DNA of 64,000 nucleotides from Amphritea sp. (GTDB lineage: Bacteria > Pseudomonadota > Gammaproteobacteria > Pseudomonadales > Balneatricaceae): NCBI RefSeq assembly GCF_016744155.1, contig NZ_JADGEW010000013.1, positions 1 to 64,000 of the forward strand. Direction: 5' to 3'. The position numbers and the translations under genes were made by a program. The first letter of the stretch is position 1. Each line of letters starts with the position of its first letter. Of this stretch, positions 1 through 64,000 are shown piece after piece. A model generated the notes under the pieces. It was not told the origin of the DNA, did not search any database, and worked only from the letters and a program-made list of their open reading frames with translations.

Positions 1-1
1 T

Positions 2-553
2 CGTCGTCATCGACCTGAACAACCAGTCTACCTGCTCGGCTTATCTATGGGAGGGATCATCGCATACCACTGGATGCAGGAGTACCCGGATGACCTACAA
101 GGCATTGTTATGGTCAACAGCAGCCTCTCCCCCTGGAACAAACCACACATGCGCTTGCAACCCGGCGCGATGCCAAAACTATTTCGAGCAATGCTCAGTA
201 GCGGCTATCAACGAGAAGCGGCTATTTACGATCTAACCTGCACGGAGCAAAGCCATAGGGAAGAGACCCTCTCTTTTTGGCAGATGTATCAACTAGAATA
301 CCCGGTTAGCTTCAGCAATTTCCGCCTCCAGTTACAATTAGCCATGAAGTGTGGCGGACAGCCCTATCCACCAAAGAAACCATTATTATTGGCCAGTAGC
401 GCGAAGGATCAGCTGGTCAACCCACGCTGCTCTCAACAGTTGGCAGAAGCCTGGAATATGCCACATATCCAACATGCTGATGCGGGGCATGATCTACCCC
501 ATGACCAACCCGAATGGCTGATCCAACAGATAAGCCAGTGGTTAAAAGATTAA
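2..553 (+). CDS. Alpha/beta hydrolase, 3' part (5' end outside window)
   Basis: The open frame runs in from the window edge, so the true start lies upstream. The first visible residues include the nucleophile elbow GLSMGG (Ser near codon 15 of the visible part), typical of alpha/beta-hydrolase esterases and lipases. A candidate acid residue lies in SAKDQLV and the catalytic His in DAGHDLP near the C-terminus, so the triad appears complete. The first internal ATG (position 47) falls inside the nucleophile elbow and cannot be the start. The substrate cannot be told from sequence. The gene converges on the LysR gene, with 6 bp between the two stop codons. Confidence 0.85.
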   Translation, partial: RRHRPEQPVYLLGLSMGGIIAYHWMQEYPDDLQGIVMVNSSLSPWNKPHMRLQPGAMPKLFRAMLSSGYQREAAIYDLTCTEQSHREETLSFWQMYQLEYPVSFSNFRLQLQLAMKCGGQPYPPKKPLLLASSAKDQLVNPRCSQQLAEAWNMPHIQHADAGHDLPHDQPEWLIQQISQWLKD

Positions 554-559
554 AGCTGT

Positions 560-1504
560 CTACTCCTGCTCCTTATCCGTTGCTTCAATATGCTGGGTCA
601 ACAACTCCATAAACAGGTCTCTGGGTTTATTCAGCGGCCCTGATCGACGACTGATGGCAGCAACCTGCAGGTTATAGGAGCGGGTCTCGGGTAATAATGC
701 TCGCATCCGACCTCTATCCACCCACTGCTGAGCAAACTTCTCCGCCATAAAGCCCACATACACTCCAGATAGAATCATCGTTGCACGGGTCTCATAGTAA
801 TACGCTTCCGCTGCTTTATTCATCTCAGCCAGCTGCAGAATTGACTCTGGACTGGTCTGCACACCTGCATGAACCAGCTTACACTCTTTCAATGTGTCAT
901 TAATGAGCTGCTCATCCTGCTCGTTAAATAGCGGATGACGATCACCACAATAGAGCAGTGATTTATCTTTATACATCAGCAGAAAATTCAGCCCCTCAAG
1001 GTCCCGGTGGTGAGGTATAAATCCCACATCTGCATCGCCGTTAATTACCCGCCGCTCGATCTCCCCCAGAGGAGCTGTATCAAAACTGATATAGACGTCT
1101 GGAGCCAACGCCGCAAACTCTGCCAGCACCTCATCCATGCCGCAACGCTCATCCAAACTAATGGTATCCGAGGTCAGAATCCGAACCTCTCCGGTCATCT
1201 GCTGATGCAAGGCATTAACAGTAGAACGAAACTCAGCCAACCGGGAAAACAGCTGGCGAGTGGCGTTATAGATGGTCAACCCCTCCTCTGTCAGCGAAAA
1301 ACCAGAGCGTCCACGCTGACAAAGCTTAAGTTTCAACCGCGCTTCCAGATTAGACATATGTACAGAGATAGTTGAGCGACTGATATTCAGTTCAACCTCA
1401 GCGGCCGAAAAACCACCGCACTCAACAACGGTTTTAAATACCCGCAGCAGGCGAATCTCGTAATCCCCTACTTTGCCCATGCTTTGCAACGCTTTACTGA
1501 CCAT
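560..1504 (-). CDS. LysR-family transcriptional regulator
   Basis: N-terminal winged helix-turn-helix (about residues 15-75, with the recognition segment SRSTISVHMSNLE) followed by a LysR substrate-binding domain, about 314 residues in all, normal for the family. I chose the ATG at 1504 because AAGGT lies 6 nt upstream; an ATG at 1519 in the same frame lacks a good ribosome-binding site. It is divergent from the omega-transaminase gene, with two perfect palindromes in the shared 178-bp promoter region, so it probably controls that gene and itself. The effector is unknown; an amino acid or its semialdehyde would fit the neighbourhood. Confidence 0.85.
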   Translation of the reverse strand: MVSKALQSMGKVGDYEIRLLRVFKTVVECGGFSAAEVELNISRSTISVHMSNLEARLKLKLCQRGRSGFSLTEEGLTIYNATRQLFSRLAEFRSTVNALHQQMTGEVRILTSDTISLDERCGMDEVLAEFAALAPDVYISFDTAPLGEIERRVINGDADVGFIPHHRDLEGLNFLLMYKDKSLLYCGDRHPLFNEQDEQLINDTLKECKLVHAGVQTSPESILQLAEMNKAAEAYYYETRATMILSGVYVGFMAEKFAQQWVDRGRMRALLPETRSYNLQVAAISRRSGPLNKPRDLFMELLTQHIEATDKEQE

Positions 1505-1523
1505 ATCATGACCTTGCATTAAG

Positions 1524-1539
1524 TTTGATGAACATCAAA
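1524..1539. promoter_or_regulatory. Perfect palindrome, candidate LysR operator
   Basis: TTTGATG-AA-CATCAAA is a perfect 16-bp inverted repeat 20 bp upstream of the chosen LysR start, in the divergent LysR/transaminase promoter region. It contains the T-N11-A geometry common to LysR boxes. Function is inferred from position and symmetry only. Confidence 0.5.
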
Positions 1540-1605
1540 GTAAGCATTCAATGTTTGTTATTTATAAGACTTTAACACTAGCGCTAATATGAGGCTATAA
1601 GGCCA

Positions 1606-1621
1606 CTTACTTAAAAGTAAG
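1606..1621. promoter_or_regulatory. Perfect palindrome upstream of the transaminase
   Basis: CTTACTT-AA-AAGTAAG is a second perfect 16-bp inverted repeat in the same divergent region, 61 bp before the transaminase ATG, where it could overlap the promoter. Its sequence differs from the palindrome at 1524, so a second regulator (for example the XRE-cupin protein encoded at 3162-3704) could bind it. This is inference. Confidence 0.45.
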
Positions 1622-1682
1622 AATTCTATGCTGACCTGACTGTACAGCAGGCCATTACTAATAACTTAAACAAGGTTTTCTC

Positions 1683-3002
1683 ATGAGCACAAACATAAAT
1701 ATGGATGCGTTCTGGATGCCATATACGGCTAACCGGGACTTTAAAAGCGATCCACGAATCATCGAGCGCGCTGAAGGTGTTATGTACTACACCAAAGAAG
1801 GCCAGGAGATTCTGGACGCCACCGCTGGCCTCTGGTGTGTAAATGCGGGTCACGGTCGTAGCGAAATCGCCGATGCGGTTAGCAAACAGTTACGTGAACT
1901 GGATTACGCTTCACCTTTTAACTTTGGCCATGATATCGGTTTTGAATTTGCCAACCGACTGATTAAGCACACCCCTGCGCAATTAAATAAAGTGTTCTTT
2001 ACTAACTCCGGTTCTGAAGCCGTTGAGACAGCACTAAAGATCGCTCTGCAATACCAGAATTCACGCGGTAAAGCAGGTAAAACAAAATTCCTCGGCCGGG
2101 AACTGGCTTACCACGGCGTTAACTTCGGTGGTATCTCAGTGGGTGGCCTGACACCAAACCGGGTCGGTTTTGGCCCACTGTTACCGGTTGACCATCTACC
2201 CCATACGCTGGATATCGCGAACAACGCATTCAGCAAAGGCCTGCCAGAACAGGGAATAGATAAAGCTGAAGCCTTAGAGCAGCTGATCCACTTCCACGGT
2301 GCAGACAGCATCGCGGCAGTTATTATCGAGCCGATGAGTGGCGCGGGTGGTGTTATCATGCCTCCTCAGGGCTACCTGAAGCGTATGCGTGAGATCTGTG
2401 ACCAGCACGATATCCTGCTAATTTTTGATGAAGTTATTACTGGCTGGGGCCGTCTTGGCGCAGCCTTTGCTTCTGAAGAGTTTGATGTCGTACCAGACAT
2501 GATCACTTCCGCTAAAGGTATCACCAACGGCGTTATCCCACTGGGCGCGGTATTTGTTAAGGACGAGATCCACGATCAGATCGTTAATAATGTTGCTGTC
2601 GGCGGTATCGAGTTTTACCACGGCTATACCTACTCTGCCCACCCAGTTGCTTGTGCAGCCGGTTTGGCAACCCTGGATATTTATGAAAAGGAAGGTCTGC
2701 TGACCCGCGCAGCTGGCGACATCGGCACTCACTTCGAGACCTCGTTGCATAACCTGAAAGACGCACCTAAAGTGATCGATGTCCGTAACTACGGCCTAGT
2801 CGGCGCAATCCAGTTTGATGCCTCTGTCGCAGCCAACGGACCAATAGGTCTGGACTTCCAGAAGGGCTGTTACAAACGTGGTGTTATGGTGCGAACTATG
2901 GGCAACATCGTCGCCTTCTCTCCACCGTTGACGATTGAAGCGAATCATATTGATCGTCTGGTAAACGTACTGCGCGAAACCGCTGAAGACATGTTCGGCT
3001 AA
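1683..3002 (+). CDS. Class III omega-aminotransferase (beta-alanine:pyruvate transaminase family)
   Basis: A 439-residue PLP-dependent fold type I aminotransferase. The N-terminus (DAFWMPYTANRDF) and the segment around residues 44-58 closely resemble beta-alanine:pyruvate transaminases. The PLP-binding Asp249 sits in IFDEVITGWGR and the Schiff-base Lys278 in ITSAKGI; TNSGSEA near residue 110 binds the cofactor phosphate. Enzymes of this family move the terminal amino group of beta-alanine, GABA, 5-aminovalerate or similar omega-amines to pyruvate. With the semialdehyde dehydrogenase, CoA-transferase and glutaryl-CoA dehydrogenase nearby, 5-aminovalerate is an attractive substrate here, but that is inference. 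An intrinsic terminator follows. Confidence 0.9.
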   Translation: MSTNINMDAFWMPYTANRDFKSDPRIIERAEGVMYYTKEGQEILDATAGLWCVNAGHGRSEIADAVSKQLRELDYASPFNFGHDIGFEFANRLIKHTPAQLNKVFFTNSGSEAVETALKIALQYQNSRGKAGKTKFLGRELAYHGVNFGGISVGGLTPNRVGFGPLLPVDHLPHTLDIANNAFSKGLPEQGIDKAEALEQLIHFHGADSIAAVIIEPMSGAGGVIMPPQGYLKRMREICDQHDILLIFDEVITGWGRLGAAFASEEFDVVPDMITSAKGITNGVIPLGAVFVKDEIHDQIVNNVAVGGIEFYHGYTYSAHPVACAAGLATLDIYEKEGLLTRAAGDIGTHFETSLHNLKDAPKVIDVRNYGLVGAIQFDASVAANGPIGLDFQKGCYKRGVMVRTMGNIVAFSPPLTIEANHIDRLVNVLRETAEDMFG

Positions 3003-3065
3003 ACCGAACCCTGATGCCTGCAAAAACCGGGTAACCCGCCCCCCAGCGAGCCCGGCCATTTTATA

Positions 3066-3103
3066 CGGACCTTAAATACATGCTTTAAGGTCCGTTTTTT
3101 TTT
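3066..3103 (+). terminator. Intrinsic terminator after the omega-transaminase
   Basis: A perfect 11-bp stem CGGACCTTAAA/TTTAAGGTCCG with a 7-nt loop is followed by nine T residues, 63 bp downstream of the transaminase stop. Confidence 0.93.
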
Positions 3104-3161
3104 GCGCGTAAATCTAGTCACCGAAGCTCTGTCAGAGGGGAAATTAAGCCGAATCTACATT

Positions 3162-3704
3162 TTAAACAGAAGGGTTAGCGCTGATTATTTCGCACACTTC
3201 ATCTGAAATATTACGAAACCGGTGAGGCCGATTACTATTAAAATAGTAACCATCACCCGTCTTGAGCTGATAAACCTGAAAGCCAACCGTCAATTCAATC
3301 TCGCCACTGACGACAACCCCACCCTCTTCACCCGGATGTTGCAGCATCTCAGGACCTGTTTCTGCGCCTGGCGCATAACACTCTTTCAACAGATCCATAG
3401 AGCGCCCCTTACTACGAGCTCCAATCAAATAAAGACTGAGGTTATTAGAGCCAATATCCGGCATATCTTCAGGCTTGTAGACCACGCTCTCCGTCTCGAT
3501 TTCCTCAGTTTCCATGGTAAAAAAATCACCGATGGAGATAGGTATACCAGACAAAACTTTTTTCAGAGAACTGACCGATGGGCTGACATTATTCTTCTCG
3601 ATCATTGATATTGTACTATTGGTAACCCCGACACGCTTAGCCAGCTCTCGTTGCGAAAGCCCCTTCATCTTGCGAATCATTTGTAACCGCCCGCCAACAT
3701 CCAT
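3162..3704 (-). CDS. XRE-family HTH regulator with C-terminal cupin (PuuR-like)
   Basis: The N-terminal helix-turn-helix (residues 1-60; LSQRELAKRVGVTNSTISMIE) is followed by a cupin_2 barrel (about residues 105-175) with the metal/ligand region HPGEEGGVV and FNSNRPHRF. This is the architecture of PuuR and related repressors of polyamine or GABA catabolism, usually about 180-190 residues. The frame stays open far upstream through a heptamer repeat that would encode EQRATSN units, but homologous proteins begin at the HTH, so I start at ATG 3704. A GTG at 3713 is an alternative. Likely regulates the adjacent amino-acid/semialdehyde genes. Confidence 0.82.
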   Translation of the reverse strand: MDVGGRLQMIRKMKGLSQRELAKRVGVTNSTISMIEKNNVSPSVSSLKKVLSGIPISIGDFFTMETEEIETESVVYKPEDMPDIGSNNLSLYLIGARSKGRSMDLLKECYAPGAETGPEMLQHPGEEGGVVVSGEIELTVGFQVYQLKTGDGYYFNSNRPHRFRNISDEVCEIISANPSV

Positions 3705-3833
3705 ATTTTCCACAGTACTTCCCGCCGTCTGATGTTCAGTTAATAAAATAACCACCCGCTTAACAGAACCAAAACAGGACGCAAGGTGTGCAGAATATTT
3801 TATACAAAGAACAAAGGAAGGGAAAGAGAGGGG

Positions 3834-3945
3834 GTTACTCGTTACTCGTTGCTCGTTGCTCGTTGCTCGTTGCTCGTTGCTCGTTGCTCGTTGCTCGTTG
3901 CTCGTTGCTCGTTGCTCGTTGCTCGTTGCTCGTTGCTCGTTGCTC
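3834..3945. repeat. Heptamer tandem array, 16 units of GTTGCTC
   Basis: Sixteen head-to-tail 7-bp units fill 112 bp without interruption; the first two are GTTACTC and the other fourteen are identical GTTGCTC. The array lies 130 bp upstream of the ATG of the XRE-cupin regulator, between that gene and the semialdehyde dehydrogenase terminator. Identical short units of this number are expected to gain or lose copies by replication slippage. The unit keeps all three plus-strand frames open, giving meaningless LLVARCS-type ORFs. The same heptamer in inverse orientation (GAGCAAC) occurs in the dispersed repeats listed elsewhere. Confidence 0.95.
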
Positions 3946-4026
3946 AGAATTATCAGCCCCTGCTCAACCAACACGACAACTTCCTTACAAAGTCATAAAC
4001 TCTCTAATTATCAATCACTAATAAAA

Positions 4027-4128
4027 GAAGGCTTTTAGCGAGCAACGAGCAAGTCACGCCTTTTGTGACGTTCGAACCACGAACAACGGCTCTTATACGT
4101 TCGAACAACGAGCTACGGCTTTTAAAGC
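4027..4128. repeat. Dispersed intergenic repeat, family B
   Basis: This stretch carries GAGCAACGAGCAAG, a GTCAC/GTGAC small hairpin, GACGTTCGAA and ends GAGCTACGGCTTTT. The same ordered elements recur at 36640-36706, 37690-37773 and 39430-39496. A partial copy lies at 33427-33487. No coding capacity. Confidence 0.75.
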
Positions 4129-4142
4129 TTTTTTGCCACGAA

Positions 4143-4175
4143 CAAAAAAAAACGCATCTATATAGATGCGTTTTT
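4143..4175 (-). terminator. Intrinsic terminator after the semialdehyde dehydrogenase (bidirectional)
   Basis: ACGCATCTA-TA-TAGATGCGT is a palindrome flanked by an A-run on one side and T5 on the other. Read on the minus strand it lies 22 bp after the dehydrogenase stop and ends in a long U-tract. It would also stop transcription entering from the repeat side. Confidence 0.88.
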
Positions 4176-4197
4176 AGACTAAATTCGCTTCGCGGCT

Positions 4198-5655
4198 TTA
4201 TAGCCCACCAATCAACGTATATTTAATCTCTAGATAATCATCCATTCCGTATTTGGAACCTTCACGGCCGGTACCTGACTCTTTTATACCGCCGAAAGGT
4301 GCTACTTCAGTGGAGAGTATACCGTCATTCACCGCTACCATACCGTACTCAAGCGCTTCAGATACGCGGAACACACGAGCATAGTCACGGGTAAAGAAGT
4401 ACGCCGCAAGACCAGACTCGGTATCGTTTGCAATCTGCACCGCTTCCTCTTCAGTTTCAAAACGGAACAGAGGTGCTACCGGGCCGAAGATCTCTTCACG
4501 GGCCAGACGCATATCATTAGTGATGTCAGCAACAATCGTTGGCTGATAGAAGTTACCACCCAGCTCGTGAGGCTTACCACCAGCAATAATACGGGCACCT
4601 TTAGCAACCGCATCGTCAACCATTAAGGTTACCTTCTCTACTGCGGCACGATTGATCAGTGGCCCTTGCTGGAACTCACCTTCCGAACAGTTACCTACTT
4701 CCAACTTCGCCACTTCTGCTGCGTAACGCTGTGCGAACTCTTCGAAAATACCACTCTGAATCAGCAGACGATTAGCACAGACACAAGTCTGACCTGAGTT
4801 ACGATATTTTGAAGCCATCGCTGCTGGAATTGCTTTATCCAGATCCGCATCATCAAAGATGATCAACGGGGCGTTACCACCAAGCTCCATAGAGGTCTTC
4901 TTAACAGTATCCGCACACTGACGCATCAACTGCTTACCCACCGGCGTCGAACCGGTAAAGGAGAGCTTGCGAACAATCGAGCTATCGGTCAGCGTCTTAC
5001 CAACTTCAATCGGACGCTTAGTTGTCACTACGCTGATAACACCAGCGGGAATACCCGCTCGATCAGCCAGTTCCATTAAGGCCAGGGCAGACAACGGCGT
5101 ATCTTCAGCAGGCTTAATGATCATTGTGCAACCTACCGCTAGTGCCGGAGCACATTTACGGGTGATCATCGCATTAGGGAAGTTCCAAGGCGTTATCGCC
5201 GCGGTCACACCGATAGGCTCTTTCGTCACAATAATACGCTTATCAGCGGCGTGAGTAGGTATCACATCACCATAAGCCCGCTTACCTTCTTCTGCATACC
5301 ATTCAATAAAGGAAGCGCCATAAAGCACTTCACCTGCAGATTCAGCAATAGGTTTGCCCTGCTCTGCAGTCATCAGAATAGCCAGATCATCTTTATTGGC
5401 AACAATCAGCTCAAACCACTTACGTAACAGTACGGAGCGTTCTTTCGCCGTTTTCTTTTTCCAACTTTTGAAAGCGACCTCAGCGGCAGCGATGGCAGCT
5501 TCAGTTTCCTCTGCTCCCAGATCTGGCACCGTGGCGATCTGCTCACCTGTTGCCGGATTGAGTACCGGATTAGTTTCACCGTTCAGTGCATCTATCCACT
5601 GACCATTTACGTAGGCTTGTTGCTTTAACAGGGAGGGATCTTTCAGGGTAATCAT
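4198..5655 (-). CDS. gabD: NAD(P)-dependent succinate/glutarate semialdehyde dehydrogenase
   Basis: A 485-residue aldehyde dehydrogenase of the GabD/DavD group. Asn159 (TPWNFPN), the NAD-site FTGSTPVGK around 233-241, general base Glu257 (MELGG) and catalytic Cys291 (SGQTCVC) are all present. The start at 5655 is preceded by GGAG at 6 nt; an in-frame ATG at 5676 lacks a site. It oxidises succinate semialdehyde (GABA route) or glutarate semialdehyde (5-aminovalerate route). DavD and GabD cannot be separated by motif. The genes for glutarate activation and glutaryl-CoA dehydrogenation just upstream on the same strand favour a glutarate role. Confidence 0.92.
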   Translation of the reverse strand: MITLKDPSLLKQQAYVNGQWIDALNGETNPVLNPATGEQIATVPDLGAEETEAAIAAAEVAFKSWKKKTAKERSVLLRKWFELIVANKDDLAILMTAEQGKPIAESAGEVLYGASFIEWYAEEGKRAYGDVIPTHAADKRIIVTKEPIGVTAAITPWNFPNAMITRKCAPALAVGCTMIIKPAEDTPLSALALMELADRAGIPAGVISVVTTKRPIEVGKTLTDSSIVRKLSFTGSTPVGKQLMRQCADTVKKTSMELGGNAPLIIFDDADLDKAIPAAMASKYRNSGQTCVCANRLLIQSGIFEEFAQRYAAEVAKLEVGNCSEGEFQQGPLINRAAVEKVTLMVDDAVAKGARIIAGGKPHELGGNFYQPTIVADITNDMRLAREEIFGPVAPLFRFETEEEAVQIANDTESGLAAYFFTRDYARVFRVSEALEYGMVAVNDGILSTEVAPFGGIKESGTGREGSKYGMDDYLEIKYTLIGGL

Positions 5656-5804
5656 GTGTGACTCCAAAAACAGCATTACCGCCCGTTTAAAACTAAACCA
5701 GGCGGTAACTATTCAGTAGAACAATTCAGTAGAACTTTTTAGTAGCGTTTTTTAGTATAACGTTTTCGCGGGGCAGATATGCCTCACAAAGACTGCTGCC
5801 TATT

Positions 5805-7010
5805 TCAGGCAACAACCTTTTCTGCTTTCAGCTGGGCAATCTCTTCTTCACTCAATCCAATACCTGCGAGCACACCATCAGTATGCTGCCCCAACATTGG
5901 AGGTGCAGAGCTATATTCGATCGGAGTTTCTGAAAACTTAACCGGGTTTGCCACCGACGGGACAGTGCCCGCTTTGGGATGAGGCAATTCGATCTGCATC
6001 TTCCGATGCTTTACCTGCTGGTCATCAAAGACTTTATCCAGAGTATTTATTGGGCCACAGGGCACTCCACACTCAGACAAATTTTCCAGCCACCAATCAC
6101 TACGTTGGCCTTTCATCAACTCTGCCACCAAGGGTGTCAGGTCATCACGGTTTTCAACCCGTAGTGAATTAGTTGCAAAAGCCGGGTTATCAGCTAGATC
6201 AGAAACACCCGCCAGCTTACAGAATCGTGCAAACTGCCCATCATTACCCACCGCCAGAATGATGTGACCATCGGCAGTAGGAAAAGCTTCATAAGGAACG
6301 ATATTAGGATGAGCATTACCCAAACGAGCCGGAGGCTTGCCGCCTACCAGGTAGTTCATCGCCTGATTAGCCAGGGTTGCCACCTGAACATCCAGCAGCG
6401 CCATATCAATATGCTGGCCTATACCTGTTTCAGTACGGTGCAGCAGCGCAGCCTGAATCGCATTACAGGCATAGAGCCCGGTCATTACATCCACCAGGGC
6501 GACGCCTACTTTCATCGGCTGACCATCCGGGTCACCGGTAACACTCATCAAGCCACCCATGGCCTGAATCATGAAGTCATAACCAGCACGTTCCGCGTAG
6601 GGGCCATCCTGACCAAAACCAGTTACAGAGCAGTAGACCAATCCAGGATTAACCGATTTGAGGCTATCGTAGTCGAGGTCATACTTCTTCAGACCGCCGA
6701 CTTTATAGTTTTCAATAACCACATCAACATCTGCAACAAGGCGCTTGATCAACTCCTGCCCTGCTGCTGTCGTCATATCGATGGCAATCGATTGCTTACC
6801 CCGATTTGCAGAGTGAAAGTACGCTGCATCGGTGGGGTTACCTTCTTCGTCTTTAACAAAGGGAGGCCCCCAGCCACGGGTATCATCACCGCAGCCAGGA
6901 CGTTCCACCTTAATCACTTCAGCACCAAAATCTGCCAGCATCTGACCGGCCCAGGGGCCCGCCAGAATACGACTCAGATCTAGTACTTTGATGTGAGACA
7001 AGGCACCCAT
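5805..7010 (-). CDS. CaiB/BaiF-family CoA-transferase, probably glutarate CoA-transferase
   Basis: A 401-residue type III CoA-transferase with the N-terminal fold (VLDLSRILAGPWAGQMLADFGAE type) and catalytic Asp174 in VDVMTGLY. These enzymes move CoA from succinyl-CoA or another donor to a carboxylate through an aspartyl anhydride. The start codon overlaps the stop of the glutaryl-CoA dehydrogenase gene by 1 bp (TGATG), so the two are translationally coupled. That pairing matches the succinyl-CoA:glutarate CoA-transferase/GcdH pairing known in glutarate degradation. The function is inferred from this pairing. Confidence 0.87.
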   Translation of the reverse strand: MGALSHIKVLDLSRILAGPWAGQMLADFGAEVIKVERPGCGDDTRGWGPPFVKDEEGNPTDAAYFHSANRGKQSIAIDMTTAAGQELIKRLVADVDVVIENYKVGGLKKYDLDYDSLKSVNPGLVYCSVTGFGQDGPYAERAGYDFMIQAMGGLMSVTGDPDGQPMKVGVALVDVMTGLYACNAIQAALLHRTETGIGQHIDMALLDVQVATLANQAMNYLVGGKPPARLGNAHPNIVPYEAFPTADGHIILAVGNDGQFARFCKLAGVSDLADNPAFATNSLRVENRDDLTPLVAELMKGQRSDWWLENLSECGVPCGPINTLDKVFDDQQVKHRKMQIELPHPKAGTVPSVANPVKFSETPIEYSSAPPMLGQHTDGVLAGIGLSEEEIAQLKAEKVVA

Positions 7011-8197
7011 CAGAAGAACGCCTGAATGCCCGTCATCGCACGACCCAAAATCAGAGCGTGAATATCATGGGTTCCTTCGTAGGTGTTAACCGCTTCAAGG
7101 TTCATCACGTGGCGGATAACGCCAAACTCATCGGAGATACCGTTGCCGCCATGCATATCACGTGCAACACGAGCGATATCCAGAGACTTACCACAGTTGT
7201 TTCGCTTCATCAGAGAGATTAGCTCAACAGGACAACGATTATCATCCATAAGACGACCCATCTGCAGACAACCCTGCAAGCCCAGAGAGATCTCGGTTTG
7301 CATATCTGCCAGTTTCTTCTGTACCAGCTGATTAGCCGCCAGAGGACGCTGGAACTGGATACGATCTAAAGTGTACTGACGAGCAGAGGTCCAGCAGTAT
7401 TCAGCGGCACCTAAAGCACCCCAAGCGATACCGTAACGAGCTTTGTTAAGGCAGCCGAAAGGACCCGCAAGACCCTCAACACCTGGCAACAGGTTTTCGT
7501 CTGGAACAAATACATCTTCCATTACGATCTCACCCGTCACAGAAGCACGTAGCGAGAACTTACCTTCAATCTTCGGTGCGCTCAGGCCTTTCATTCCTTT
7601 TTCAAGAACAAAGCCGCGAACAACGCCGTCCAGTTTCGCCCAAACAACAAAGACGTCTGCTACCGGTGAATTGGTAATCCACATCTTCGCGCCCTTAACG
7701 ATGTAACCACCGTCAACTTTGGTCGCGCGAGTTTTCATATTATTTGGATCAGAACCAACATCAGGCTCAGTCAGACCGAAACAACCGATCCACTCACCGG
7801 ACGCCAGCTTAGGCAGGTACTTCATTCGCTGCTCTTCGCTACCATATGCATAGATAGGGTGCATAACCAAAGAGGACTGTACTGACATAGCAGAACGGTA
7901 ACCACTATCAACACGCTCAACCTCACGGGCAACCAGACCGTAACAAACGTAATTTACTTCAGAACCACCGTACTGCTCTGGCAGAGTTGAACCCAACAGG
8001 CCCAGTTCACCCAGCTCCTGCATGATCTCAGTGTGGAAAATTTCGTGACGGTTTGCTTCCAATACCCGCGGTAGCAACTTGTCCTGACAGTATTCGTGAG
8101 CAGCGTCACGTACCATCCGCTCTTCTTCTGTCAGTTGAGTTTCAAGGGAAAAAGGATCTTCCCAGTTAAATGCAGGCTTAGTAGAAGATTTGCTCAT
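7010..8197 (-). CDS. gcdH: Glutaryl-CoA dehydrogenase
   Basis: A 395-residue acyl-CoA dehydrogenase of the GCDH type: acyl-CoA_dh_N, middle ([13 protein letters not shown]) and C-terminal domains with catalytic Glu374 in [10 protein letters not shown]. Arg near residue 100 in [13 protein letters not shown] is the glutaryl-carboxylate-binding segment typical of GCDH. It oxidatively decarboxylates glutaryl-CoA to crotonyl-CoA, passing electrons to ETF. An AGAGG lies 8 nt before the ATG. It is the first gene of a two-gene operon with the CoA-transferase, possibly read on to the semialdehyde dehydrogenase after a 149-bp gap. Confidence 0.94.
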
Positions 8198-8230
8198 AGA
8201 ACAGGCCTCTTGCTTCTCAGGTTATATGCA

Positions 8231-8249
8231 ATTACCGCCGACAGGTAAT
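8231..8249. promoter_or_regulatory. Inverted repeat upstream of gcdH; 8198-8518 otherwise non-coding
   Basis: ATTACC-N7-GGTAAT lies 34 bp upstream of the gcdH ATG and has the spacing of a LysR-type half-site pair. LysR regulators (GcdR) control gcdH in pseudomonads, but none is adjacent here; the nearest is at 560-1504. The rest of the 320-bp gap up to 8518 shows no ORF, repeat or clear terminator. Confidence 0.4.
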
Positions 8250-8518
8250 GATTATCAGCAGCACATTGTTCATTATTTTTTACAAAACCAAGGAACCAGC
8301 AACTTAAAAACTGGCCCAATTTCGTCCTAAGCAGATAATAAACTCTCGCTTCACTAATCGTATATGCCCCTTCGGGGGGAGTTCATCACAGTATCACTAA
8401 TCAAAGCGACTCCGTCGCTCATCATTTCAAACTAATTCTTAGCCTTAAAAGATGTCCACCTGGCAGTAACCTATCTGCTAGGATAGAAACATTAGAATAA
8501 CCATAAAAGGATGACTTA

Positions 8519-8914
8519 GTGCGTAGCACATTGATACGGGCACTCTATCTCACCGCAGGTCTGCTGTTTGTTCTGCTAGCAATCATCGGTGTGGTCCTTC
8601 CTCTGTTACCCACAACCCCTTTTCTCCTGGTGGCTGCTTTCTGTTTCTCCCGCAGTTCCGAAACACTACATCAATATCTGCTTAACCACCGTCTGTTCGG
8701 TCATCTTATTCGGGACTGGGAAGCATACGGTGTCATCCCGCTTAAAATCAAAATTCTCTCCACAACCCTGATGCTCATCATGATTAGCTACCCGCTATTC
8801 TTCCTCCCTTTTCATCCTGGACTCAAAGCGCTGGCAGCTGGCTCTGTTATATTTGCGCTTTGGTATATCTGGAGCCGGCCATCAGAGCCCCTTATTTCTT
8901 CGGACAATAACTAA
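8519..8914 (+). CDS. DUF454 (YbaN-like) inner-membrane protein
   Basis: A 131-residue protein with a GTG start and AAGGA 7 nt upstream. It has an N-terminal hydrophobic hairpin containing LPLLPTTPFLL, the family signature of DUF454, then SRSSETLHQYLLNH and FGHLIRDWE, and two further hydrophobic segments near residues 80-115. The family is widespread in Proteobacteria and has no established biochemical function. It stands alone between gcdH and metE. Confidence 0.85.
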   Translation: MRSTLIRALYLTAGLLFVLLAIIGVVLPLLPTTPFLLVAAFCFSRSSETLHQYLLNHRLFGHLIRDWEAYGVIPLKIKILSTTLMLIMISYPLFFLPFHPGLKALAAGSVIFALWYIWSRPSEPLISSDNN

Positions 8915-9102
8915 TAACCGCATCAGTTAACTCTTGGCATCATCTTAAATTCAGATCAAGTTGAGAATGTAGTTAACACATCACTATTAATTTAATTCAA
9001 CAAAATTTGATTTAATATCAATTTACCTCATACAGATTCATCACCATAATCCTCTCCTCTTTCGGGACAACACTTGTCTCACTTACCTATTAATTGGAGA
9101 AA

Positions 9103-11400
9103 ATGGTGAAAACACATATTCCGGGCTTTCCCCGTATCGGCGCCCAGCGTGAGTTGAAATTCACACTGGAAAGTTACTGGCATGGAAAATCCAGCCGCGA
9201 ACAGCTGGTAGAAACGGCAAAGACACTGCGAATGCAAAACTGGAATATACAGGCCGAAAGCGGCATGGATCTGGTCACCGTTAACGATTTCTCTCTGTAT
9301 GATCAGGTGCTTGATCATTCTGTATTACTCGGCGCTATCCCCGAACGATTCAACGATGGTAGTTGCGATAGCTTTGATAACTATTTCCGTATGGCCCGGG
9401 GTCGTGCCCCCTCTGGTGAAGCTACCCGAGCCTGCGAAATGACCAAATGGTTCGATACCAACTATCACTATATGGTGCCTGAACTTTCTCCAAACCAGAG
9501 CTTTATCCTCAACCCGGAGAAGCTGCTGGCAGAGATCGCCGAAGCCCAACAACTGGGCCACCAGGTTAAACCTGTTATTCTTGGCCCGGTTAGCTATCTG
9601 TGGCTGGCCAAATCCGCTGGCGATGAGTTCGACAGATTAAGTCTGCTGCCTGCATTACTTGATAGCTATAAAGGTTTGTTGAAACTGCTTGCCCGCAAAA
9701 ATATCGACTGGGTACAAATTGACGAACCCGCTCTGGTATTAGAACTTGATACTCGCTGGCAGGAAGCTTACCGCGAGACTTACCAGTCACTAAGCAGTTG
9801 CGGCGCCGACCTGAAAATCCTGCTGACCACATACTTCGGTGCATTAGAAAAGAACTTCGACCTGACCAACTACCTACCGGTCGATGGCTTTCATCTGGAT
9901 GCGGTACGTGGCGGAGATGAATTTATCCGTTTCAGCGAATGCCTGAGGTCTGATCAGGTGCTGTCCGTTGGTGCCATTGATGGTCGTAATATCTGGAAAG
10001 CTGATATTACAGCACTGAAAGAAAGACTAGCGCCGGTTGCTGAACGGTTAGGAGATAACCTCTGGCTTTCCAGTAGCTGCTCTCTGCTACATGTACCGGT
10101 CGATCTGGAACAGGAAAACGGGTTTGACTCAGAGCTCTGCAGCTGGCTGGCCTTTGCCCGTCAAAAACTAGCTGAGATAGCCCTACTGAAACAAGTACTG
10201 TTAACTCAACCACAGCTAGCTGATACCGCTGAACGTCTGGCCCAAAACCTGCGCGATGTTACCGCTCGAACTCAATCTCAACGGGTGCACCGTATCGAAG
10301 TTAAAAGCCGGGTACACACTCTGACGCCGGAAGATGGTGAGCGCGGACTAGCCTATGCGGAGCGCGCCGTAAAACAGCAGCAAAAATTGCAGCTCCCCGC
10401 CTTTCCAACCACCACCATCGGCTCCTTTCCACAGACAGCAGATATACGCTCTACCCGCGCCCGCTATCGCAAAGGTGAAATCGACAGCAGCGCCTATAAC
10501 GCCATCATGCAAGCAGAGATCAAAGACTGTATCGAACGCCAGGAGCGCTATGGTTTAGATATGCTGGTACACGGTGAGCCTGAACGTAACGATATGGTTG
10601 AATACTTTGGAGAGCAACTCGAAGGCTATACCACCAGTCAGCTAGGCTGGGTCCAGTCCTATGGCTCTCGCTGCGTTAAACCACCCATTATCTATGGTGA
10701 TATTCTGCGTAAAGAGGCGATGACCGTCGGCTGGAGTCGTTATGCCCAATCACTGAGTAATAAACCCGTTAAGGGAATGCTGACCGGCCCGGTTACCATG
10801 CTTCAGTGGGCCTTTGTCCGTGATGACCAACCCCGCTCTGAAACTTGTCTGCAGATCGCCCTGGCGTTGCGGGATGAAGTGGTTGATCTTGAGCAGGCCG
10901 GTATCGCCGCTATTCAGATCGATGAACCCGCGATTCGTGAAGGCCTGCCGCTGAAACGGTCAGAATGGGATTTCTATCTACAGTGGGCAGTCTATGCTTT
11001 TCGGGTATCAGCCAGTGGTGTGAATCCAGAAACTCAGATCCATACCCATATGTGTTATGCCGAGTTCAACGATATCATTCAGGCCATCGCTGATATGGAT
11101 GCTGATGTCATCACTATCGAAACCAGTCGTTCAAATATGGAGCTACTGGAGGTTTTCACCGGTTTTGATTACCCCAACGAGATCGGGCCTGGCGTCTATG
11201 ATATTCACAGCCCGAATACGCCAAGGGTAGAGCAGATTCTGTCTCTGATTGATAAAGCGGCTACTCAGATTCCTGCGGAGCGACTCTGGGTCAATCCGGA
11301 CTGCGGCCTGAAAACCCGTGGTTGGGATGAAGTAGCCACCAGCCTCATCAATATGGTGGCTGCCGCTAAAATTCTGCGGGAACAGAGCCTGGCGGCTTAA
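9103..11400 (+). CDS. metE: Cobalamin-independent methionine synthase
   Basis: About 765 residues, the usual MetE length, with duplicated barrels. The N-terminal half begins [14 protein letters not shown]; the C-terminal catalytic half holds the zinc ligands His649, Cys651 (HTHMCYAEF), Glu673 (ITIETSRSN) and Cys734 (NPDCGLKTR). It transfers the methyl group of 5-methyltetrahydropteroyltri-glutamate to homocysteine. The frame is open from a TTG at 9094, but that TTG is part of the GGAGA ribosome-binding site, so I start at ATG 9103; GTG 9106 has better spacing and remains possible. No cobalamin or SAM riboswitch is recognisable upstream. A terminator follows. Confidence 0.96.
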
Positions 11401-11419
11401 CCTCTATAAAGTAACAACC

Positions 11420-11455
11420 AATGGCCGATGGATAAAACCACCGGCCATTTTTATT
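11420..11455 (+). terminator. Intrinsic terminator after metE
   Basis: AATGGCCG pairs with CGGCCATT around a 14-nt loop, followed by a T-rich run (TTTTTATTT), 20 bp after the metE stop. Confidence 0.8.
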
Positions 11456-11530
11456 TCACGCGATGGCAATTATTTTTGGGTAAACTATAGAAAATGCTCC
11501 GGCAATAAACCCTTAAGTATGGATGACCCA

Positions 11531-12100
11531 ATGGGTAAGCAATTTTCAGAACTCTCAGATAGGCACATCAAGTTCATCGGCAATCAGAAGATCTACTTCG
11601 TCGGCACCGCCGCGGCAACCGGCCATGTGAATCTCTCACCCAAAGGCGGTGATTCTTTGCGGGTTATTAATTCCACCACCATTGCCTGGTTAAACCTTAC
11701 CGGCAGCGGCAATGAATCCGCAGCCCACGTGATTCAAAATCCACGAATGACTATCATGTTTAGCGATTTTGACCGCGCGCCTCTGATTCTCAGAGCCTAT
11801 GGCAATGCCCGGGTACTGCACCAACAAGATGCCGATTGGGGTCAATATTGTGAGCTATTTCCAGCCAGCATCGCCACCCGACAGATCTTCATACTGGATA
11901 TCAGTATGGTTCAGTCATCCTGTGGAATGTCAGTGCCCAACTTTGAATACCAAGGTGACCGTAGTGAACTAGAACGATGGACTGAAAAACAGGGTACGTC
12001 AGGCATTAAGAAATACTGGCTTAATAAAAACCAGCATAGCATCGATGGCTTCGAAACTGAGATTGTAAAACGTTCAGGAATAACCGGGCCGGAGGATTAA
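11531..12100 (+). CDS. Pyridoxamine 5'-phosphate oxidase-fold (FMN-binding split barrel) protein
   Basis: A split beta-barrel flavin-binding-fold protein of about 189 residues. The N-terminus (MGKQFSEL) and VNLSPKGGDSLRV are typical of a PNPOx-like family of unassigned function, which is shorter than and distinct from PdxH. The frame opens at 11519, but related proteins begin at the second ATG (11531), where GGA lies 7 nt upstream. It is convergent with murI, only 2 bp apart. Cofactor and substrate cannot be read from sequence. Confidence 0.8.
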   Translation: MGKQFSELSDRHIKFIGNQKIYFVGTAAATGHVNLSPKGGDSLRVINSTTIAWLNLTGSGNESAAHVIQNPRMTIMFSDFDRAPLILRAYGNARVLHQQDADWGQYCELFPASIATRQIFILDISMVQSSCGMSVPNFEYQGDRSELERWTEKQGTSGIKKYWLNKNQHSIDGFETEIVKRSGITGPED

Positions 12101-12102
12101 AC

Positions 12103-12894
12103 TCAGAGATGGGGAATGATCGAAACCGTCACCTCATGACCCAGTAACAAGCTAACCGAGCCTGATATGTTATCTGAAGTATTACTACTCCAGACATTAA
12201 ATGAACCGGGGTCATCCTGAGGGTTTAATAGATTCAGCTCTGACAATTTTCTCTTTACCTGCGCAGCCACAGGCAAAGCGGTATCTATAATGTCAGCCCT
12301 ATCCTGAAGCACGTATTCAATAACCGGTTTCAAGAATGGATAATGAGTACAACCCAGAACAATCTGATCCGCCCCTTTATCCAGTAAAGGCATGACATAA
12401 CGCTCAACCACTTTGAAGGTTTCAGGGCTGTTAAGATCCCCCTCTTCAACTAACTCAACAAAACGAGGGCAAGCCTGAACAACAATTTTTGCCTGATCCG
12501 AAAATCGGGCCTGAAGCTGTTGAAATGAGCGACTGTTCAAGGTTTGCTCTGTCGCAAGCACACCTATTATCCCCGCTTTGCTCTGCATAACGGCTGGTTT
12601 AATGCCCGGCTCTACACCAATCACCGGGATTTTAAATTTGCTACGTAAGATTTCGATCGAATTTACTGTGGCTGTATTACAAGCGACAACGATCGCTTTG
12701 CAGTTCTGGTTACTCAAAAACTGTGACACCGTTTCGGCGCGATCTTCAATAACATCCTGAGACTGAGAGCCATAGGGTGAAAATGCCTGATCCGCAACAT
12801 AGATCAGATTCTCTGAAGGAAGCTCTGCTCTGATAGCCCGGGCGATTGATATGCCACCCACACCGGAGTCAAAAATGCCTATGGGTCTTTCCAC
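12103..12894 (-). CDS. murI: Glutamate racemase
   Basis: 263 residues. GIFDSGVGG (Asp9), Cys72 in VACNTAT and Cys182-Thr-His184 in GCTHYPF are the two catalytic cysteines and their partners. It interconverts L- and D-glutamate for peptidoglycan synthesis in the cytoplasm. It has no recognisable operon partner here; its start faces the non-coding 12895-13257 segment. Confidence 0.96.
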   Translation of the reverse strand: MERPIGIFDSGVGGISIARAIRAELPSENLIYVADQAFSPYGSQSQDVIEDRAETVSQFLSNQNCKAIVVACNTATVNSIEILRSKFKIPVIGVEPGIKPAVMQSKAGIIGVLATEQTLNSRSFQQLQARFSDQAKIVVQACPRFVELVEEGDLNSPETFKVVERYVMPLLDKGADQIVLGCTHYPFLKPVIEYVLQDRADIIDTALPVAAQVKRKLSELNLLNPQDDPGSFNVWSSNTSDNISGSVSLLLGHEVTVSIIPHL

Positions 12895-13257
12895 TGTTAT
12901 ATCCGCATTGATTAAGTTGAATCACGATAAAAAGCGTTGATGCTGGTTCTTTATCATTTACTCTGTGCACAAAGAATATCACTGTTTTAAACCCCGCATA
13001 CAGCGACAAACCCGCCAAAACACCTACCCAGATCAATACAGACTCAAATCATTTGTAAACAACCCATGAAGAACGGTTTAACTGCGCTTACGGATCGTTA
13101 TCAGCGATGATAGAAATCACTGACAACCTTTACCCTACTCAAGCCGCTGTTCAAGCATCAGTATTGATACAATCACTGACCGGTTGTATTTTGAACAGAC
13201 CTGAACATAACGAAACTCACAGAAAACTACTCCATTTAGAGTTTCAAGGAGCAACAA
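12895..13257. other. Non-coding divergent region between murI and the tautomerase gene
   Basis: 363 bp holding the presumed divergent promoters of murI and the tautomerase gene. A 66-codon frame at 13107-13307 runs into the tautomerase gene in another frame and has no support. I saw no repeat or terminator. AAGGAG at 13246-13251 serves the downstream TTG start. Confidence 0.5.
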
Positions 13258-13599
13258 TTGCCACACTGTATCCTCGAGTACGCAAAGCCTTTAGAGGCTC
13301 AACTTAATCCAACTAAGTTGGTACAAGCCGTTTATGAAGGCGCATACAGTTCCGGGCTATTTGAAGGCCCTGATATTAAAACCCGTGCGATCGCTTACCA
13401 AGAGTATCTGACAGGTGCCGACAAGACGGCCTTTATCCATGTAACGGTGAAGCTCCTAAAGGGTAGAACTGATGAGCAAAAACAAAGATTATCTTCTACA
13501 GTAATTAAGAGGTTAATTTCTTTACAGCTTTCAGATATTTCAATAACCGTAGAAATCGTTGATATGGAAAGCAATAGCTACGCTAAGCATCTGACTTAA
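13258..13599 (+). CDS. 5-carboxymethyl-2-hydroxymuconate isomerase-type tautomerase
   Basis: 113 residues, beginning M-P-H-C-I-L-E-Y after a TTG start with AAGGAG 6 nt upstream. Removal of the initiator would expose Pro1, the catalytic base of the tautomerase superfamily, and HCILEY is the CHMI signature. In 4-hydroxyphenylacetate degradation CHMI isomerises the ring-cleavage product, but no other hpa gene is nearby, so its role here is open. The downstream membrane-protein gene follows after 9 bp and is probably co-transcribed. Confidence 0.82.
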   Translation: MPHCILEYAKPLEAQLNPTKLVQAVYEGAYSSGLFEGPDIKTRAIAYQEYLTGADKTAFIHVTVKLLKGRTDEQKQRLSSTVIKRLISLQLSDISITVEIVDMESNSYAKHLT

Positions 13600-13608
13600 G
13601 GAGTAGGA

Positions 13609-14277
13609 ATGTTCGCAGGACATATAGGAGCTGCGTTAGCCATCGGTAGATTAGACAGAGATGTGGGTTTAGGCAGCCTGATAGCCGCCTCGCTTTTTAT
13701 CGATCTGCTACTCTGGTCTTTTATTTTACTGGGATGGGAGTCTGTCGCTATTCCTGAAAACTTTACTGATACCCACCAGCCTGCCTTTATCTTCCCGTTT
13801 TCTCACAGTCTCTCTGCCGCCATTATATGGTCGACACTCGCAGGAGCCGTTGTTTTTCTATGGTATTCAGAACGAAAAGGGTTGAGTTTACGTGCGGTTT
13901 TTATGATCTCAGTTGCGGTCTTATCTCACTGGTTACTCGACTTTACCGTCCATAATTCCCAAATCCCTCTCTTGGCAGGTACCTCATTCAAAGTAGGTCT
14001 CGGTCTCTGGGACAACATGACCCTCGCACTGCTGTTTGAAAGCTTTATCATGCTTGCAGGCCTTTACCTGTTTCTGGACGGTGCTAATACATCCCTGCCA
14101 AAGAAAATTGCATTGAGCATTCTGTGCCTGCTTATTCTTAGCTTTACTATCATCGGCATGACCATCGCCCCTCCCCCACCTTCGGCAATGGCGATGGCAG
14201 AAAGCTCGATCATTATGATCCTGATTATCTGTGTGCTTGCAGGGTGGCTGGGAAAGGAAAATCAGGATAATCGTTAG
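13609..14277 (+). CDS. Multipass membrane protein, DUF457/YdjM-like
   Basis: 222 residues with about six hydrophobic segments. Conserved-looking motifs are the N-terminal MFAGHIGAALAIGR, FPFSHSLSAA near residue 65 and SHWLLDF near residue 104; the repeated His/Asp residues next to membrane segments resemble the membrane-bound metal-dependent hydrolase (DUF457) family. The assignment rests on motif style and is moderate. GGAGTAGG precedes the ATG, and the tautomerase gene is 9 bp upstream. Confidence 0.6.
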   Translation: MFAGHIGAALAIGRLDRDVGLGSLIAASLFIDLLLWSFILLGWESVAIPENFTDTHQPAFIFPFSHSLSAAIIWSTLAGAVVFLWYSERKGLSLRAVFMISVAVLSHWLLDFTVHNSQIPLLAGTSFKVGLGLWDNMTLALLFESFIMLAGLYLFLDGANTSLPKKIALSILCLLILSFTIIGMTIAPPPPSAMAMAESSIIMILIICVLAGWLGKENQDNR

Positions 14278-14365
14278 TTAGAAACAAGTAGCTGGCCCCA
14301 GAACAGGACGCGAGCAATCAAAAGCCATTTACATAATTCAAGCAAATATAAATGGCTTCAATAAA

Positions 14366-14716
14366 TTAATCCGCTGCAGCAATGACTGATATTTCAACCA
14401 GTAATTCAGGACTTGCCATCGCAGCCTCGACACAGGCCCTTGCTGGTGCATAGCCTTCAGGAACCCAGCTATCCCAAACGGAATTCATCTCGGAAAAAAG
14501 CGCCATATCCTTTATATAGATAGTCGCTGAAAGGATCTTTTCCGGGCTACTGCCCACAGATAACAGCAGATCAGATACTTTTTCCAGCATTGTCCGGGTC
14601 TGTTCAGCAATACCCGCCGAACGGTCTTCAGCGACCTGACCGCAGAGGTAAATGGTATTATTATGAATCACTACTTTACTCATGCGAGTCGCAGTCTGGT
14701 GGCGTTCAATCGTCAT
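14366..14716 (-). CDS. RidA/YjgF-family enamine/imine deaminase
   Basis: About 116 residues, the usual RidA length, with [10 protein letters not shown] at the trimer-interface strand, and [16 protein letters not shown] near the C-terminus, though the classical catalytic Arg in a (R/K)-A/T-x-V-x segment appears here as ARACVEA. RidA enzymes hydrolyse reactive imines and enamines released by amino-acid oxidation. It sits 28 bp downstream of a flavin amino/imino-acid dehydrogenase operon, which would generate exactly such products. The start is the ATG at 14716, not the upstream TTG at 14731. Confidence 0.88.
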
Positions 14717-14744
14717 TGTTTGTTTTCTCAATATTCAATTATTT

Positions 14745-16154
14745 TTACTTTACGGTTCCGTCCTGAGCGGGCTGGCTAAGAGAAGCCAGTTCGCCCAATG
14801 TGACCGGTTTTATAGGGAAGCGAATGTTGTAATAGCCGACGTCCGAAGGATTACTACCTAGCTCATCTGCCAGTAAAGCAGTGACTGTAGAACCACACTG
14901 ACGCCCCTGACAAGGCCCCATACCCGAACGGCAAAACGCCTTGGTCTGATTCGGTCCAACGCAGCCCTGTTTCACAAGCCCACGAATTTCAGTAGCACTA
15001 ACTTCCTCACAACGGCACACGATAGTCTCCCCCTGAGGTCTGAGGAACATATCCAATGGACGGTAGAGATAATCCAGGAAAGGACGGATAGCAAGCTGAT
15101 CAGCCAACTCTTTTCGTAGTGAATCTATCTCCGAATCCTTTTTCCCTTTCAGCCCTAACTGTTGAACGATTTCATTAGTAACAGTACGCCCCTGAATCTC
15201 TGCGACGATAGCGCCTCCAATACCGGCAGAGTCACCGGCAATAAAGATATCGGGATGGCTGCTGCAGCCATTTTCTAACAGAGTGGGTTTCCAGCACTGC
15301 TGTACTTCATCCCATTGGTGCTCAAGCCCGATAGCACGGCCTAGTTGGGTATTGGGAATCACCCCCTGATGTACCAGTAGTGTTTGGCATTCCAGTTGAT
15401 GCAGGGTACTACCCTTGCGAAAGCTAACCGAAGCTAGATTACCGTCACTCCCCGGTTCAGCACGCAACTCAGTCGCACACTTATAAAATTTCACTCCACT
15501 ACGGCGGATCTCATTGAGCATCCGCATACCTTTAAGCAGATGACGCCAACCTTTAATGGCCCCGCCAATCTCCTTTAACGCACGGCCGTAGTTAGCCGTC
15601 GGGGTCGTTTCAACAATCCCCTCAACCCTGACACCCGCCCTGATCAGCTGGCAAGCGATCAACAATAACAATGGGCCACTGCCGGCAATCACTAAGGGTT
15701 CTACCGGTGTCAGACCCGATGATTTCAATAATATCTGGGCGGCACCACAGGTCATCACACCGGGAAGTGTCCAACCTGGAAAAGGTACCGGACGCTCCTG
15801 TGCTCCGGTCGCCAGTAATAGCTTTTTAAAACCCACCTGACGACTCATACCCTCCGCTGAAAAGCACAGAGTATTATCACCGGTTACTTCCCATACTGTA
15901 GCATTCGATATATGCGTCAGCGAAGCCTGAGCCAAACCCGCCAGCAACGATTCACCTACATAATAATCTTCACCCAGAATAGAGCGATTTTGCAGTATTG
16001 GACGACCAATATTTCTGTATATCTGCCCACCCGCCCGTGGCTGTTCATCCAGTATCAGCGTATTGAGTCCGGCTTCACTCGCTTCTTTAGCTGAAGCCAT
16101 GCCAGCAGGTCCTGCACCGAGAATCACCAGATCATATTGCTGCAAACCTGTCAT
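14745..16154 (-). CDS. FAD-dependent opine/hydroxyproline dehydrogenase-like, alpha subunit
   Basis: 469 residues. N-terminal FAD site GAGPAGM (about residues 13-19), a pyridine-nucleotide-disulphide-oxidoreductase fold, and a C-terminal BFD-like cysteine region (CRCEEV near 382, then GCVGPNQTK, CRSGMGPCQGRQC), which in relatives binds a [2Fe-2S] cluster. This is the alpha subunit pattern of octopine/nopaline oxidases, HcnB and LhpB-type hydroxyproline dehydrogenases. It overlaps the ferredoxin-like subunit gene by 4 bp (ATGA). The substrate is unknown; an N-substituted or imino amino acid is likely. Confidence 0.86.
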   Translation of the reverse strand: MTGLQQYDLVILGAGPAGMASAKEASEAGLNTLILDEQPRAGGQIYRNIGRPILQNRSILGEDYYVGESLLAGLAQASLTHISNATVWEVTGDNTLCFSAEGMSRQVGFKKLLLATGAQERPVPFPGWTLPGVMTCGAAQILLKSSGLTPVEPLVIAGSGPLLLLIACQLIRAGVRVEGIVETTPTANYGRALKEIGGAIKGWRHLLKGMRMLNEIRRSGVKFYKCATELRAEPGSDGNLASVSFRKGSTLHQLECQTLLVHQGVIPNTQLGRAIGLEHQWDEVQQCWKPTLLENGCSSHPDIFIAGDSAGIGGAIVAEIQGRTVTNEIVQQLGLKGKKDSEIDSLRKELADQLAIRPFLDYLYRPLDMFLRPQGETIVCRCEEVSATEIRGLVKQGCVGPNQTKAFCRSGMGPCQGRQCGSTVTALLADELGSNPSDVGYYNIRFPIKPVTLGELASLSQPAQDGTVK

Positions 16155-16471
16155 AACCTGTCTCCGCCTATCTCTCGGGCACCTTGCTGCACAGTGATCA
16201 CCATCCCTTCGCTAACCTCTGTCATGCAGGCTTGAGTATTGGGCTTACCGTCGATATTCATCAGACACTCAAAGCACACACCCATCATGCAATATGGCGC
16301 CCGGCCAGTACCGCTAACAGCTGTCGTACGGGTAGGTCTCAAGCCTGAATGCATAACCGCAGCGGCAACAGTCTCACCTTCCAGAGCGATAACCTTGTGC
16401 CCCTCAATAGTGATCTCTACCTCTGCTCTTTCATTACAGGGCAAACGGTTAAAGCTGAAATCTGCTGCCAT
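16151..16471 (-). CDS. [2Fe-2S] ferredoxin-like subunit of the dehydrogenase
   Basis: 106 residues of the Fer2_4 type: cysteines in YCMMGVCFECLMNIDG (about residues 61-68) and QACMTEV bind a plant-type [2Fe-2S] cluster, as in HcnA and LhpF-type gamma subunits. GGAG lies 7 nt before the ATG. It overlaps both neighbours (4 bp with alpha, 23 bp with beta), so the three subunits are translated as one unit. It should carry electrons between the two flavoprotein subunits and the respiratory chain. Confidence 0.88.
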   Translation of the reverse strand: MAADFSFNRLPCNERAEVEITIEGHKVIALEGETVAAAVMHSGLRPTRTTAVSGTGRAPYCMMGVCFECLMNIDGKPNTQACMTEVSEGMVITVQQGAREIGGDRL

Positions 16472-17579
16472 GAAACTTCTCCAAATCTATAGCCGAATCG
16501 GCGCTACCAGTCGAAATCCAGTCAGCGATAGGCCCCGCGTGTGCAGCCGCCAGCGTGACACCACTGTGGCAGGTAACCAGGTACGCCCCGGGGTATTGTT
16601 TCGACTGCTGATATATAGGATTGCCATCCGGAGTCATGATGCGTAAAGCCCCCCAGGAACGGATCAGATTCACCTCTTTCAACAGGGGAAACATCGTTGT
16701 TGCACGCTGTGCGATCTGCGCAAGAACCTCAGTTGTAGTGCCAGTATCAAAGCCAACATCTTCTTTTGAATCACCGCACTGAACTGTGCCCTCTTCGGTC
16801 TGACGCACATGTCCAGTTGGATAGTGCAAAAACGGACGCACCCGTTCTGCGATTAAAACCTGCCCCCGGTTCGGAAAAACCGGCGCATCTATGCCGACCA
16901 TCGGCCCCAGCTCTTTATTACCCAAGCCAGCAGCCAGTACCACTTTATTGCAACTAAAATCACCCTGCTCGGTCTGCAATACAAACTGCCCCTGCTGCGG
17001 GATAATATTGCTAACCCGGCCTGCGTTGACCAGTTTGCCACCGAGTGACTCAAACCGTGCGACCAGCGCTCGCATCAGATAAAGCGGATTTACATGACCA
17101 TCTTCAGGCCCCCAGGTTGCGCCTGCCACTTCGGGCCCGATATCCGGGATCATCTCACGCAATTGTTGCAGATCGAGTACCTCGTAGGGGTAACCCTCAG
17201 GGTGCTCAATCGCCATCTGTTCCAATATCACCTGACGCTTTTGCAGTTCAGACTCACTCAGGCAGACAAACAGCCCACCCCGCTGCTGCAACTGAATATC
17301 GATACCGGTATGTTGTGTCAGGTCATCTGCCAGACCAGCCCAGAGCTGAGCTGAAAGACGGGTAATTCGTGCATACTCAGGCAGGTTATCACCCTTGCCC
17401 TGCACCCAGACCAAGCCAAAATTGCCCCGTGACGCCCGTAGAGCGACATCACCTTCATCATATACTGTGACTTGCTGACCCTGCTTTTGAATCCCCAGCG
17501 CAATACAAAGTCCTACCAGGCCACCGCCAATAACAGCTACGTCAGAGCTGCCACGGTTTAGCCGCACACTCTCCGTCAT
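16449..17579 (-). CDS. FAD-dependent amino/imino acid oxidase, beta subunit (DAO/HcnC-like)
   Basis: 376 residues of the DAO family. The FAD site GGGLVGLCIALGIQ is near residue 18, with the C-terminal GSADSAIDLEKFHGSRF tail typical of HcnC, OoxB and LhpE subunits. This subunit carries the substrate-oxidising site in the three-part enzymes. GGAG lies 7 nt before the start. It is the first of three overlapping genes and follows the dctP gene of the TRAP operon across a hairpin. Glycine (HcnABC), opines and D-hydroxyproline are the known substrates of the family; which applies is not visible. Confidence 0.88.
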   Translation of the reverse strand: MTESVRLNRGSSDVAVIGGGLVGLCIALGIQKQGQQVTVYDEGDVALRASRGNFGLVWVQGKGDNLPEYARITRLSAQLWAGLADDLTQHTGIDIQLQQRGGLFVCLSESELQKRQVILEQMAIEHPEGYPYEVLDLQQLREMIPDIGPEVAGATWGPEDGHVNPLYLMRALVARFESLGGKLVNAGRVSNIIPQQGQFVLQTEQGDFSCNKVVLAAGLGNKELGPMVGIDAPVFPNRGQVLIAERVRPFLHYPTGHVRQTEEGTVQCGDSKEDVGFDTGTTTEVLAQIAQRATTMFPLLKEVNLIRSWGALRIMTPDGNPIYQQSKQYPGAYLVTCHSGVTLAAAHAGPIADWISTGSADSAIDLEKFHGSRFQL

Positions 17580-17618
17580 ATGCTTTCTCCAGTATAAAGA
17601 GGATTAATCGGTGAAAGG

Positions 17619-17644
17619 ACCGGTCAGGCCTGTGCCTGACCGGT
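17619..17644 (-). other. Intercistronic hairpin downstream of dctP
   Basis: A perfect 11-bp stem ACCGGTCAGGC/GCCTGACCGGT with a 4-nt loop and no U-tract on either strand, 10 bp beyond the dctP stop and 40 bp before the dehydrogenase start. Such hairpins often protect the upstream mRNA of highly expressed binding-protein genes from 3' decay. Confidence 0.75.
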
Positions 17645-17653
17645 GGTTCAATA

Positions 17654-18655
17654 TTATTCAGCCAGTGCAGCTTCAAGAATCTTATCAGCCCACTCTTTAC
17701 CGATATCATTGATGATTTCAGGCCATACGTTCTGCTTAATCTTTGCAGCAGTCGCGGCTAGCTGTTCAGGCGTTACCTCAACGATAGTTGCGCCGGCTTC
17801 AACCAGACGTTGCTCGTTAGCTGCCTGATCTGTTTCGGCGGTTGCCCAGCGGCTGTTTTCAAAATCCAGAGCAGCTTGGGAAAGTGCTTCCTGTTGATTA
17901 GCTTTAAGACCATCGAAACGCTCTTCATTGATCATCAGGTACCAAACTTCAAAGTGAGTATTGATCGGTACGTAGTACTTAGTCACATCACGGAATGAGG
18001 CGTAGTAACCTTCAGCACCTGAGCCGATAACACCATCAACAACACCGGTTTGAACAGCGGTAAAGGCTTCAGAGAACGGCAGAGGTGAGCCGATATAACC
18101 TAAATTATCCGCAAGAAGTTGAAACACCTTAATTGGTGGCACACGAACTTTCGCTGACTTACTAACACTGGAATCCGCTGCACCTTCAACATCTGTATTA
18201 AGCGCAACACCGCCAAAGTAAACAGGCCAAGCACCCAGAACTTTAATACCCTGCTGCTTATACAGATCAGATACGGTATTTCGCATCACTGAACCTGGGC
18301 CAAATTTCTTCTGTGCATCCGCCCAGTCCTGTGCCATATATGGCAGTGAAACGATCTGGAAACGTTTATCAACGCTAGATGCGATCGGCTGAACAGCCAT
18401 ATCAACTGCACCCAGGCCAACACGCTCTTGAACCACCGTATAGTCACCCAGAGCATTTGCCGGATACAGCTTAACTTTTAGCTTTCCATCTGTTGCCGCT
18501 TTAACTGCCTCAGCAAATTTTGTGGCGTCTATATCAATCGCAGTACCCTGCGGGCGAACATGGGACAGCTTAAGGGATGCAGCTTCGACAGCACCCATAG
18601 TTACTAGCGATAAAGAAGCCGCCAGAACCAGATTTTTAGAAAGTGAAGTAAACAT
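17654..18655 (-). CDS. dctP: TRAP transporter solute-binding protein (DctP family)
   Basis: 333 residues with a Sec signal peptide (hydrophobic to about residue 25, cleavage after AVEA) and a mature protein beginning SLKLSHVRPQG. RVPPIKVFQLLADNLG near residue 165 contains the family Arg that normally pairs with the substrate carboxylate, and FSEAFTAVQTGVVDGVIG follows it. It binds an organic acid in the periplasm and hands it to the DctQM permease encoded upstream. GAGG lies 7 nt before the ATG. The dehydrogenase genes next to it suggest the ligand is that enzyme's substrate. Confidence 0.9.
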   Translation of the reverse strand: MFTSLSKNLVLAASLSLVTMGAVEAASLKLSHVRPQGTAIDIDATKFAEAVKAATDGKLKVKLYPANALGDYTVVQERVGLGAVDMAVQPIASSVDKRFQIVSLPYMAQDWADAQKKFGPGSVMRNTVSDLYKQQGIKVLGAWPVYFGGVALNTDVEGAADSSVSKSAKVRVPPIKVFQLLADNLGYIGSPLPFSEAFTAVQTGVVDGVIGSGAEGYYASFRDVTKYYVPINTHFEVWYLMINEERFDGLKANQQEALSQAALDFENSRWATAETDQAANEQRLVEAGATIVEVTPEQLAATAAKIKQNVWPEIINDIGKEWADKILEAALAE

Positions 18656-18713
18656 CGATTTTCCTCATTTTTGTTTTTTTGTCCTTGCGGACCGTTTTTT
18701 ATGTTTAACGTAC

Positions 18714-20012
18714 TTAGTAACCCATCATTGCTGGGATATATTCAGACAGTCCAGGCCAGATCAGCACCAGTATTACCACTGGCAGATAACCGAACAAAAG
18801 CAGGATCATGGCGGGTTTGATTACCTCGGTAAATTTCACTTTACCGATCCGCGCACCCAGATAAAGGATGCTGGCATAAGGCGGCGTAACGCCTCCCATC
18901 GCCGTGGTCACGCCCATAATTGCTGCAAATTGAATCGGACTTACACCCAGCGCGCTCATCAATGGCATTAGCAACGGTGCGGTAAGAATGATCGCAGTGA
19001 TATCGTTAACCACCATGCCGATGGCGAACAAAAACAGCGTTACCATAATCAGCAGAGTTGTTTTGTCCTGGGTGATCTCAAAGATAGATTCCACCAGCGC
19101 CTGGGGAATATCTTCCATAACGAAGAGCTGACTCAACATCAGACTGAAAAGAATCATGATCAGAATGGCACCCACCGCAGTGGCAGATTCCTTACCGGCT
19201 TCAAGAAACTTTTTCCAGGTGAGTCCCCTGTAGATCATGAAACCTACAGGTAGAGCATAGATAACAGCGACCGCAGCGGCTTCTGTCGGCGTCATGATTC
19301 CGCCATAGATACCGCCAAGGATAATGACTGGCATCAGCAACGCAGGAATAGCATGAACCGTATTGTTTCCCGCCAGCTTCAGGGTCTCGCTGAAAGAGAC
19401 TTCCTCATCCAGCACCAGTGGAAACTTTCGCGCCATCACAAGGTTAACAATGGCAAAATTGAGCATGATCAGCAGGCCCGGACCCAAGGTCGCTAGAAAG
19501 CTTGCCAGAATAGATGTTTCTGTTACCCAACCATAGACAATCATGGTGACGCTGGGCGGGATTAACAGCCCCAGAATAGAGGAGTTAGCAATCAATGCAG
19601 TGGCATAAGCGCGGGGATACCCTTTACGTTCCATCTCTGGAATCAGCAATGGACCGATTGCCGCAATGCCCGTCAAACCACTTCCTGAGATAGCCCCGAT
19701 AATTGCGCAGCTAATAGAAGCAACGACGCCCAAACCACCCCGGACGCGCCCAACAAAGATATTAACAAACTTAAGTAAGCTCGCCGCGATACCACTGACA
19801 CTCATGATAGTGCCAGCAAAAACAAACAGCGGTATGGCTAGCAGTATCGGGTTAGTCAGCTGACTAAAGCCCCACAGCATCATCCCTTTAAAAGTGACTT
19901 CACCAACCAGGGCCATCACCATCAGACCTGCGCCAAAACAGTATGGCAGTGGAACCCCAAGACTCAACAGAATAACCAATACGGCAAACGCTAACAGTGC
20001 TATCTCAACCAT
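18714..20012 (-). CDS. dctM: TRAP transporter large permease subunit (DctM family)
   Basis: About 432 residues, twelve or so membrane segments. GSGLTGIAAIGPLLIPEM and SILGLLIPPSVTMIVYG are DctM signatures. I start at ATG 20012 (VEIALLAFAVLV follows); an open frame continues upstream to 20084 inside dctQ but would add a polar, non-homologous extension. The start overlaps dctQ by 8 bp, so the two are coupled. It carries sodium-driven import across the inner membrane. Confidence 0.9.
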   Translation of the reverse strand: MVEIALLAFAVLVILLSLGVPLPYCFGAGLMVMALVGEVTFKGMMLWGFSQLTNPILLAIPLFVFAGTIMSVSGIAASLLKFVNIFVGRVRGGLGVVASISCAIIGAISGSGLTGIAAIGPLLIPEMERKGYPRAYATALIANSSILGLLIPPSVTMIVYGWVTETSILASFLATLGPGLLIMLNFAIVNLVMARKFPLVLDEEVSFSETLKLAGNNTVHAIPALLMPVIILGGIYGGIMTPTEAAAVAVIYALPVGFMIYRGLTWKKFLEAGKESATAVGAILIMILFSLMLSQLFVMEDIPQALVESIFEITQDKTTLLIMVTLFLFAIGMVVNDITAIILTAPLLMPLMSALGVSPIQFAAIMGVTTAMGGVTPPYASILYLGARIGKVKFTEVIKPAMILLLFGYLPVVILVLIWPGLSEYIPAMMGY

Positions 20013-20592
20013 TGTTACGATCCTCCTTCGGTGACAGCAACTGGAACTCATCAAGCTCATCCGTATGCGGATGCTCATGATCAATCAATTTATCGACTTC
20101 AGCCCCGCCTGCCAGCAAGACTCGAACATGTCTGGACAGATGCAGCAGAACATAAAGCGTCATCAGTAACAGACCGATAAACAGAGCAGATTCATAGATA
20201 AGTGTGGGCAGATAAAGGGTCGGGGTCTCTTTCGATACCCGCACCGCATATTGGAAGTAGTCCCAGGCCCAATAGGTCAGCCAGCCGGAGATAACCAGAC
20301 TGATGGACTCAGAAACAACCAGCAAAATATGCCGTGCCCGTTCTGTTTTGAGGAAGATCTCGAGAACATTCGCCCGGATCTGAGTATCTTCCCGGGAGGC
20401 ATTGACTGCACCGAGAATATAAAGCCATAAGGTAGGAATAACGGCTACCTCTTCAAGCCCCATAATAGGAGTCTCGAAAACATAGCGGGTTATCACCTGT
20501 ACGAACTGCATACCTGCAACCGTACTGATCAATATCGCCAAAGTGTATCTAAAAAATGTCTCCATAATTATTATCTCTATGTCGGAGCTCAT
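20005..20592 (-). CDS. dctQ: TRAP transporter small permease subunit (DctQ family)
   Basis: 195 residues with four membrane segments and the family segment VITRYVFETPIMGLEEVAVIP near residue 33. The ATG at 20592 has an excellent AGGAGG 8 nt upstream, which settles the start over the internal ATG at 20565. The C-terminus carries a charged cytoplasmic tail rich in Asp, Glu and His. First gene of the dctQ-dctM-dctP-dehydrogenase-ridA run. Confidence 0.9.
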   Translation of the reverse strand: MSSDIEIIIMETFFRYTLAILISTVAGMQFVQVITRYVFETPIMGLEEVAVIPTLWLYILGAVNASREDTQIRANVLEIFLKTERARHILLVVSESISLVISGWLTYWAWDYFQYAVRVSKETPTLYLPTLIYESALFIGLLLMTLYVLLHLSRHVRVLLAGGAEVDKLIDHEHPHTDELDEFQLLSPKEDRNNG

Positions 20593-20727
20593 AATTAGTG
20601 CCTCCTGAGAAGCACCCTTGATGTGGTATTTACATGATCATAAATCGAGCAAATAATATCAAATCATGAATATTACATACTTGATAACATGGTGTTATAT
20701 TATAGATCACTCAGGAGACTATCATCT

Positions 20728-21660
20728 ATGGCTCAGTTAAGTTTCAGACAGGTCGAGGCATTTCGCGCGGTAATGATTGCCGGCACCACAACAGGCGCAG
20801 CAGAAATACTTTTCATTTCACAGCCTGCAGTGAGTCGATTATTAAGTGATTTTGAAGACTCGGTAAAGGTACCGCTGTTTGATCGGGTGAAAAAAAGATT
20901 AGTCCCTACACCGGAAGCGCTGATTCTGTTTGAAGAGGTAGAACGATCCTTCGTTGGCATAGAAAAACTGGCGCGTACTGCTGAAGAATTAAGAACATTT
21001 CATCGGGGAACGCTGCGAATAGCTTGTATGCCAGCCCTTGCTCAAGCGTTTTTACCACAGGTTTCCCGAGAGTTTATGGAACTGAATCAGGGGGTTTCGA
21101 TGACCCTACAGGTACGTAGTTCTCAACAGGTCGCAGACTGGATCTCTACCCAACATTTCGATATCGGCTTTGCTGCCGTTGCAGTGACAGACCCATCCAT
21201 ACAAACAGAATCACTGGCACGCAGCGAAATGGTCTGCATCCTGCCCCCCGGGCACCCTCTTGAGCATAAAGAACTCATCGAGCCGCAAGATCTTAAAGAT
21301 GATGTTTTTATTTCGTTGGGAACCGAGCATCGCTACAAAGTAGATGACGCTTTCGAGACCGCTGAGGTAAAAAGGAAAATGCTTTTTGATACCCAGGTAT
21401 CCCATATCGCCTGTAGTTATGTACTTTCAGGCTCAGGGGTTTCACTGGTCGACCCAGTCACTGCTATTAATTTTATAAAGCAGGGCCTTGTAGTCAAACC
21501 CTTCTCTGTCTCAATACCCTTTAATTACAATCTAATCTACCCGGCAACCCGTCCCGTTTCGCAGCTGGCGCTTGATTTTTGCAAACTACTAAAAACCCGT
21601 TTAAAAGAGTTGGCTGAGGGTTCCGATAACCTATTCAAAATATTAGTAAAGAATGAATAG
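20728..21660 (+). CDS. LysR-family regulator, OccR/NocR-like
   Basis: About 310 residues. The N-terminal HTH (LSFRQVEAFRAVMIAGT, then ISQPAVSRLLSDFE) resembles OccR and NocR, regulators of opine uptake and oxidation operons, and is followed by a substrate-binding domain. I start at ATG 20728, with AGGAG upstream; the frame is open to 20689. It diverges from the TRAP/dehydrogenase operon across 135 bp and is its likely regulator. Resemblance to OccR supports an amino-acid-derived inducer. Confidence 0.87.
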   Translation: MAQLSFRQVEAFRAVMIAGTTTGAAEILFISQPAVSRLLSDFEDSVKVPLFDRVKKRLVPTPEALILFEEVERSFVGIEKLARTAEELRTFHRGTLRIACMPALAQAFLPQVSREFMELNQGVSMTLQVRSSQQVADWISTQHFDIGFAAVAVTDPSIQTESLARSEMVCILPPGHPLEHKELIEPQDLKDDVFISLGTEHRYKVDDAFETAEVKRKMLFDTQVSHIACSYVLSGSGVSLVDPVTAINFIKQGLVVKPFSVSIPFNYNLIYPATRPVSQLALDFCKLLKTRLKELAEGSDNLFKILVKNE

Positions 21661-21680
21661 TAAAAGCGTCCTATGAAGAA

Positions 21681-21710
21681 GCCCCGGTAGCCAACATAGT
21701 AACCGGGGGC
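21681..21710. terminator. Hairpin between convergent LysR and hupE/ureJ genes
   Basis: GCCCCGGT and ACCGGGGGC form an 8-bp stem with one bulged G around a 13-nt loop, between the two convergent stop codons. U-tracts are weak on both strands, so terminator activity is likely but not certain. Confidence 0.5.
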
Positions 21711-21718
21711 AATTCATT

Positions 21719-22300
21719 TTATACCGCTGCCAGTACGCCAAACGCCGCTACGGCTACACCTGCAATACGGGAGGTCATGCCCATACTGTAGCTGTCTGCG
21801 AGCTGTCCCAGTCGAGTGCCTGCCATCAGTAACACTGATGTCATGATCAGGAAGCCTGCAACATAAGCAACCGGATTTACTGCCAATGGCAGTTCAGCAC
21901 CGTGAGCTAAACCGTGGAATAGTGCGAAGCCTGCGGCAAGCGCGATTCCGGTAACCAGCGTAAAACGTACCGCCAGTGCCAGCAGTACGCCTGCTGTGAC
22001 CACTGACACAACGATTCCCTGCTCAACAAAAGGTACGGTCAGTCCGGCAACCGCCAATAGAGTACCAACGGCCATCGCCAGCAGAAATGCTGCAGGCACT
22101 GCTGTTCCTACCCTGCTTTTACTACGGCCCGCAGCCATAAGCCCGACCGCCAGCATCACCAGCAGATGATCTGCCCCCGACAGTGGATGCAGCATGCCCT
22201 GGAAAAAGCCGGCCACTTCATGCCCGGTATGCGCCATCGCAGAAAGCGGAGCCAGTGCACCGACAAGGGTTAACAGACGTAACTGATTGCGTTTATTCAT
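21719..22300 (-). CDS. ureJ: HupE/UreJ-family nickel transporter
   Basis: 193 residues: a signal-like first segment ending SAMA, then HTGHEVAGFFQGMLHPLSGADHLLVM, whose HPLSGADH is the HupE/UreJ signature and probable Ni-binding site, then six membrane segments with a second His motif FHGLAHG. It supplies nickel for urease. Last gene of the urea island, 28 bp after ureG. Confidence 0.9.
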   Translation of the reverse strand: MNKRNQLRLLTLVGALAPLSAMAHTGHEVAGFFQGMLHPLSGADHLLVMLAVGLMAAGRSKSRVGTAVPAAFLLAMAVGTLLAVAGLTVPFVEQGIVVSVVTAGVLLALAVRFTLVTGIALAAGFALFHGLAHGAELPLAVNPVAYVAGFLIMTSVLLMAGTRLGQLADSYSMGMTSRIAGVAVAAFGVLAAV

Positions 22301-22328
22301 TATGTGCTCCTGAAAGTCCTAATAATTA

Positions 22329-23000
22329 TTAAACCACTGCCTTAACCGGTGGTAGCTGTTTAGATTCCAGCATCCCTTCGGATACGATAAATTCGAGAAT
22401 ATCTTCCAAACCTTCGGCCTTCTTCAGGTTGGAGAAGACAAAAGGCCGGTCGCCGCGCATGCGTTTGGCATCCACATCCATCACTTCAAGGGACGCACCG
22501 ACCAAGGGTGCCAGGTCAGTCTTGTTGATAATCAACAGATCGGAGCGGGTGATGCCCGGCCCACCTTTACGGGGAATCTTATCGCCCGCAGAGACATCGA
22601 TGACATAGATGGTCAGATCTGAAAGTTCTGGGCTGAAAGTGGCGCTGAGGTTATCGCCGCCACTTTCAACGAATACCACATCCAACTCACCATGACGGGC
22701 GATCAGCTGATCAATCGCCGCCAGATTCATCGAAGCATCTTCACGTATTGCCGTATGCGGACAACCACCGGTTTCCACACCAATGATGCGGTCGGCATCC
22801 AGAGCTTCGTGCTCGGTCAGAAACTTAGCGTCTTCCTTGGTATAGATATCGTTAGTGACCACGGCAATATCATAATGCTCCCGCATCGCTGAACAGAGTG
22901 AGCGTAGCAGTGCTGTTTTACCCGACCCTACCGGGCCACCTACACCGATCCGCAGTGTCTGTTTTTGCGGGCTCGTCTGGCTGTGTGTTGTTGTGCTCAA
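22329..23000 (-). CDS. ureG: Urease accessory GTPase UreG
   Basis: About 223 residues of the SIMIBI GTPase family. P-loop GGPVGSGKT at residues 21-29, the nickel-binding CPH in [29 protein letters not shown] and the guanine-specificity NKTDLAP are all visible. The start is a TTG at 23000 preceded by AGGAG at 7 nt. The frame is open another 59 codons upstream, but that would run into ureF and precede any homology. UreG-GTP delivers nickel to urease with UreE, UreF and UreD. Confidence 0.93.
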
Positions 23001-23037
23001 AATAACTCTCCTGAATTCTGTCGTTTCTGCCCGAAGG

Positions 23038-23718
23038 TCAGGAACGGAATAATCTTGAATACTGTGTTTCATGGCCTGCACTGGCGATTGCCAGCCCCTG
23101 CAAACCATTACCAATCTCATCTTCTGCAATCTGTTCTGCCCGAGTGATCGCCTGGGGCAACAGTGGTTGCAGCTCACCCAGCAGCAGCTGAGCCTGGGTC
23201 TGCCCTAGCGGCACCAGTTTAGTCGCTGCCGCAACCTGGTTTTCTAACCATGACCAGAGGAATCCCAGTACAGCGGTCGAGTAATCTATCCGCCAGTGTT
23301 GTGCAGCAATACCGAACAGAACGACAAAACTTAACTCGCCTGATGTGGGTAATGGCTGTGAAATGCCAAGACTCACCAACAACCGGTTCATCGCCTCACC
23401 CATCGCGCTATCCGTTAGCCGTAACTCACGGGTTTCGCGGCAAGCCAACGCCAGATCATTACACCGTATCAACCGCTTCTCATCGCCGGCTTCAGCCGCG
23501 GCCATCGCCAACTTCAACAGCGGCAGATCGGTCTGGGCAACTGAATAGAGCAACTGCTGTTCCAGCCACTCTGACACCTGCTGTGATTTTTTAATCCAAC
23601 CGGTTTCAATGGCATGCTCTAGCCCCTGAGAGAATGCATAACCGCCTATCGGCAGGCTCACACTACTGAGCTGCATCAACCTTAAGAGAGCTGTATCAGT
23701 GGTGGTGATGGCCGCCAT
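23038..23718 (-). CDS. ureF: Urease accessory protein UreF
   Basis: About 226 residues, all-helical. [18 protein letters not shown] and the C-terminal [13 protein letters not shown] are the UreF signatures. I start at ATG 23718, which overlaps the end of ureE by 23 bp; a start at 23745 would increase the overlap without a better ribosome-binding site. UreF bridges UreD and UreG in the urease activation complex. Confidence 0.92.
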
Positions 23719-24142
23719 TACTGTAGGCTCCCGATTCCGGTACAAATACTGTTTCCTGATGGGTCAGTGTCAGACCTAACAGCTCAAGCATCTCTTCCAG
23801 CACATGATCCGGTTGCATCCGTAACCAGCACTCACCCACCTGCAGCTTCACGTGACGGTTACCTAAGTGATAGCAAGCGCGGGCAAAGGTCTGCCAATCT
23901 TCACACTCGGCATAGGTCACCGCTTCAACCGCCCCTTCAACCTGAACATATTTCCCACAGGTTGTTTTAAGGTATTCACCCACCAGCAACGGCTTACCCC
24001 GTTCCAAAAACAGGCGCACCTCTTCACCATTCTCACCGGTGAGTTTCAACCGACCCCGGTCGCGTTGCTCTTGACTCAAAACCACCGTTGTATAAACAAC
24101 ACCGTGACAGTGATCGCCTAAACGTTCATAAACTTCCAACAT
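23696..24142 (-). CDS. ureE: Urease accessory nickel chaperone UreE
   Basis: About 148 residues. LEVYERLG opens the protein, LGNRHVKLQVGE is the nickel-site loop in the middle, and the C-terminus ends in GGHHHH, a short version of the His-rich nickel tail. The start at 24142 matches family length; the frame continues open upstream into the ureC end region. It delivers Ni(II) to UreG. Confidence 0.92.
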   Translation of the reverse strand: MLEVYERLGDHCHGVVYTTVVLSQEQRDRGRLKLTGENGEEVRLFLERGKPLLVGEYLKTTCGKYVQVEGAVEAVTYAECEDWQTFARACYHLGNRHVKLQVGECWLRMQPDHVLEEMLELLGLTLTHQETVFVPESGAYSNGGHHHH

Positions 24143-24155
24143 CAGATGCCCTCTC

Positions 24156-25862
24156 TTAAAACAAGTTATATAGCTGAGCCAGTGGTAACACTTCTGCCGG
24201 CTCACAGGTAAGTAGCTCGCCATCTGCCCGCACCTCGTAGGTCTGCGGGTCGACCGTGATATCAGGCATCCAGCTGTTGTGTACCATGTCTTTCTTGCCG
24301 ATATTACGGGTGTTCGAACAGGCGACTAACCGACGATTCAGCCCCAGCTGACCACCGATATCATTGTCCAGTGCGGCCGCAGAGACAAAGGTCACCGCGG
24401 TCTTAGCCGGTGCCTGGCCGTAGGAGCCAAACATTGGGCGGTAGTGCACCGGTTGCGGCGTTGGGATAGATGCATTCGGGTCACCCATCGGCGCGGCGGC
24501 AATCATCCCTCCTTTAATAATCAGGGATGGTTTAACGCCAAAGAACGCTGGCTTCCACAACACCAGGTCCGCCAGTTTACCTGGCTCAATAGAGCCGACT
24601 TCGTGGGAGATACCGTGGGCGACAGCCGGGTTAATGGTGTATTTTGCGATGTAACGACGGGCGCGGAAATTATCACTACCCAGGGTTTCATCTTCAGGCA
24701 GCAGACCAAACTGAGTCTTCATCTTATGGGCAGTCTGCCAGGTACGGGTAATCACCTCTCCAACACGTCCCATCGCCTGAGAGTCAGACGAGATCATGCT
24801 AAAGGCACCCCGATCGTGAAAAAGGTCTTCCGCGGCAATCGTCTCTTTGCGAATCCGGGAATCGGCAAAGGCGACATCCTCGGGGATATTACTGTCCAGG
24901 TGATGACAGACCATCAGCATATCCAGATGTTCATCCACCGTATTGCGGGTATAGGGACGGGTTGGGTTGGTCGAAGATGGCAGTACATTCGGGTAGGCAC
25001 AGGCGCGGATGATATCCGGTGCATGACCTCCCCCCGCCCCTTCGGTGTGATAGGTGTGGATAACCCGGTCTTTAAAGGCACCCAGGGTGTCATCAACAAA
25101 TCCGGACTCGTTCAGCGTATCGGTATGAATCGCCACCTGAACATCATATTTTTCAGCTACGGACAAACAGGTATCGATAGATGCCGGCGTCGTACCCCAG
25201 TCTTCATGGAGTTTCAGACCGCAAGCGCCGGCTTCCAATTGATCTTCCAGGGGCTTAGGCAGACTCCCGTTACCTTTGCCAAGGAAGCCAAAGTTCATCG
25301 GCATAGAATCAGTAGCCTGAAGCATCTTACCGATATTCCAGGGCCCCGGAGTACAGGTAGTCGCATTGGTACCGGTTGCAGGCCCGGTACCACCGCCGAT
25401 CATAGTGGTCACACCGGACATTAGCGCTTCATCTATCTGTTGTGGACAGATGAAATGGATATGCGCATCGATTCCGCCGGCGGTGAGAATACTACCCTCA
25501 CCGGCTATGACTTCGGTACCCGGGCCGATAACGATATCGACATTATCCTGAGTATCCGGATTACCCGCTTTACCGACTTTAAAAATACGGCCTTCACGAA
25601 TACCCACATCACCTTTAACGATCCCCCAGTGGTCCAGCACCAGCGCGTTAGTGATAACCAGATCAACACAGATATCATTACCGCACTGACTCTGGCCCTG
25701 ACCATCCCGGATAACCTTACCGCCCCCAAACTTAACTTCGTCGCCATAATCAGTGAAGTCTTTCTCAACTTCGATCCAGAGTTCGGTATCACCGAGTCGC
25801 ACCCGGTCACCGGTGGTAGGGCCGAACATCTGTGCATAAGCGGCACGATCTATCTTGCTCAT
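24156..25862 (-). CDS. ureC: Urease alpha subunit
   Basis: 568 residues. Every catalytic residue known from Klebsiella urease is present at the same number: His134 and His136 (DAHIHF), carbamylated Lys217 (LKLHEDW), His246, His272, Cys319 and His320 on the mobile flap (MVCHHLD), and Asp360. It hydrolyses urea to ammonia and carbamate in the cytoplasm. It overlaps ureB by 4 bp. Two long antisense frames inside it have no support. Confidence 0.98.
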
Positions 25863-26185
25863 AGGGTTTCCTCCCCGCTATCCAGCTTACCCATCACATC
25901 ACCACGGAAGCCGTAGATAGTCCGACTACCCGCATATTCAACCAGCTCGACTTCGCGGCCCTGTCCCGGCTCGAAACGAATCGCCGTCCCTGAAACGATA
26001 TTCAGCCGGTAACCGCGGGTTTTTGCACGGTCGAATTCCAGTGCCGGATTAACTTCATAAAAATGATAGTGAGAGCCGATCTGAACCGGGCGATCACCAC
26101 GATTTTCAACCCGCAGAGAGACTGTCTTACGCCCCTCATTAAGCAGAATCTCGCCTTTTGCAGGCTGAATTTCTCCGGGAATCAT
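25859..26185 (-). CDS. ureB: Urease beta subunit
   Basis: About 108 residues with [22 protein letters not shown], the UreB core. The first in-frame ATG (26191) directly abuts AGGAG, while the ATG at 26185 stands 6 nt from it and gives the standard N-terminus MIPGEI, so I start there. Structural subunit of the (UreABC)3 assembly. Confidence 0.95.
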
Positions 26186-26197
26186 AGTCATCTCCTC

Positions 26198-26500
26198 TCA
26201 ACAGATCGGGTTATGGACGGTGACCAATTTGGTACCATCGGGAAAAGTCGCTTCTACCTGTACTTCATGAATCAGTTCGATAACCCCGGGCATTACCTGG
26301 TCTGCCGTTAATAGGGTTTTACCGAAGCCCATTAGTTCAGCGACGGTTTTCCCATCGCGGGCGCCTTCGATAATTTCCATGCTCAAATACGCCATCGCTT
26401 CAGGGTAATTCAACTTCAGCCCCCGATTGAGGCGACGTTCAGCCAGCAGAGCCGCCGTAAATACCAGTAATTTATCTTTTTCTCTTGGAAGCAGTTCCAT
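26198..26500 (-). CDS. ureA: Urease gamma subunit
   Basis: 100 residues beginning [23 protein letters not shown] and ending [13 protein letters not shown], the conserved UreA ends. The ATG at 26500 gives the standard N-terminus; a GTG one codon upstream is in frame. AGAGG lies just upstream. The gap to ureD (about 105 bp) is the largest inside the island and could hold an internal promoter; I saw no clear one. Confidence 0.95.
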
Positions 26501-26605
26501 CACTTACCTCTTCACTATGTTTAGCGCTTATCGTCTGAGCCGGTGTGTGCTGAGCGCGAAATTTCATCTGGTCTGACAGACCGTCTAGCAACCCATAGTC
26601 AAACA

Positions 26606-27532
26606 TCAAGTTGCCCAGATACGGGGCTCACAGGCTGGCCGACCTAGCAGTTCCGGGCGAATCTCATGCCAACAACGAACAAAGAGTTTCATCGCCTGAT
26701 CAGTCTGATCGCCCAGATAGCGAACAGTTAGAAACTCCCCCACCAGACTGACAGCCGCTAACGCGCCACAATCATCGGCATGCAACCGCAGCTTTTTAAT
26801 CAAAGGTTCAATCGAATGTTCAGTGTTTTCATCGGCGGCGAGATCAAAGGGGCCTGCCACCATCAGTCCGGTGACAGGCTTACCACGTAACCCGGCACTG
26901 CCGTCCAGCAACGCCCGGTTACCATCATCAATCTGTAACCGCTCCCGCAACAAAATGCGCTCTCCCCGATTGATTTGCAGGGTCTGAGACAGGTTACCGC
27001 TACTGAAAGGCAGACCCCGGTTGGGCAATCCAAGGCTGGTAATTTCCCAGCCGATAAAATGTGAGTTCTCGGCCAGATGAACCCGCGTATCAAGGCGGGT
27101 GCAGGCATCGGGATAGAGGATAGTTTCCAACGGCAGCCACTCAATTGAGCTGCCGGCACTCAGATGCAGAGTATTAATTTGATGTTGCAAAGTCCGGTCG
27201 GGGCGCGCCCGGTAAACCCGTCCGGCACCGGGAGTCGTCAGTAATGCATGGCTGTCATAGCCCGTATTAACGGAGATCTCAAGACGGTCCCCGGAGACCA
27301 TTCCCCCCGGAGGATGCAGCAGATAAACCTGGGCCAGATCAGGCCCCTCGGGGTAGAACGCTTTCTGGACGTAGAGCGGGCCCTTATGATCAGCCCGTTG
27401 CAACACAGAGCCTCGGGACGTGCGGCCAAACTGTAAAAACAGTTCAGCATTCCAGGCAGAGGCTTTTTTTTGCTGCGCCGGGGTGCGAGTCGGCTCTGGG
27501 GCACGCGGTATCGGCTGTGACAGGCTGGTCAT
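26606..27532 (-). CDS. ureD: Urease accessory protein UreD
   Basis: 308 residues with the UreD signatures LHPPGGMVSGDRL (about 72-84), ALLTTPGAGRVYR and EWLPLETILYPDA. The N-terminal 30 residues are proline- and charge-rich and variable. UreD scaffolds UreF and UreG on apo-urease. It starts 3 bp after the stop of urtE, joining transport and hydrolysis genes in one transcript. Confidence 0.93.
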   Translation of the reverse strand: MTSLSQPIPRAPEPTRTPAQQKKASAWNAELFLQFGRTSRGSVLQRADHKGPLYVQKAFYPEGPDLAQVYLLHPPGGMVSGDRLEISVNTGYDSHALLTTPGAGRVYRARPDRTLQHQINTLHLSAGSSIEWLPLETILYPDACTRLDTRVHLAENSHFIGWEITSLGLPNRGLPFSSGNLSQTLQINRGERILLRERLQIDDGNRALLDGSAGLRGKPVTGLMVAGPFDLAADENTEHSIEPLIKKLRLHADDCGALAAVSLVGEFLTVRYLGDQTDQAMKLFVRCWHEIRPELLGRPACEPRIWAT

Positions 27533-27535
27533 CGT

Positions 27536-28231
27536 TTATACCGCCAGGTACTGACGAATCAGATCTTCACTGAGGTTATCCATCCGGTCGCTGGCCACGA
27601 CACGGCCTCTTTCTACCAGTCGAAACTCCTCGCCTACTCGACGCGCAAAACCCAGTTTTTGTTCGACCAGAATCACGGTAAGCCCCTCCTCCTTGTTGAG
27701 CTTTAAAATGACATCTCCGATCTGTTGAACAATGTTCGGCTGAATCCCTTCGTTGGGCTCATCCAAAATCAAGACTTTCGGCTCCAGCACTAGTGCGCGA
27801 CCAATCGCCAACTGCTGTTGCTGCCCACCCGACAGGTCGCCCCCACGACGCTGAAGCATCTCTTTTAAGACGGGAAACAGTTCGAAAATCTTTTCCGGTA
27901 TCTCTTTTGCGCCATCCTTGCGGATGGGTAAACCTACCTTAAGATTTTCTTCAACGGTCAGCAGCGGAAAGATATCCCGCCCTTGGGGCACATAACCGAT
28001 GCCAGCAGGTGCCCGAAACTCAGCTTTCTTGTTCTGCAACGGCTCACCTTCCAGCAGAATTTCGCCATTCTTGACCGGTAACAGACCCATGATGCATTTC
28101 AGCAAGGTGGTTTTACCGACCCCGTTACGCCCCATAATGCAGGTACAAGACCCCGGCTTAATATCCAGATTGAGATCCCAGAGAATCTGCGTGCCACCAT
28201 AAAACTGATTAACGTTTTTAATACTGATCAT
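27536..28231 (-). CDS. urtE: Urea ABC transporter ATP-binding protein UrtE
   Basis: 231 residues of the LivF type. Walker A GRNGVGKTTLL near residue 35, signature LSGGQQQQLAIGRALV, Walker B LILDEP followed by NEGIQP, which marks UrtE. It overlaps urtD by 4 bp. Drives high-affinity urea uptake with UrtD and the UrtBC permease. Confidence 0.95.
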   Translation of the reverse strand: MISIKNVNQFYGGTQILWDLNLDIKPGSCTCIMGRNGVGKTTLLKCIMGLLPVKNGEILLEGEPLQNKKAEFRAPAGIGYVPQGRDIFPLLTVEENLKVGLPIRKDGAKEIPEKIFELFPVLKEMLQRRGGDLSGGQQQQLAIGRALVLEPKVLILDEPNEGIQPNIVQQIGDVILKLNKEEGLTVILVEQKLGFARRVGEEFRLVERGRVVASDRMDNLSEDLIRQYLAV

Positions 28232-29061
28232 GGTGCTTCTCCCAGATACACTTCAATCACATCCTGATTATTCTGTATCTCATCCATCGAGCCTTCCGCC
28301 AGAACAGCCCCCTGATGCAATACCGTCACGGTTTGGGCGATACTGCGGACGAACTCCATATCATGCTCGACCACCACCACCGTGCGTTCACCGGCCAACG
28401 AGGTCAGCAGTTCAGCGGTGCGTTCGCCTTCCTGTACCGTCATGCCCGCCACTGGCTCATCCACCAGCAGCAAACGAGGGTTAGCCATCAGCAGCATGCC
28501 TATCTCTAACCACTGTTTCTGCCCGTGGGACAGCGAACCGGCCAGCATCATCCGCTCGCCTTTCAGACCAATAGTTTCCAGCACTTCATCGATACGGTCA
28601 TACTCTTCACCGTTGAGTACCGCCAGCAGCGTTGGCAATACCGACTTATTACTCTTCAGTGACAGCTCAAGGTTATCCATCACCGTGTGGGCTTCAAATA
28701 CCGTCGGTTTTTGGAATTTACGCCCGATGCCCAGTTGAGCGATCTCCGCTTCGTCTTTATCCAGCAGGTTGATCGACTGACCAAAATAGACGGAACCACT
28801 ATCGCACTGAGTTTTACCGGTAATCACATCCATCAGGGTGGTTTTACCCGCCCCGTTGGCGCCGATCAGGCAGCGCAGTTCACCGTCATTGATATAGAGA
28901 TTCAGATCATTCAATGCCTTAAAACCATCGAAGCTAAGATTAAGCCCTTCAACATAAAGCAGTACCTGGTGGGAGATATCTACCTTCTGCTCAGGCTCCT
29001 GCAGAAACGACCAAACCTGATCACGACGCATCACATCACGGGTGCTATCTAAAATACTCAT
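28228..29061 (-). CDS. urtD: Urea ABC transporter ATP-binding protein UrtD
   Basis: 277 residues of the LivG type: Walker A GANGAGKTTLMD, signature LSHGQKQWLEIGMLL, Walker B LLLVDEPVAGMT. The N-terminus carries about 30 residues ahead of the ABC domain, normal for UrtD. It overlaps its neighbours by 4 bp on each side. Confidence 0.95.
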   Translation of the reverse strand: MSILDSTRDVMRRDQVWSFLQEPEQKVDISHQVLLYVEGLNLSFDGFKALNDLNLYINDGELRCLIGANGAGKTTLMDVITGKTQCDSGSVYFGQSINLLDKDEAEIAQLGIGRKFQKPTVFEAHTVMDNLELSLKSNKSVLPTLLAVLNGEEYDRIDEVLETIGLKGERMMLAGSLSHGQKQWLEIGMLLMANPRLLLVDEPVAGMTVQEGERTAELLTSLAGERTVVVVEHDMEFVRSIAQTVTVLHQGAVLAEGSMDEIQNNQDVIEVYLGEAP

Positions 29062-30242
29062 GCGTGGCCCTCCTCAGCTTTTTCATTAGGACTGTCATTT
29101 CCGCTCTGATTTTTAGACTGCTGTTGTTTCTCTTTAAGTTGCTCCTGGAGTTGCGCAAATAGCCCCATCAAACCTTTTGGCAGATAGAGAGTCACCAGTA
29201 CAAACATCGCGCCCAGTGCGAACAACCAACCATCCGGCATAATCGCCGTAAATTTAGTTTTGGCGTAGTTCACCAAAATCGCGCCAATAATCGCGCCGAT
29301 CAGCGTTCCCCTACCCCCCACAGCCACCCAGATAACCATCTCAATAGAGTTGATCGGTGAGAATTCTCCCGGATTAATGATGCCCACCTGGGGGACATAA
29401 AGTGCACCGGCAATACCGGCAATCATCGCCGAGTAAACAAACAACCAAACTTTGTAGTTCTCCGTTTTGTAGCCGATGAAGCGAGCCCGGCTTTCACCGT
29501 CACGCACTGCGATAATCACTTTGCCGAAGCGGGTCTGCATGATCTTCTTGCTCAATATCAGCAGCCCGCACAACAGCAACGCCGTAATGATAAAGAGCGA
29601 GACCCGGGTGCTATCCGCTTGCAGATCAAAACCCAGAATATCTTTAAAGTCAGTCAGCCCGTTGTTGCCACCGAAACCCATCTCGTTACGGAAGAAAGCC
29701 AGTAACAGTGCATAAGTCAGTGCCTGAGTCATAATCGACAGATATACACCGGTTACCCGGGAGCGAAATGCCAGCCAACCAAACACAAAGGCCAGTAAGC
29801 CCGGCACCAGCAACACCATCAGCATGGCGATCCAGAACTGATCCATGCCATGCCAGAACCAGGGCATTTCACTCCAGTTGAGGAACACCATAAAGTCTGG
29901 AAGGTCAGGGTTTCCGTAGACACCCCGATCACCGATCTGACGCATCAGGTACATGCCCATGGCGTAACCACCTAACGCAAAGAAGGCGCCGTGCCCCAGG
30001 CTAAGAATGCCGCAGTAACCCCAGATAACATCCACCGCCAGCGCCAGCATGGCGTAACAGAGGTACTTACCTAACAGGGTGATCGTATAGGTGGACACAT
30101 AGAATATTGAGTCCGATGGCAGCAGCAGATTACAGGCCGATGCCAGCACCGTTACCGTCAGAAGCAGCACCACAAAAGGGGCTACCTTACTGTCACCATT
30201 GATACGTGAAAAGCTCATAAACTTGCTCATAAAGCCGCTCAT
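29058..30242 (-). CDS. urtC: Urea ABC transporter permease UrtC
   Basis: 394 residues, LivM-type permease with about ten membrane segments, including VDVIWGYCGILSLGHGAFFALGGYA, with the family LSLGHGAF motif, and VGGRGTLIGAIIGA near the C-terminus. It ends in a long polar tail rich in Gln, Lys and Glu. Overlaps urtB by 4 bp. Confidence 0.94.
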   Translation of the reverse strand: MSGFMSKFMSFSRINGDSKVAPFVVLLLTVTVLASACNLLLPSDSIFYVSTYTITLLGKYLCYAMLALAVDVIWGYCGILSLGHGAFFALGGYAMGMYLMRQIGDRGVYGNPDLPDFMVFLNWSEMPWFWHGMDQFWIAMLMVLLVPGLLAFVFGWLAFRSRVTGVYLSIMTQALTYALLLAFFRNEMGFGGNNGLTDFKDILGFDLQADSTRVSLFIITALLLCGLLILSKKIMQTRFGKVIIAVRDGESRARFIGYKTENYKVWLFVYSAMIAGIAGALYVPQVGIINPGEFSPINSIEMVIWVAVGGRGTLIGAIIGAILVNYAKTKFTAIMPDGWLFALGAMFVLVTLYLPKGLMGLFAQLQEQLKEKQQQSKNQSGNDSPNEKAEEGHA

Positions 30243-31846
30243 TCTGCCGCCCTCCCTTTCTGCGGAAACAGCCCTTTAGGACGCTTCTGAATAAACAGAA
30301 TGATAAATACCAATACCAGAATACTGGCCAGTACCGCGCCGGTAACCGGCTCGATAAACTTGTTCGCAATACCCAGAGTAAAGGCGGCGACCAACGTACC
30401 CCAAAGGTTACCCACACCGCCGAACACCACCACCATAAATGAGTCGATAATGTACGCCTGCCCCAGGTTAGGGCCCACGTTCGTCAGCTGACTCAGGGCG
30501 ACACCGGCGATACCGGCAATACCCGAGCCCAGACCAAAGGTCATGGCATCCACCCGATCGGTACGGATACCCATCGCTTTAGCCATATCCCGGTTTTGAG
30601 ACACGGCGCGAACATTCAGACCCAGCGAGGTTTTCTTCAACACGATTAACAGAATCATGAAGACCAACAGCGCAAAGGCGACAATATATAAACGGTTAAG
30701 GGTTAGACTGAGTAGCGGATTGATCTCAATAGAGCCGCTCATCCAGTCAGGGGTTGCCACCTGACGGTTGAGGGGAGAAAACACCGTACGCACCAGCTGC
30801 TGCAGAATCAGACTGATACCGAAGGTCGCCAACAACGTTTCCAGTGGCCGGCCATGCAGATGGCGAATCACCAGACGTTCAATCAGAATCCCGACAGTAC
30901 CTGACACAATAAAGGCGGCTGGCACCGCGATCCAAAGGGAGTATTCAATCATCTCGGGCAATAACAGCTGCACCACATAGGTGGTGTAAGCACCCAGCAT
31001 AATCATCTCGCCGTGGGCCATGTTGATAACCCCCATTACGCCGAAAGTAATCGCCAGGCCAATGGCCGCTAACAGTAATACCGAGCCAAGGCTCAGACCG
31101 AAAAACAGCTGATTCACAAAGCTATACTTCTCGGCCTGCTTGGCAATTTTATCTACACCTTTCTGTGCCGCTTTACGCACACTGCGGGAAGGGTCGTTCT
31201 CAGCCAGTTTCGTTAACTGGTTACGCACCGAAGGTTCAAGACTGCCCTGCAGATCTTTCACCGCCTGCAGTCGCTCAGTTGCATCGTCCGAATTATCAGC
31301 CCTGTACAGTGCCAGCGCGACATCCATCACTTCCTGAACCGAACGACTCTGTTCATCCAGGCGTGCAGTGCGAATCAATTCAATAGTATTTGCATCCAGA
31401 TCAGAGAAGAGTGAACGTACCGCTTCGGCTCTTACGTCAGAATCTTTGTTACTCAGTTGAATCCGGGCGATAGCCTCACCCAGATAGCCGCGCAATCTGT
31501 TATTAACTTTGATCTTCTTCACTTGCTTCTTAGTCAGATCGGCAAGCTTTTCACCGGTAAAAAGATCGGCATAGAGAGTCGCACCTTGCGCTTTATACTT
31601 CCCCAGCAGACGGCCATCTTCTTTAACGAAATAGAGGTTGCCGCCTAACAGCGTCTTAAACAGGGGCAGCATATCCGCCCCTTCACTAGCTTCCAGCTGG
31701 TGTAAAACGGGCAATGTTTTGCTCAGCTTCACCGTTGTCAGCTCTTGCAAGAGCGGTTGCTGTGCGGCAGAAGGCAGTTCAGCCAGCGCACTGCTGCTGA
31801 TCAACAAAGCCAACAGGCAGCTACAGATCTTAATAAAATAATTCAC
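30239..31846 (-). CDS. urtB: Urea ABC transporter permease UrtB with N-terminal periplasmic domain
   Basis: 535 residues. After a signal peptide (to about residue 22) come some 230 residues of soluble, helical, HEAT-like sequence (repeats such as DVRAEAVRSLF and SVRKAAQKGVDK), then a LivH-type permease from about residue 245 with INMAHGEMIMLGAY and VFGGVGNLWGTLVAA. The long N-terminal domain is characteristic of UrtB and separates it from LivH. Its role is not established. Confidence 0.94.
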   Translation of the reverse strand: MNYFIKICSCLLALLISSSALAELPSAAQQPLLQELTTVKLSKTLPVLHQLEASEGADMLPLFKTLLGGNLYFVKEDGRLLGKYKAQGATLYADLFTGEKLADLTKKQVKKIKVNNRLRGYLGEAIARIQLSNKDSDVRAEAVRSLFSDLDANTIELIRTARLDEQSRSVQEVMDVALALYRADNSDDATERLQAVKDLQGSLEPSVRNQLTKLAENDPSRSVRKAAQKGVDKIAKQAEKYSFVNQLFFGLSLGSVLLLAAIGLAITFGVMGVINMAHGEMIMLGAYTTYVVQLLLPEMIEYSLWIAVPAAFIVSGTVGILIERLVIRHLHGRPLETLLATFGISLILQQLVRTVFSPLNRQVATPDWMSGSIEINPLLSLTLNRLYIVAFALLVFMILLIVLKKTSLGLNVRAVSQNRDMAKAMGIRTDRVDAMTFGLGSGIAGIAGVALSQLTNVGPNLGQAYIIDSFMVVVFGGVGNLWGTLVAAFTLGIANKFIEPVTGAVLASILVLVFIILFIQKRPKGLFPQKGRAAE

Positions 31847-31948
31847 GGGGGATCTCCGTTCGGGTAAGGCAGATAAGCGCTTGCTAAAACACTTTATTCA
31901 AAGCGTTTTATGAAGAACTCTTTAGATGAATCTTGGCCTATGAGTAAT

Positions 31949-31972
31949 GCAGGCTTCCGAATAGAAGCCTGC
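31949..31972 (-). other. Intercistronic hairpin downstream of urtA
   Basis: A perfect 9-bp stem GCAGGCTTC/GAAGCCTGC with a 6-nt loop, 27 bp beyond the urtA stop. No U-tract follows on the minus strand, so it is more likely an mRNA-stabilising or partial-termination element that lets urtA exceed the downstream genes. Confidence 0.75.
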
Positions 31973-31999
31973 TTTATAAAAAGCCTAAGCAATCAAGCC

Positions 32000-33286
32000 T
32001 TAGAAATTTTGACCAGAACAGGTCTTAGTGACTGTGTTGTAGTTACCGCAAGAGATAGGCGCAGTCCAATCTGCAATCAGATCTTTTGAACCTGGCAGGA
32101 AGTCAGACCAAGCATCACCGGGCACAACACCTTCAGTTTCCCAAACCACTTCAAGCTGACCATCTTCCTGAATCTCACCGATCAGTACCGGCTTGCTCAG
32201 GTGGTGGTTCTTGTTCATGTAAGCCATACCACCGGTCAGGTTTTCAGCTTCCTGGCCAATCATCGCCTGCTCAACCGCATCAACTTCAGTAGAACCAGCT
32301 TTTTCAACTGCCTGAGTCCACATCTGGAAACCGATGTAAGTCGCTTCCATAGGGTCGTTAGTTACACGATCAGGGTTACCAGTGAACTCTTTCCACTTAG
32401 CGATAAAGGCGGTGTTCGCATCGCTTTCAACACTTTGAAAGTAGTTCCAGGCAGCCAGATGACCGACCAGAGGCTTAGTATCAAGACCAGACAACTCTTC
32501 CTCACCTACAGAGAAAGCAACCACTGGAATATCTTCAGCAGAGATACCCTGGTTACCCAGCTCTTTGTAGAAAGGAATGTTAGCGTCACCGTTAATCGTC
32601 GACACTACCGCCGTCTTCTTGCCTTCAGCGCCAAACTTTTTGATATCAGAAACGATAGACTGCCAGTCAGAATGACCGAAAGGTGTGTAGTTGATCATGA
32701 TATCTTCAGGGGCTACACCTTTAGCGACCAGGTAAGCTTCAAGAATCTTGTTAGTGGTACGTGGGTAAACATAGTCAGTACCCGCCAGTACCCAACGCTC
32801 AACACCGATATCATTCATCAGGTAATCAACCGCAGGAACCGCCTGCTGGTTTGGCGCAGCACCGGTATAGAATACGTTTTTAGAAGACTCTTCACCCTCA
32901 TACTGAACCGGGTAGAACATCAGACCGTTCAGTTCTTCAAGCACCGGCAACGCAGACTTACGTGATACGGAAGTCCAGCAGCCGAAAATAACATCAACCT
33001 CATCTTTAGTTAGCAACTCACGGGTCTTTTCCGCAAACAGAGGCCAGTTTGAAGCAGGGTCAACAACCACAGCTTCAAGCTGCTTTCCTAACAAACCACC
33101 CTTCTTGTTCTGCTCTTCAATCATCATCAGAACAGTATCTTTCAGAGTCGTTTCTGAAATCGCCATCGTGCCGGAAAGAGAGTGCAGTACACCTACTTTG
33201 ATGGTATCGCCAGCCATCGCGCTAGCGCTCAGTACCGACGCACTCAACGCAAGCGCCATACCTGAAACCAGATGTTTTATCTTCAT
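32000..33286 (-). CDS. urtA: Urea ABC transporter substrate-binding protein UrtA
   Basis: 428 residues with a signal peptide (cleavage after ASAMA) and a mature start GDTIKVGVLHSLSGTMAISE, the UrtA signature, plus VIFGCWTSVSRKS and PVQYEGEESSKNVFYTGAAPNQQ. It captures urea in the periplasm. First gene of the urea island, with 280 bp of upstream intergenic DNA before the YHS gene. I could not find a convincing sigma-54 promoter, though nitrogen control is usual for urt. Confidence 0.96.
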   Translation of the reverse strand: MKIKHLVSGMALALSASVLSASAMAGDTIKVGVLHSLSGTMAISETTLKDTVLMMIEEQNKKGGLLGKQLEAVVVDPASNWPLFAEKTRELLTKDEVDVIFGCWTSVSRKSALPVLEELNGLMFYPVQYEGEESSKNVFYTGAAPNQQAVPAVDYLMNDIGVERWVLAGTDYVYPRTTNKILEAYLVAKGVAPEDIMINYTPFGHSDWQSIVSDIKKFGAEGKKTAVVSTINGDANIPFYKELGNQGISAEDIPVVAFSVGEEELSGLDTKPLVGHLAAWNYFQSVESDANTAFIAKWKEFTGNPDRVTNDPMEATYIGFQMWTQAVEKAGSTEVDAVEQAMIGQEAENLTGGMAYMNKNHHLSKPVLIGEIQEDGQLEVVWETEGVVPGDAWSDFLPGSKDLIADWTAPISCGNYNTVTKTCSGQNF

Positions 33287-33426
33287 ATCTATTTCCCTTC
33301 TTGAGGTTAAGTTTCAATTCTTTAGCCGGGTTGAAATAAGCCCTAGGCATTAATGAAATTCACTCAATCATTATTGGGAAATGTGCTGCACTGCGGTATG
33401 GGGTGATTGACGCATCGGTGTACGTC

Positions 33427-33487
33427 AAATGACGTATACGGATCGTTCGTGGCTCGTTGCGAGTTCCAACCACGAGCTATAGCTTTT
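33427..33487. repeat. Dispersed intergenic repeat, family B (partial copy)
   Basis: GTTCGTGGCTCGTTGCGAG followed by CCACGAGCTATAGCTTTT matches the motif order of the family-B copies elsewhere, in degenerate form. It lies between the urtA promoter region and the terminator of the YHS gene. Confidence 0.6.
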
Positions 33488-33496
33488 CTAGCCACA

Positions 33497-33534
33497 GAAA
33501 AAAAGCGGCATACGATAATTACCGTATGCCGCTT
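33497..33534 (-). terminator. Intrinsic terminator after the YHS-domain gene
   Basis: Perfect 12-bp stem AAGCGGCATACG/CGTATGCCGCTT around an 8-nt loop, followed on the minus strand by seven T residues, about 33 bp after the YHS-gene stop. Confidence 0.92.
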
Positions 33535-33566
33535 AGGTTCAGCTGATCTATAAGAAGTTTATGAGC

Positions 33567-34043
33567 TTATAGTTTATCAGCGGCTATACCTTTAATTTTA
33601 GGCCAGTTTTTATTAGCGGCGGCTAAGTTAGCCTGGGTATTTTCGGACCAAACCTCTTGCACAACTTCGCTTTTTTGAACGTACAATTTACCATCGATCA
33701 GTTCAAACGCTTTACCATCGATAGCAAACTTTTTACCCAATGATGTGCCGTATGCACAGTAGCCGCCAAATTGTGGCGCATACTTCTCTGGGTTAGCATT
33801 GAAGGTATCGCGGTTTGCTGCTGTTGAGAAATGATAGATTGCACCGTTATGAACCGCACTGATATTTGCATCACCTTCAACCGGGGCATTCTCAGTGAAA
33901 TAAGCCACAGCATCATGGCCTGCCAGTGTTACGTTGTTTTCGTCGGTTTGCACCTCTACGCCTGCAAAACTAAGGCTGCTGAAAGAGAAAGCCGCTAGCA
34001 ATGCGAGTGTTTTAAGTGGCGATAAAATCGATAAGATTTTCAT
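33567..34043 (-). CDS. Periplasmic YHS-domain protein
   Basis: About 158 residues with a signal peptide ending SLSFA, then a YHS domain: LAGHDAVAYFTENAPVEG, a central FSTAANRDTFNANPEKYAPQFGGYCAYG. The family is found in exported proteins thought to bind metal, with the Cys/His pair in the FGGYCAYG region. The ATG at 34043 has AGGA upstream; the frame is open to 34064. It diverges from an AraC gene across 135 bp and has its own terminator. The function is unknown. Confidence 0.83.
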   Translation of the reverse strand: MKILSILSPLKTLALLAAFSFSSLSFAGVEVQTDENNVTLAGHDAVAYFTENAPVEGDANISAVHNGAIYHFSTAANRDTFNANPEKYAPQFGGYCAYGTSLGKKFAIDGKAFELIDGKLYVQKSEVVQEVWSENTQANLAAANKNWPKIKGIAADKL

Positions 34044-34178
34044 TGTTGTAGTCCTATTTTGCATTGTAAGTTACAGTTAGTTTTTCCTAAACAAGCACAG
34101 AGTCTTGATGTGTTATATCTTAAAGAAGCCCCTATTAATCGATAGGTTCGAATTACCGGGAATTATGTCTGATCGTCT

Positions 34179-35060
34179 ATGAATGCAATTAATCAATTAC
34201 TCGACAGCTTAAAAATAGAAGCCAATGTGCACCACAATGGCCAATATTGTGGCAATTGGGCGGTGGATACCTCAGGTTCGCGCCAAATGACGTTTCATGT
34301 GGTCTCCAGGGGCAAGTGCTTTTTTAAGTTTGACGGCGAAGCCATCGAGCTAAACGAAGGTGATGCTGTGTTTATGCCTTCTGACGCAAAGCACTGCATC
34401 ACTAATTTGCTGAATAACAACCCGGCCGTTAATCAGGTCGAAGCATTACCTATGACCCATAGCGTGGAGGAAGAATCCACCGGGTTGGTATGCGGCAACT
34501 TTGCTCACCAACATCCAATATTTGAAAAGCTTGTTGCGCAGATGCCTAAGTTAATTGTCGTGCGACACAGCGACCAGGGTGCAACTCGCCGTATTATTGA
34601 TTTAATTCTGGAAGAATCTCAAACATCGGGCCAACACACGAATGTATTATTAAATCGTTTAGCCGACTGCCTGTTTTATCTACTGGTAAGGGGTAGCCTT
34701 GATACCGCCACCGGCGTGTTTGCCGCGTTATCCCATCCACAATTATGTGCTGCCATGGAGCTCATCCATCAACAGAGCAGCGGCCAACGCCTCAGCTTAG
34801 ATGAACTCGCCAGTGCTGCTTCGCTGTCCCGTTCTGCATTTTCCAGTTTATTCAAAGAGGTTGTTGAGCAATCGCCGATGGACTACCTGACACAATGGCG
34901 TATGACTCAAGCGTATCGCTGGCTAGCTGATGAAGGCATCACCACTCTGGATGCAGCAGTGCGCTGCGGTTATGAAAGTGAATCCTCTTTTTCAAAAGCC
35001 TTTAAGCGTGTAATGGGTGTCGGCCCCGGGTTGGTGCGTGCCAAGACTGAAGTTGTATAA
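34179..35060 (+). CDS. AraC-family regulator with N-terminal cupin
   Basis: 293 residues. An N-terminal cupin_6 ligand domain (about 15-175; LNEGDAVFMPSDAKHCI) is followed by two C-terminal HTH motifs of the AraC type (LDELASAASLSRSAFSSLFKEV and LDAAVRCGYESESSFSKAFKR). The upstream neighbour is the divergent YHS gene and the downstream one an EamA exporter on the same strand, 122 bp away; either could be its target. Confidence 0.88.
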   Translation: MNAINQLLDSLKIEANVHHNGQYCGNWAVDTSGSRQMTFHVVSRGKCFFKFDGEAIELNEGDAVFMPSDAKHCITNLLNNNPAVNQVEALPMTHSVEEESTGLVCGNFAHQHPIFEKLVAQMPKLIVVRHSDQGATRRIIDLILEESQTSGQHTNVLLNRLADCLFYLLVRGSLDTATGVFAALSHPQLCAAMELIHQQSSGQRLSLDELASAASLSRSAFSSLFKEVVEQSPMDYLTQWRMTQAYRWLADEGITTLDAAVRCGYESESSFSKAFKRVMGVGPGLVRAKTEVV

Positions 35061-35182
35061 GCCGAACCTCGTGATCCACTACAGGGGGAAATAATGCCAA
35101 CCTGCTAAGGTTTGGTTTTCATGCTCTCTCAGAATAAAAAAATCAAACCCACGGATATAAACATCGATTAAGGATAGGCGGC

Positions 35183-36049
35183 TTGGAGAAGAGTAAAAAT
35201 CCCGCATCAATAGCCGCCTTATGGATGGTCGGCACCCTGATTTCATTTATGGCAATGGCCATAGGAGGACGGGAATTATCAGAAGAACTCAGCACCTTTC
35301 AGATCTTATTCTTCCGGAGTGTTATCGGGTTGCTGGTGATTTGCTGTCTGTTGCACCGCAGTGGCTGGCACCAGATCCGCACCCCGGTGATATCAATACA
35401 TTGCTTAAGAAACTTTGCTCATTTCGGCGGCCAGTTTGGTTGGTTTTACGGTCTGGCATTTATACCACTAGCTGAGGTCTTTGCGATTGAGTTCACAGTG
35501 CCGGTGTGGACCGCCGTACTGGCCCTGTTTATTTTGGGCGAAAGATTAACTGTCCCCCGGATAATCGCTATTGCACTGGGAATTGCAGGAATGCTAATCA
35601 TTTTGCGCCCGGGGTTGGAAGTGATGAAACCCGCTTCACTGGCCGTGCTGGGAGGCGCTATATGTTATGCGGTAGCCCACACAATGACTAAAAAGTTAGC
35701 CCATATAGACAGTCCGCTTTGTATCCTGTTTTACATGACCGTTATCCAGCTGCCGTTAGGGCTAATCCCAGCACTGTATGACTGGAGAACTCCCTCCTTT
35801 GACGCCTGGCCTTGGATTGTGGTTGTTGGAGTGACCGCCATGAGTGCCCACTACTGCATAACACGCGCGATGCAGCTGATTGATGCCACGGTTGTCATAC
35901 CCATGGATTTTTTGAGGTTGCCTCTGATAGCCGGAGTCGGCTTCTTGCTTTACTCAGAACCGCTGGAGTGGGCCGTTTTAATAGGCGCGTTAGTCATGTT
36001 TACGGGGAACTATATAAGCATTCGCGCTGAAAAAAAGAAGTTAACTTAA
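35183..36049 (+). CDS. DMT-superfamily EamA transporter
   Basis: 288 residues with ten predicted membrane segments formed by two EamA repeats (the first contains FFRSVIGLL and EVFAIEFTVPVWTAVLALFILGERL). Such proteins usually export amino acids or metabolites. The start is a TTG at 35183 with AGGATAGG upstream; no ATG in frame gives a complete first membrane segment. The substrate is not predictable. Dispersed repeats begin directly after the stop. Confidence 0.85.
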   Translation: MEKSKNPASIAALWMVGTLISFMAMAIGGRELSEELSTFQILFFRSVIGLLVICCLLHRSGWHQIRTPVISIHCLRNFAHFGGQFGWFYGLAFIPLAEVFAIEFTVPVWTAVLALFILGERLTVPRIIAIALGIAGMLIILRPGLEVMKPASLAVLGGAICYAVAHTMTKKLAHIDSPLCILFYMTVIQLPLGLIPALYDWRTPSFDAWPWIVVVGVTAMSAHYCITRAMQLIDATVVIPMDFLRLPLIAGVGFLLYSEPLEWAVLIGALVMFTGNYISIRAEKKKLT

Positions 36050-36100
36050 AGCGGTCACGACACAGATTTATTTTCCCGGAAACGTTCTCTAGCCTTCCCC

Positions 36101-36178
36101 CTCTGTGTTCTCTGTGGCCTCAGTGGTAAAGCTGCTTTTTAAACCTCATGCACCACAGAGGACACCGAGGTCACAGAG
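36101..36178. repeat. Dispersed palindromic repeat, family A copy 1
   Basis: A 78-bp element whose ends, CTCTGTG and CACAGAG, frame a long imperfect inverted repeat: the left arm (CTCTGTGTTCTCTGTGGCC) is largely complementary to the right arm (CACCACAGAGGACACCGAGG), with a loop containing GCTTTTTAAACC. Two near-identical copies lie at 36365 and 39579. No coding capacity. Confidence 0.88.
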
Positions 36179-36259
36179 AAAAACCAAGAGTTCAAAGCCT
36201 GAATCTATAAATAGGTCAGAGTGATTGATTTAAGCCAATACCCTCTCTCCCGGCAGCTT

Positions 36260-36318
36260 AACGCTTTTTCGAACAAGCGACGCAGCCGCGTCGAGCTACG
36301 AATAACGAGCGACGGCTT
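36260..36318. repeat. Dispersed repeat, family B' copy (plus orientation)
   Basis: AACGCTTTTTCGAACAAGCG, then GACGCAGCCGCGTCGAGCTACG and a GACGGCTTC end. The copy at 39731 has the same orientation; copies at 44384 and 44606 are inverted. It joins family A copies 1 and 2 into a composite. Confidence 0.75.
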
Positions 36319-36364
36319 CTTTGGGACAAATATATTTTTCCAAAAGCATTCTCTGGCCTTCCCC

Positions 36365-36442
36365 CTCTGTGTTCTCTGTGGCCTCAGTGGTAAAGCTGCT
36401 TTTTAAACCTCATGCACCACAGAGGACACCGAAGTCACAGAG
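36365..36442. repeat. Dispersed palindromic repeat, family A copy 2
   Basis: 78 bp, almost identical to copy 1 (GAAGTC in place of GAGGTC in the right arm). Its left flank, CTTCTTTGGGACA, is shared with copy 3 at 39579. Confidence 0.88.
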
Positions 36443-36485
36443 AAAAACCAAGGGTTCAAAGCCCTTATTGATATCCCTCTGTTTT

Positions 36486-36706
36486 CTGATGTTTTGCAAA
36501 CAAAATAGCTAAGCGGTAAAACACGCCTTATCTAACGATAAAACCAGCATGATCGCTGAACTGAAGAAAATAAACTGCAAAAACAAACAACTGTCTTACA
36601 AAGCACTTAACTTAAACGCTTACCCATAAATCTAATAAGAAGGCTTTGAGCGAGCAACAAACAAGTCACGCTCTTTGTGATGTTCGAACGACGAGCTACG
36701 GCTTTA
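36486..36706. repeat. Direct repeat C, left copy, bordering the toxin-antitoxin module
   Basis: About 220 bp containing AAACACGCCTTATCTAACGATAAA type sequence (shared in short blocks), TTAACTTAAACGCTTACC and a family-B end (GAGCTACGGCTTTA) that overlaps the antitoxin stop codon. A diverged copy in the same orientation lies at 37563-37773, beyond the toxin gene, and a truncated third copy at 39403-39496. Confidence 0.8.
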
Positions 36707-36994
36707 TGCACTCAGTGCTTTAAGCGCATGTTCTGGATCCGCTTCGACAATCCGCAAAAGTGATCGCGCTGCTCCCGTGGGGTGTCGACGCCCTTGCTCC
36801 CAGTTTTCTATTGTGCGTTTACTCACACCGAGAATGAATGCAAACCTTTCCTGAGAAACTCCCAGACGCTCGCGAATAGCCTTAACTTCAGGGTCAGGAA
36901 AATCAAAGGTCCGAGATGCTTTTTTATTTTCTTTTACAATCTCATCCATCTGCTGAACGCTTTCTAAAAGCTCATCAAACATTTCATTATTCAT
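36704..36994 (-). CDS. HTH antitoxin of a type II toxin-antitoxin system (HigA-like)
   Basis: About 96 residues: an N-terminal acidic segment (FDELLESVQQMDEIVKENKK) probably contacts the toxin, and an XRE helix-turn-helix (about 48-85; LGVSQERFAFILGVSKRTIENWEQG) binds DNA. The ATG at 36994 overlaps the toxin stop by 4 bp (ATGA) and has AAGGTGG upstream, so it is preferred over GTG 37003. Antitoxin and toxin are in HigBA order, toxin first. The last codons overlap direct repeat C. Confidence 0.9.
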   Translation of the reverse strand: MNNEMFDELLESVQQMDEIVKENKKASRTFDFPDPEVKAIRERLGVSQERFAFILGVSKRTIENWEQGRRHPTGAARSLLRIVEADPEHALKALSA

Positions 36995-37308
36995 TGTTGC
37001 CACCTTTCAACTATGGCTTTCAATTGTGCCACTTGTGCTTTAGTTAAGTTGTCTTGCTTGCCCTTAGGATATACATACAACATGCGAATATGATGGTCAT
37101 CAACTACCCAATAGTAGATTACGCGTATACCACCACTTTTCCCCGTCCCTTGTACACTCCAGCGGATTTTCCGAAGCCCGCCGGATTCTTTTATCAGATC
37201 CCCTGAAGCTGGACGACTTATAAGCACTTCCTGGAGGTTTTTATATTCGTCATCACTCAGCATCTCTTTAATGAGCTTTGTGAATACAGCGGTTTCTACA
37301 ATAACCAT
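36991..37308 (-). CDS. RelE/HigB-type toxin
   Basis: 105 residues of the RelE/ParE superfamily: VFTKLIKEMLSDDEYKNLQ, GLRKIRWSVQGTGKSGGIRVIYYW and MLYVYPKGKQDNLT carry the conserved Arg and Tyr residues and the basic strand of ribosome-dependent mRNA interferases. It is the first gene of the pair. The module stands alone among repeats with no plasmid or phage genes, as is common for chromosomal addiction modules. Confidence 0.9.
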   Translation of the reverse strand: MVIVETAVFTKLIKEMLSDDEYKNLQEVLISRPASGDLIKESGGLRKIRWSVQGTGKSGGIRVIYYWVVDDHHIRMLYVYPKGKQDNLTKAQVAQLKAIVERWQQ

Positions 37309-37562
37309 TTATTCTCCATTTATTATACGCCAATGGCGTACCACTATCCATGCTCGAAAGTCGACAGGGTAAGAGTCATTGATTTAATCGTAAACAAGCG
37401 TATAGACATGCCTGGCAATACTTACAAAAGGCATAGTAGAGATGAGACAGTAAAGTAAAAGTTGTGAACATCGCGATCTCCCTTAAGACAAAAACGAGAA
37501 TGCCCAATGCACCCTTAGCAGGGTGTCGTAGCGCACCAACGTTTCTTACAAATCCCTTTGTT

Positions 37563-37773
37563 TCTAATGTTTTGCACTGAACTGCAAAACACGCCTTATC
37601 TAACGATAAACCAGCATAACTGCTGGGATTGAAAAATAAAACTATATACAAACAACCCTCTTACAAAGCATTTAACTTAAACGCTTGCCGTTAAATGTAT
37701 TAAGAAAGTTCTTGCGAGCAACGGGCAAGTCATGTTTTTTTTTGTGACGTTCGAACTACGAGCTACGGCTTTT
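37563..37773. repeat. Direct repeat C, right copy, bordering the toxin-antitoxin module
   Basis: Diverged copy of 36486-36706 in the same orientation (shared blocks: TAATGTTTTGCA, AAAACACGCCTTATCTAACG, TTAACTTAAACGCTTGCC, TGACGTTCGAACTACGAGC, TACGGCTTTT). With the left copy it frames the toxin-antitoxin genes. The rest of 37309-37778 contains no supported gene. Confidence 0.78.
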
Positions 37774-37778
37774 AAAAA

Positions 37779-39308
37779 CTAACCCGCCTCAACCCGATTA
37801 CGCCCCTGCTCCTTCGCGCGATAAAGCGCTTTATCAACACGGGCGATAACCGCATCTGCTTTTTCAGTATCTTCATGAACCACGACACCTAAGCTGGCAT
37901 TGAGCTGCTGTTTTTCAGGAAATTCGTATTCCTCAACTCGCTTTCTTAGTTGCTCCGCCAGTTTCTTACCACCCTGCAGATCGGTATCAGGGCAGATGAT
38001 GAGAAACTCTTCGCCGCCCCAGCGCCCGACAATATCAGTTTCACGAATAGCACTGGCTATCAAAGAAGAGAACGCTTTTAGTACTTCATCACCAACAAGA
38101 TGACCAAAGCGGTCATTCACTAGTTTGAAGTTGTCGATATCTAACAAGATAATGGAAAAGTCATTTTTCGTGCGTTTAGATCGTTTGATGGCATAAGACA
38201 GATCTTCATCCAGCTTAAGGCGATTGTAAATTCCCGTGAGAGCGTCAGTGATCGACTGCCGCTTGAACATCTTATTCTGTTCTTCAAGTTGCGCCTTCAC
38301 ATCATTTAAATCTTTAAGCGTATCGAGAATTTTCCTGTTCGCTTTGGCTAGATAACGGTTCCAATACAGCGAGACAACCAGCACTGTTCCTAGTATCAAT
38401 AAAGTCAGCCATAGCAAAGTATAGTCTGTGACCTTCTCAATCGTAATGGCTATCCATTTATCACGAATGCTTTGCCCTTCTTTCGGATCGAGATGCAGAA
38501 CCGCCTTTTCAAACGCGCTACCCAGTAACGGCTCATCATTACGCGTGGCAACCGATAACTCATATCGAAGGGGTAAGCTGCCGGTAACCGCCAGTTTATT
38601 CAGATTAAGAGACTGTATGGCAAAAGCTACGGCACCTTGTGCGCCGATATAGCCAAAGACCTCACCTTCATACACAAGCTCCATCGCCTGGATATTATTT
38701 TTGACTTCGACCAGCACAACACTGGGGTAACGCTGCCTGAGTTTATCGATCGCGATATCACCTTTTATCACCGCAAACTGAGTCCCTGCGCCCTCTAGGC
38801 TCTCCTCAACAAAAATCCGGTCATAACGGGTAACAACCGCTAAAGGCAGATAAAAATAGGGAGTCGTAAAATCCAGAAATGATTTACGTTTTTCACTGGC
38901 ATTAATCTGAGAAACCACATCACATTCGCGACTCTTTGCCTTACTGATCAGGTCATTCCAGTCCTGAACTTCAGGCACAACCATCTCGACAGCCAGCATG
39001 CGTGAAAAAATATCAAAGTAATCTTTCGATAGCCCAGCATGTTGCCTGTCTCCATCCACCCCATCAAAAGGTAGGCGATCTGGGTCAACACAAACACGTA
39101 GCACTTTCTTAGTTTTTAAGTAGTCTCGTTCGGCCTGGGTCAGCCCAATATCATCAGTAGTCTGGGCAGCAGTCGCGTTCATGGCTAATAAGAACACGCC
39201 CGCAAATAAGGTAATGAAAAGCCCTTTAGCGGCTTTCCTTGGGCGAATGTTTATGTACAAAACTGTTCCTTTGACCTGTATTCCAGGTCCTAGTTTGTAA
39301 ATTAGCAT
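37779..39308 (-). CDS. Diguanylate cyclase with periplasmic binding-protein sensor domain
   Basis: 509 residues. A membrane segment near 28-48 is followed by a periplasmic SBP_bac_3 (amino-acid-binding-like) domain at about 65-295 (VLRVCVDPDRLPFDG, TTPYFYLPLAVVTR), a second membrane segment at about 303-322, a coiled segment and a C-terminal GGDEF domain with an intact GGEEF active site (WGGEEF) and the GIYNRL start motif. It should make c-di-GMP in response to a small periplasmic ligand. No cognate partner gene is adjacent. A start nearer the first membrane segment is possible. Confidence 0.88.
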   Translation of the reverse strand: MLIYKLGPGIQVKGTVLYINIRPRKAAKGLFITLFAGVFLLAMNATAAQTTDDIGLTQAERDYLKTKKVLRVCVDPDRLPFDGVDGDRQHAGLSKDYFDIFSRMLAVEMVVPEVQDWNDLISKAKSRECDVVSQINASEKRKSFLDFTTPYFYLPLAVVTRYDRIFVEESLEGAGTQFAVIKGDIAIDKLRQRYPSVVLVEVKNNIQAMELVYEGEVFGYIGAQGAVAFAIQSLNLNKLAVTGSLPLRYELSVATRNDEPLLGSAFEKAVLHLDPKEGQSIRDKWIAITIEKVTDYTLLWLTLLILGTVLVVSLYWNRYLAKANRKILDTLKDLNDVKAQLEEQNKMFKRQSITDALTGIYNRLKLDEDLSYAIKRSKRTKNDFSIILLDIDNFKLVNDRFGHLVGDEVLKAFSSLIASAIRETDIVGRWGGEEFLIICPDTDLQGGKKLAEQLRKRVEEYEFPEKQQLNASLGVVVHEDTEKADAVIARVDKALYRAKEQGRNRVEAG

Positions 39309-39402
39309 TAGAGGAGTGTAACAATTATCGTTTAGTTTTTTTGAGCTTTGAACCTCATTCTAGGCAGTAGATAGAAACCATTGAGTAGAACCACGATTTC
39401 CC

Positions 39403-39496
39403 TACAACGCATTTAACTTAAACGCTTATCATTAGGCTTTGAGCGAGCCGCGAGCAAGTCACGCTCTTTGTGACGTTCGAACTACGAGCTACGGCT
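39403..39496. repeat. Truncated third copy of repeat C
   Basis: Runs from TTTAACTTAAACGCTTATC through the family-B end (TGACGTTCGAACTACGAGCTACGGCTTT split over 39471-39498) and is followed directly by a fragment of the antitoxin gene. Same orientation as the other two copies. Confidence 0.8.
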
Positions 39497-39529
39497 TTAT
39501 ATACTCAGTGCTTTAAGCGCATGTTCTGG
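39497..39529 (-). pseudogene. 3' remnant of a second HigA-like antitoxin gene
   Basis: 33 bp encode P-E-H-A-L-K-A-L-S-I-stop on the minus strand, matching the last ten codons of the intact antitoxin at 36704 except for the final residue (Ala there). It keeps the same junction with repeat C as the intact gene, then breaks off abruptly at CTTCTTTGGGACA, the left flank of repeat family A. The rest of the module is lost. Confidence 0.85.
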
Positions 39530-39578
39530 CTTCTTTGGGACAGATCTATTTTCCCAAAAACATTCTCTGGTCTTCCCC

Positions 39579-39656
39579 CTCTGTGTTCTCTGTGGCCTCA
39601 GTGGTAAAACTGCTTTTTAAACATCATGCACCACAGAGGACACCGAGGTCACAGAG
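39579..39656. repeat. Dispersed palindromic repeat, family A copy 3
   Basis: 78 bp, nearly identical to copies 1 and 2 (ACATCATGC in place of ACCTCATGC in the loop). The region after it (to 39791) parallels the sequence after copy 1, so copies 1 and 3 belong to a composite repeat of about 230-250 bp. Confidence 0.88.
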
Positions 39657-39730
39657 AAAAACCAAGGATTCAAAGCCTGAATAAATAAGTCAGAGTAATT
39701 GATGTAAGCCAACACTTTTCTCCCGGCAAC

Positions 39731-39791
39731 TTTAACGCTTTTTCAAGCAAGCGACGCAGTCGCATCAAGCTACGAACAACAAGCTACGGCT
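39731..39791. repeat. Dispersed repeat, family B' copy (plus orientation)
   Basis: AACGCTTTTTCAAGCAAGCG, GACGCAGTCGCATCAAGC and CAAGCTACGGCTG parallel the copy at 36260. It ends at the stop codon of the LuxR-type response regulator. Confidence 0.75.
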
Positions 39792-39793
39792 GT

Positions 39794-40714
39794 TTATTCG
39801 TGACTGGCAATCAGCCTTAACGCCACCCCCGCCGCCGCGGTTCGGTTCTCTACAGAAAGTTTAGGGAAGATCTGTTCCAGGTGTTTATTGATTGTCCGCG
39901 GGCTGATTTCCAGAATCTCGGCGATCTCTCGGTTGGTTTTACCGTTCGCCAGCCAGAACAGCACTTCGGCTTCCCGTTCGGTCAGGTCCAGTTCCTGTTT
40001 TAACAGTTCAGCACCGGTGGGCTTTTTGCCATCGATAAGCTGCATCAAGACTTCACCGTTGCTCTGATAGCCGATGAGTTTAAGTGTCAGTGGGTATTGC
40101 AGATCTCGCACCAACATCCGGTCTTGTTCAGCGGGGGTATGAGCCAGCCAGCTACGGATCTGGGGTAACAGGCACTCAGCCTGAATCTGCTCAGTCACCT
40201 CAGCTCGGGTGAGTAGAGAGTAGGCTCTCGGCGTCGCCCAGCGAATCTGCCCCTCTCCTACCGTCAGCAGATGCTGACCTGTACTGTCTAAAGCGCTGTG
40301 AACACTGCTGGTTTGGCGGGCATTACTCAGATGAACACGGATGCGGGCCAGTAACTCATTTGGGCTGATCGGCTTCGTCAGGTAATCTACACCGCCGGAA
40401 TCCAGCCCCCGGACAATATCGTCGGTATCGGTCAGGCCGGTCATAAAGACGACCGGAATGGTCGCCAGGTCTGGGTCGGCTTTAAGCTGTTTACAGGTTT
40501 CAAAGCCATCCATCACCGGCATGACCGCATCCATCAGAATAATATCGGGTCGGATTCGCTTACAGATCGTCAACGCCTGACGCCCCTCAAGTGCCACCAG
40601 AATATCCAGCCCGGCACCTTCCAGCACATCGTTAATCAAACTCAGTGCATTAGGCGAATCATCCACCACCAGCACCACATCATTTCGCACCGATCCTTTC
40701 TCTCTCATATTCAT
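39794..40714 (-). CDS. LuxR-type response regulator partnered with the permease-fused kinase
   Basis: 306 residues. The receiver domain has the acid pocket VVDDS (18-20), phosphoacceptor Asp62 (LMDAVMPVMDG), and KPIS Lys. A linker of about 90 residues leads to a C-terminal LuxR helix-turn-helix (LTEREAEVLFWLANGKTNREIA, ISPRTINKHLEQI). It follows the hybrid kinase gene by 13 bp on the same strand and should be its output regulator. Target genes are not identifiable from sequence. Confidence 0.92.
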   Translation of the reverse strand: MNMREKGSVRNDVVLVVDDSPNALSLINDVLEGAGLDILVALEGRQALTICKRIRPDIILMDAVMPVMDGFETCKQLKADPDLATIPVVFMTGLTDTDDIVRGLDSGGVDYLTKPISPNELLARIRVHLSNARQTSSVHSALDSTGQHLLTVGEGQIRWATPRAYSLLTRAEVTEQIQAECLLPQIRSWLAHTPAEQDRMLVRDLQYPLTLKLIGYQSNGEVLMQLIDGKKPTGAELLKQELDLTEREAEVLFWLANGKTNREIAEILEISPRTINKHLEQIFPKLSVENRTAAAGVALRLIASHE

Positions 40715-40727
40715 AGGTTCTCACTCA

Positions 40728-43700
40728 TTAGCCCTGAGCCTCCAGATAGGTCACAAGCTTATCAAACAGGAAGTTTTCACTGAGCTCTCGCAGATGAGCC
40801 AACGCCCCTGTGGATAGTATTTCCAGCCCTTCAATCTCTTTCAGACACTGCATCACGCCTTTGCGATAACCCAGTTCGGCGCAGTTTTTTAGCTCAAGTA
40901 TCAGCGGATGGTCCGGCTGGCTGATCGCCATGTCCTCTTTAAGAAACACTTCAACCGCATCCTCAGCTATCTTGTCAGTCCGGCGTTCACCCGATGCCAG
41001 CTTGTCTGGCACAATCGCTTTCAGCGGTTCCGACTCGCCCCGGTAGATCCACTTCAGTTCCAAATACTTGCCTAAGGTTTCCAGCAGATGATGGTTAGCC
41101 ACCGGCTTCACCAGATAGTCATCGTAACTATCGTGCCCCTCATCTTTAGCCGACAGCTCACGGGCATCGGCCGACAACATCACAATCTTGCCGGGTACTT
41201 TGCGCTGACGAAGAATACTCGCCAACTGCAAACCGGACATGCCCGGCATGGAGATATCCAGCAGGAACAGATCTGGTTCCGTCTTTTGCAACAAAACTAA
41301 ACAGCTATCCGCATCCGGGGCTTCCATAATATTGAACCCAAGCGGCATCAGAATATCAGCCAACAAGCCACGCAATACCGGGTCATCATCCACCAGGCAG
41401 AGCGTCCGCTTATAGCCTTCGTAACCGATGATGCGACGTTCTTGCAACAGCGGAGTTAACTCTTCGCTACTCACCCAGGGCAGCATCATCGAGACCTTGA
41501 AACAACTCCCCTGCCCCGGCTTACTCTCAACCTGCAGGTCGCCCCCCATAATCTCGGTCAGCAGTTTAACAATGGTCAGCCCCAGGCCTGTGCCCGGAAG
41601 GTGGGCAGTGTCTCGGTTACGAATTCGTTCAAAGGGCGCAAAGATCCGCTGCATCTGATACTCATCGATACCCGGGCCGGTGTCCCGGATGGCAAACTCC
41701 GCCACCTGATTCCGATAATGAATGTCAAAATCAACCCGGCCACTCGGGGTATATTTGATCGCGTTGGAAAGTAGATTAATCAGAATCTGCCGCAAGCGCT
41801 TCTCATCGGTGACGATACGTTGCGGCAAAGGGTTGGCGATGTGACAGTTAAATTCAATGCCTTTCTGTAACGCCTGCATACGGAACATCTCTGCCAGCTG
41901 TTCGATCAACTCCGGCAGGTTTACCTGATTACGATAGAGATCTAAGCGCCCCGCTTCGATCTTAGAGATATCCAGCAAACCCTCGATCAAGTCCGTTAGA
42001 TAAAGACCACTGCGATGGATAATATCCAGGCCCCGCTGTTCATCTTCCTGTAACTCTGTACGTTCACGCAACAACTGTGCATAACCCAGTATCGATTGCA
42101 GCGGCGTACGCAATTCATGACTAATACCCGACAGATAGCGACTTTTAGCAGCATTAGCCCGCTCAGCCAACTCTTTTGCCTGCTGCAATTCAAGGTCGGT
42201 TTTCTCGTGGGCATCGATCTCTCGAGTCAGCTTCATGGTCTGCCGGTTGGATTCCTGCTGGGCCACTACCCGACTTTCATGAGTCAGCAAAAACAGCCAG
42301 GTCACTACCCCAGAGGCGATAAACAGGGTGAAAAACAGTGTCCAGATTGTTTGTAACACCAGCGCCGTTTCCTCCGGGGTTTCCGGTGCTAATTGACGGA
42401 ATATCACCGCCAGTAAGGCACCCAACACCAGATTCACCACCAGCAACAAGGCCACGAATTTTCCCAAACGGGAACTGACCAGTTTCACCGCCCGCCGAGG
42501 TAGAAGCAGATGAAGCATCTCCATTACCTGTCGGGAAAGCCGCGCCTTAGGTTTGCAGTTATCCAGACAGCGCACATCCAGCGAACAACAGAGGGAGCAG
42601 ATCGGCAGATCATAGGCGGGACAATAGCTCATATCCTCCCGCTCAAAATCATTCTCACAGATACCACAGGTGACGATACTGACACCGCCGGTGTGGCCAG
42701 TAACCGGCACCAGACGAATATACCGGTTCAAGTCTTCGTTGGTACGGGCAATATAGTAACGCCCACCGGTCAGCCAGGCGATCAGCGGCACACAAACAAA
42801 ACAGCTCGTCAGGCTAACAAAATGACAAAGATTGCGGGCTTCTTCGCCAAACAGGCCCAGATAACTCAACATTCCCAGTGTCGTTGAGATCACCATCGAC
42901 CCCATACCGACCGGGTTGATGTCATACAGATGGCCCCGTTTAAACTCGATGCCGGGCGGGCTCAGCCCCAGCGGCTTATTGATCAACAGGTCCGCCGACA
43001 ATGACGCCAGCCAACTGATCGCAATAATGGCGAATATGCCCAGAATCGCTTCCAATGCCTGATAGATGCCCAGTTCCATCAGTATCAGGGCGATGGTCAC
43101 ATTAAACACCAGCCAGACCACCCGCCCCGGGTGGCTGTGGGTCAGTCGGGAAAAGAAGTTCGACCAGGCGATTGATCCAGCATAGGCGTTGGTGACATTG
43201 ATCTTCATCTGACAGACCACCACCATCAATGCCGCCAACAACAGTGCGATCTCGGGTGAACCGGTCATCAGCTGAAACACCCGCTGATACATATAGGTGG
43301 GATCTGATGCTTCCTGAACACTCATTCCCTGGGTGATTGCCAGATAGGCGAGAAAGGAACCCAAGAGCATTTTGATCATCCCGGTAAACACCCAACCAGG
43401 GCCGGCCATAATCAGCCAGAACCACCACTGACGCTTATTCTCTTCGGTTTTCTCCGGCATAAATCGCAGATAATCCACCTGCTCGCCTATCTGTGCAAAC
43501 AGCGCAAAGAACACCGATACCGCGGCGCCAAACATAATGATGTCAAACTCACCGCTGGCGGTTGCAGCCATACCCGGGCTAAACTCAGTCCAGCCCTGCA
43601 AACTATCAAATTCGTACCAGAGCACCACCACTATTGCCGCCAGTTGCAACGCCACCCAGAGATTATGTGTCCCCACCTGGAACCGGCTAATCGCCGTTAT

Positions 43701-44201
43701 ACCGTGGGTAACGATAGGGATAACCGCCACGGCACAAAGCAGATAACCCACCGCCAGTGGAATACCAAACAACGCTTTCAGCGCAGAGGCCAAAATCGCC
43801 GCCTCAATGGCAAAGAAGATAAAGGTGAACGAGGCGTAAATCAGAGACGTCAGCGTAGAACCCAGATAACCAAACCCCGCGCCCCGGGTCAGCAGGTCGA
43901 TATCCAACCCGTGTTTGGCAGAGTAGTAAGCGATAGGAAACCCGGTGATAAACAACACCACACAGACCGCCAGCATCGCAATCACAGTATTCGTAAAGCC
44001 ATAACTCAGGGTGACCGCTGCTGCCAACCCCTCAAGTGCCAGAAATGAAGCCGCCCCCAGCGCGGTTTTACCCACCCGGGAGATACTCATATGACGCCCT
44101 TTACGCGCGGTGAAACGAAGCGCGTAATCCTCCAGCGTCTGATCAGCAACCCACTTATTATAATGGCGTCGCACTTTAAGGATTTTCTGGAAAGCTGGCA
44201 T
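40728..44201 (-). CDS. Hybrid histidine kinase with N-terminal NCS1-like permease and cysteine-rich linker
   Basis: 1157 residues. Residues 1-480 form a twelve-segment permease resembling NCS1 purine/cytosine/hydantoin transporters (about 30-410: SYGFTNTVIAML, TRGAGFGYLGST). Residues 505-550 hold eight cysteines (C512, C515, C527, C535, C538, C539, C545, C549) in a CxxC...CxxCC pattern. Two more membrane segments (585-602, 617-640) follow, then a coiled coil, HisKA with phospho-His695 (SHELRTP), an HATPase domain (LINLLSNAIKYT, DTGPGID, GTGLGL), a receiver domain (LLDISMPGMSG) and a short C-terminal tail that may be a phosphotransfer module. It is likely to sense a transported solute, and the LuxR-type regulator gene follows it. 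Confidence 0.88.
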   Translation of the reverse strand: MPAFQKILKVRRHYNKWVADQTLEDYALRFTARKGRHMSISRVGKTALGAASFLALEGLAAAVTLSYGFTNTVIAMLAVCVVLFITGFPIAYYSAKHGLDIDLLTRGAGFGYLGSTLTSLIYASFTFIFFAIEAAILASALKALFGIPLAVGYLLCAVAVIPIVTHGITAISRFQVGTHNLWVALQLAAIVVVLWYEFDSLQGWTEFSPGMAATASGEFDIIMFGAAVSVFFALFAQIGEQVDYLRFMPEKTEENKRQWWFWLIMAGPGWVFTGMIKMLLGSFLAYLAITQGMSVQEASDPTYMYQRVFQLMTGSPEIALLLAALMVVVCQMKINVTNAYAGSIAWSNFFSRLTHSHPGRVVWLVFNVTIALILMELGIYQALEAILGIFAIIAISWLASLSADLLINKPLGLSPPGIEFKRGHLYDINPVGMGSMVISTTLGMLSYLGLFGEEARNLCHFVSLTSCFVCVPLIAWLTGGRYYIARTNEDLNRYIRLVPVTGHTGGVSIVTCGICENDFEREDMSYCPAYDLPICSLCCSLDVRCLDNCKPKARLSRQVMEMLHLLLPRRAVKLVSSRLGKFVALLLVVNLVLGALLAVIFRQLAPETPEETALVLQTIWTLFFTLFIASGVVTWLFLLTHESRVVAQQESNRQTMKLTREIDAHEKTDLELQQAKELAERANAAKSRYLSGISHELRTPLQSILGYAQLLRERTELQEDEQRGLDIIHRSGLYLTDLIEGLLDISKIEAGRLDLYRNQVNLPELIEQLAEMFRMQALQKGIEFNCHIANPLPQRIVTDEKRLRQILINLLSNAIKYTPSGRVDFDIHYRNQVAEFAIRDTGPGIDEYQMQRIFAPFERIRNRDTAHLPGTGLGLTIVKLLTEIMGGDLQVESKPGQGSCFKVSMMLPWVSSEELTPLLQERRIIGYEGYKRTLCLVDDDPVLRGLLADILMPLGFNIMEAPDADSCLVLLQKTEPDLFLLDISMPGMSGLQLASILRQRKVPGKIVMLSADARELSAKDEGHDSYDDYLVKPVANHHLLETLGKYLELKWIYRGESEPLKAIVPDKLASGERRTDKIAEDAVEVFLKEDMAISQPDHPLILELKNCAELGYRKGVMQCLKEIEGLEILSTGALAHLRELSENFLFDKLVTYLEAQG

Positions 44202-44383
44202 AAACTCCTGACTTCATCCTTTAAAACAATTACATCTAATCGCACAAATTTAGTGCGAATAAATCCCGGCAGTGCACATCTGCGCACCACAACAGAGCCT
44301 ATATAACTGTTTTTCCGTAAACCGGGCTTTAATAAGGGTTTAGATTGCAGGGTTTGTGCCAGACGGAGGGGAAAGGCTGAGAA

Positions 44384-44654
44384 GTGGCTCGACGCGACTG
44401 CGTCGCTTGCTCGAAAAAGCGTGAAGAGCCGACCTAGGACGGGGCAAATTTTGTAGGAGTGACGCTGGCATGCCCTTTGGTTGCTCGACACAATAGATCA
44501 CCGCTCTAATTAATCTCGGTGCCCTCGGTGTTCTCTGTGGTGACATTCTTTTTAAAGATCATTCCTACCACTGAGGACACCGAGAACACGAAGGTAAAAC
44601 TGAGACGTTACTCGTTGTTCGTGGCTAGACGCGACTGCGTCGCTTGCTCGAAAA
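44384..44654. repeat. Repeat cluster: two inverted B' copies around a divergent family-A element
   Basis: 44384-44422 and 44606-44654 each contain GACGCGACTGCGTCGCTTGC followed by TCGAAAA, the reverse complement of the B' copies at 36260 and 39731. Between them, at about 44520-44597, lies a diverged family-A palindrome (TCGGTGTTCTCTGTGGTGAC and ACCACTGAGGACACCGAG arms). The remaining 44202-44792 sequence has no supported gene. Confidence 0.75.
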
Positions 44655-44792
44655 GGAGGGGCTAGTTCAACTTGAGTTAGCGTTTAGGGGATGGGCCTGA
44701 GGCTATTACTGACTTAAACAGATCATTTTATAAATCAATTCTGACCCGAGTCATCAAGGACAACAAAAATCGATAAATATTGAGTAGACAGA

Positions 44793-47645
44793 TTAGTCTA
44801 CTTCTAACGAGTTTTTTATTATTGAAGAATGACTTAAGGCTTTTTGCATTTCCGCAGCGGGCAAAGGCTTATCAAAATAAAAACCTTGACCAAATTCACA
44901 TCCAAGCTTTTTAGTAATATTAAGCTGTTCAATATTTTCAATCCCCTCGGCGATACAACTCAATTCCAGCTCATGTGCCAAGTATAGGATGCCGTTCACT
45001 ATGCGCCTATGCTTCTGTGAATCTGTGCATTTCATTACAAAGGACTTATCAATTTTAATCTTATCAATTGTAAAGTCAGTCAGGTGTTTCAGCGATGAAA
45101 AGCCCGTGCCGAAATCATCGAGGTGAATATTAATGCCCTCTTTTTTCAACTGTTCAATCACATTAACCGCATGTTGTGTATCTCGTATTAACGCGGTTTC
45201 AGTAATCTCGACAGCTAGCTCTCCTCGATTGAAGCCATATTGATGCGTCATCTTTTTTGCAAAGGTTAGCAGATGATTGTCATAGAACTGAATGGTTGAG
45301 ACGTTTATAGACAGACATTTACCAGCGATGTCAGGGGTATTTTTTCTCCACTCACTCCATTGCTTGCACGCTGTTTCGAAAACCCAGATTCCGAGTGCAT
45401 GCATGAGATTACTATTTTCAGCAATCGGAATAAACTCACCAGGCAGTAGTATCCCTCTCGTTGGATGGTTCCAGCGAATAAGGGCCTCACAGCCAACAAC
45501 ATGGCCCGATTGAAGCTCAACGATCGGCTGATAGTAAAGGATAAACTGATTATCTTGTAAGGCAGTTCTCAGCTCTTGTTCTACTTGAACATCCTCAACC
45601 AAATGTCTTCGCATATCCTGATCAAACACTACATAACAGTTCTTACCAGAAAGCTTAGCTTGATACATCGCTATATCGGCATCACGAATAATCTGCTCTG
45701 AGTTAGCGTATTCATCATTACTCAGGGCGATACCAATACTCGCTCCGCTCTTCAACTCCTGCTTGGCAATATAAAAAGGGGTATTTAGCCCATTAATAAT
45801 TCTTTCAGCGACTCTGGTAAAATATGAAACATCTCTGCTTTCCAGCAACATTACAAACTCATCACCACCTAATCGAGCCAAAATATCCGCACTGCGTAAA
45901 CAGCCCTTCAGTCTCTCAGAGACTTCTCTTAGTAATTGATCTCCAACAGAGTGCCCTAACGTGTCGTTGACTATTTTAAATTTATCTAAGTCTATGAATA
46001 ATACTGCAAACTGCTGATCGGGTTGGCGAGAGAAACTTTCAAGCTTTTGATCAAGATAACTTATAAACCAAGACCTATTGTGTAGCCCTGTTAAATTATC
46101 GTAGAAAGCATCATGAGAAAGGCGTAATTCAGCTATTTTTCGATCATTAATATCCGTATGAGAACCGGCCATTCTTTTGGGTTTACTTTCATTATTGAGC
46201 TCAGCAAGACCATGACTCAGTATCCATTTATAGCTACCATCTACTTGCCTGATACGATATTCAGATTCAAAAAAAGGCGAGCTACCTTGTAAATGTGACT
46301 CAAGCTTCATCTCCAGTAAGCTTTTATCTTCTGGATGTATTCTATCCAGCCAAACTGATGGTTTTACAGTTTCACCAAGCGAAGAAGAAACGTCATGGCC
46401 AAGTAAAAGTCGAAATCGCGGAGAAAGGTAAAGCATATTCTCTTCAAGGTTCCAGTCCCACAATGATTCGTGAGAAGCATTGACCGCAAGTTCATAACGC
46501 TTCTGACTCTCGGCTAATGCTTTATCGGACGCTGTACGAGCGGATAAAGTATCAAGAAAAGTATTAAACCAGATCACAAGCTGTGACAGTTCATTCGATC
46601 CCTTAACGGGTAATCGATGAGTCAAATCATAATTATTTTTCTCTAATAGCTTAAACCCATCTATAACTGATTTTACTGGATCAAGAATCTTTCTCAGAAA
46701 TAGCCAACCTAAAAACACAACTAAAATTAGCCCTATAATGACTAAGCTAACAGTAGAGTCTTTTATCTTTATTACACCCGATAGTAATGCTACTTCAGGT
46801 ACGACATTAACCATATGCCAGCGATAGGGGGCAATATCCATATGCTGAACAAGATATCGTTGACTACCTTGTTGTATTACATCGCTTATTGTCCTGTCTA
46901 AGTGCAAGGACTTAATAAACGACAAACTAACGTCAGAGGAGTTCTGATAAATTACATTCTGAAACTGATCTAATAGGACAAACTGGCTTCCTGGCAAGAG
47001 GTTGATGTGCTCAAACTGATTAGCTATATGGTCCAGACTATATGAGACAACAATTGTCGCAACAGGACGTTGCTTCAGTGTTTTTCGATCAAGTACATGA
47101 ATTATTCTTGACGCCGTCAGAACCTTATCTTGTCGTGATGTTACATTCACATTAGACACAACGCCTGCCCAATAAACCTGATGATCTGACTTTCGTGTAT
47201 TCTCTTTAATGAAAGTTACAACATCCTCACGAATCGAGCTAATATCTAGCGTTTCTCCCACTTGATAGTGCGCATCCCCTTCCGTAAAAATATCTATTGA
47301 AATAAGGCCTTCGAGATTCAAGTAACCATTCAAGATATAACCGATGCGGGCTTGAGTAGATAGCTGAGTATAGTTGTCAGGAACGGTCCCCATATCATCT
47401 AAAGCATCAACTATTTCTTCAACACCTGAGATGTTTGCAATCAGACTCTCTACCTGTTGAAGCTGAATTAGCAGTTGCTCGCTCTTACTTTCCAAAAGGG
47501 TTCGAGCATAGCGATACTCAGCATTCTTAATAGCTTCGCTACCCGTCTGAAAAGAGATATACCCCACGACAATGAGCGGAATAATTGAAATGAAAATCAT
47601 CAACCCTATAAAGGAAACTAAGATGTTTTTTTGTGGATGAAACAT
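44793..47645 (-). CDS. Membrane c-di-GMP protein: dCACHE-HAMP-PAS-GGDEF-EAL
   Basis: 950 residues. A first membrane segment (8-30), a periplasmic double-CACHE domain (about 35-295), a second membrane segment (about 302-320), HAMP (to about 375), a PAS domain (385-505; LLGHDVSSSLGE, DINDRKIAELRL), a GGDEF domain with intact RLGGDEF, and an EAL domain with intact CEALIRW and the DDFGTGFSS loop. Both catalytic motifs look functional, so it could make or degrade c-di-GMP. It begins 9 bp after a gene for a periplasmic binding lipoprotein, its probable ligand-delivery partner. Confidence 0.92.
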   Translation of the reverse strand: MFHPQKNILVSFIGLMIFISIIPLIVVGYISFQTGSEAIKNAEYRYARTLLESKSEQLLIQLQQVESLIANISGVEEIVDALDDMGTVPDNYTQLSTQARIGYILNGYLNLEGLISIDIFTEGDAHYQVGETLDISSIREDVVTFIKENTRKSDHQVYWAGVVSNVNVTSRQDKVLTASRIIHVLDRKTLKQRPVATIVVSYSLDHIANQFEHINLLPGSQFVLLDQFQNVIYQNSSDVSLSFIKSLHLDRTISDVIQQGSQRYLVQHMDIAPYRWHMVNVVPEVALLSGVIKIKDSTVSLVIIGLILVVFLGWLFLRKILDPVKSVIDGFKLLEKNNYDLTHRLPVKGSNELSQLVIWFNTFLDTLSARTASDKALAESQKRYELAVNASHESLWDWNLEENMLYLSPRFRLLLGHDVSSSLGETVKPSVWLDRIHPEDKSLLEMKLESHLQGSSPFFESEYRIRQVDGSYKWILSHGLAELNNESKPKRMAGSHTDINDRKIAELRLSHDAFYDNLTGLHNRSWFISYLDQKLESFSRQPDQQFAVLFIDLDKFKIVNDTLGHSVGDQLLREVSERLKGCLRSADILARLGGDEFVMLLESRDVSYFTRVAERIINGLNTPFYIAKQELKSGASIGIALSNDEYANSEQIIRDADIAMYQAKLSGKNCYVVFDQDMRRHLVEDVQVEQELRTALQDNQFILYYQPIVELQSGHVVGCEALIRWNHPTRGILLPGEFIPIAENSNLMHALGIWVFETACKQWSEWRKNTPDIAGKCLSINVSTIQFYDNHLLTFAKKMTHQYGFNRGELAVEITETALIRDTQHAVNVIEQLKKEGINIHLDDFGTGFSSLKHLTDFTIDKIKIDKSFVMKCTDSQKHRRIVNGILYLAHELELSCIAEGIENIEQLNITKKLGCEFGQGFYFDKPLPAAEMQKALSHSSIIKNSLEVD

Positions 47646-47654
47646 CTTGTTTCC

Positions 47655-48650
47655 TTAGTACGAGGAATTTTTTGTTATTAAGCGAGTATCAATTAAAATT
47701 ACTGCGGGGAGGCGTTCACCTATTAACGCCCTATATGCAAAAAGTACTCCCTGATAGCCTTGCTCTGCGGCCTGCTGATCAACTGTAGCGATCATTTCTC
47801 CATTTTTGACTGCAATCAATGCTTGATCTAATGCATCGTAACCCGCTACTTTAACTTTTTTATGCCCATTATCTTTCAGGTATTTGACAGCTCCGAGAGC
47901 CATCATGTCATTCGCGCAAAATATAGCTTCTATATTAGGATGCTGTTCCAGAAGAGTCTTTGTTACCTCATATGCCTCATCAATTTTCCAATGAGCTGTT
48001 TCACTGGCGACAATCGTTACAAATTCTGATTCGTTGAATGCTCTCATCGCCCCATTCTTTCGATCTTTAGCATTTTCAGCGGCTCTGATGCCCTCTAGAA
48101 TTGCAACTTCAGTCGGCTTTTTCAACGGTGTTACGAGCGTTTTAGCAGAGTCATATGCAGCTTGTTCGTTGTCTACGCTAATAAAAGGTACGCCTGCTAA
48201 GCCTGATGCTTTGGAGTATTCACGATCTAAACGATTATCGATGTTAACCACGATAATGCCTGCATCCTGCGCTTGTTTTAAAACAGGTATAAGCCCTATC
48301 GAATCGCCAGGTGCAATTACTATAGCGTCGACTTTGGCTCTTATAAGCCCCTCAACTATTCCAATTTGTTGCTGAATAGAGGTCTCTTGCGCTGCTGTTT
48401 TAACGATCAGTTCTACCTCTAACTCCTCTTCGGCTTGTCGGGCACCTTGTTCCATCTTAATGAAGAATGGATTAGTTAAGGTTTTCATAACCAGGGCAAT
48501 TTTTTTCGGAGGTGGCAAACTAGCAGCATCTTCTTTCTCAGCTGCAGGCGGAGATTGGCGAGTGACAGGCTCTGATTCACTGCAACCGGCAAGGCCAAAG
48601 ACAAAAAGTAAAACGAATATAAGTGAAGACGCCGGGGTTGAATACTTCAT
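47655..48650 (-). CDS. RbsB-like periplasmic binding lipoprotein
   Basis: About 331 residues. A lipoprotein signal peptide with lipobox LAGC (Cys near residue 23) is followed by a low-complexity linker and a type I periplasmic-binding (Peripla_BP_4) fold: KIALVMKTLTNPFFIKMEQGA, VDAIVIAPGDS, VNIDNRLD, IEAIFCANDMMALGA. The ATG at 48650 has GGAG 6 nt upstream. There is no ABC permease or ATPase nearby. The only co-transcribed gene is the GGDEF-EAL protein, so a sensory role is more likely than transport, as in LuxP-LuxQ and NspS-MbaA. Confidence 0.88.
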   Translation of the reverse strand: MKYSTPASSLIFVLLFVFGLAGCSESEPVTRQSPPAAEKEDAASLPPPKKIALVMKTLTNPFFIKMEQGARQAEEELEVELIVKTAAQETSIQQQIGIVEGLIRAKVDAIVIAPGDSIGLIPVLKQAQDAGIIVVNIDNRLDREYSKASGLAGVPFISVDNEQAAYDSAKTLVTPLKKPTEVAILEGIRAAENAKDRKNGAMRAFNESEFVTIVASETAHWKIDEAYEVTKTLLEQHPNIEAIFCANDMMALGAVKYLKDNGHKKVKVAGYDALDQALIAVKNGEMIATVDQQAAEQGYQGVLFAYRALIGERLPAVILIDTRLITKNSSY

Positions 48651-48927
48651 ATCATGCTCCATTTGCACAAAAATCAAACCACTTACGACCTATCTCACAG
48701 CGTGTGTGTGTACATAAGCACTCGTAACCAACTTTATAATTATTACTATTCAGATTTAAAAGGTTTCTGTCCAGCTTAATTCCTGTAATACATGAAATTA
48801 CCCATAAGAACATGACCTACAGCGCAATAGGATTGATAGCAGTGCTCAATTCTTCATTTATTTTGTTCTATCCACTCGCTATGCTCAGTTTATCGCTTTA
48901 GAGAAGCCCCTCAGTAAGGAGTTAGAT

Positions 48928-49215
48928 ATGACTGCGTACGCAATTTTTGATGTTGAGATACAGGATCCCGAGCGCTACCAAGATTTCATGACGCTAGTAA
49001 AACCTGCACTTGAAGCGGCGGGTGCCAAGTATCTTTCTCGAGGAGGGCCCCACAAAGTTTACGAGGGTGATTGGATTCCGCGGCGGATCGTACTGCTCGA
49101 ATTTGCTTCAGTGGATGCTTTTGAAGCCTTCTATTACGGAGAGGTTTACCAAAACCTTATATCGATACGAGATGAGTGTAGCTCTGCTCGACTGGTTAGC
49201 GTTGAAGGGCTGTGA
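48928..49215 (+). CDS. DUF1330 domain protein
   Basis: 95 residues, dimeric alpha-beta barrel type: AYAIFDVEIQDPERYQDFM, GGPHKVYEGDW and PRRIVLLEF are DUF1330 signatures. AAGGAG stands upstream of the ATG. The family's biochemical role is not established. Stands alone; the 277 bp before it and the 190 bp after it contain no other gene apart from a diverged repeat. Confidence 0.87.
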   Translation: MTAYAIFDVEIQDPERYQDFMTLVKPALEAAGAKYLSRGGPHKVYEGDWIPRRIVLLEFASVDAFEAFYYGEVYQNLISIRDECSSARLVSVEGL

Positions 49216-49257
49216 TAACTAGTGTGAGCACTTACGCAGAAATCAATTACTCTGCTT

Positions 49258-49325
49258 CTTTTAATGTTATCTGTGGTGACACTCTTTATAGAGATCATTT
49301 CTACCACTGAGGAACAGCAAAGATA
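49258..49325. repeat. Divergent family-A repeat
   Basis: TTATCTGTGGTGACACTC, ATAGAGATCATTTCTACC and ACTGAGGAACAGC match the diverged family-A element at 44520-44597, with partly degraded arms. Confidence 0.6.
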
Positions 49326-49409
49326 ATCGCCGTGAGGGCATGACTTCTACTGAAAGCTAAACGAGCCAGCTGCAAAGCTGCGATCTGGCGACTAACATAA
49401 ACGCAATTA

Positions 49410-50297
49410 TCAGCGAATCAACAACTCTGCTTCTTTGCTAATCCAGTCGATAAACGTGGCGGTTTTTCTATCGGGTTCTTTGAAATCGGGCCAGGCTATG
49501 TAGTAGGCATAGTCGGTTAACTCCAGATCAAACAATCTTACCAGCGACCCCTCCTTTAATTCTTTCTGCAGTAGCAGCGGACAGCCGAGCATAATACCTT
49601 GTCCATTCAAAATGGCCTGCAAACGCACATTGGTATCATCGTATATCAAGCCGCTTTCACAACGTATTTTCTCCACTCCGGCCAGATCCAGCCACTCACG
49701 CCAGGGGGCATAATCCGTGTCATGAATGAAGGTGTGTCCCGCCAGATCTTCGGGGTGGTGAATCCTGCCGGCCTCTTTAAGAAAAGCAGGACTGCAGACG
49801 GGCGTCAGATCCCCAGGAATAAGCCTCTGCGCTTCTGCACCTGGCCACTCCCCTTTACCCCAGAGAATAGCCGCATCAATATTCTCAGCGCTGAAATCAG
49901 GGGCGCTATTTCGATGAATAAGATCCACCTGTATTTCAGAATTTTTAACCCAGAAATTTTTCAGCCGCGGTGCGAGCCATGAAACTGAAAAAAACGGCCG
50001 CAATGCGATATGCAGATTGGCCTGTTGTTTCACTTCCATCACATTACGCACGGCACTGGCAATGGCCTTAAAAGGCTCATCCAGAGAGGTATAAAGACGA
50101 TAACCCTCATCAGTGAGTAACATACTACGGCTGGTACGACTAAACAGCCGTACTTCCAAGTACTCTTCCAAGGTTTTGATCTGATGGCTTACCGCTGAAG
50201 GTGATACCAATAATTCCTCAGCAGCTTTGGTAAAGTTAAGATATTTGCCCGCCACCACAAAGGTTTTCAGGGCATTCATCAGCGGAATATAAGCCAT
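49410..50297 (-). CDS. LysR-family regulator (GcvA-like), left bracket of the Rieske locus
   Basis: 295 residues: HTH with FTKAAEELLVSPSAVSHQI and a substrate-binding domain with GEWPGAEAQRLIPGDLTPVC. AAGGAG lies 7 nt before the ATG at 50297; a TTG one codon earlier is not needed. It follows the amidase gene by 11 bp on the same strand, so it is probably part of that operon and autoregulated. It is a paralogue of the LysR at 61722-62615: about 41 of the first 58 residues are identical. GcvA-type regulators often respond to amino-acid-like ligands. Confidence 0.88.
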   Translation of the reverse strand: MAYIPLMNALKTFVVAGKYLNFTKAAEELLVSPSAVSHQIKTLEEYLEVRLFSRTSRSMLLTDEGYRLYTSLDEPFKAIASAVRNVMEVKQQANLHIALRPFFSVSWLAPRLKNFWVKNSEIQVDLIHRNSAPDFSAENIDAAILWGKGEWPGAEAQRLIPGDLTPVCSPAFLKEAGRIHHPEDLAGHTFIHDTDYAPWREWLDLAGVEKIRCESGLIYDDTNVRLQAILNGQGIMLGCPLLLQKELKEGSLVRLFDLELTDYAYYIAWPDFKEPDRKTATFIDWISKEAELLIR

Positions 50298-50308
50298 CAA
50301 GCTACTCC

Positions 50309-51610
50309 TTAACTCATTGTTGTCTCAGCCCAACGGGCCAACGTTAGTAACTGGTCGTCTTCACGGGGGCGGCCAATAAACTGTAGTCCCAGTGGTAAAC
50401 CTTGCTCATCGGTCATCCCCGGCAATGTCACTACGGGCAAACCTAGCACCTGCCAGGGCCGACTCATATGCGGCTGTCCCGTCGCAGTTTGACCGCAAGG
50501 TGCAACACCCGGTGCAGCCGGTGCCAAGATGGCATCAACATCCAGATGATCAGGGTTGGACCAGAGCCAGTTACCGATCTTAGATACTGTCTGTAAGGAA
50601 TCCAGATAGGTCTCGCGCGCCATGCCCCGGCCTAACTCAAACAGCTGTTGTAAGGCTTCAGATAGCTGTTCGGGATGGCCCGCTTCGTACGTCAGGTTAC
50701 GGGTCGCTTCCCAGGCCATGATTTTATGATGATGCTCGACTAAGCGGCGAATAAGGTCGCAGCTATGCATTTCGATGATCTCAGCACCCTGTTGCTGCAG
50801 ACGACTACTGAATTGTTCTAGTGCCTGATCCATCGCCGGGTCACTATCTCCTACCGAACTACCCTTACACACCAGAATCCGATAGGGGCGATCGGGTACC
50901 GTTGATGAGACAAGCGGTTGCTGCAATAAAACACTACGCAACAACTCGATGTCTTCCACCTGGCGGGCAAAGAGCCCTAAGGAATCCAGTGACTGGGCCA
51001 GCGGCTGTACACCCCGCAGGGAATATTCGCCACGGCTGCCGACATAGCCAACCACGCCACAATAAGCGGCCGGACGAATAACCGATGCCGCCGTTTGTGA
51101 ACCTACAGCAGCCGGTACCATAAAATCTGCAACCGCCGCGGCAGAACCACTGGATGATCCACCGGGTGTTCGCCCCAGATCTCTAGGGTTACAGGTTTTA
51201 CCCGGTTTGAAATAAGCAAACTCAGTAGTGACCGTTTTACCCGGCACCATCGCCCCGGCCTTGGTTAACAAATTAACGCAGCTGGCATTATCTACCGGCT
51301 GACGGCCCCGATGGATAGTCGACCCCATCTCGGTAGCCATGCCCGCCGTATCGATAATATCTTTGATGCCTACAGGTAAACCCTGCAACAGGCTAGCGGT
51401 ATAGAAATCTTGCCGATCAAAATACTGTTGCAGATACTGTTCCCGGGGTAGCAGATAATGCCAGGCCCCAACCTCAGCCTCCCGGGCATCGATCCGGTCA
51501 TAATAGGCATTGATCAGATCAACAGGGGAAACTTCTCCCTCGGCGATCATATCGAGAGCACGGCGTAAACTTAACGTCTTCAGGTCGGTGTTCAGCGTCG
51601 GGCTACTCAT
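50309..51610 (-). CDS. Amidase-signature-family amidase
   Basis: 433 residues with the full Ser-cisSer-Lys triad: Lys83 (PVGIKDIID), cis-Ser154 (GGSSSGSAAAVA) and nucleophile Ser176 (SQTAASVIRPA). The glycine normally preceding the nucleophile is Ala here. The family hydrolyses C-N bonds in amides, ureides or allophanate; no C-terminal allophanate-hydrolase domain is present. The start overlaps the DUF1116 gene by 4 bp, so the products probably act together. Substrate unknown. Confidence 0.9.
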   Translation of the reverse strand: MSSPTLNTDLKTLSLRRALDMIAEGEVSPVDLINAYYDRIDAREAEVGAWHYLLPREQYLQQYFDRQDFYTASLLQGLPVGIKDIIDTAGMATEMGSTIHRGRQPVDNASCVNLLTKAGAMVPGKTVTTEFAYFKPGKTCNPRDLGRTPGGSSSGSAAAVADFMVPAAVGSQTAASVIRPAAYCGVVGYVGSRGEYSLRGVQPLAQSLDSLGLFARQVEDIELLRSVLLQQPLVSSTVPDRPYRILVCKGSSVGDSDPAMDQALEQFSSRLQQQGAEIIEMHSCDLIRRLVEHHHKIMAWEATRNLTYEAGHPEQLSEALQQLFELGRGMARETYLDSLQTVSKIGNWLWSNPDHLDVDAILAPAAPGVAPCGQTATGQPHMSRPWQVLGLPVVTLPGMTDEQGLPLGLQFIGRPREDDQLLTLARWAETTMS

Positions 51611-52791
51611 AGCCCGGCCTCATCCAATACATTACGGAAGAAGCTCACAGGAACATCCACCACACCCCCTCCGATACGACCGGACTCGCCTCTATCTTCA
51701 ATCATTCCCAGCAACACCATAGGGCCGCCTTGGTTTTCTACCACCTGACGGGCAGACGTCATCGCCGGACGAGAACCAAAACCTATCAGAGTCCCTGACA
51801 ATGCTTTTTCTGGACGACTCAGTGCATCCTCAGGCAGATACGCTTTAAGGCCTTCATAGGATGCAGTCGCCGTATTCAAAACCTGACCACCCAGGCCAAT
51901 GAAATCCACCACCGCACTATCACCTATCGCGCCAACAGCACGTCGACCGGTATGGGCTGCATCAATAGCCCCTTTAACTTCTGGCGCGGCCATCGTAATC
52001 CAAAGCCCCGGCTTAGCAGCAACCTGAACACCAAACTCATAACCATTACCTGCTGCCTTGGTAATCAAAGACGCACCTTCGATACCTTCTGCCGCCGACA
52101 TCATCAGGCTACTGGAAGCCATCCAGATATTCAGTGCGAACGCCATCGCCCCATTCAAAAAGACTTCAATATCTTCAGGAATATCGTCACTAGTGGCCTT
52201 AAATAGCTGATCTGCGATCAACGCAGAGCCGGCTATTGTGCGTCCATGGCAGTCATCACCATCACCCAACGCAGCCGCTATCACGGGTAACAGATCAATA
52301 GGTTGCTCTAAACGGTTAACTATCCAGTCACTCAGTTCGCCATTCAGCCAGCTTAAGTGCGTTTGCAGTTCAGGATCTAACTTGCCTAAACGGGTACAGT
52401 GCACCATTCCTTCATTTAGGACTGAATATTTTCTGGCGGCAGGCTTATTCTTATCGCAGATGACCATTAGCTGCATCGACGGTGAAACCGCGCCCGCCAA
52501 CGGTACCACTATGTTGTGATCCTGCGCTGCTTCGACCCGGATCAATCCCTGATTAATCATCTGTCTGGCCTGATCATAGCTATCAGCCCACCCTTCCCAC
52601 ACCGCGCCTACACAAAGCGAATTCATCACCGGTGCTGGAATCGTATCCACAGCGCTAAAAGGAGGCCCCGCATGCAGCAACAATTTAGCTTCATCAGCGA
52701 TAACATCGCTTACCCGACACATTCCGGTCCATTGAGGATGGCATTCAGAGACCCGATCAAACGCGGTCTGATCAGCAGCAGATAACAACAT
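51607..52791 (-). CDS. DUF1116 protein (AllG/YlbE-like)
   Basis: 394 residues. LLLHAGPPF near residue 37, GAVSPSMQLMVICDK, LNEGMVHCTRLG, GDGDDCHGRTIAGSALI and the GIEGASLITKAAGNGYEFGVQV segment match the DUF1116 family, which includes AllG, a subunit of oxamate carbamoyltransferase in anaerobic allantoin use. The usual partners (AllF/FdrA, AllH and the AllK carbamate kinase) are absent from this window. AGGAG precedes the ATG by 9 nt. Its co-translation with an amidase suggests a ureido, carbamoyl or amide intermediate. The family call is by recalled motif pattern and is moderate to good. Confidence 0.75.
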   Translation of the reverse strand: MLLSAADQTAFDRVSECHPQWTGMCRVSDVIADEAKLLLHAGPPFSAVDTIPAPVMNSLCVGAVWEGWADSYDQARQMINQGLIRVEAAQDHNIVVPLAGAVSPSMQLMVICDKNKPAARKYSVLNEGMVHCTRLGKLDPELQTHLSWLNGELSDWIVNRLEQPIDLLPVIAAALGDGDDCHGRTIAGSALIADQLFKATSDDIPEDIEVFLNGAMAFALNIWMASSSLMMSAAEGIEGASLITKAAGNGYEFGVQVAAKPGLWITMAAPEVKGAIDAAHTGRRAVGAIGDSAVVDFIGLGGQVLNTATASYEGLKAYLPEDALSRPEKALSGTLIGFGSRPAMTSARQVVENQGGPMVLLGMIEDRGESGRIGGGVVDVPVSFFRNVLDEAGL

Positions 52792-52904
52792 AGAAATACT
52801 CTCCTGACGGGTTATGCCATCCCACGGATGGCACCCCTTTTTATTATGATACGAGGCAGGACTTACTTAACGATTACTCGGCAGATGCCGATATGGCCGG
52901 AGCC

Positions 52905-53516
52905 TTATTCAGCACGAACCCAGCTTTCACTATTCGCCAACGCTGCTGATTGAGCCACCCGGTTGAGGAAGTCACGCTCGACTGTCGTACCCGGTAGTGG
53001 AGTACCATTGACTTCAACAACAGCACCACCTGCTGGCTGAAAAATAGCAAACATCTCATGTTCACCGGTCTGAGTTTCTTCAGGCGGTAAAGCCACCGCA
53101 AAAGGCTCAGCCAGATCTTTCCAGATCATGCTCAGCGTTGTACCCGTACTCTCAGAATGGGCGATGCAGGCTTGCTGCTTCGGATAATCAGCTTCGGTCT
53201 TGAAACTGGCATCGGCGATATATTCCAGGTTATCCAACGCCACTGCAGGACGGAACAAACCGAAGCGACGGACAAAGTTTTCCACCAGGTACTGAGCCAG
53301 CTCAAGATTATCGGTCAGGCACTTACGCACGGCGCTGCCATCCTCTTTCTGGTATGGATTTTCCAGCACCAGAATCGCTTCACCACGACCGTAATCAGAC
53401 GCGGCTATTCGGAAGTACAGCGACAAAGAAGACCAGTCGCCTTCAGAATCAGTTTTCAGATAGATAAATGGGTTATCACCGGTCCAGTCGACCTTACCTG
53501 TACGGATAGAATTCAT
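52905..53516 (-). CDS. Conserved-looking protein of unknown family, 203 residues
   Basis: I do not recognise this protein. It is soluble, without a signal peptide or membrane segment, acidic, with possible short beta-strand regions (WSSLSLYFRIAAS, GEAILVLENPYQKEDG, GEHEMFAIFQPAGGAVVEVNG). AAGGA lies 8 nt before the ATG, and it sits 113 bp upstream of the DUF1116 gene and 54 bp downstream of the epimerase gene on the same strand, so it is a true member of the operon. A binding or decarboxylase-type role cannot be inferred safely. Confidence 0.8.
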   Translation of the reverse strand: MNSIRTGKVDWTGDNPFIYLKTDSEGDWSSLSLYFRIAASDYGRGEAILVLENPYQKEDGSAVRKCLTDNLELAQYLVENFVRRFGLFRPAVALDNLEYIADASFKTEADYPKQQACIAHSESTGTTLSMIWKDLAEPFAVALPPEETQTGEHEMFAIFQPAGGAVVEVNGTPLPGTTVERDFLNRVAQSAALANSESWVRAE

Positions 53517-53570
53517 AGCATAGATCCTTTAGTCATATTTCTTGTTATTTGCAGGTTGATGATGCGGCTA

Positions 53571-54440
53571 TCAGGCACGCGCTTTAGCTTTAGCCCGCAT
53601 TTGTTCAAAATTAGAAGTTGGCTGCCAGCCAAGCAGTTCTTTGGCCGCTGAACTAGAAAACACAGAGGCGCGCGGGTTTTCTTGAAAACGCCTTGGAATT
53701 GTTACCTCTGGCAGATCACCTATCACATCCGCATACCACTCCAGCGTTGGTTTAGGGTGCGAAGTATCATCCGCGCTGAGGAAGAACGTCCCGAAGCGCA
53801 AACCGTCTGCTTTCAGAGCACAATCAAATGCTGTTGCTACATCTTCAGCGGTTACGTAGTAGAACAACCAGTGACGATCAGGTGCATCAACAAACTCGAT
53901 ATATTGTTCAAGACTTTCATCCAACACGACCGCCAGTGGGCGCAGACAGATCACATCCATATCGGTGCCATCAACAAAACTCTTTGCCATCTGCTCCATA
54001 ACGATCTTGGAAACGCTGTAAGCCTGAACCGGTTTATTCTCATGGTTTTCATCTATCGGCAGAGACACTGGCTGCCAATCCGAACGCATCTCGCTCAGAC
54101 CGCAGGCCGAGACACTGGAACAGAGCACTACTTTCTGTACCTTCATCTCTGACGCCGCTTGCAGAACATGCCAGGTACCGCGCACATTGACGTCGATATA
54201 TTCTTCGGGTGCACAGTTCCAGTCATAGTCCAGTGCCGCCAGGTGTACTACCGCATCAGCACCCTCAAACGCTTTACGTAACTGCGGTAGATCCATCACA
54301 TTAGCTTCTATATATTCAACACCGCTATCTCCCGCAACCAGATCGGCGATGACAACCTCATAACTTTTCAATAACTGGCGGACAACATAGCCCCCCACAC
54401 GACCAGCACCACCGGTCACAACAACACGCTTAATAGACAT
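53571..54440 (-). CDS. NAD-dependent epimerase/dehydratase-family protein
   Basis: About 289 residues of the extended short-chain dehydrogenase type: Rossmann motif VVVTGGAGRVGGYVV (about 6-20), adenine-site ADLVAGDSG, the NAD-site HLAALDYDW, and the catalytic Ser...Tyr-x3-Lys set in CSSVSACG and AYSVSKIVMEQ. The ATG at 54440 has AGGT 6 nt upstream; an ATG at 54467 is in frame. It could oxidise or dehydrate a hydroxylated intermediate made by the Rieske enzyme. Substrate unknown. Confidence 0.87.
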   Translation of the reverse strand: MSIKRVVVTGGAGRVGGYVVRQLLKSYEVVIADLVAGDSGVEYIEANVMDLPQLRKAFEGADAVVHLAALDYDWNCAPEEYIDVNVRGTWHVLQAASEMKVQKVVLCSSVSACGLSEMRSDWQPVSLPIDENHENKPVQAYSVSKIVMEQMAKSFVDGTDMDVICLRPLAVVLDESLEQYIEFVDAPDRHWLFYYVTAEDVATAFDCALKADGLRFGTFFLSADDTSHPKPTLEWYADVIGDLPEVTIPRRFQENPRASVFSSSAAKELLGWQPTSNFEQMRAKAKARA

Positions 54441-54518
54441 AAAGTTACCTAATTTTTTGCTCAGCACTGCAGGGCGGACAATATTTTCCCGCCAGCTCTT
54501 TCGATCAAACAGCTCAGC

Positions 54519-55508
54519 TTAAAGATCCAGAATCAGTTCAGGAGAGATCGCCCGCGAAACACACAGCATCATGAAGTCGTTATCAGCCCTTTCATCTTCC
54601 GAAAGGATAGAATCACGATGATCAGGCACGCCAGATAGCACACCGGTTTCACAGGAACCACAGATACCATCACCACAGGAAGTGGGGATTTTAATACCCG
54701 CTTCACGCAATACCGTCAGTGCCGATGCACCTTCAGGTATACGGATACGCTGTCCGGTACTGTTAATCACCACATCAAACGCAGCTCCGGAGCTGTCCAC
54801 CGGCCCCGCCGCAAAGCGTTCAATATCCAGACTCCAGCTGTCACTGGACTGCTCTGCATATTGCTGCTCTAGCGTATCCAGAAGTCGTTGAGGACCACAG
54901 GAGTAGACCGATGTATCAGCATCGCAGGTGGCTAATAGCCCTGGCAGATCAATGTAACCATCCTCTTTATCACCGTTGAGGGTGATGCGGGACTGATCAT
55001 AATGCGCCAGTTTTTCCAGACAGGACATGCGACTACGTTCGCGAGACAGATACACAAGACGCCAATCTAACCCGTTGGTTTCAGCTTCTTGAATCATCGG
55101 CAACATAGGTGTGATACCAATACCACCAGCGATGAATAGACATTTTTTGCGGGGTTTAAAAGGAAAATGATTACGCGGTTCAGATACTTTCAGCGTATCG
55201 CCCTGCTGAATCTGGTTATGGATAAACAGCGAGCCACCCCGGCCACCTTCTTCGCGCAAAACCGCCACCTGCCACTGACTAGTATCGTTACGATCGCTGC
55301 ACAACGAGTACTGCCGCAATATGACATTATCCACATCAACATTGCCTGCGGCATCAGTACAGGTTTCAAGCGCCAGTTCAATATGTGCACCGGGTTGCCA
55401 TTGCGGTAATGGTTCACCGTTCACAGCGGCCAGTGTCAGTCCTACCACATCTTCAGTCAGTGGCTGCTTTGCAGTCACTTTTACCAATATTTGATTAGTC
55501 GTTGCCAT
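54519..55508 (-). CDS. Oxygenase reductase: FAD/NAD(P) domains plus C-terminal [2Fe-2S] ferredoxin
   Basis: 329 residues in the order of phthalate-dioxygenase-reductase-type proteins: FAD-binding barrel (RQYSLCSD near 65), NAD(P) domain (FIAGGIGITPMLPMI near 125) and a C-terminal ferredoxin with Cys ligands in PTSCGDGICGSC and MMLCVSRA. It carries electrons from NAD(P)H to the Rieske oxygenase encoded upstream, 137 bp away on the same strand. Together they form a two-component (class IA-type) oxygenase. Confidence 0.92.
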   Translation of the reverse strand: MATTNQILVKVTAKQPLTEDVVGLTLAAVNGEPLPQWQPGAHIELALETCTDAAGNVDVDNVILRQYSLCSDRNDTSQWQVAVLREEGGRGGSLFIHNQIQQGDTLKVSEPRNHFPFKPRKKCLFIAGGIGITPMLPMIQEAETNGLDWRLVYLSRERSRMSCLEKLAHYDQSRITLNGDKEDGYIDLPGLLATCDADTSVYSCGPQRLLDTLEQQYAEQSSDSWSLDIERFAAGPVDSSGAAFDVVINSTGQRIRIPEGASALTVLREAGIKIPTSCGDGICGSCETGVLSGVPDHRDSILSEDERADNDFMMLCVSRAISPELILDL

Positions 55509-55645
55509 GAGATCACCCTTTAAAAGCCCCCATCTTCAGACAACGCCGAAGACAGGAATCCGTCTCAAAGCTGGGTCGGCCTGACTGGCATAGAACAACC
55601 AGACCGCCCATCTTTCTTATTACTGGAATCGAATCAACGACCCGT

Positions 55646-56854
55646 TTATTCGGCCTCAGCCAGCTGAGCATCCGCACGTTTATCTTCGGCCCGGTACATA
55701 TCAACTAACCAGTTCTGCAGACGCTGGATAACCTGCTCTTCAGAGGTCAGACGACCACGGGGGGCATGTTTAGAGTGCATACCTTTCTGCATCGCCTTCC
55801 AGGCAAACAGATCCTCTTCCATTACCTGCCACAGATCGTCATGTTCCTGCTGAAAGTTTTTCTGGAAATCATCACGTGCAAGGGTCGATTCTGGATACAT
55901 CCAGGACACTCCATACCAGGATTCGGTCGCACCTTTAGGCAACCAGATGAAAAACTTCACCTTGTCTGGCATCGCCACCAGAAACATATTCGGGGACACT
56001 GTTATATAAGACAGTTGCTCACGTTCCTGATCGGTCAGGCCGGTCATCGGTGGCTGTAGGATAGAACCGGTATGCGTTGGCGCAGCGTCTTTGTGCGGGC
56101 TGATCAGGTTGTATGCCACCAAACCTTTGTCGACATCATTGTACTTAGCCTTCTCATCGACACTACCTGGTGGCAGCGGATACATCTCACCCCATGAACC
56201 ACCATGCAGAACTGAACAGTGGTAACATTCGTCATTGAAAATCTTCCAGTTCCAGTCGAACGCTTCCATTTTCAACGGCTCAAATGAGCGCAACTCAGAC
56301 AACTTATAATTGCCCAGCTGCTCGCCTAAGTTAGCCAAACGATCGCTCAGTGGAGGCAGGCTTTCATCGTAAGTAATAAAGATAAAGCCTTCCCAGATCT
56401 CGGTACGAATCTTCGGCAGACAGACATCTTTAATATTAAAATCTTCTTCATCCTTATCGGTCAGGCCCGGTGCCGTGACCAGTTCACCGCTAGTGCTGTA
56501 AACCCAGGCATGCAAAGGACAGCGCAGCCGACGGGTATTACCCTGACCTTCAACAATCAACATGCCGCGGTGCTGACATACATTCGAAACGACATTAACT
56601 GAGCCACTACGATCACGGATAACGATCAAAGGGTCTTCACCGACATCAATAGTGTAGTAATCACCCGCTTTAGGAATATCATTCGCACGGCCAACACAAA
56701 ACCACTCATGACCCCATACAGCATTCAGTTCGAACTTATAAAAATCTTCACCCGTAAAACATTCTGGTGGTAATGAATAAACTGGACCACCGTCACTATA
56801 ACTAGCATCAAATTCCGAAATAGAGATTGGGCTTTTTATTATTTTTTTAGTCAT
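55646..56854 (-). CDS. Rieske non-heme iron oxygenase, large (alpha) subunit
   Basis: 402 residues. Rieske [2Fe-2S] ligands Cys93-x-His95 (NVCQHRG) and Cys112-x2-His115 (CPLHAW), then the catalytic domain with non-heme Fe ligands His212 and His217 in NDECYHCSVLHGG, and the bridging Asp/Glu208-209; the third ligand is probably in HDDLWQVMEED. The ECYHC style recalls the quaternary-ammonium oxygenases (GbcA, CntA, stachydrine demethylase) more than aromatic-ring dioxygenases, and no beta-subunit gene is present. So demethylation or hydroxylation of a small N-containing compound is plausible. It diverges from the glyoxalase-like gene. Confidence 0.93.
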   Translation of the reverse strand: MTKKIIKSPISISEFDASYSDGGPVYSLPPECFTGEDFYKFELNAVWGHEWFCVGRANDIPKAGDYYTIDVGEDPLIVIRDRSGSVNVVSNVCQHRGMLIVEGQGNTRRLRCPLHAWVYSTSGELVTAPGLTDKDEEDFNIKDVCLPKIRTEIWEGFIFITYDESLPPLSDRLANLGEQLGNYKLSELRSFEPLKMEAFDWNWKIFNDECYHCSVLHGGSWGEMYPLPPGSVDEKAKYNDVDKGLVAYNLISPHKDAAPTHTGSILQPPMTGLTDQEREQLSYITVSPNMFLVAMPDKVKFFIWLPKGATESWYGVSWMYPESTLARDDFQKNFQQEHDDLWQVMEEDLFAWKAMQKGMHSKHAPRGRLTSEEQVIQRLQNWLVDMYRAEDKRADAQLAEAE

Positions 56855-56994
56855 CTCAGCAAGACTCCCGTCGCGATTATTAATATATTAATTGATTAAA
56901 AATATTACTTATCAGCTAAAAACTAACTCAGTAAAACTTTAAATCCAGAAACTTAATAGTCTCAAAAAAACAGCACTTTAAGAACAAAGTATAT

Positions 56995-57050
56995 TTCAAA
57001 GATCTATGAGCCAAGCTCAAAGAAGAGCCTATCTTAATTGGATCTTTGAA
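56995..57050. promoter_or_regulatory. Inverted repeat in the Rieske/glyoxalase divergent region
   Basis: TTCAAAGATC (56995-57004) and GATCTTTGAA (57041-57050) are perfect 10-bp arms 36 bp apart in the 343-bp region between the two divergent genes. A small hairpin (GAGC-CAA-GCTC) lies between them. The arrangement suits a dimeric or looped operator. No ORF in the gap. Confidence 0.5.
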
Positions 57051-57197
57051 TTTCACTCACACCACCAAAGATACACTGCTATTACGGGGCCTTAAAGCAA
57101 GTATAATTCAATGATAGTTGAGCACAGCTAAGGGTAAAATCATGCATTTATCTTGTAAAATTCTCATCATTAACAATCGATTTAAACGAGCACAATA

Positions 57198-57608
57198 ATG
57201 TCTGAAAAAATTAAATTTAATCTTGACCACACGATGATAAGAGTTGCTGACCTTGAAAAATCTTTAGATTTTTACATTCGCATAATGGGCATGAAAATAT
57301 TAAGAAAAAACGAATACCCTGATGGAAGGTTTACTAATGTTTTTATTGGATACGGCCCTGAAAATAAAACCACAACAATCGAGATAACAAATAACTGGGA
57401 TATAAAAACACCTTACGATAAAGGTGAAGCTTATGGCCATATTGCATTCAATGTTGAAGATGTATTAGCAGCGATGAAATATCTGGAAGCTGAAGGCGTA
57501 ATTATAAAAAGCCCAGCTAAATCGATGAATCACGGCACCCGGATGCTAGGTTTTGTATTCGATCCAGACGGTTACATTATTGAGCTGAACGAACCATTGA
57601 ACAGCTAG
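57198..57608 (+). CDS. Glyoxalase-I-like VOC enzyme
   Basis: 136 residues resembling lactoylglutathione lyase (GloA): LDHTMIRVADLEKSLDFY opens the first betaalphabetabetabeta module, with metal ligands His11, Glu62, His81 (GEAYGHIAF) and Glu129 (GYIIELNEP). GloA isomerises glutathione hemithioacetals of methylglyoxal-type aldehydes. It is richer in A and T than its neighbours. A shared bidirectional terminator separates it from uspA. As the Rieske gene's divergent partner it may detoxify an aldehyde product of the pathway, which is inference. Confidence 0.85.
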   Translation: MSEKIKFNLDHTMIRVADLEKSLDFYIRIMGMKILRKNEYPDGRFTNVFIGYGPENKTTTIEITNNWDIKTPYDKGEAYGHIAFNVEDVLAAMKYLEAEGVIIKSPAKSMNHGTRMLGFVFDPDGYIIELNEPLNS

Positions 57609-57634
57609 CCTAGCCAAAACGACAAGACAGATAC

Positions 57635-57663
57635 AAAAAAAGCCGGCAAAAGCCGGCTTTTTT
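57635..57663. terminator. Bidirectional intrinsic terminator
   Basis: GCCGGC-AAAA-GCCGGC with an A-run before and T6 after (57642-57663), between the convergent glyoxalase-like and uspA genes. It works in either direction. Confidence 0.9.
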
Positions 57664-57692
57664 AATACTCAGTTGATGTTGAACAACCTGAA

Positions 57693-58199
57693 TTAACGGT
57701 TGTAATCTTTGCCTGTTGGAACGACCAAGACTGGCACTTTTGCTCTCTTAATCACTTGCTGAGTGGTATGGCTCTGACTATGTAAGCCCAGTTTATTTTC
57801 AGTACCCATAACAATCAGATCAACCTGCTCCTGTTTCGCCGTAGCCAGAATAGCTTCATCATGATTGCCTTCAACCACTTTCGGCGTGACTTTCATTTTG
57901 ATCGTTATATCCAGATTCTCTAGCTCTTCATCAAAGAACTTTTGAACCCGTTCTTCCATCTGCCCCATCACCTTTGAGATCCCTTCATCATGCACCTTTT
58001 TCACCAGATCTTGAGGCAGATACTGACGAATCAGCGCTTCACCCAGCTCGCCCACCGGGTTGATCACGTGCAACATTACCAATTCAGCCTGGTTTTGCTG
58101 CGCCAATTGAATGGCATGACGATAAACAGAACGGGTATAAGGCCCCAACGAAGTCGTATACAAAATTTTATTAATTTGCGGCAAGCTCATTGTTTTCAT
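57693..58199 (-). CDS. UspA-family protein of the TRAP operon (TeaD-like)
   Basis: 168 residues with a universal-stress-protein fold: ILYTTSLGPYTRSVYRHAIQLAQ, AELVMLHVINP, VDLIVMGTENKLGLHSQSH and VPVLVVP. The canonical ATP motif G-x2-G-x9-G(S/T) is only partly met (GTENKLGLHSQSHTTQ), so nucleotide binding is uncertain. It lies 3 bp after dctM, as TeaD follows TeaC in the ectoine TRAP operon of Halomonas, where it modulates transport. A regulatory role on this transporter is inferred. Confidence 0.87.
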   Translation of the reverse strand: MKTMSLPQINKILYTTSLGPYTRSVYRHAIQLAQQNQAELVMLHVINPVGELGEALIRQYLPQDLVKKVHDEGISKVMGQMEERVQKFFDEELENLDITIKMKVTPKVVEGNHDEAILATAKQEQVDLIVMGTENKLGLHSQSHTTQQVIKRAKVPVLVVPTGKDYNR

Positions 58200-58202
58200 T
58201 CC

Positions 58203-59507
58203 TTACATCATATTCGGCAGGAACAATACGACCTGCGGGAAAAAGCTGACAATCACTACTGCCAAACACATCAGTAAGAAAAACGGGAATGCCGCCTTTA
58301 CTACTTTACCAATCGACTGACCGGTCAGACCCTGCAAAATAAACAAGTTAAAACCAACCGGTGGAGTCATCTGTGCCAACTCAACCATCAGTACCAGAAA
58401 TACCCCATACCAGATCGGATCAAATCCGGCCTGTAAAATCAGCGGCAGTGTAATTGGCAGGCTCATTACAATGATAGAAATACCATCGAGGAAGAAACCC
58501 AACAAAATGTAAAACAGAGCCAGAATCCCTAGTAACGCATAAGGGGACAAGGCCAGGCTCTCTATCATTTTCACCAGCTCAACTGGAATATGCAGATAGC
58601 CGATAGCCGTCGACAAAAACGCGGCTGAGATCAGAATTGAACACACCATGCAGGAGGTTTTTACCGCCCCCATTGCCGCTTCAATAACGATGTCCCAGGA
58701 GAAGCTACCCATACAGATAACCAGCACAAAGGTTGCTGCCACACCGACCGCTGCGGCTTCCGATGGCGTTGCGATACCGCTATAAATACCACCCAGTACC
58801 AGAAAAATAAGGGTAATTATCGGTATCAGATCTTTTAGACCACTCAGCAGCCGTCTCAGCGTCAGCTTTTCTTCCGAACGGGGCGCTAACTCAGGGTTAA
58901 TCGTGCAACGAACGATAATGTAAGAGGAATACAAAAAAGCGACTAGCAGACCCGGCATAATACCTGCTGCAAAAAGCTTCGCTATCGAAACTTCGGCCAA
59001 CACACCGTAGATAATCATCACTATTGACGGTGGAATCAGCAGTCCTAAACTACCGGCACCCGCCAGCGAACCTACCGCCAGTGAATTGTCATAACCACGC
59101 TCAGCAAGTGCTGTTGTCGTGATTTTACCCACCGTAGCTGTCGTCGCAGAAGTAGAACCACTCACCGCGGCAAATAGGGTACAACCCAACACATTAGTAT
59201 GTAGTAACCGACCCGGCATCCACTGCACAAACGGTGAAAGGCCACGGAACAACCGGTCAGAAATATCAGTACGGAAGATAATTTCTCCCATCCAGATAAA
59301 GAGGGGAATGGCGGACAACTCCCAGGCACTGGAACTGCGCCAGATGACAGACCGGGCAATATAACCCACCCGATCAAGTGGAAAATCAGCGATCAGGGTC
59401 AAACTTGTTATTGCGACCAAAAACAGGCCAACAAACACCCAAACCCCAACACCAAGAAACAGTATGATAAGGGCAAGCATGATGCCCATTGTCATTAAAA
59501 CGTCCAT
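58203..59507 (-). CDS. dctM: TRAP transporter large permease subunit (DctM family)
   Basis: 434 residues with about twelve membrane segments; SGSTSATTATVGKITT, AGSLGLLIPPSIVMIIYG and LVLMVELAQMTPPVGFNLFILQG are DctM signatures. Part of the dctP-dctQ-dctM-uspA operon. The transported compound is unknown, but transport and oxygenation genes lie next to each other. Not closely similar to the dctM at 18714. Confidence 0.92.
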   Translation of the reverse strand: MDVLMTMGIMLALIILFLGVGVWVFVGLFLVAITSLTLIADFPLDRVGYIARSVIWRSSSAWELSAIPLFIWMGEIIFRTDISDRLFRGLSPFVQWMPGRLLHTNVLGCTLFAAVSGSTSATTATVGKITTTALAERGYDNSLAVGSLAGAGSLGLLIPPSIVMIIYGVLAEVSIAKLFAAGIMPGLLVAFLYSSYIIVRCTINPELAPRSEEKLTLRRLLSGLKDLIPIITLIFLVLGGIYSGIATPSEAAAVGVAATFVLVICMGSFSWDIVIEAAMGAVKTSCMVCSILISAAFLSTAIGYLHIPVELVKMIESLALSPYALLGILALFYILLGFFLDGISIIVMSLPITLPLILQAGFDPIWYGVFLVLMVELAQMTPPVGFNLFILQGLTGQSIGKVVKAAFPFFLLMCLAVVIVSFFPQVVLFLPNMM

Positions 59508-59546
59508 AGCAGACTCTCTTATAATTGTTATAGTTGCGACAGTAGG

Positions 59547-60086
59547 TCAGTCTTGCTCACTGAGCAGTCGCTGGCCTGAAACAACCCGCACAACGTAGGC
59601 GAGCATCTGAATAATAAAGATCGCCAGCCCCAGTAAAACAAAGGCTTCTGGAATCCACAGAGGTACCGCAGCGATAGTCTCGCTGGTTGAACCCCGCTCA
59701 ATATTTCGGACAACACTCTTCCAAAAATACAGGGCGATATACGAAGTCAGTACCAGAGCGGCACTCACACAAAGGATCTCGATAATTTGACGACCAAGCC
59801 TACTGCGAACCCGGGTCAGCAGAATATTCACTCGGATTAGAGTATTGGTTTCAAAGGTATAGCCCAACGCCATAAAGGTCATTGCCGCAACACCGTAGCC
59901 AACAAATTCATCCAGAACAAAAGTTGAAGTACTGAAAAAAGCCCGCAACGATATCTCTAAAATTACGTGCAGAGTCATACCGGCCATCAGCATTACCGCC
60001 AGCACTGCCCCAGCTTTAGCTAAAAATGAAGCGAAGCGGATAAACAGCGCAGCTAACAACTGCAAAACATTTGAATCGGTTCTCAT
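59547..60086 (-). CDS. dctQ: TRAP transporter small permease subunit (DctQ family)
   Basis: About 179 residues with four membrane segments and the family pattern LEISLRAFFSTSTFVLDEF and GYTFETNTLIRVNIL. I start at ATG 60086, the beginning of homology; the frame is open to 60170 and the extension is not membrane-like. It is separated from dctP by a terminator-like hairpin. Confidence 0.88.
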   Translation of the reverse strand: MRTDSNVLQLLAALFIRFASFLAKAGAVLAVMLMAGMTLHVILEISLRAFFSTSTFVLDEFVGYGVAAMTFMALGYTFETNTLIRVNILLTRVRSRLGRQIIEILCVSAALVLTSYIALYFWKSVVRNIERGSTSETIAAVPLWIPEAFVLLGLAIFIIQMLAYVVRVVSGQRLLSEQD

Positions 60087-60184
60087 AGCCACACCCGTCT
60101 TAACGTTTGTTATTGTTATGACCGAAGCGGATGACCAGGCACAATAAGCCCGTACCACATCGGCAAGCACAGAACAGTTCAGAT

Positions 60185-60216
60185 TAAAAAAGCAGACCGG
60201 GCGATTCCCGGCCTGC
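60185..60216 (-). terminator. Terminator-like hairpin between dctP and dctQ
   Basis: On the minus strand GCAGGCCGGG pairs with CCCGGTCTGC (one G-U pair) around a 5-nt loop and is followed by six T residues, 23 bp after the dctP stop. Inside the operon it should reduce dctQM expression relative to dctP. Confidence 0.82.
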
Positions 60217-60238
60217 GTAGTGAAACAGACAAACAGAC

Positions 60239-61255
60239 TTAGTTAGAAGCAACCTTCTTGGCTACCGCAGCACGATACTGAGACAGTAATTCTTCACCTT
60301 TAGGACCCATCTTCTTCACCCATTCCTGAATCACAGGCTGAGCCGCAGACTGCAGCTCTGAACGGAAGTTAGTAGGCACATCTTCAACAATAGTCAGACC
60401 CTTTTCACGGCCAGCGGCATAAGCTTCCTGAACCACGTTGCTGGTGTTATTCCAGACATGTGCTTCGGTCTCAGTCGCCGCGGCAGTCACTGCTTGCTGC
60501 AACTCAGGAGAAAGGCCATTCCAAGTATCCAGGTTCATAGTTATCAGGTTAATAGTGCTGTCGTAGTTAAGCGCAGTGAAATGCGATACATAGTCATTAA
60601 AACTACCGCTCAGACCGGCTTCGATTGAAGTCAGTACACCATCGATACCGCCAGTACTCAGCTGCGGTACGATATCCGCCCAGCTCAGCTGAATCGGTGA
60701 AGAACCAGCATTACGAAACACCTTAGTACCGTTAGCGTCATAGGTGCGCATTTTCAGGTTATTGACCGCTTCGTTATTAGTCAGTGCTTCCTTACCCCAC
60801 AAACCACTTGAAGGCCATGGAGATGCGTACAACAATTTCTGATTATACTTAGCCAGTACACGCTGATACTCAGGTTTAGCCACATCGTACAATGTTTTAG
60901 CTTCCTCAGTATTCGAGCTCAGGAAAGGCAAAGAAGACAGTAGGAAGATTGGATCAACACCCCCTAGTGGCGGAATAAAGGTATTCGCCAACACAACAGC
61001 GCCGTCGCCTACCGCATCCAGCTGGTCTTTAGATTTCAGACCCAGAGCACCACCAAAGTGATGCGCAATTTCAATTTCACCCTTAGATGTCTTCTTCAGC
61101 TGAACACCAAAGTATTTGTCACCCTCACCCTGCACTGAAGTTGAAGGATATTCGTTAGGCATATCCCAGATCACTGTTCCAGCGCTGGCTGGCAATGCCA
61201 AGGCAACCGATAAAACTGCAGACAGACCCAATGTAGTAGTTATTTTTTTAATCAT
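60239..61255 (-). CDS. dctP: TRAP transporter solute-binding protein (DctP family)
   Basis: 338 residues with a Sec signal peptide (cleavage after PASA) and a mature start GTVIWDMPNEYP. LKMRTYDANGTKVF near residue 165 carries the family Arg that normally binds the ligand carboxylate. It captures a carboxylate-containing solute for DctQM. First gene of the operon, with a long 465-bp upstream region before the right-hand LysR gene. That region contains a perfect palindrome but no other gene. Confidence 0.92.
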   Translation of the reverse strand: MIKKITTTLGLSAVLSVALALPASAGTVIWDMPNEYPSTSVQGEGDKYFGVQLKKTSKGEIEIAHHFGGALGLKSKDQLDAVGDGAVVLANTFIPPLGGVDPIFLLSSLPFLSSNTEEAKTLYDVAKPEYQRVLAKYNQKLLYASPWPSSGLWGKEALTNNEAVNNLKMRTYDANGTKVFRNAGSSPIQLSWADIVPQLSTGGIDGVLTSIEAGLSGSFNDYVSHFTALNYDSTINLITMNLDTWNGLSPELQQAVTAAATETEAHVWNNTSNVVQEAYAAGREKGLTIVEDVPTNFRSELQSAAQPVIQEWVKKMGPKGEELLSQYRAAVAKKVASN

Positions 61256-61581
61256 TGTCGTATCCCAAATTGTCGAACCACTTACAGCAGCTCAAATATT
61301 ATTATTATTGACAGGGCATTTGAGGATCAGCAGTAGAACTGCTTTAGACTAATCCACAAAACTCTTCTTCAACAAAGAACTTCCAGATACCGGCGAGGTA
61401 GTTATTTTCTTCATCTGTAAAGTTGAAGTGATCTGACCTTTTCAGCCGATTCCTTAGATCCAGATCAATAATGTCACAATTTTTTCGCCTGACCATGAAG
61501 GGGTACTCAAGGAACTGTGAGCTGGATTCATACCAAGTAAAATAAACTCATAGCCATAAATAAAAAAACGTTGAGAGCTCC

Positions 61582-61597
61582 CTTGATATATATCAAG
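61582..61597. promoter_or_regulatory. Perfect palindrome upstream of dctP
   Basis: CTTGATATATATCAAG is a perfect 16-bp palindrome in the 61256-61721 gap, 326 bp before the dctP start and 124 bp beyond the LysR stop. It is a candidate operator. The rest of the gap shows no gene. Confidence 0.4.
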
Positions 61598-61721
61598 ACG
61601 TTGTTTTCATTATAAAAACGGACACACCAGCACTTATGAGAGGAGTAAAAAGGGAGACATAGCGGCGTTAAAACAGGCTAAAACAACCGCTAATTTGTGA
61701 CTTCAATGAATAAAATTGACC

Positions 61722-62615
61722 CTACTGTGAGAAAGACTTGTCATCGGTTTGCTGCAAAATCCAGTTAACAAAGGTTTCCATATTACGGGTCAACTGCATT
61801 TTTTTAGGGTACACCAGGTAATAGGAGTAGGTATCCAGACAGATATCAAACAACTGCACCAATCGGCCTTCTTCCAGATCCCGCTTAAGCAAGGTTGGAC
61901 AACCTAACATGATCCCCTGACCATTGATGATGGATTGCACCCGGACATTCGTATCGTCGATAATCAGATTGGCCTTACAACTAACATTACCCGCACCGGA
62001 CTTCTCCAGCCAGGCATCCCAGGCGGAACGATCCTCATCATGAATCAAGGTATAATCACAGAGATCAGCAGGCGTTTTGGGCCGCCCCTGTTGTTCTATA
62101 AGACTGGCGCTGCAGATAGGCGTCAGATCCCCCGGCAGTAAAAACTTGGCCTCCATATCCGGCCAGTCCCCTTTGCCCCAGACAATACCCAGATCGACAT
62201 TATCCGTCATGAAGTCCGGTACTTTAATGGTATGAGTCAGGTCGATCTCAATTTTTGGGTTAAGCCCCCAGAAATTATTCAATCGCGGGGCCAGCCAGGC
62301 ACTCGACAGAAAAGGCCGTAAGGCGATATTGAGCGACTCCCGCCCCCGGTTATGCAGGGTGTCTTGAAGCGCCCTGGCGATCTGATCAAAAGGCCCTTCC
62401 AACGCGGCATGCAGATGCGCACCATCGATAGTAAGAGTCAATGTACGGTTTTGGCGAATAAACAGCTTAAAACCAAGATAATCTTCCAGCACCCGAATCT
62501 GATGACTCACCGCCGAAGGAGAAACCAGCAGATCCTCGGAGGCTTTAGTAAAGTTAAGGTAATGCCCTGCGACTACAAACGTTTTTAACGCATTCAACAA
62601 AGGTAGGTGAAGCAT
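61722..62615 (-). CDS. LysR-family regulator (GcvA-like), right bracket of the Rieske locus
   Basis: 297 residues with the same build as the LysR at 49410: FTKASEDLLVSPSAVSHQI and KGDWPDMEAKFLLPGDLTPIC. The pair closely resemble each other in the HTH (about 41 of 58 residues identical), so they may bind similar operators. It lies upstream of the TRAP operon on the same strand, its likely target. Confidence 0.9.
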   Translation of the reverse strand: MLHLPLLNALKTFVVAGHYLNFTKASEDLLVSPSAVSHQIRVLEDYLGFKLFIRQNRTLTLTIDGAHLHAALEGPFDQIARALQDTLHNRGRESLNIALRPFLSSAWLAPRLNNFWGLNPKIEIDLTHTIKVPDFMTDNVDLGIVWGKGDWPDMEAKFLLPGDLTPICSASLIEQQGRPKTPADLCDYTLIHDEDRSAWDAWLEKSGAGNVSCKANLIIDDTNVRVQSIINGQGIMLGCPTLLKRDLEEGRLVQLFDICLDTYSYYLVYPKKMQLTRNMETFVNWILQQTDDKSFSQ

Positions 62616-62735
62616 GGTTCAGATCTCGTTTTGGCTTCAGTATCAAATAAATTAAAGCAGTGATATCAGTTAATCACATCACTAAGTTATTAAATATAAA
62701 AACTATTGTTCGTAAACGAAAAGTTACATTGGGTC

Positions 62736-63809
62736 TTAACGACTAAAGACCTGATCCACCGAAACAACGTCACCACAGTGATCCGGCGAGTACCCCGGTA
62801 ATTGCTGTACCGCCTGCTGAAACGCCTCCCCACGAATACTTTCCAGCAACCGCACCATCGCTTCCTGCTTCAGGGTTTTGTTATGGCACACCAACAGGTA
62901 ATACTCAGAAGATAACGGTATAAAATCAAGACCAAACTGACGGGCAGCTGCTTCGACGCCCATACCTACATCCGCCATACCGGCGCCAACAAAGGCAGCC
63001 ACGGCTGAGTGGGTGAACTCTTCATCGGCAAAGCCACTGATCTTTTTACTGTTAATCCCTTGCTGGCGTAGCAGTTCATCCAGCAGGGCACGGGTGCCTG
63101 AGTCCTTCTGTCGGTTGATGAACTTTACATCTTTACCTAACAGATCTTTAAGCCCGGTTATCTGTTTAGGATTGCCAGGTTTAACCATCAGCCCCTGCTG
63201 GCGGGTAATAAACTTAATGATCTTATGCACCCTGGGTTTCAAATGACGACTGTAGGTTTCATAGAGCGCATCACTCATCCCCCCTTCCCGGCCATTAACC
63301 GGCACATGGAAACCGGCGACATCACAGACACCCCGACTCAGCGAGGCCAATGCGTCTTCGGCACTTTTGTACTGTAGGTCCAGTTGAATATCGTCAGAAA
63401 ATCCTGGTAGCAACGCAACCGCGTAACCGTAACTGGCATGCAGACGCAGTAGCGGACTCACCCCTTCCAGAGCGCGGTGAATCTCCAAATTAAGCTCTGA
63501 AGCCAGACTGTCTAACTGAGGTTCGAGGCGTGCCAGCACCCGCTGTTCCGCCCAGAGTAGTTTTTCCCCAAGCCCGGACAGCGTTGCCCCTTTGCCCTTT
63601 TGCATATCCACCAGCGGCAGACCAAAAAAAGCCGCCCAGGTGTTCAGAAGATTCCAACCATGACGGTAGGATATGCCGATTTGTGCAGTTGCCGCCGTGA
63701 GCTTGCCTGTCTCATGTATCGCAGCTAATAGCGAAAATAACTGAGGATTCAACTGGTTACCGCCAGAGTCCCGGAACGACCAGCTGGGTACAACTTGAAT
63801 TCGTTTCAT
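62736..63809 (-). CDS. HTH regulator with periplasmic-binding-like ligand domain (ModE-like)
   Basis: About 357 residues. A LysR/ModE-like winged HTH (LFSLLAAIHETGKLTAATAQIGISYRHGW segment, then GKGATLSGLGEKLL) is followed by a PBP_like substrate-binding domain (LHASYGYAVALLPGF, LSRGVCDVAGFHVP, FINRQKDSGTRALLDELL, GAGMADVGMGVEAAA). The architecture is common next to molybdate-, tungstate- or formate-dehydrogenase-related genes. The ATG at 63809 is chosen; a GTG at 63815 is in frame. It diverges from the gene at the window end, its probable target. Confidence 0.85.
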   Translation of the reverse strand: MKRIQVVPSWSFRDSGGNQLNPQLFSLLAAIHETGKLTAATAQIGISYRHGWNLLNTWAAFFGLPLVDMQKGKGATLSGLGEKLLWAEQRVLARLEPQLDSLASELNLEIHRALEGVSPLLRLHASYGYAVALLPGFSDDIQLDLQYKSAEDALASLSRGVCDVAGFHVPVNGREGGMSDALYETYSRHLKPRVHKIIKFITRQQGLMVKPGNPKQITGLKDLLGKDVKFINRQKDSGTRALLDELLRQQGINSKKISGFADEEFTHSAVAAFVGAGMADVGMGVEAAARQFGLDFIPLSSEYYLLVCHNKTLKQEAMVRLLESIRGEAFQQAVQQLPGYSPDHCGDVVSVDQVFSR

Positions 63810-63956
63810 ATGCACAAGATTTCATATTTAGTAAAACATCAACTAATGCTACTTTAAAGCTATAGATAAAGCACTTAGATAAGAACATACACACCTTTTC
63901 AGACACTAACAAAGCAACCTATGAACTTGAGTTCATATGTGAAAGAGAATAATAAA

Positions 63957-64000
63957 ATGACCGCAGTTAATGAACAGCTGTTGCCGGTAGTGACCGAAGT
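63957..64000 (+). CDS. Start of a gene truncated by the window end
   Basis: An ATG at 63957 opens a frame encoding MTAVNEQLLPVVTEV up to the edge, with a weak AGAG upstream. Fifteen codons are too few to identify it. The divergent ModE-like regulator makes a molybdenum- or formate-related gene such as fdhD conceivable, but nothing in the visible sequence shows that. Confidence 0.45.
   Translation, partial: MTAVNEQLLPVVTE

Follow-up and report, generated by a model that had tools for sequence, protein, structure and literature searches.

Which compound is broken down by a gene set that joins a TRAP importer and a Rieske oxygenase to a DUF1116 protein, an amidase and a protein of unnamed family? 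This combination lies in a 64-kb stretch of Amphritea DNA, which was analysed as a whole (64,000 nucleotides, hereafter the window). We read it as a single LysR-controlled catabolic regulon of two units that would act on a small N-ring acid (lactam, cyclic imide or N-heterocycle), and we consider this about equally likely to be right or wrong. What was an unassigned locus thereby becomes a delimited module whose substrate class can be put to the test. If true, the reading would reveal an unmapped route for marine and soil bacteria to recover nitrogen from small ring compounds. For two of the protein groups in the block, no function seems to have been established so far.

None of the papers listed in a literature search describes the locus; the main threat to its novelty is a homarine pathway reported in 2026. 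Among these papers, no title or abstract opening ties DUF1116 to a Rieske enzyme, and DUF1116 is named in PMC12625717.

Organization of the locus

Every gene in Table 1 is an open frame at its position with an agreeing family match, so that the gene list and order given in an earlier note on this DNA hold, including the pair of paralogous LysR genes. A divergent glyoxalase gene splits the locus into a TRAP–Usp unit and a Rieske-to-amidase unit. Its VOC product exceeds the cut-off of the glyoxalase I model TIGR00068 (126.8 bits against 120) and stays below those of two narrower glyoxalase models (NF007629, 115.5 against 246; NF050074, 91.2 against 165).

Table 1. Features of the locus, with positions in the window.
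Feature	Position	Strand	Remarks
LysR-type regulator 1	49410..50300	-	8 bases downstream of amidase; open frame and family match
GatA-type amidase	50309..51610	-	VGIKD (Lys), GGSSSGS and GSQTAASVIRP motifs intact
DUF1116 (Pfam AllG) protein, FdrA-less group	51607..52791	-	4-base overlap with amidase start
203-aa protein, Rieske-linked group	52905..53516	-	unnamed family
NAD(P)-dependent epimerase/dehydrogenase-like SDR	53571..54440	-	listed frame start 54467
Rieske reductase (ferredoxin reductase)	54519..55508	-	FAD/NAD domains and C-terminal 2Fe-2S ferredoxin
Rieske oxygenase alpha subunit	55646..56854	-	CXH-CXXH cluster site and mononuclear-site motif
Promoter motif GCTCA-N7-TTGA-N6-CTT	56987..57011	-	copy nearer Rieske gene
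Promoter motif GCTCA-N7-TTGA-N6-CTT	57099..57123	-	copy farther from Rieske gene
Glyoxalase I-like VOC protein	57198..57608	+	H/E/H/E metal ligands, read by eye
UspA-type universal stress protein	57693..58199	-	last gene of TRAP unit
TRAP large permease DctM	58203..59507	-	family match
TRAP small permease DctQ	59547..60170	-	start uncertain
Terminator-like stem, 10 pairs and T-run, between dctP and dctQ	60192..60216	-	consensus match only
TRAP binding protein DctP, predicted pyroglutamate (DctP6/7) type	60239..61255	-	PDB matches, WPxxG
Promoter motif GCTCA-N7-TTGA-N6-CTT	61498..61522	-	upstream of dctP
LysR-type regulator 2	61722..62615	-	52% identical to LysR1

Conservation in close relatives

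Conservation of the gene order, the check that the earlier note had proposed, is found: six more genomes (G916, G918, G921, G927, G1012 and the Amphritea MAG contig L004) retain the catabolic block, with 59–99% identity per protein, and it is thus more than a chance association. Five of the six probably belong to the same genus, Amphritea. Because contig L004 breaks off within DUF1116, its sequence does not reach an amidase or LysR1; LysR1 is absent from locus L044.

The TRAP–Usp unit adjoins the block in five of the six relatives. The exception is G916 (locus L045). Here genes for an ALDH, an NCS1 permease and a GMC dehydrogenase stand where the TRAP unit would be, an arrangement that would suit import of the corresponding ring alcohol and its oxidation to the acid, and a LysR2-like gene (82%) sits on the side of LysR1. 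The best DctP of this genome is 49% identical and located elsewhere. As G916 keeps the catabolic genes without the TRAP unit, the importer can be separated from the pathway, and what DctP binds may therefore differ from the Rieske substrate.

The G916 set also bears on a different substrate, a vitamin-derived heteroaromatic acid (4-pyridoxate or a thiamine pyrimidine carboxylate) of which G916 would use the alcohol form. The TRAP slot there holds an NCS1 permease of nucleobase/thiamine type with an aldehyde dehydrogenase and a GMC alcohol dehydrogenase, which would suit such a compound, as would the NMT1/THI5-like ABC genes that adjoin two distant FdrA-less DUF1116 loci (L015, L050). However, the GMC and ALDH proteins fall below every equivalog cut-off shown, the DctP type favours a lactam, and we know of no vitamin pathway that uses these genes; we regard this origin of the substrate as very unlikely.

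Recurrence of the core in distant lineages

Alpha- and betaproteobacteria also possess the catabolic core, combined with different importers. A Paracoccus aminovorans plasmid carries the order LysR–Rieske–reductase–SDR–203 aa–DUF1116–VOC–amidase with an ABC importer, its VOC protein being 37% identical to that of the window, while a Ruegeria conchae plasmid, Variovorax and genome G950 combine the same core with other importers. Genome G1130 has the Rieske, amidase and 203-aa genes and no DUF1116 within the 19.9 kb examined; G1213 has a Rieske gene, two 203-aa genes and an FmdA-type amidase/formamidase, and the GatA type was not found there.

In the tree of 203-aa proteins, the Rieske-linked rows form one group (11 of 42, support 82/84), and the amidases of Rieske/203-aa loci likewise group together in the amidase tree (8 of 13, support 95/98); we conclude that these genes move together as a module. 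The mononuclear-site residue of the Rieske enzyme is Glu in the window and Paracoccus and Asp in the other five lineages carrying the module. Rieske types thus differ among carriers, and their substrates may differ as well.

The 203-aa protein has no Pfam or NCBIfam match and no credible PDB relative. The earlier note called it an orphan, which does not stand: a wider profile finds the family in 41 of 385 genomes from the class of G670, so that roughly one in ten of the genomes sampled from that class carries this family, which lacks a Pfam entry. The early view that it is rare, suggested by counts of 2/194 with one sequence and 2/398 with a narrow profile (own genome included in both), was therefore wrong. 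Most members lie outside the Rieske module; among 32 loci with longer context from that sample, two have a Rieske gene, five an amidase and none DUF1116. No match relates the protein to the SRPBCC protein that fills the same slot in XDH loci. An AlphaFold model, for which the window and L004 were the only input rows, reached a pLDDT of 39.7; it was unusable, and no fold search was based on it.

Two types of DUF1116 protein

The DUF1116 set comprised 65 hits, or 42 after removal of copies, with L010 and L038 too short for context; a contig scan of the genomes with DUF1116 found one locus only. In the tree, all 19 FdrA/AllF-linked rows fall on one side (support 100/99), together with L009 and L010, in which no FdrA was seen, and the window protein falls on the opposite side. 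Neither AllF/YahF nor AllH/YahE gives a match at E 1e-3 in the window or in 20 other FdrA-less loci, and control FdrA-linked loci contain AllF/YahF in 9/9 and AllH/YahE in 8/9 cases. Carbamate kinase is found in eight of nine FdrA-linked loci versus none of 21 FdrA-less ones. Two types of DUF1116 can thus be told apart, the known AllG type and one that is uncharacterised and lies beside oxygenases.

With AllFGH of the E. coli allantoin pathway, the window shares the AllG/DUF1116 domain and the residues H40, E66, D179, H182, N249, D291 and S292. It differs in lacking matches to AllF, AllH and carbamate kinase, in its side of the tree, and in four residues: H90, R248, E180 and N185, invariant in the 19 AllF-linked proteins, are Q, G, D and T in the window.

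These data bear on the ureide type to which the earlier note had assigned the protein, and under which it would be part of an oxamate carbamoyltransferase in ureide catabolism. The Pfam name AllG favours that assignment, as does an HpxZ-like gene of the oxalurate pathway beside three other FdrA-less loci (L049, L051, L065). HpxWXYZ is an oxalurate/oxamate hydrolysis system; it and the L049 and L065 clusters resemble the window in that an amidase adjoins DUF1116 with an oxygenase or XDH close by, but their amidases lie on another branch and an HpxZ-like partner replaces the 203-aa protein. The E. coli oxamate carbamoyltransferase, moreover, was demonstrated with AllF, AllG and AllH together (PMC11326118). 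The window lacks a match to either partner, the only AllF match in the Amphritea genome is a partial one (22%, to a 293-aa frame), and tree and residues set the two groups apart, which leaves the ureide assignment extremely improbable.

A Rieske gene occurs in eight of the 15 FdrA-less DUF1116 lineages for which long context was available, and in six of these eight a GatA-type amidase is present as well. The association of amidase, DUF1116 and Rieske genes, whose rarity would have spoken against the earlier note, is therefore not rare. We tentatively suggest, as the less probable outcome, that FdrA-less DUF1116, with or without the 203-aa family, is not a carbamoyltransferase but a new ring-opening plug-in that cleaves C–N bonds after several unrelated oxygenases (Rieske, xanthine-dehydrogenase-like, flavin and 2-oxoglutarate). 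If so, bacteria would own a shared module for the breakdown of N-heterocycles.

The Rieske oxygenase and the amidase

The Rieske protein has the cluster site (CXH-CXXH, at residue 93), the E/D-X2-H-X4-H iron site and the catalytic domain of the Rieske non-heme iron oxygenases. The ECYHC ligand motif named in the earlier note is present at residue 209, within ECYHCSVLH (Glu, not Asp), and aligns with ECYHC of carnitine monooxygenase. The amidase belongs to the amidase signature family, with PF01425 and the Lys-Ser-Ser motifs.

The two-component Rieske system and its ECYHC site recall the glycine betaine (GbcAB) and carnitine (CntAB) monooxygenases, and a methylated nitrogen in the substrate is possible; the one feature of the window pointing to it is the Rieske site type. 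The pair might thus strip an N-methyl group from a quaternary ammonium compound or N-methyl acid, leaving the remainder to the other genes. Betaine demethylases have this Glu-type site, the top NCBIfam match is GbcA, the GMC neighbour in G916 scores above the cut-off of a subfamily model called choline dehydrogenase (681 against 605), and the R. conchae copy lies near a four-gene sarcosine-oxidase-like set. However, the GbcA score is far below the cut-off (125.6 bits against 670), the GMC and ALDH proteins of G916 fall below the betA and betaine-aldehyde models, and other module carriers have Asp-type Rieske enzymes. SoxA-like proteins occur in 12/12 genomes tested, carriers and non-carriers alike, which also makes Mgd/sarcosine oxidase uninformative as a marker. 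In contrast to GbcAB and CntAB, the window enzyme is linked to amidase, DUF1116 and 203-aa genes, and we know of no demethylation pathway that requires these three. Betaine demethylation is therefore unlikely.

The sarcosine-oxidase-like genes near the R. conchae copy are relevant to homarine (N-methylpicolinate) or a related pyridinium acid as well, since Mgd belongs to the sarcosine-oxidase family. Here the ring would be opened oxidatively and the amidase would remove an N-formyl group to yield N-methylglutamate. The FmdA-type amidase of G1213 and a formate dehydrogenase in R. ruber (L057) suit formyl loss, and the genus Amphritea is marine. A 2026 paper title reports a conserved homarine pathway, and Mgd takes part (as given in PMC13390433); the operon is reportedly named homABCDER. 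The pyroglutamate type of the DctP speaks against such a substrate, which we consider quite improbable.

A Rieske oxygenase also opens an oxidised N-heterocycle in riboflavin catabolism (LumABCD/LumJ), but that enzyme has two subunits, and the text mentions no DUF (PMC12746152).

The importer and the proposed pathway

The three best PDB matches of the window DctP are 2pfy, 6wgm and 2pfz, and all four share WPxxG at the same place; read by eye, the motif is absent from the next two matches. A longer form, PWPxxG, was trimmed because A replaces the first P in one of the three PDB chains. We take 2pfy and 2pfz to be the two pyroglutamate-bound Bordetella pertussis DctP proteins. An Arg of the window DctP aligns with an Arg of the solved chains. 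Two B. pertussis DctP proteins were crystallised with pyroglutamate (PMC5812351), and a carboxylate-binding Arg is described for DctP proteins (PMC4646407). With the aligned Arg taken as this residue, the sequence supports the carboxylate substrate that the earlier note had supposed. By its closest chains, WPxxG and the aligned Arg, the window DctP is of the pyroglutamate type (DctP6/7), which gives its predicted ligand class. HyuA/HyuB oxoprolinase/hydantoinase genes often accompany this type, being within 3 kb of DctP in five of the seven relatives opened among 27 records found (with H65 and H66 almost identical versions of a single locus), whereas the window block has Rieske–amidase genes and no HyuAB.

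A distant PDB match of the window DctP is 2vpn, presumably TeaA. The order of TRAP genes followed by a Usp gene resembles the ectoine transporter TeaABCD of Halomonas elongata, where teaD lies behind teaABC (PMC2964678), but the window DctP is much closer to the pyroglutamate group.

Considering the gene content, its conservation and these groupings, we infer the following substrate class, order of steps and chemistry for the N-ring acid. The acid would enter via DctPQM, whose activity the Usp protein probably modulates in the way suggested for TeaD. The Rieske oxygenase and its reductase would hydroxylate the carbon beside the ring nitrogen, and the SDR would oxidise or reduce the product. 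Its conversion to an open-chain amide may then fall to the 203-aa protein together with the FdrA-less DUF1116 protein, and the amidase would cleave this amide to release ammonia or an amine, the remaining product feeding central metabolism. A catabolic locus with C–N chemistry, as the earlier note proposed, is in this respect borne out.

A promoter motif common to both units

The motif GCTCA-N7-TTGA-N6-CTT has three exact matches in the window, all inside the two promoter regions, and 0.41 matches are expected with one mismatch allowed; this statistic is partly circular, since the motif was derived by aligning these same promoters. A shorter pattern has seven matches in the Amphritea genome, three of them at the locus, and a reversed control has two. 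Four carrier genomes contain five exact matches to the motif, four of which lie in the corresponding promoters, and the shorter motif occurs in each of the two promoters of L042, L043, L046 and L004. When two mismatches are tolerated, L046 is above chance (7 versus 1.5 expected), whereas L044 (3 versus 2.0) and L045 (3 versus 2.2) are not; L044 has no exact match before dctP. We infer that the LysR proteins bind this motif.

The TRAP–Usp and Rieske–amidase units might instead be unrelated operons sharing only a neighbourhood, in keeping with the catabolic genes of G916 standing without this TRAP and with the different importers of other carriers. Their joint presence in five of six relatives and the shorter motif before both units in the four loci named above argue against this, and we hold it to be highly improbable. 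Promoter consensus matches were below chance (12 versus 19.4 expected) and were not used; terminator-like matches were above chance, with 21 versus 12.8 expected.

A conserved catabolic gene block

All thirteen genes that the earlier note placed in the region are open frames, and their families agree with its assignments. Between the TRAP-Usp unit and the unit running from the Rieske oxygenase to the amidase lies a glyoxalase-like gene on the opposite strand, which separates the two. In the window sequence, the DUF1116 and amidase genes overlap by four bases, and eight bases separate the amidase from LysR1.

DUF1116 is found in 9 of 116 host-family genomes (E 1e-10 or better), seven of which, including the window's own, carry the close type (63–100% identical). 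The order of the catabolic genes is unchanged in six relatives (L042 to L046 and L004), within the reach of each stretch. L004, an Amphritea MAG contig, stops inside DUF1116 at residue 249, where a contig of the same-genus genome G925 also ends; the two are probably one genome. TRAP and Usp genes adjoin the block in five of the six. In the sixth, L045 of genome G916, other genes occupy the TRAP slot (Table), and the closest DctP of that genome, 49% identical, is located elsewhere. G916 also has a second DUF1116 cluster (L049) about 21 kb from the module on the same contig, C9, with an amidohydrolase, DUF1116 fused to HpxZ, an amidase, a GGT-like gene, a Rieske gene and a reductase.

The module in wider relatives

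The 203-residue protein occurs in four plasmid records, from Paracoccus aminovorans (two), Variovorax and Ruegeria conchae, the last with a tandem pair of genes. The P. aminovorans cluster L056 matches the window in Rieske (61% identity), reductase (47%), SDR (54%), 203-residue protein (55%), DUF1116 (43%), VOC (37%) and amidase (42%).

Among 44 loci with a 203-residue gene, a Rieske gene lies within 10 kb in 13, an amidase in 16 and DUF1116 in 11; this set of stretches of 8 kb or more is non-random, having been fetched in part via DUF1116, and the window and its close relatives supply 7, 6 and 7 of these cases, respectively. Seven Rieske cases are independent: the window group, L047, L056, L058, L059, L138 and L142. 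In a less biased set of 32 longer-context loci, drawn from matches of the 203-residue profile in one class (385 genomes), the counts are 2, 5 and 0. The 11 Rieske-linked sequences cluster together in the 42-row tree of 203-residue proteins (support 82/84; none of 500 shuffles as low), and so do, in a tree of 13 amidases, the eight from Rieske/203-residue loci (95/98). The Rieske site is of the Glu type in the window and Paracoccus and of the Asp type in L047, L058, L059, L138 and L142.

The catabolic module is real and conserved, and it includes two uncharacterised components. Its distribution across classes and plasmids is patchy enough to be called mobile, and its combination of genes is new as far as these searches reach. 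L138, from genome G1213, holds a Rieske gene, ABC importer genes, two 203-residue genes and an FmdA-type amidase.

The 203-residue family

Profile searches found no match in Pfam (12 members scanned, best E 0.059) or, for the window protein, in NCBIfam, and no credible relative in the PDB (best E 0.081). The family is present in 41 of 385 genomes of one class, inferred to be Alphaproteobacteria, and in most of these carriers neither a Rieske nor a DUF1116 gene is close by. The members in L126 and L134 adjoin 5-oxoprolinase/hydantoinase genes, and the one in L146 has HyuA at a distance of about 4 kb. The family is thus not specific to the module pathway. The annotation of the P. aminovorans member (Table) is likely wrong and finds no support in the family's Pfam scan.

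DUF1116 probably lies outside the AllFGH carbamoyltransferase

FdrA is found within 10 kb of DUF1116 in 9 of 30 loci and is absent there from 21, which represent 15 lineages when the window group of seven loci is counted once. Rieske or XDH genes adjoin DUF1116 in 12 of these 15 lineages and in none of the nine FdrA-linked loci, the only controlled contrast. In the other three lineages, genes of families looked at in FdrA-less loci alone lie close by: a molybdopterin oxidoreductase adjoins DUF1116 in L012, a flavin hydroxylase does so in L015, and a 2-oxoglutarate oxygenase is one gene away in L050.

The FdrA-linked rows form one group in the DUF1116 tree (100/99), with the FdrA-less L015 (row L009) placed on their side; several long branches leave the deep order unsure. 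Core residues are common to both types, and other residues are switched. Neither the window nor any other FdrA-less locus was matched by queries with AllF, AllH and carbamate kinase, which found their targets in controls; in the host's own genome, AllF gave only a weak partial match. The tree, the residues and these partner searches thus speak against DUF1116 being part of the AllFGH carbamoyltransferase, correcting its earlier reading as a ureide-type protein. From the shared core residues, its ligand may still resemble the AllG substrate. A Rhodococcus ruber plasmid carries two DUF1116 genes (L057, Table); the products there may be formate and glyoxylate.

Import, regulation and substrate

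DctP, of the pyroglutamate type, matches three PDB chains (2pfy, 116.7; 6wgm, 112.2; 2pfz, 105.5 bits) well above the next chain (68.9 bits). Relatives of DctP occur in 27 plasmid records; in five of the seven opened, HyuA/HyuB lie near DctP, and the remaining two have a carbon-nitrogen hydrolase and nothing comparable, respectively.

Three copies of the motif GCTCA-N7-TTGA-N6-CTT are present in the window, all on one strand, two ahead of the Rieske gene and one ahead of dctP. L042, L043, L046 and L004 carry a shorter form of the motif in both promoters, L044 and L045 in the promoter of the Rieske gene. Four of the five exact matches in four carrier genomes lie in these promoters; two non-carrier genomes have one exact match each, elsewhere. 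The stem between dctP and dctQ (Table) could, judged by its sequence, yield binding protein in excess of permease.

The gene order fits a pathway in which the Rieske enzyme would hydroxylate beside nitrogen, the SDR would carry out a redox change, ring opening would fall to the 203-residue/DUF1116 position and the amidase would hydrolyse an amide. If 5-oxoproline were hydroxylated at its alpha carbon, cyclic 2-oxoglutaramate would in principle result, which an amidase could split. With its betaine-type site, the Rieske enzyme may instead act on a betaine or on homarine; PMC13390433 cites a 2026 homarine paper. Clusters for unknown substrates are common, and the present module, read as acting on a lactam or N-heterocycle acid, stands out by its narrow, testable substrate class.

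Coordinates of features in the window and in compared loci
Sequence	Position	Feature
Window	3834-3945	7-base repeat GTTGCTC, sixteen near-perfect copies, at 5' end of XRE-type regulator frame 3162-3974 (-)
Window	14745-21660	Second TRAP transporter, FAD-dependent amino-acid-oxidase-like genes, LysR (by eye)
Window	21719-33286	Urease-like genes and urea-type ABC transporter (by eye)
Window	60192-60216	Strong terminator-like stem
L045 (G916)	4636-9192	Aldehyde dehydrogenase, NCS1 permease, GMC dehydrogenase
L056 (P. aminovorans)	12001-12606	203-residue gene annotated as NAD-dependent dehydratase
L057 (R. ruber plasmid)	282-15559	Two DUF1116 genes, Rieske and reductase, formate dehydrogenase set, malate synthase G
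L068 (Mesorhizobium plasmid)	9950-11085	Window-related Rieske gene in pieces, close to Tn3 transposase
L070 (Ponticoccus alexandrii)	4083-13275	TRAP-HyuAB cluster with same DctP type, then Rieske gene also with ECYHC

Other features of the window

The second TRAP region is probably another amino-acid-like catabolic set. The urease-like and urea-type transporter genes are present together, and the host could therefore use released urea. Because the unit length of the GTTGCTC repeat is not a multiple of three, its copy number could switch expression of the XRE-type regulator.
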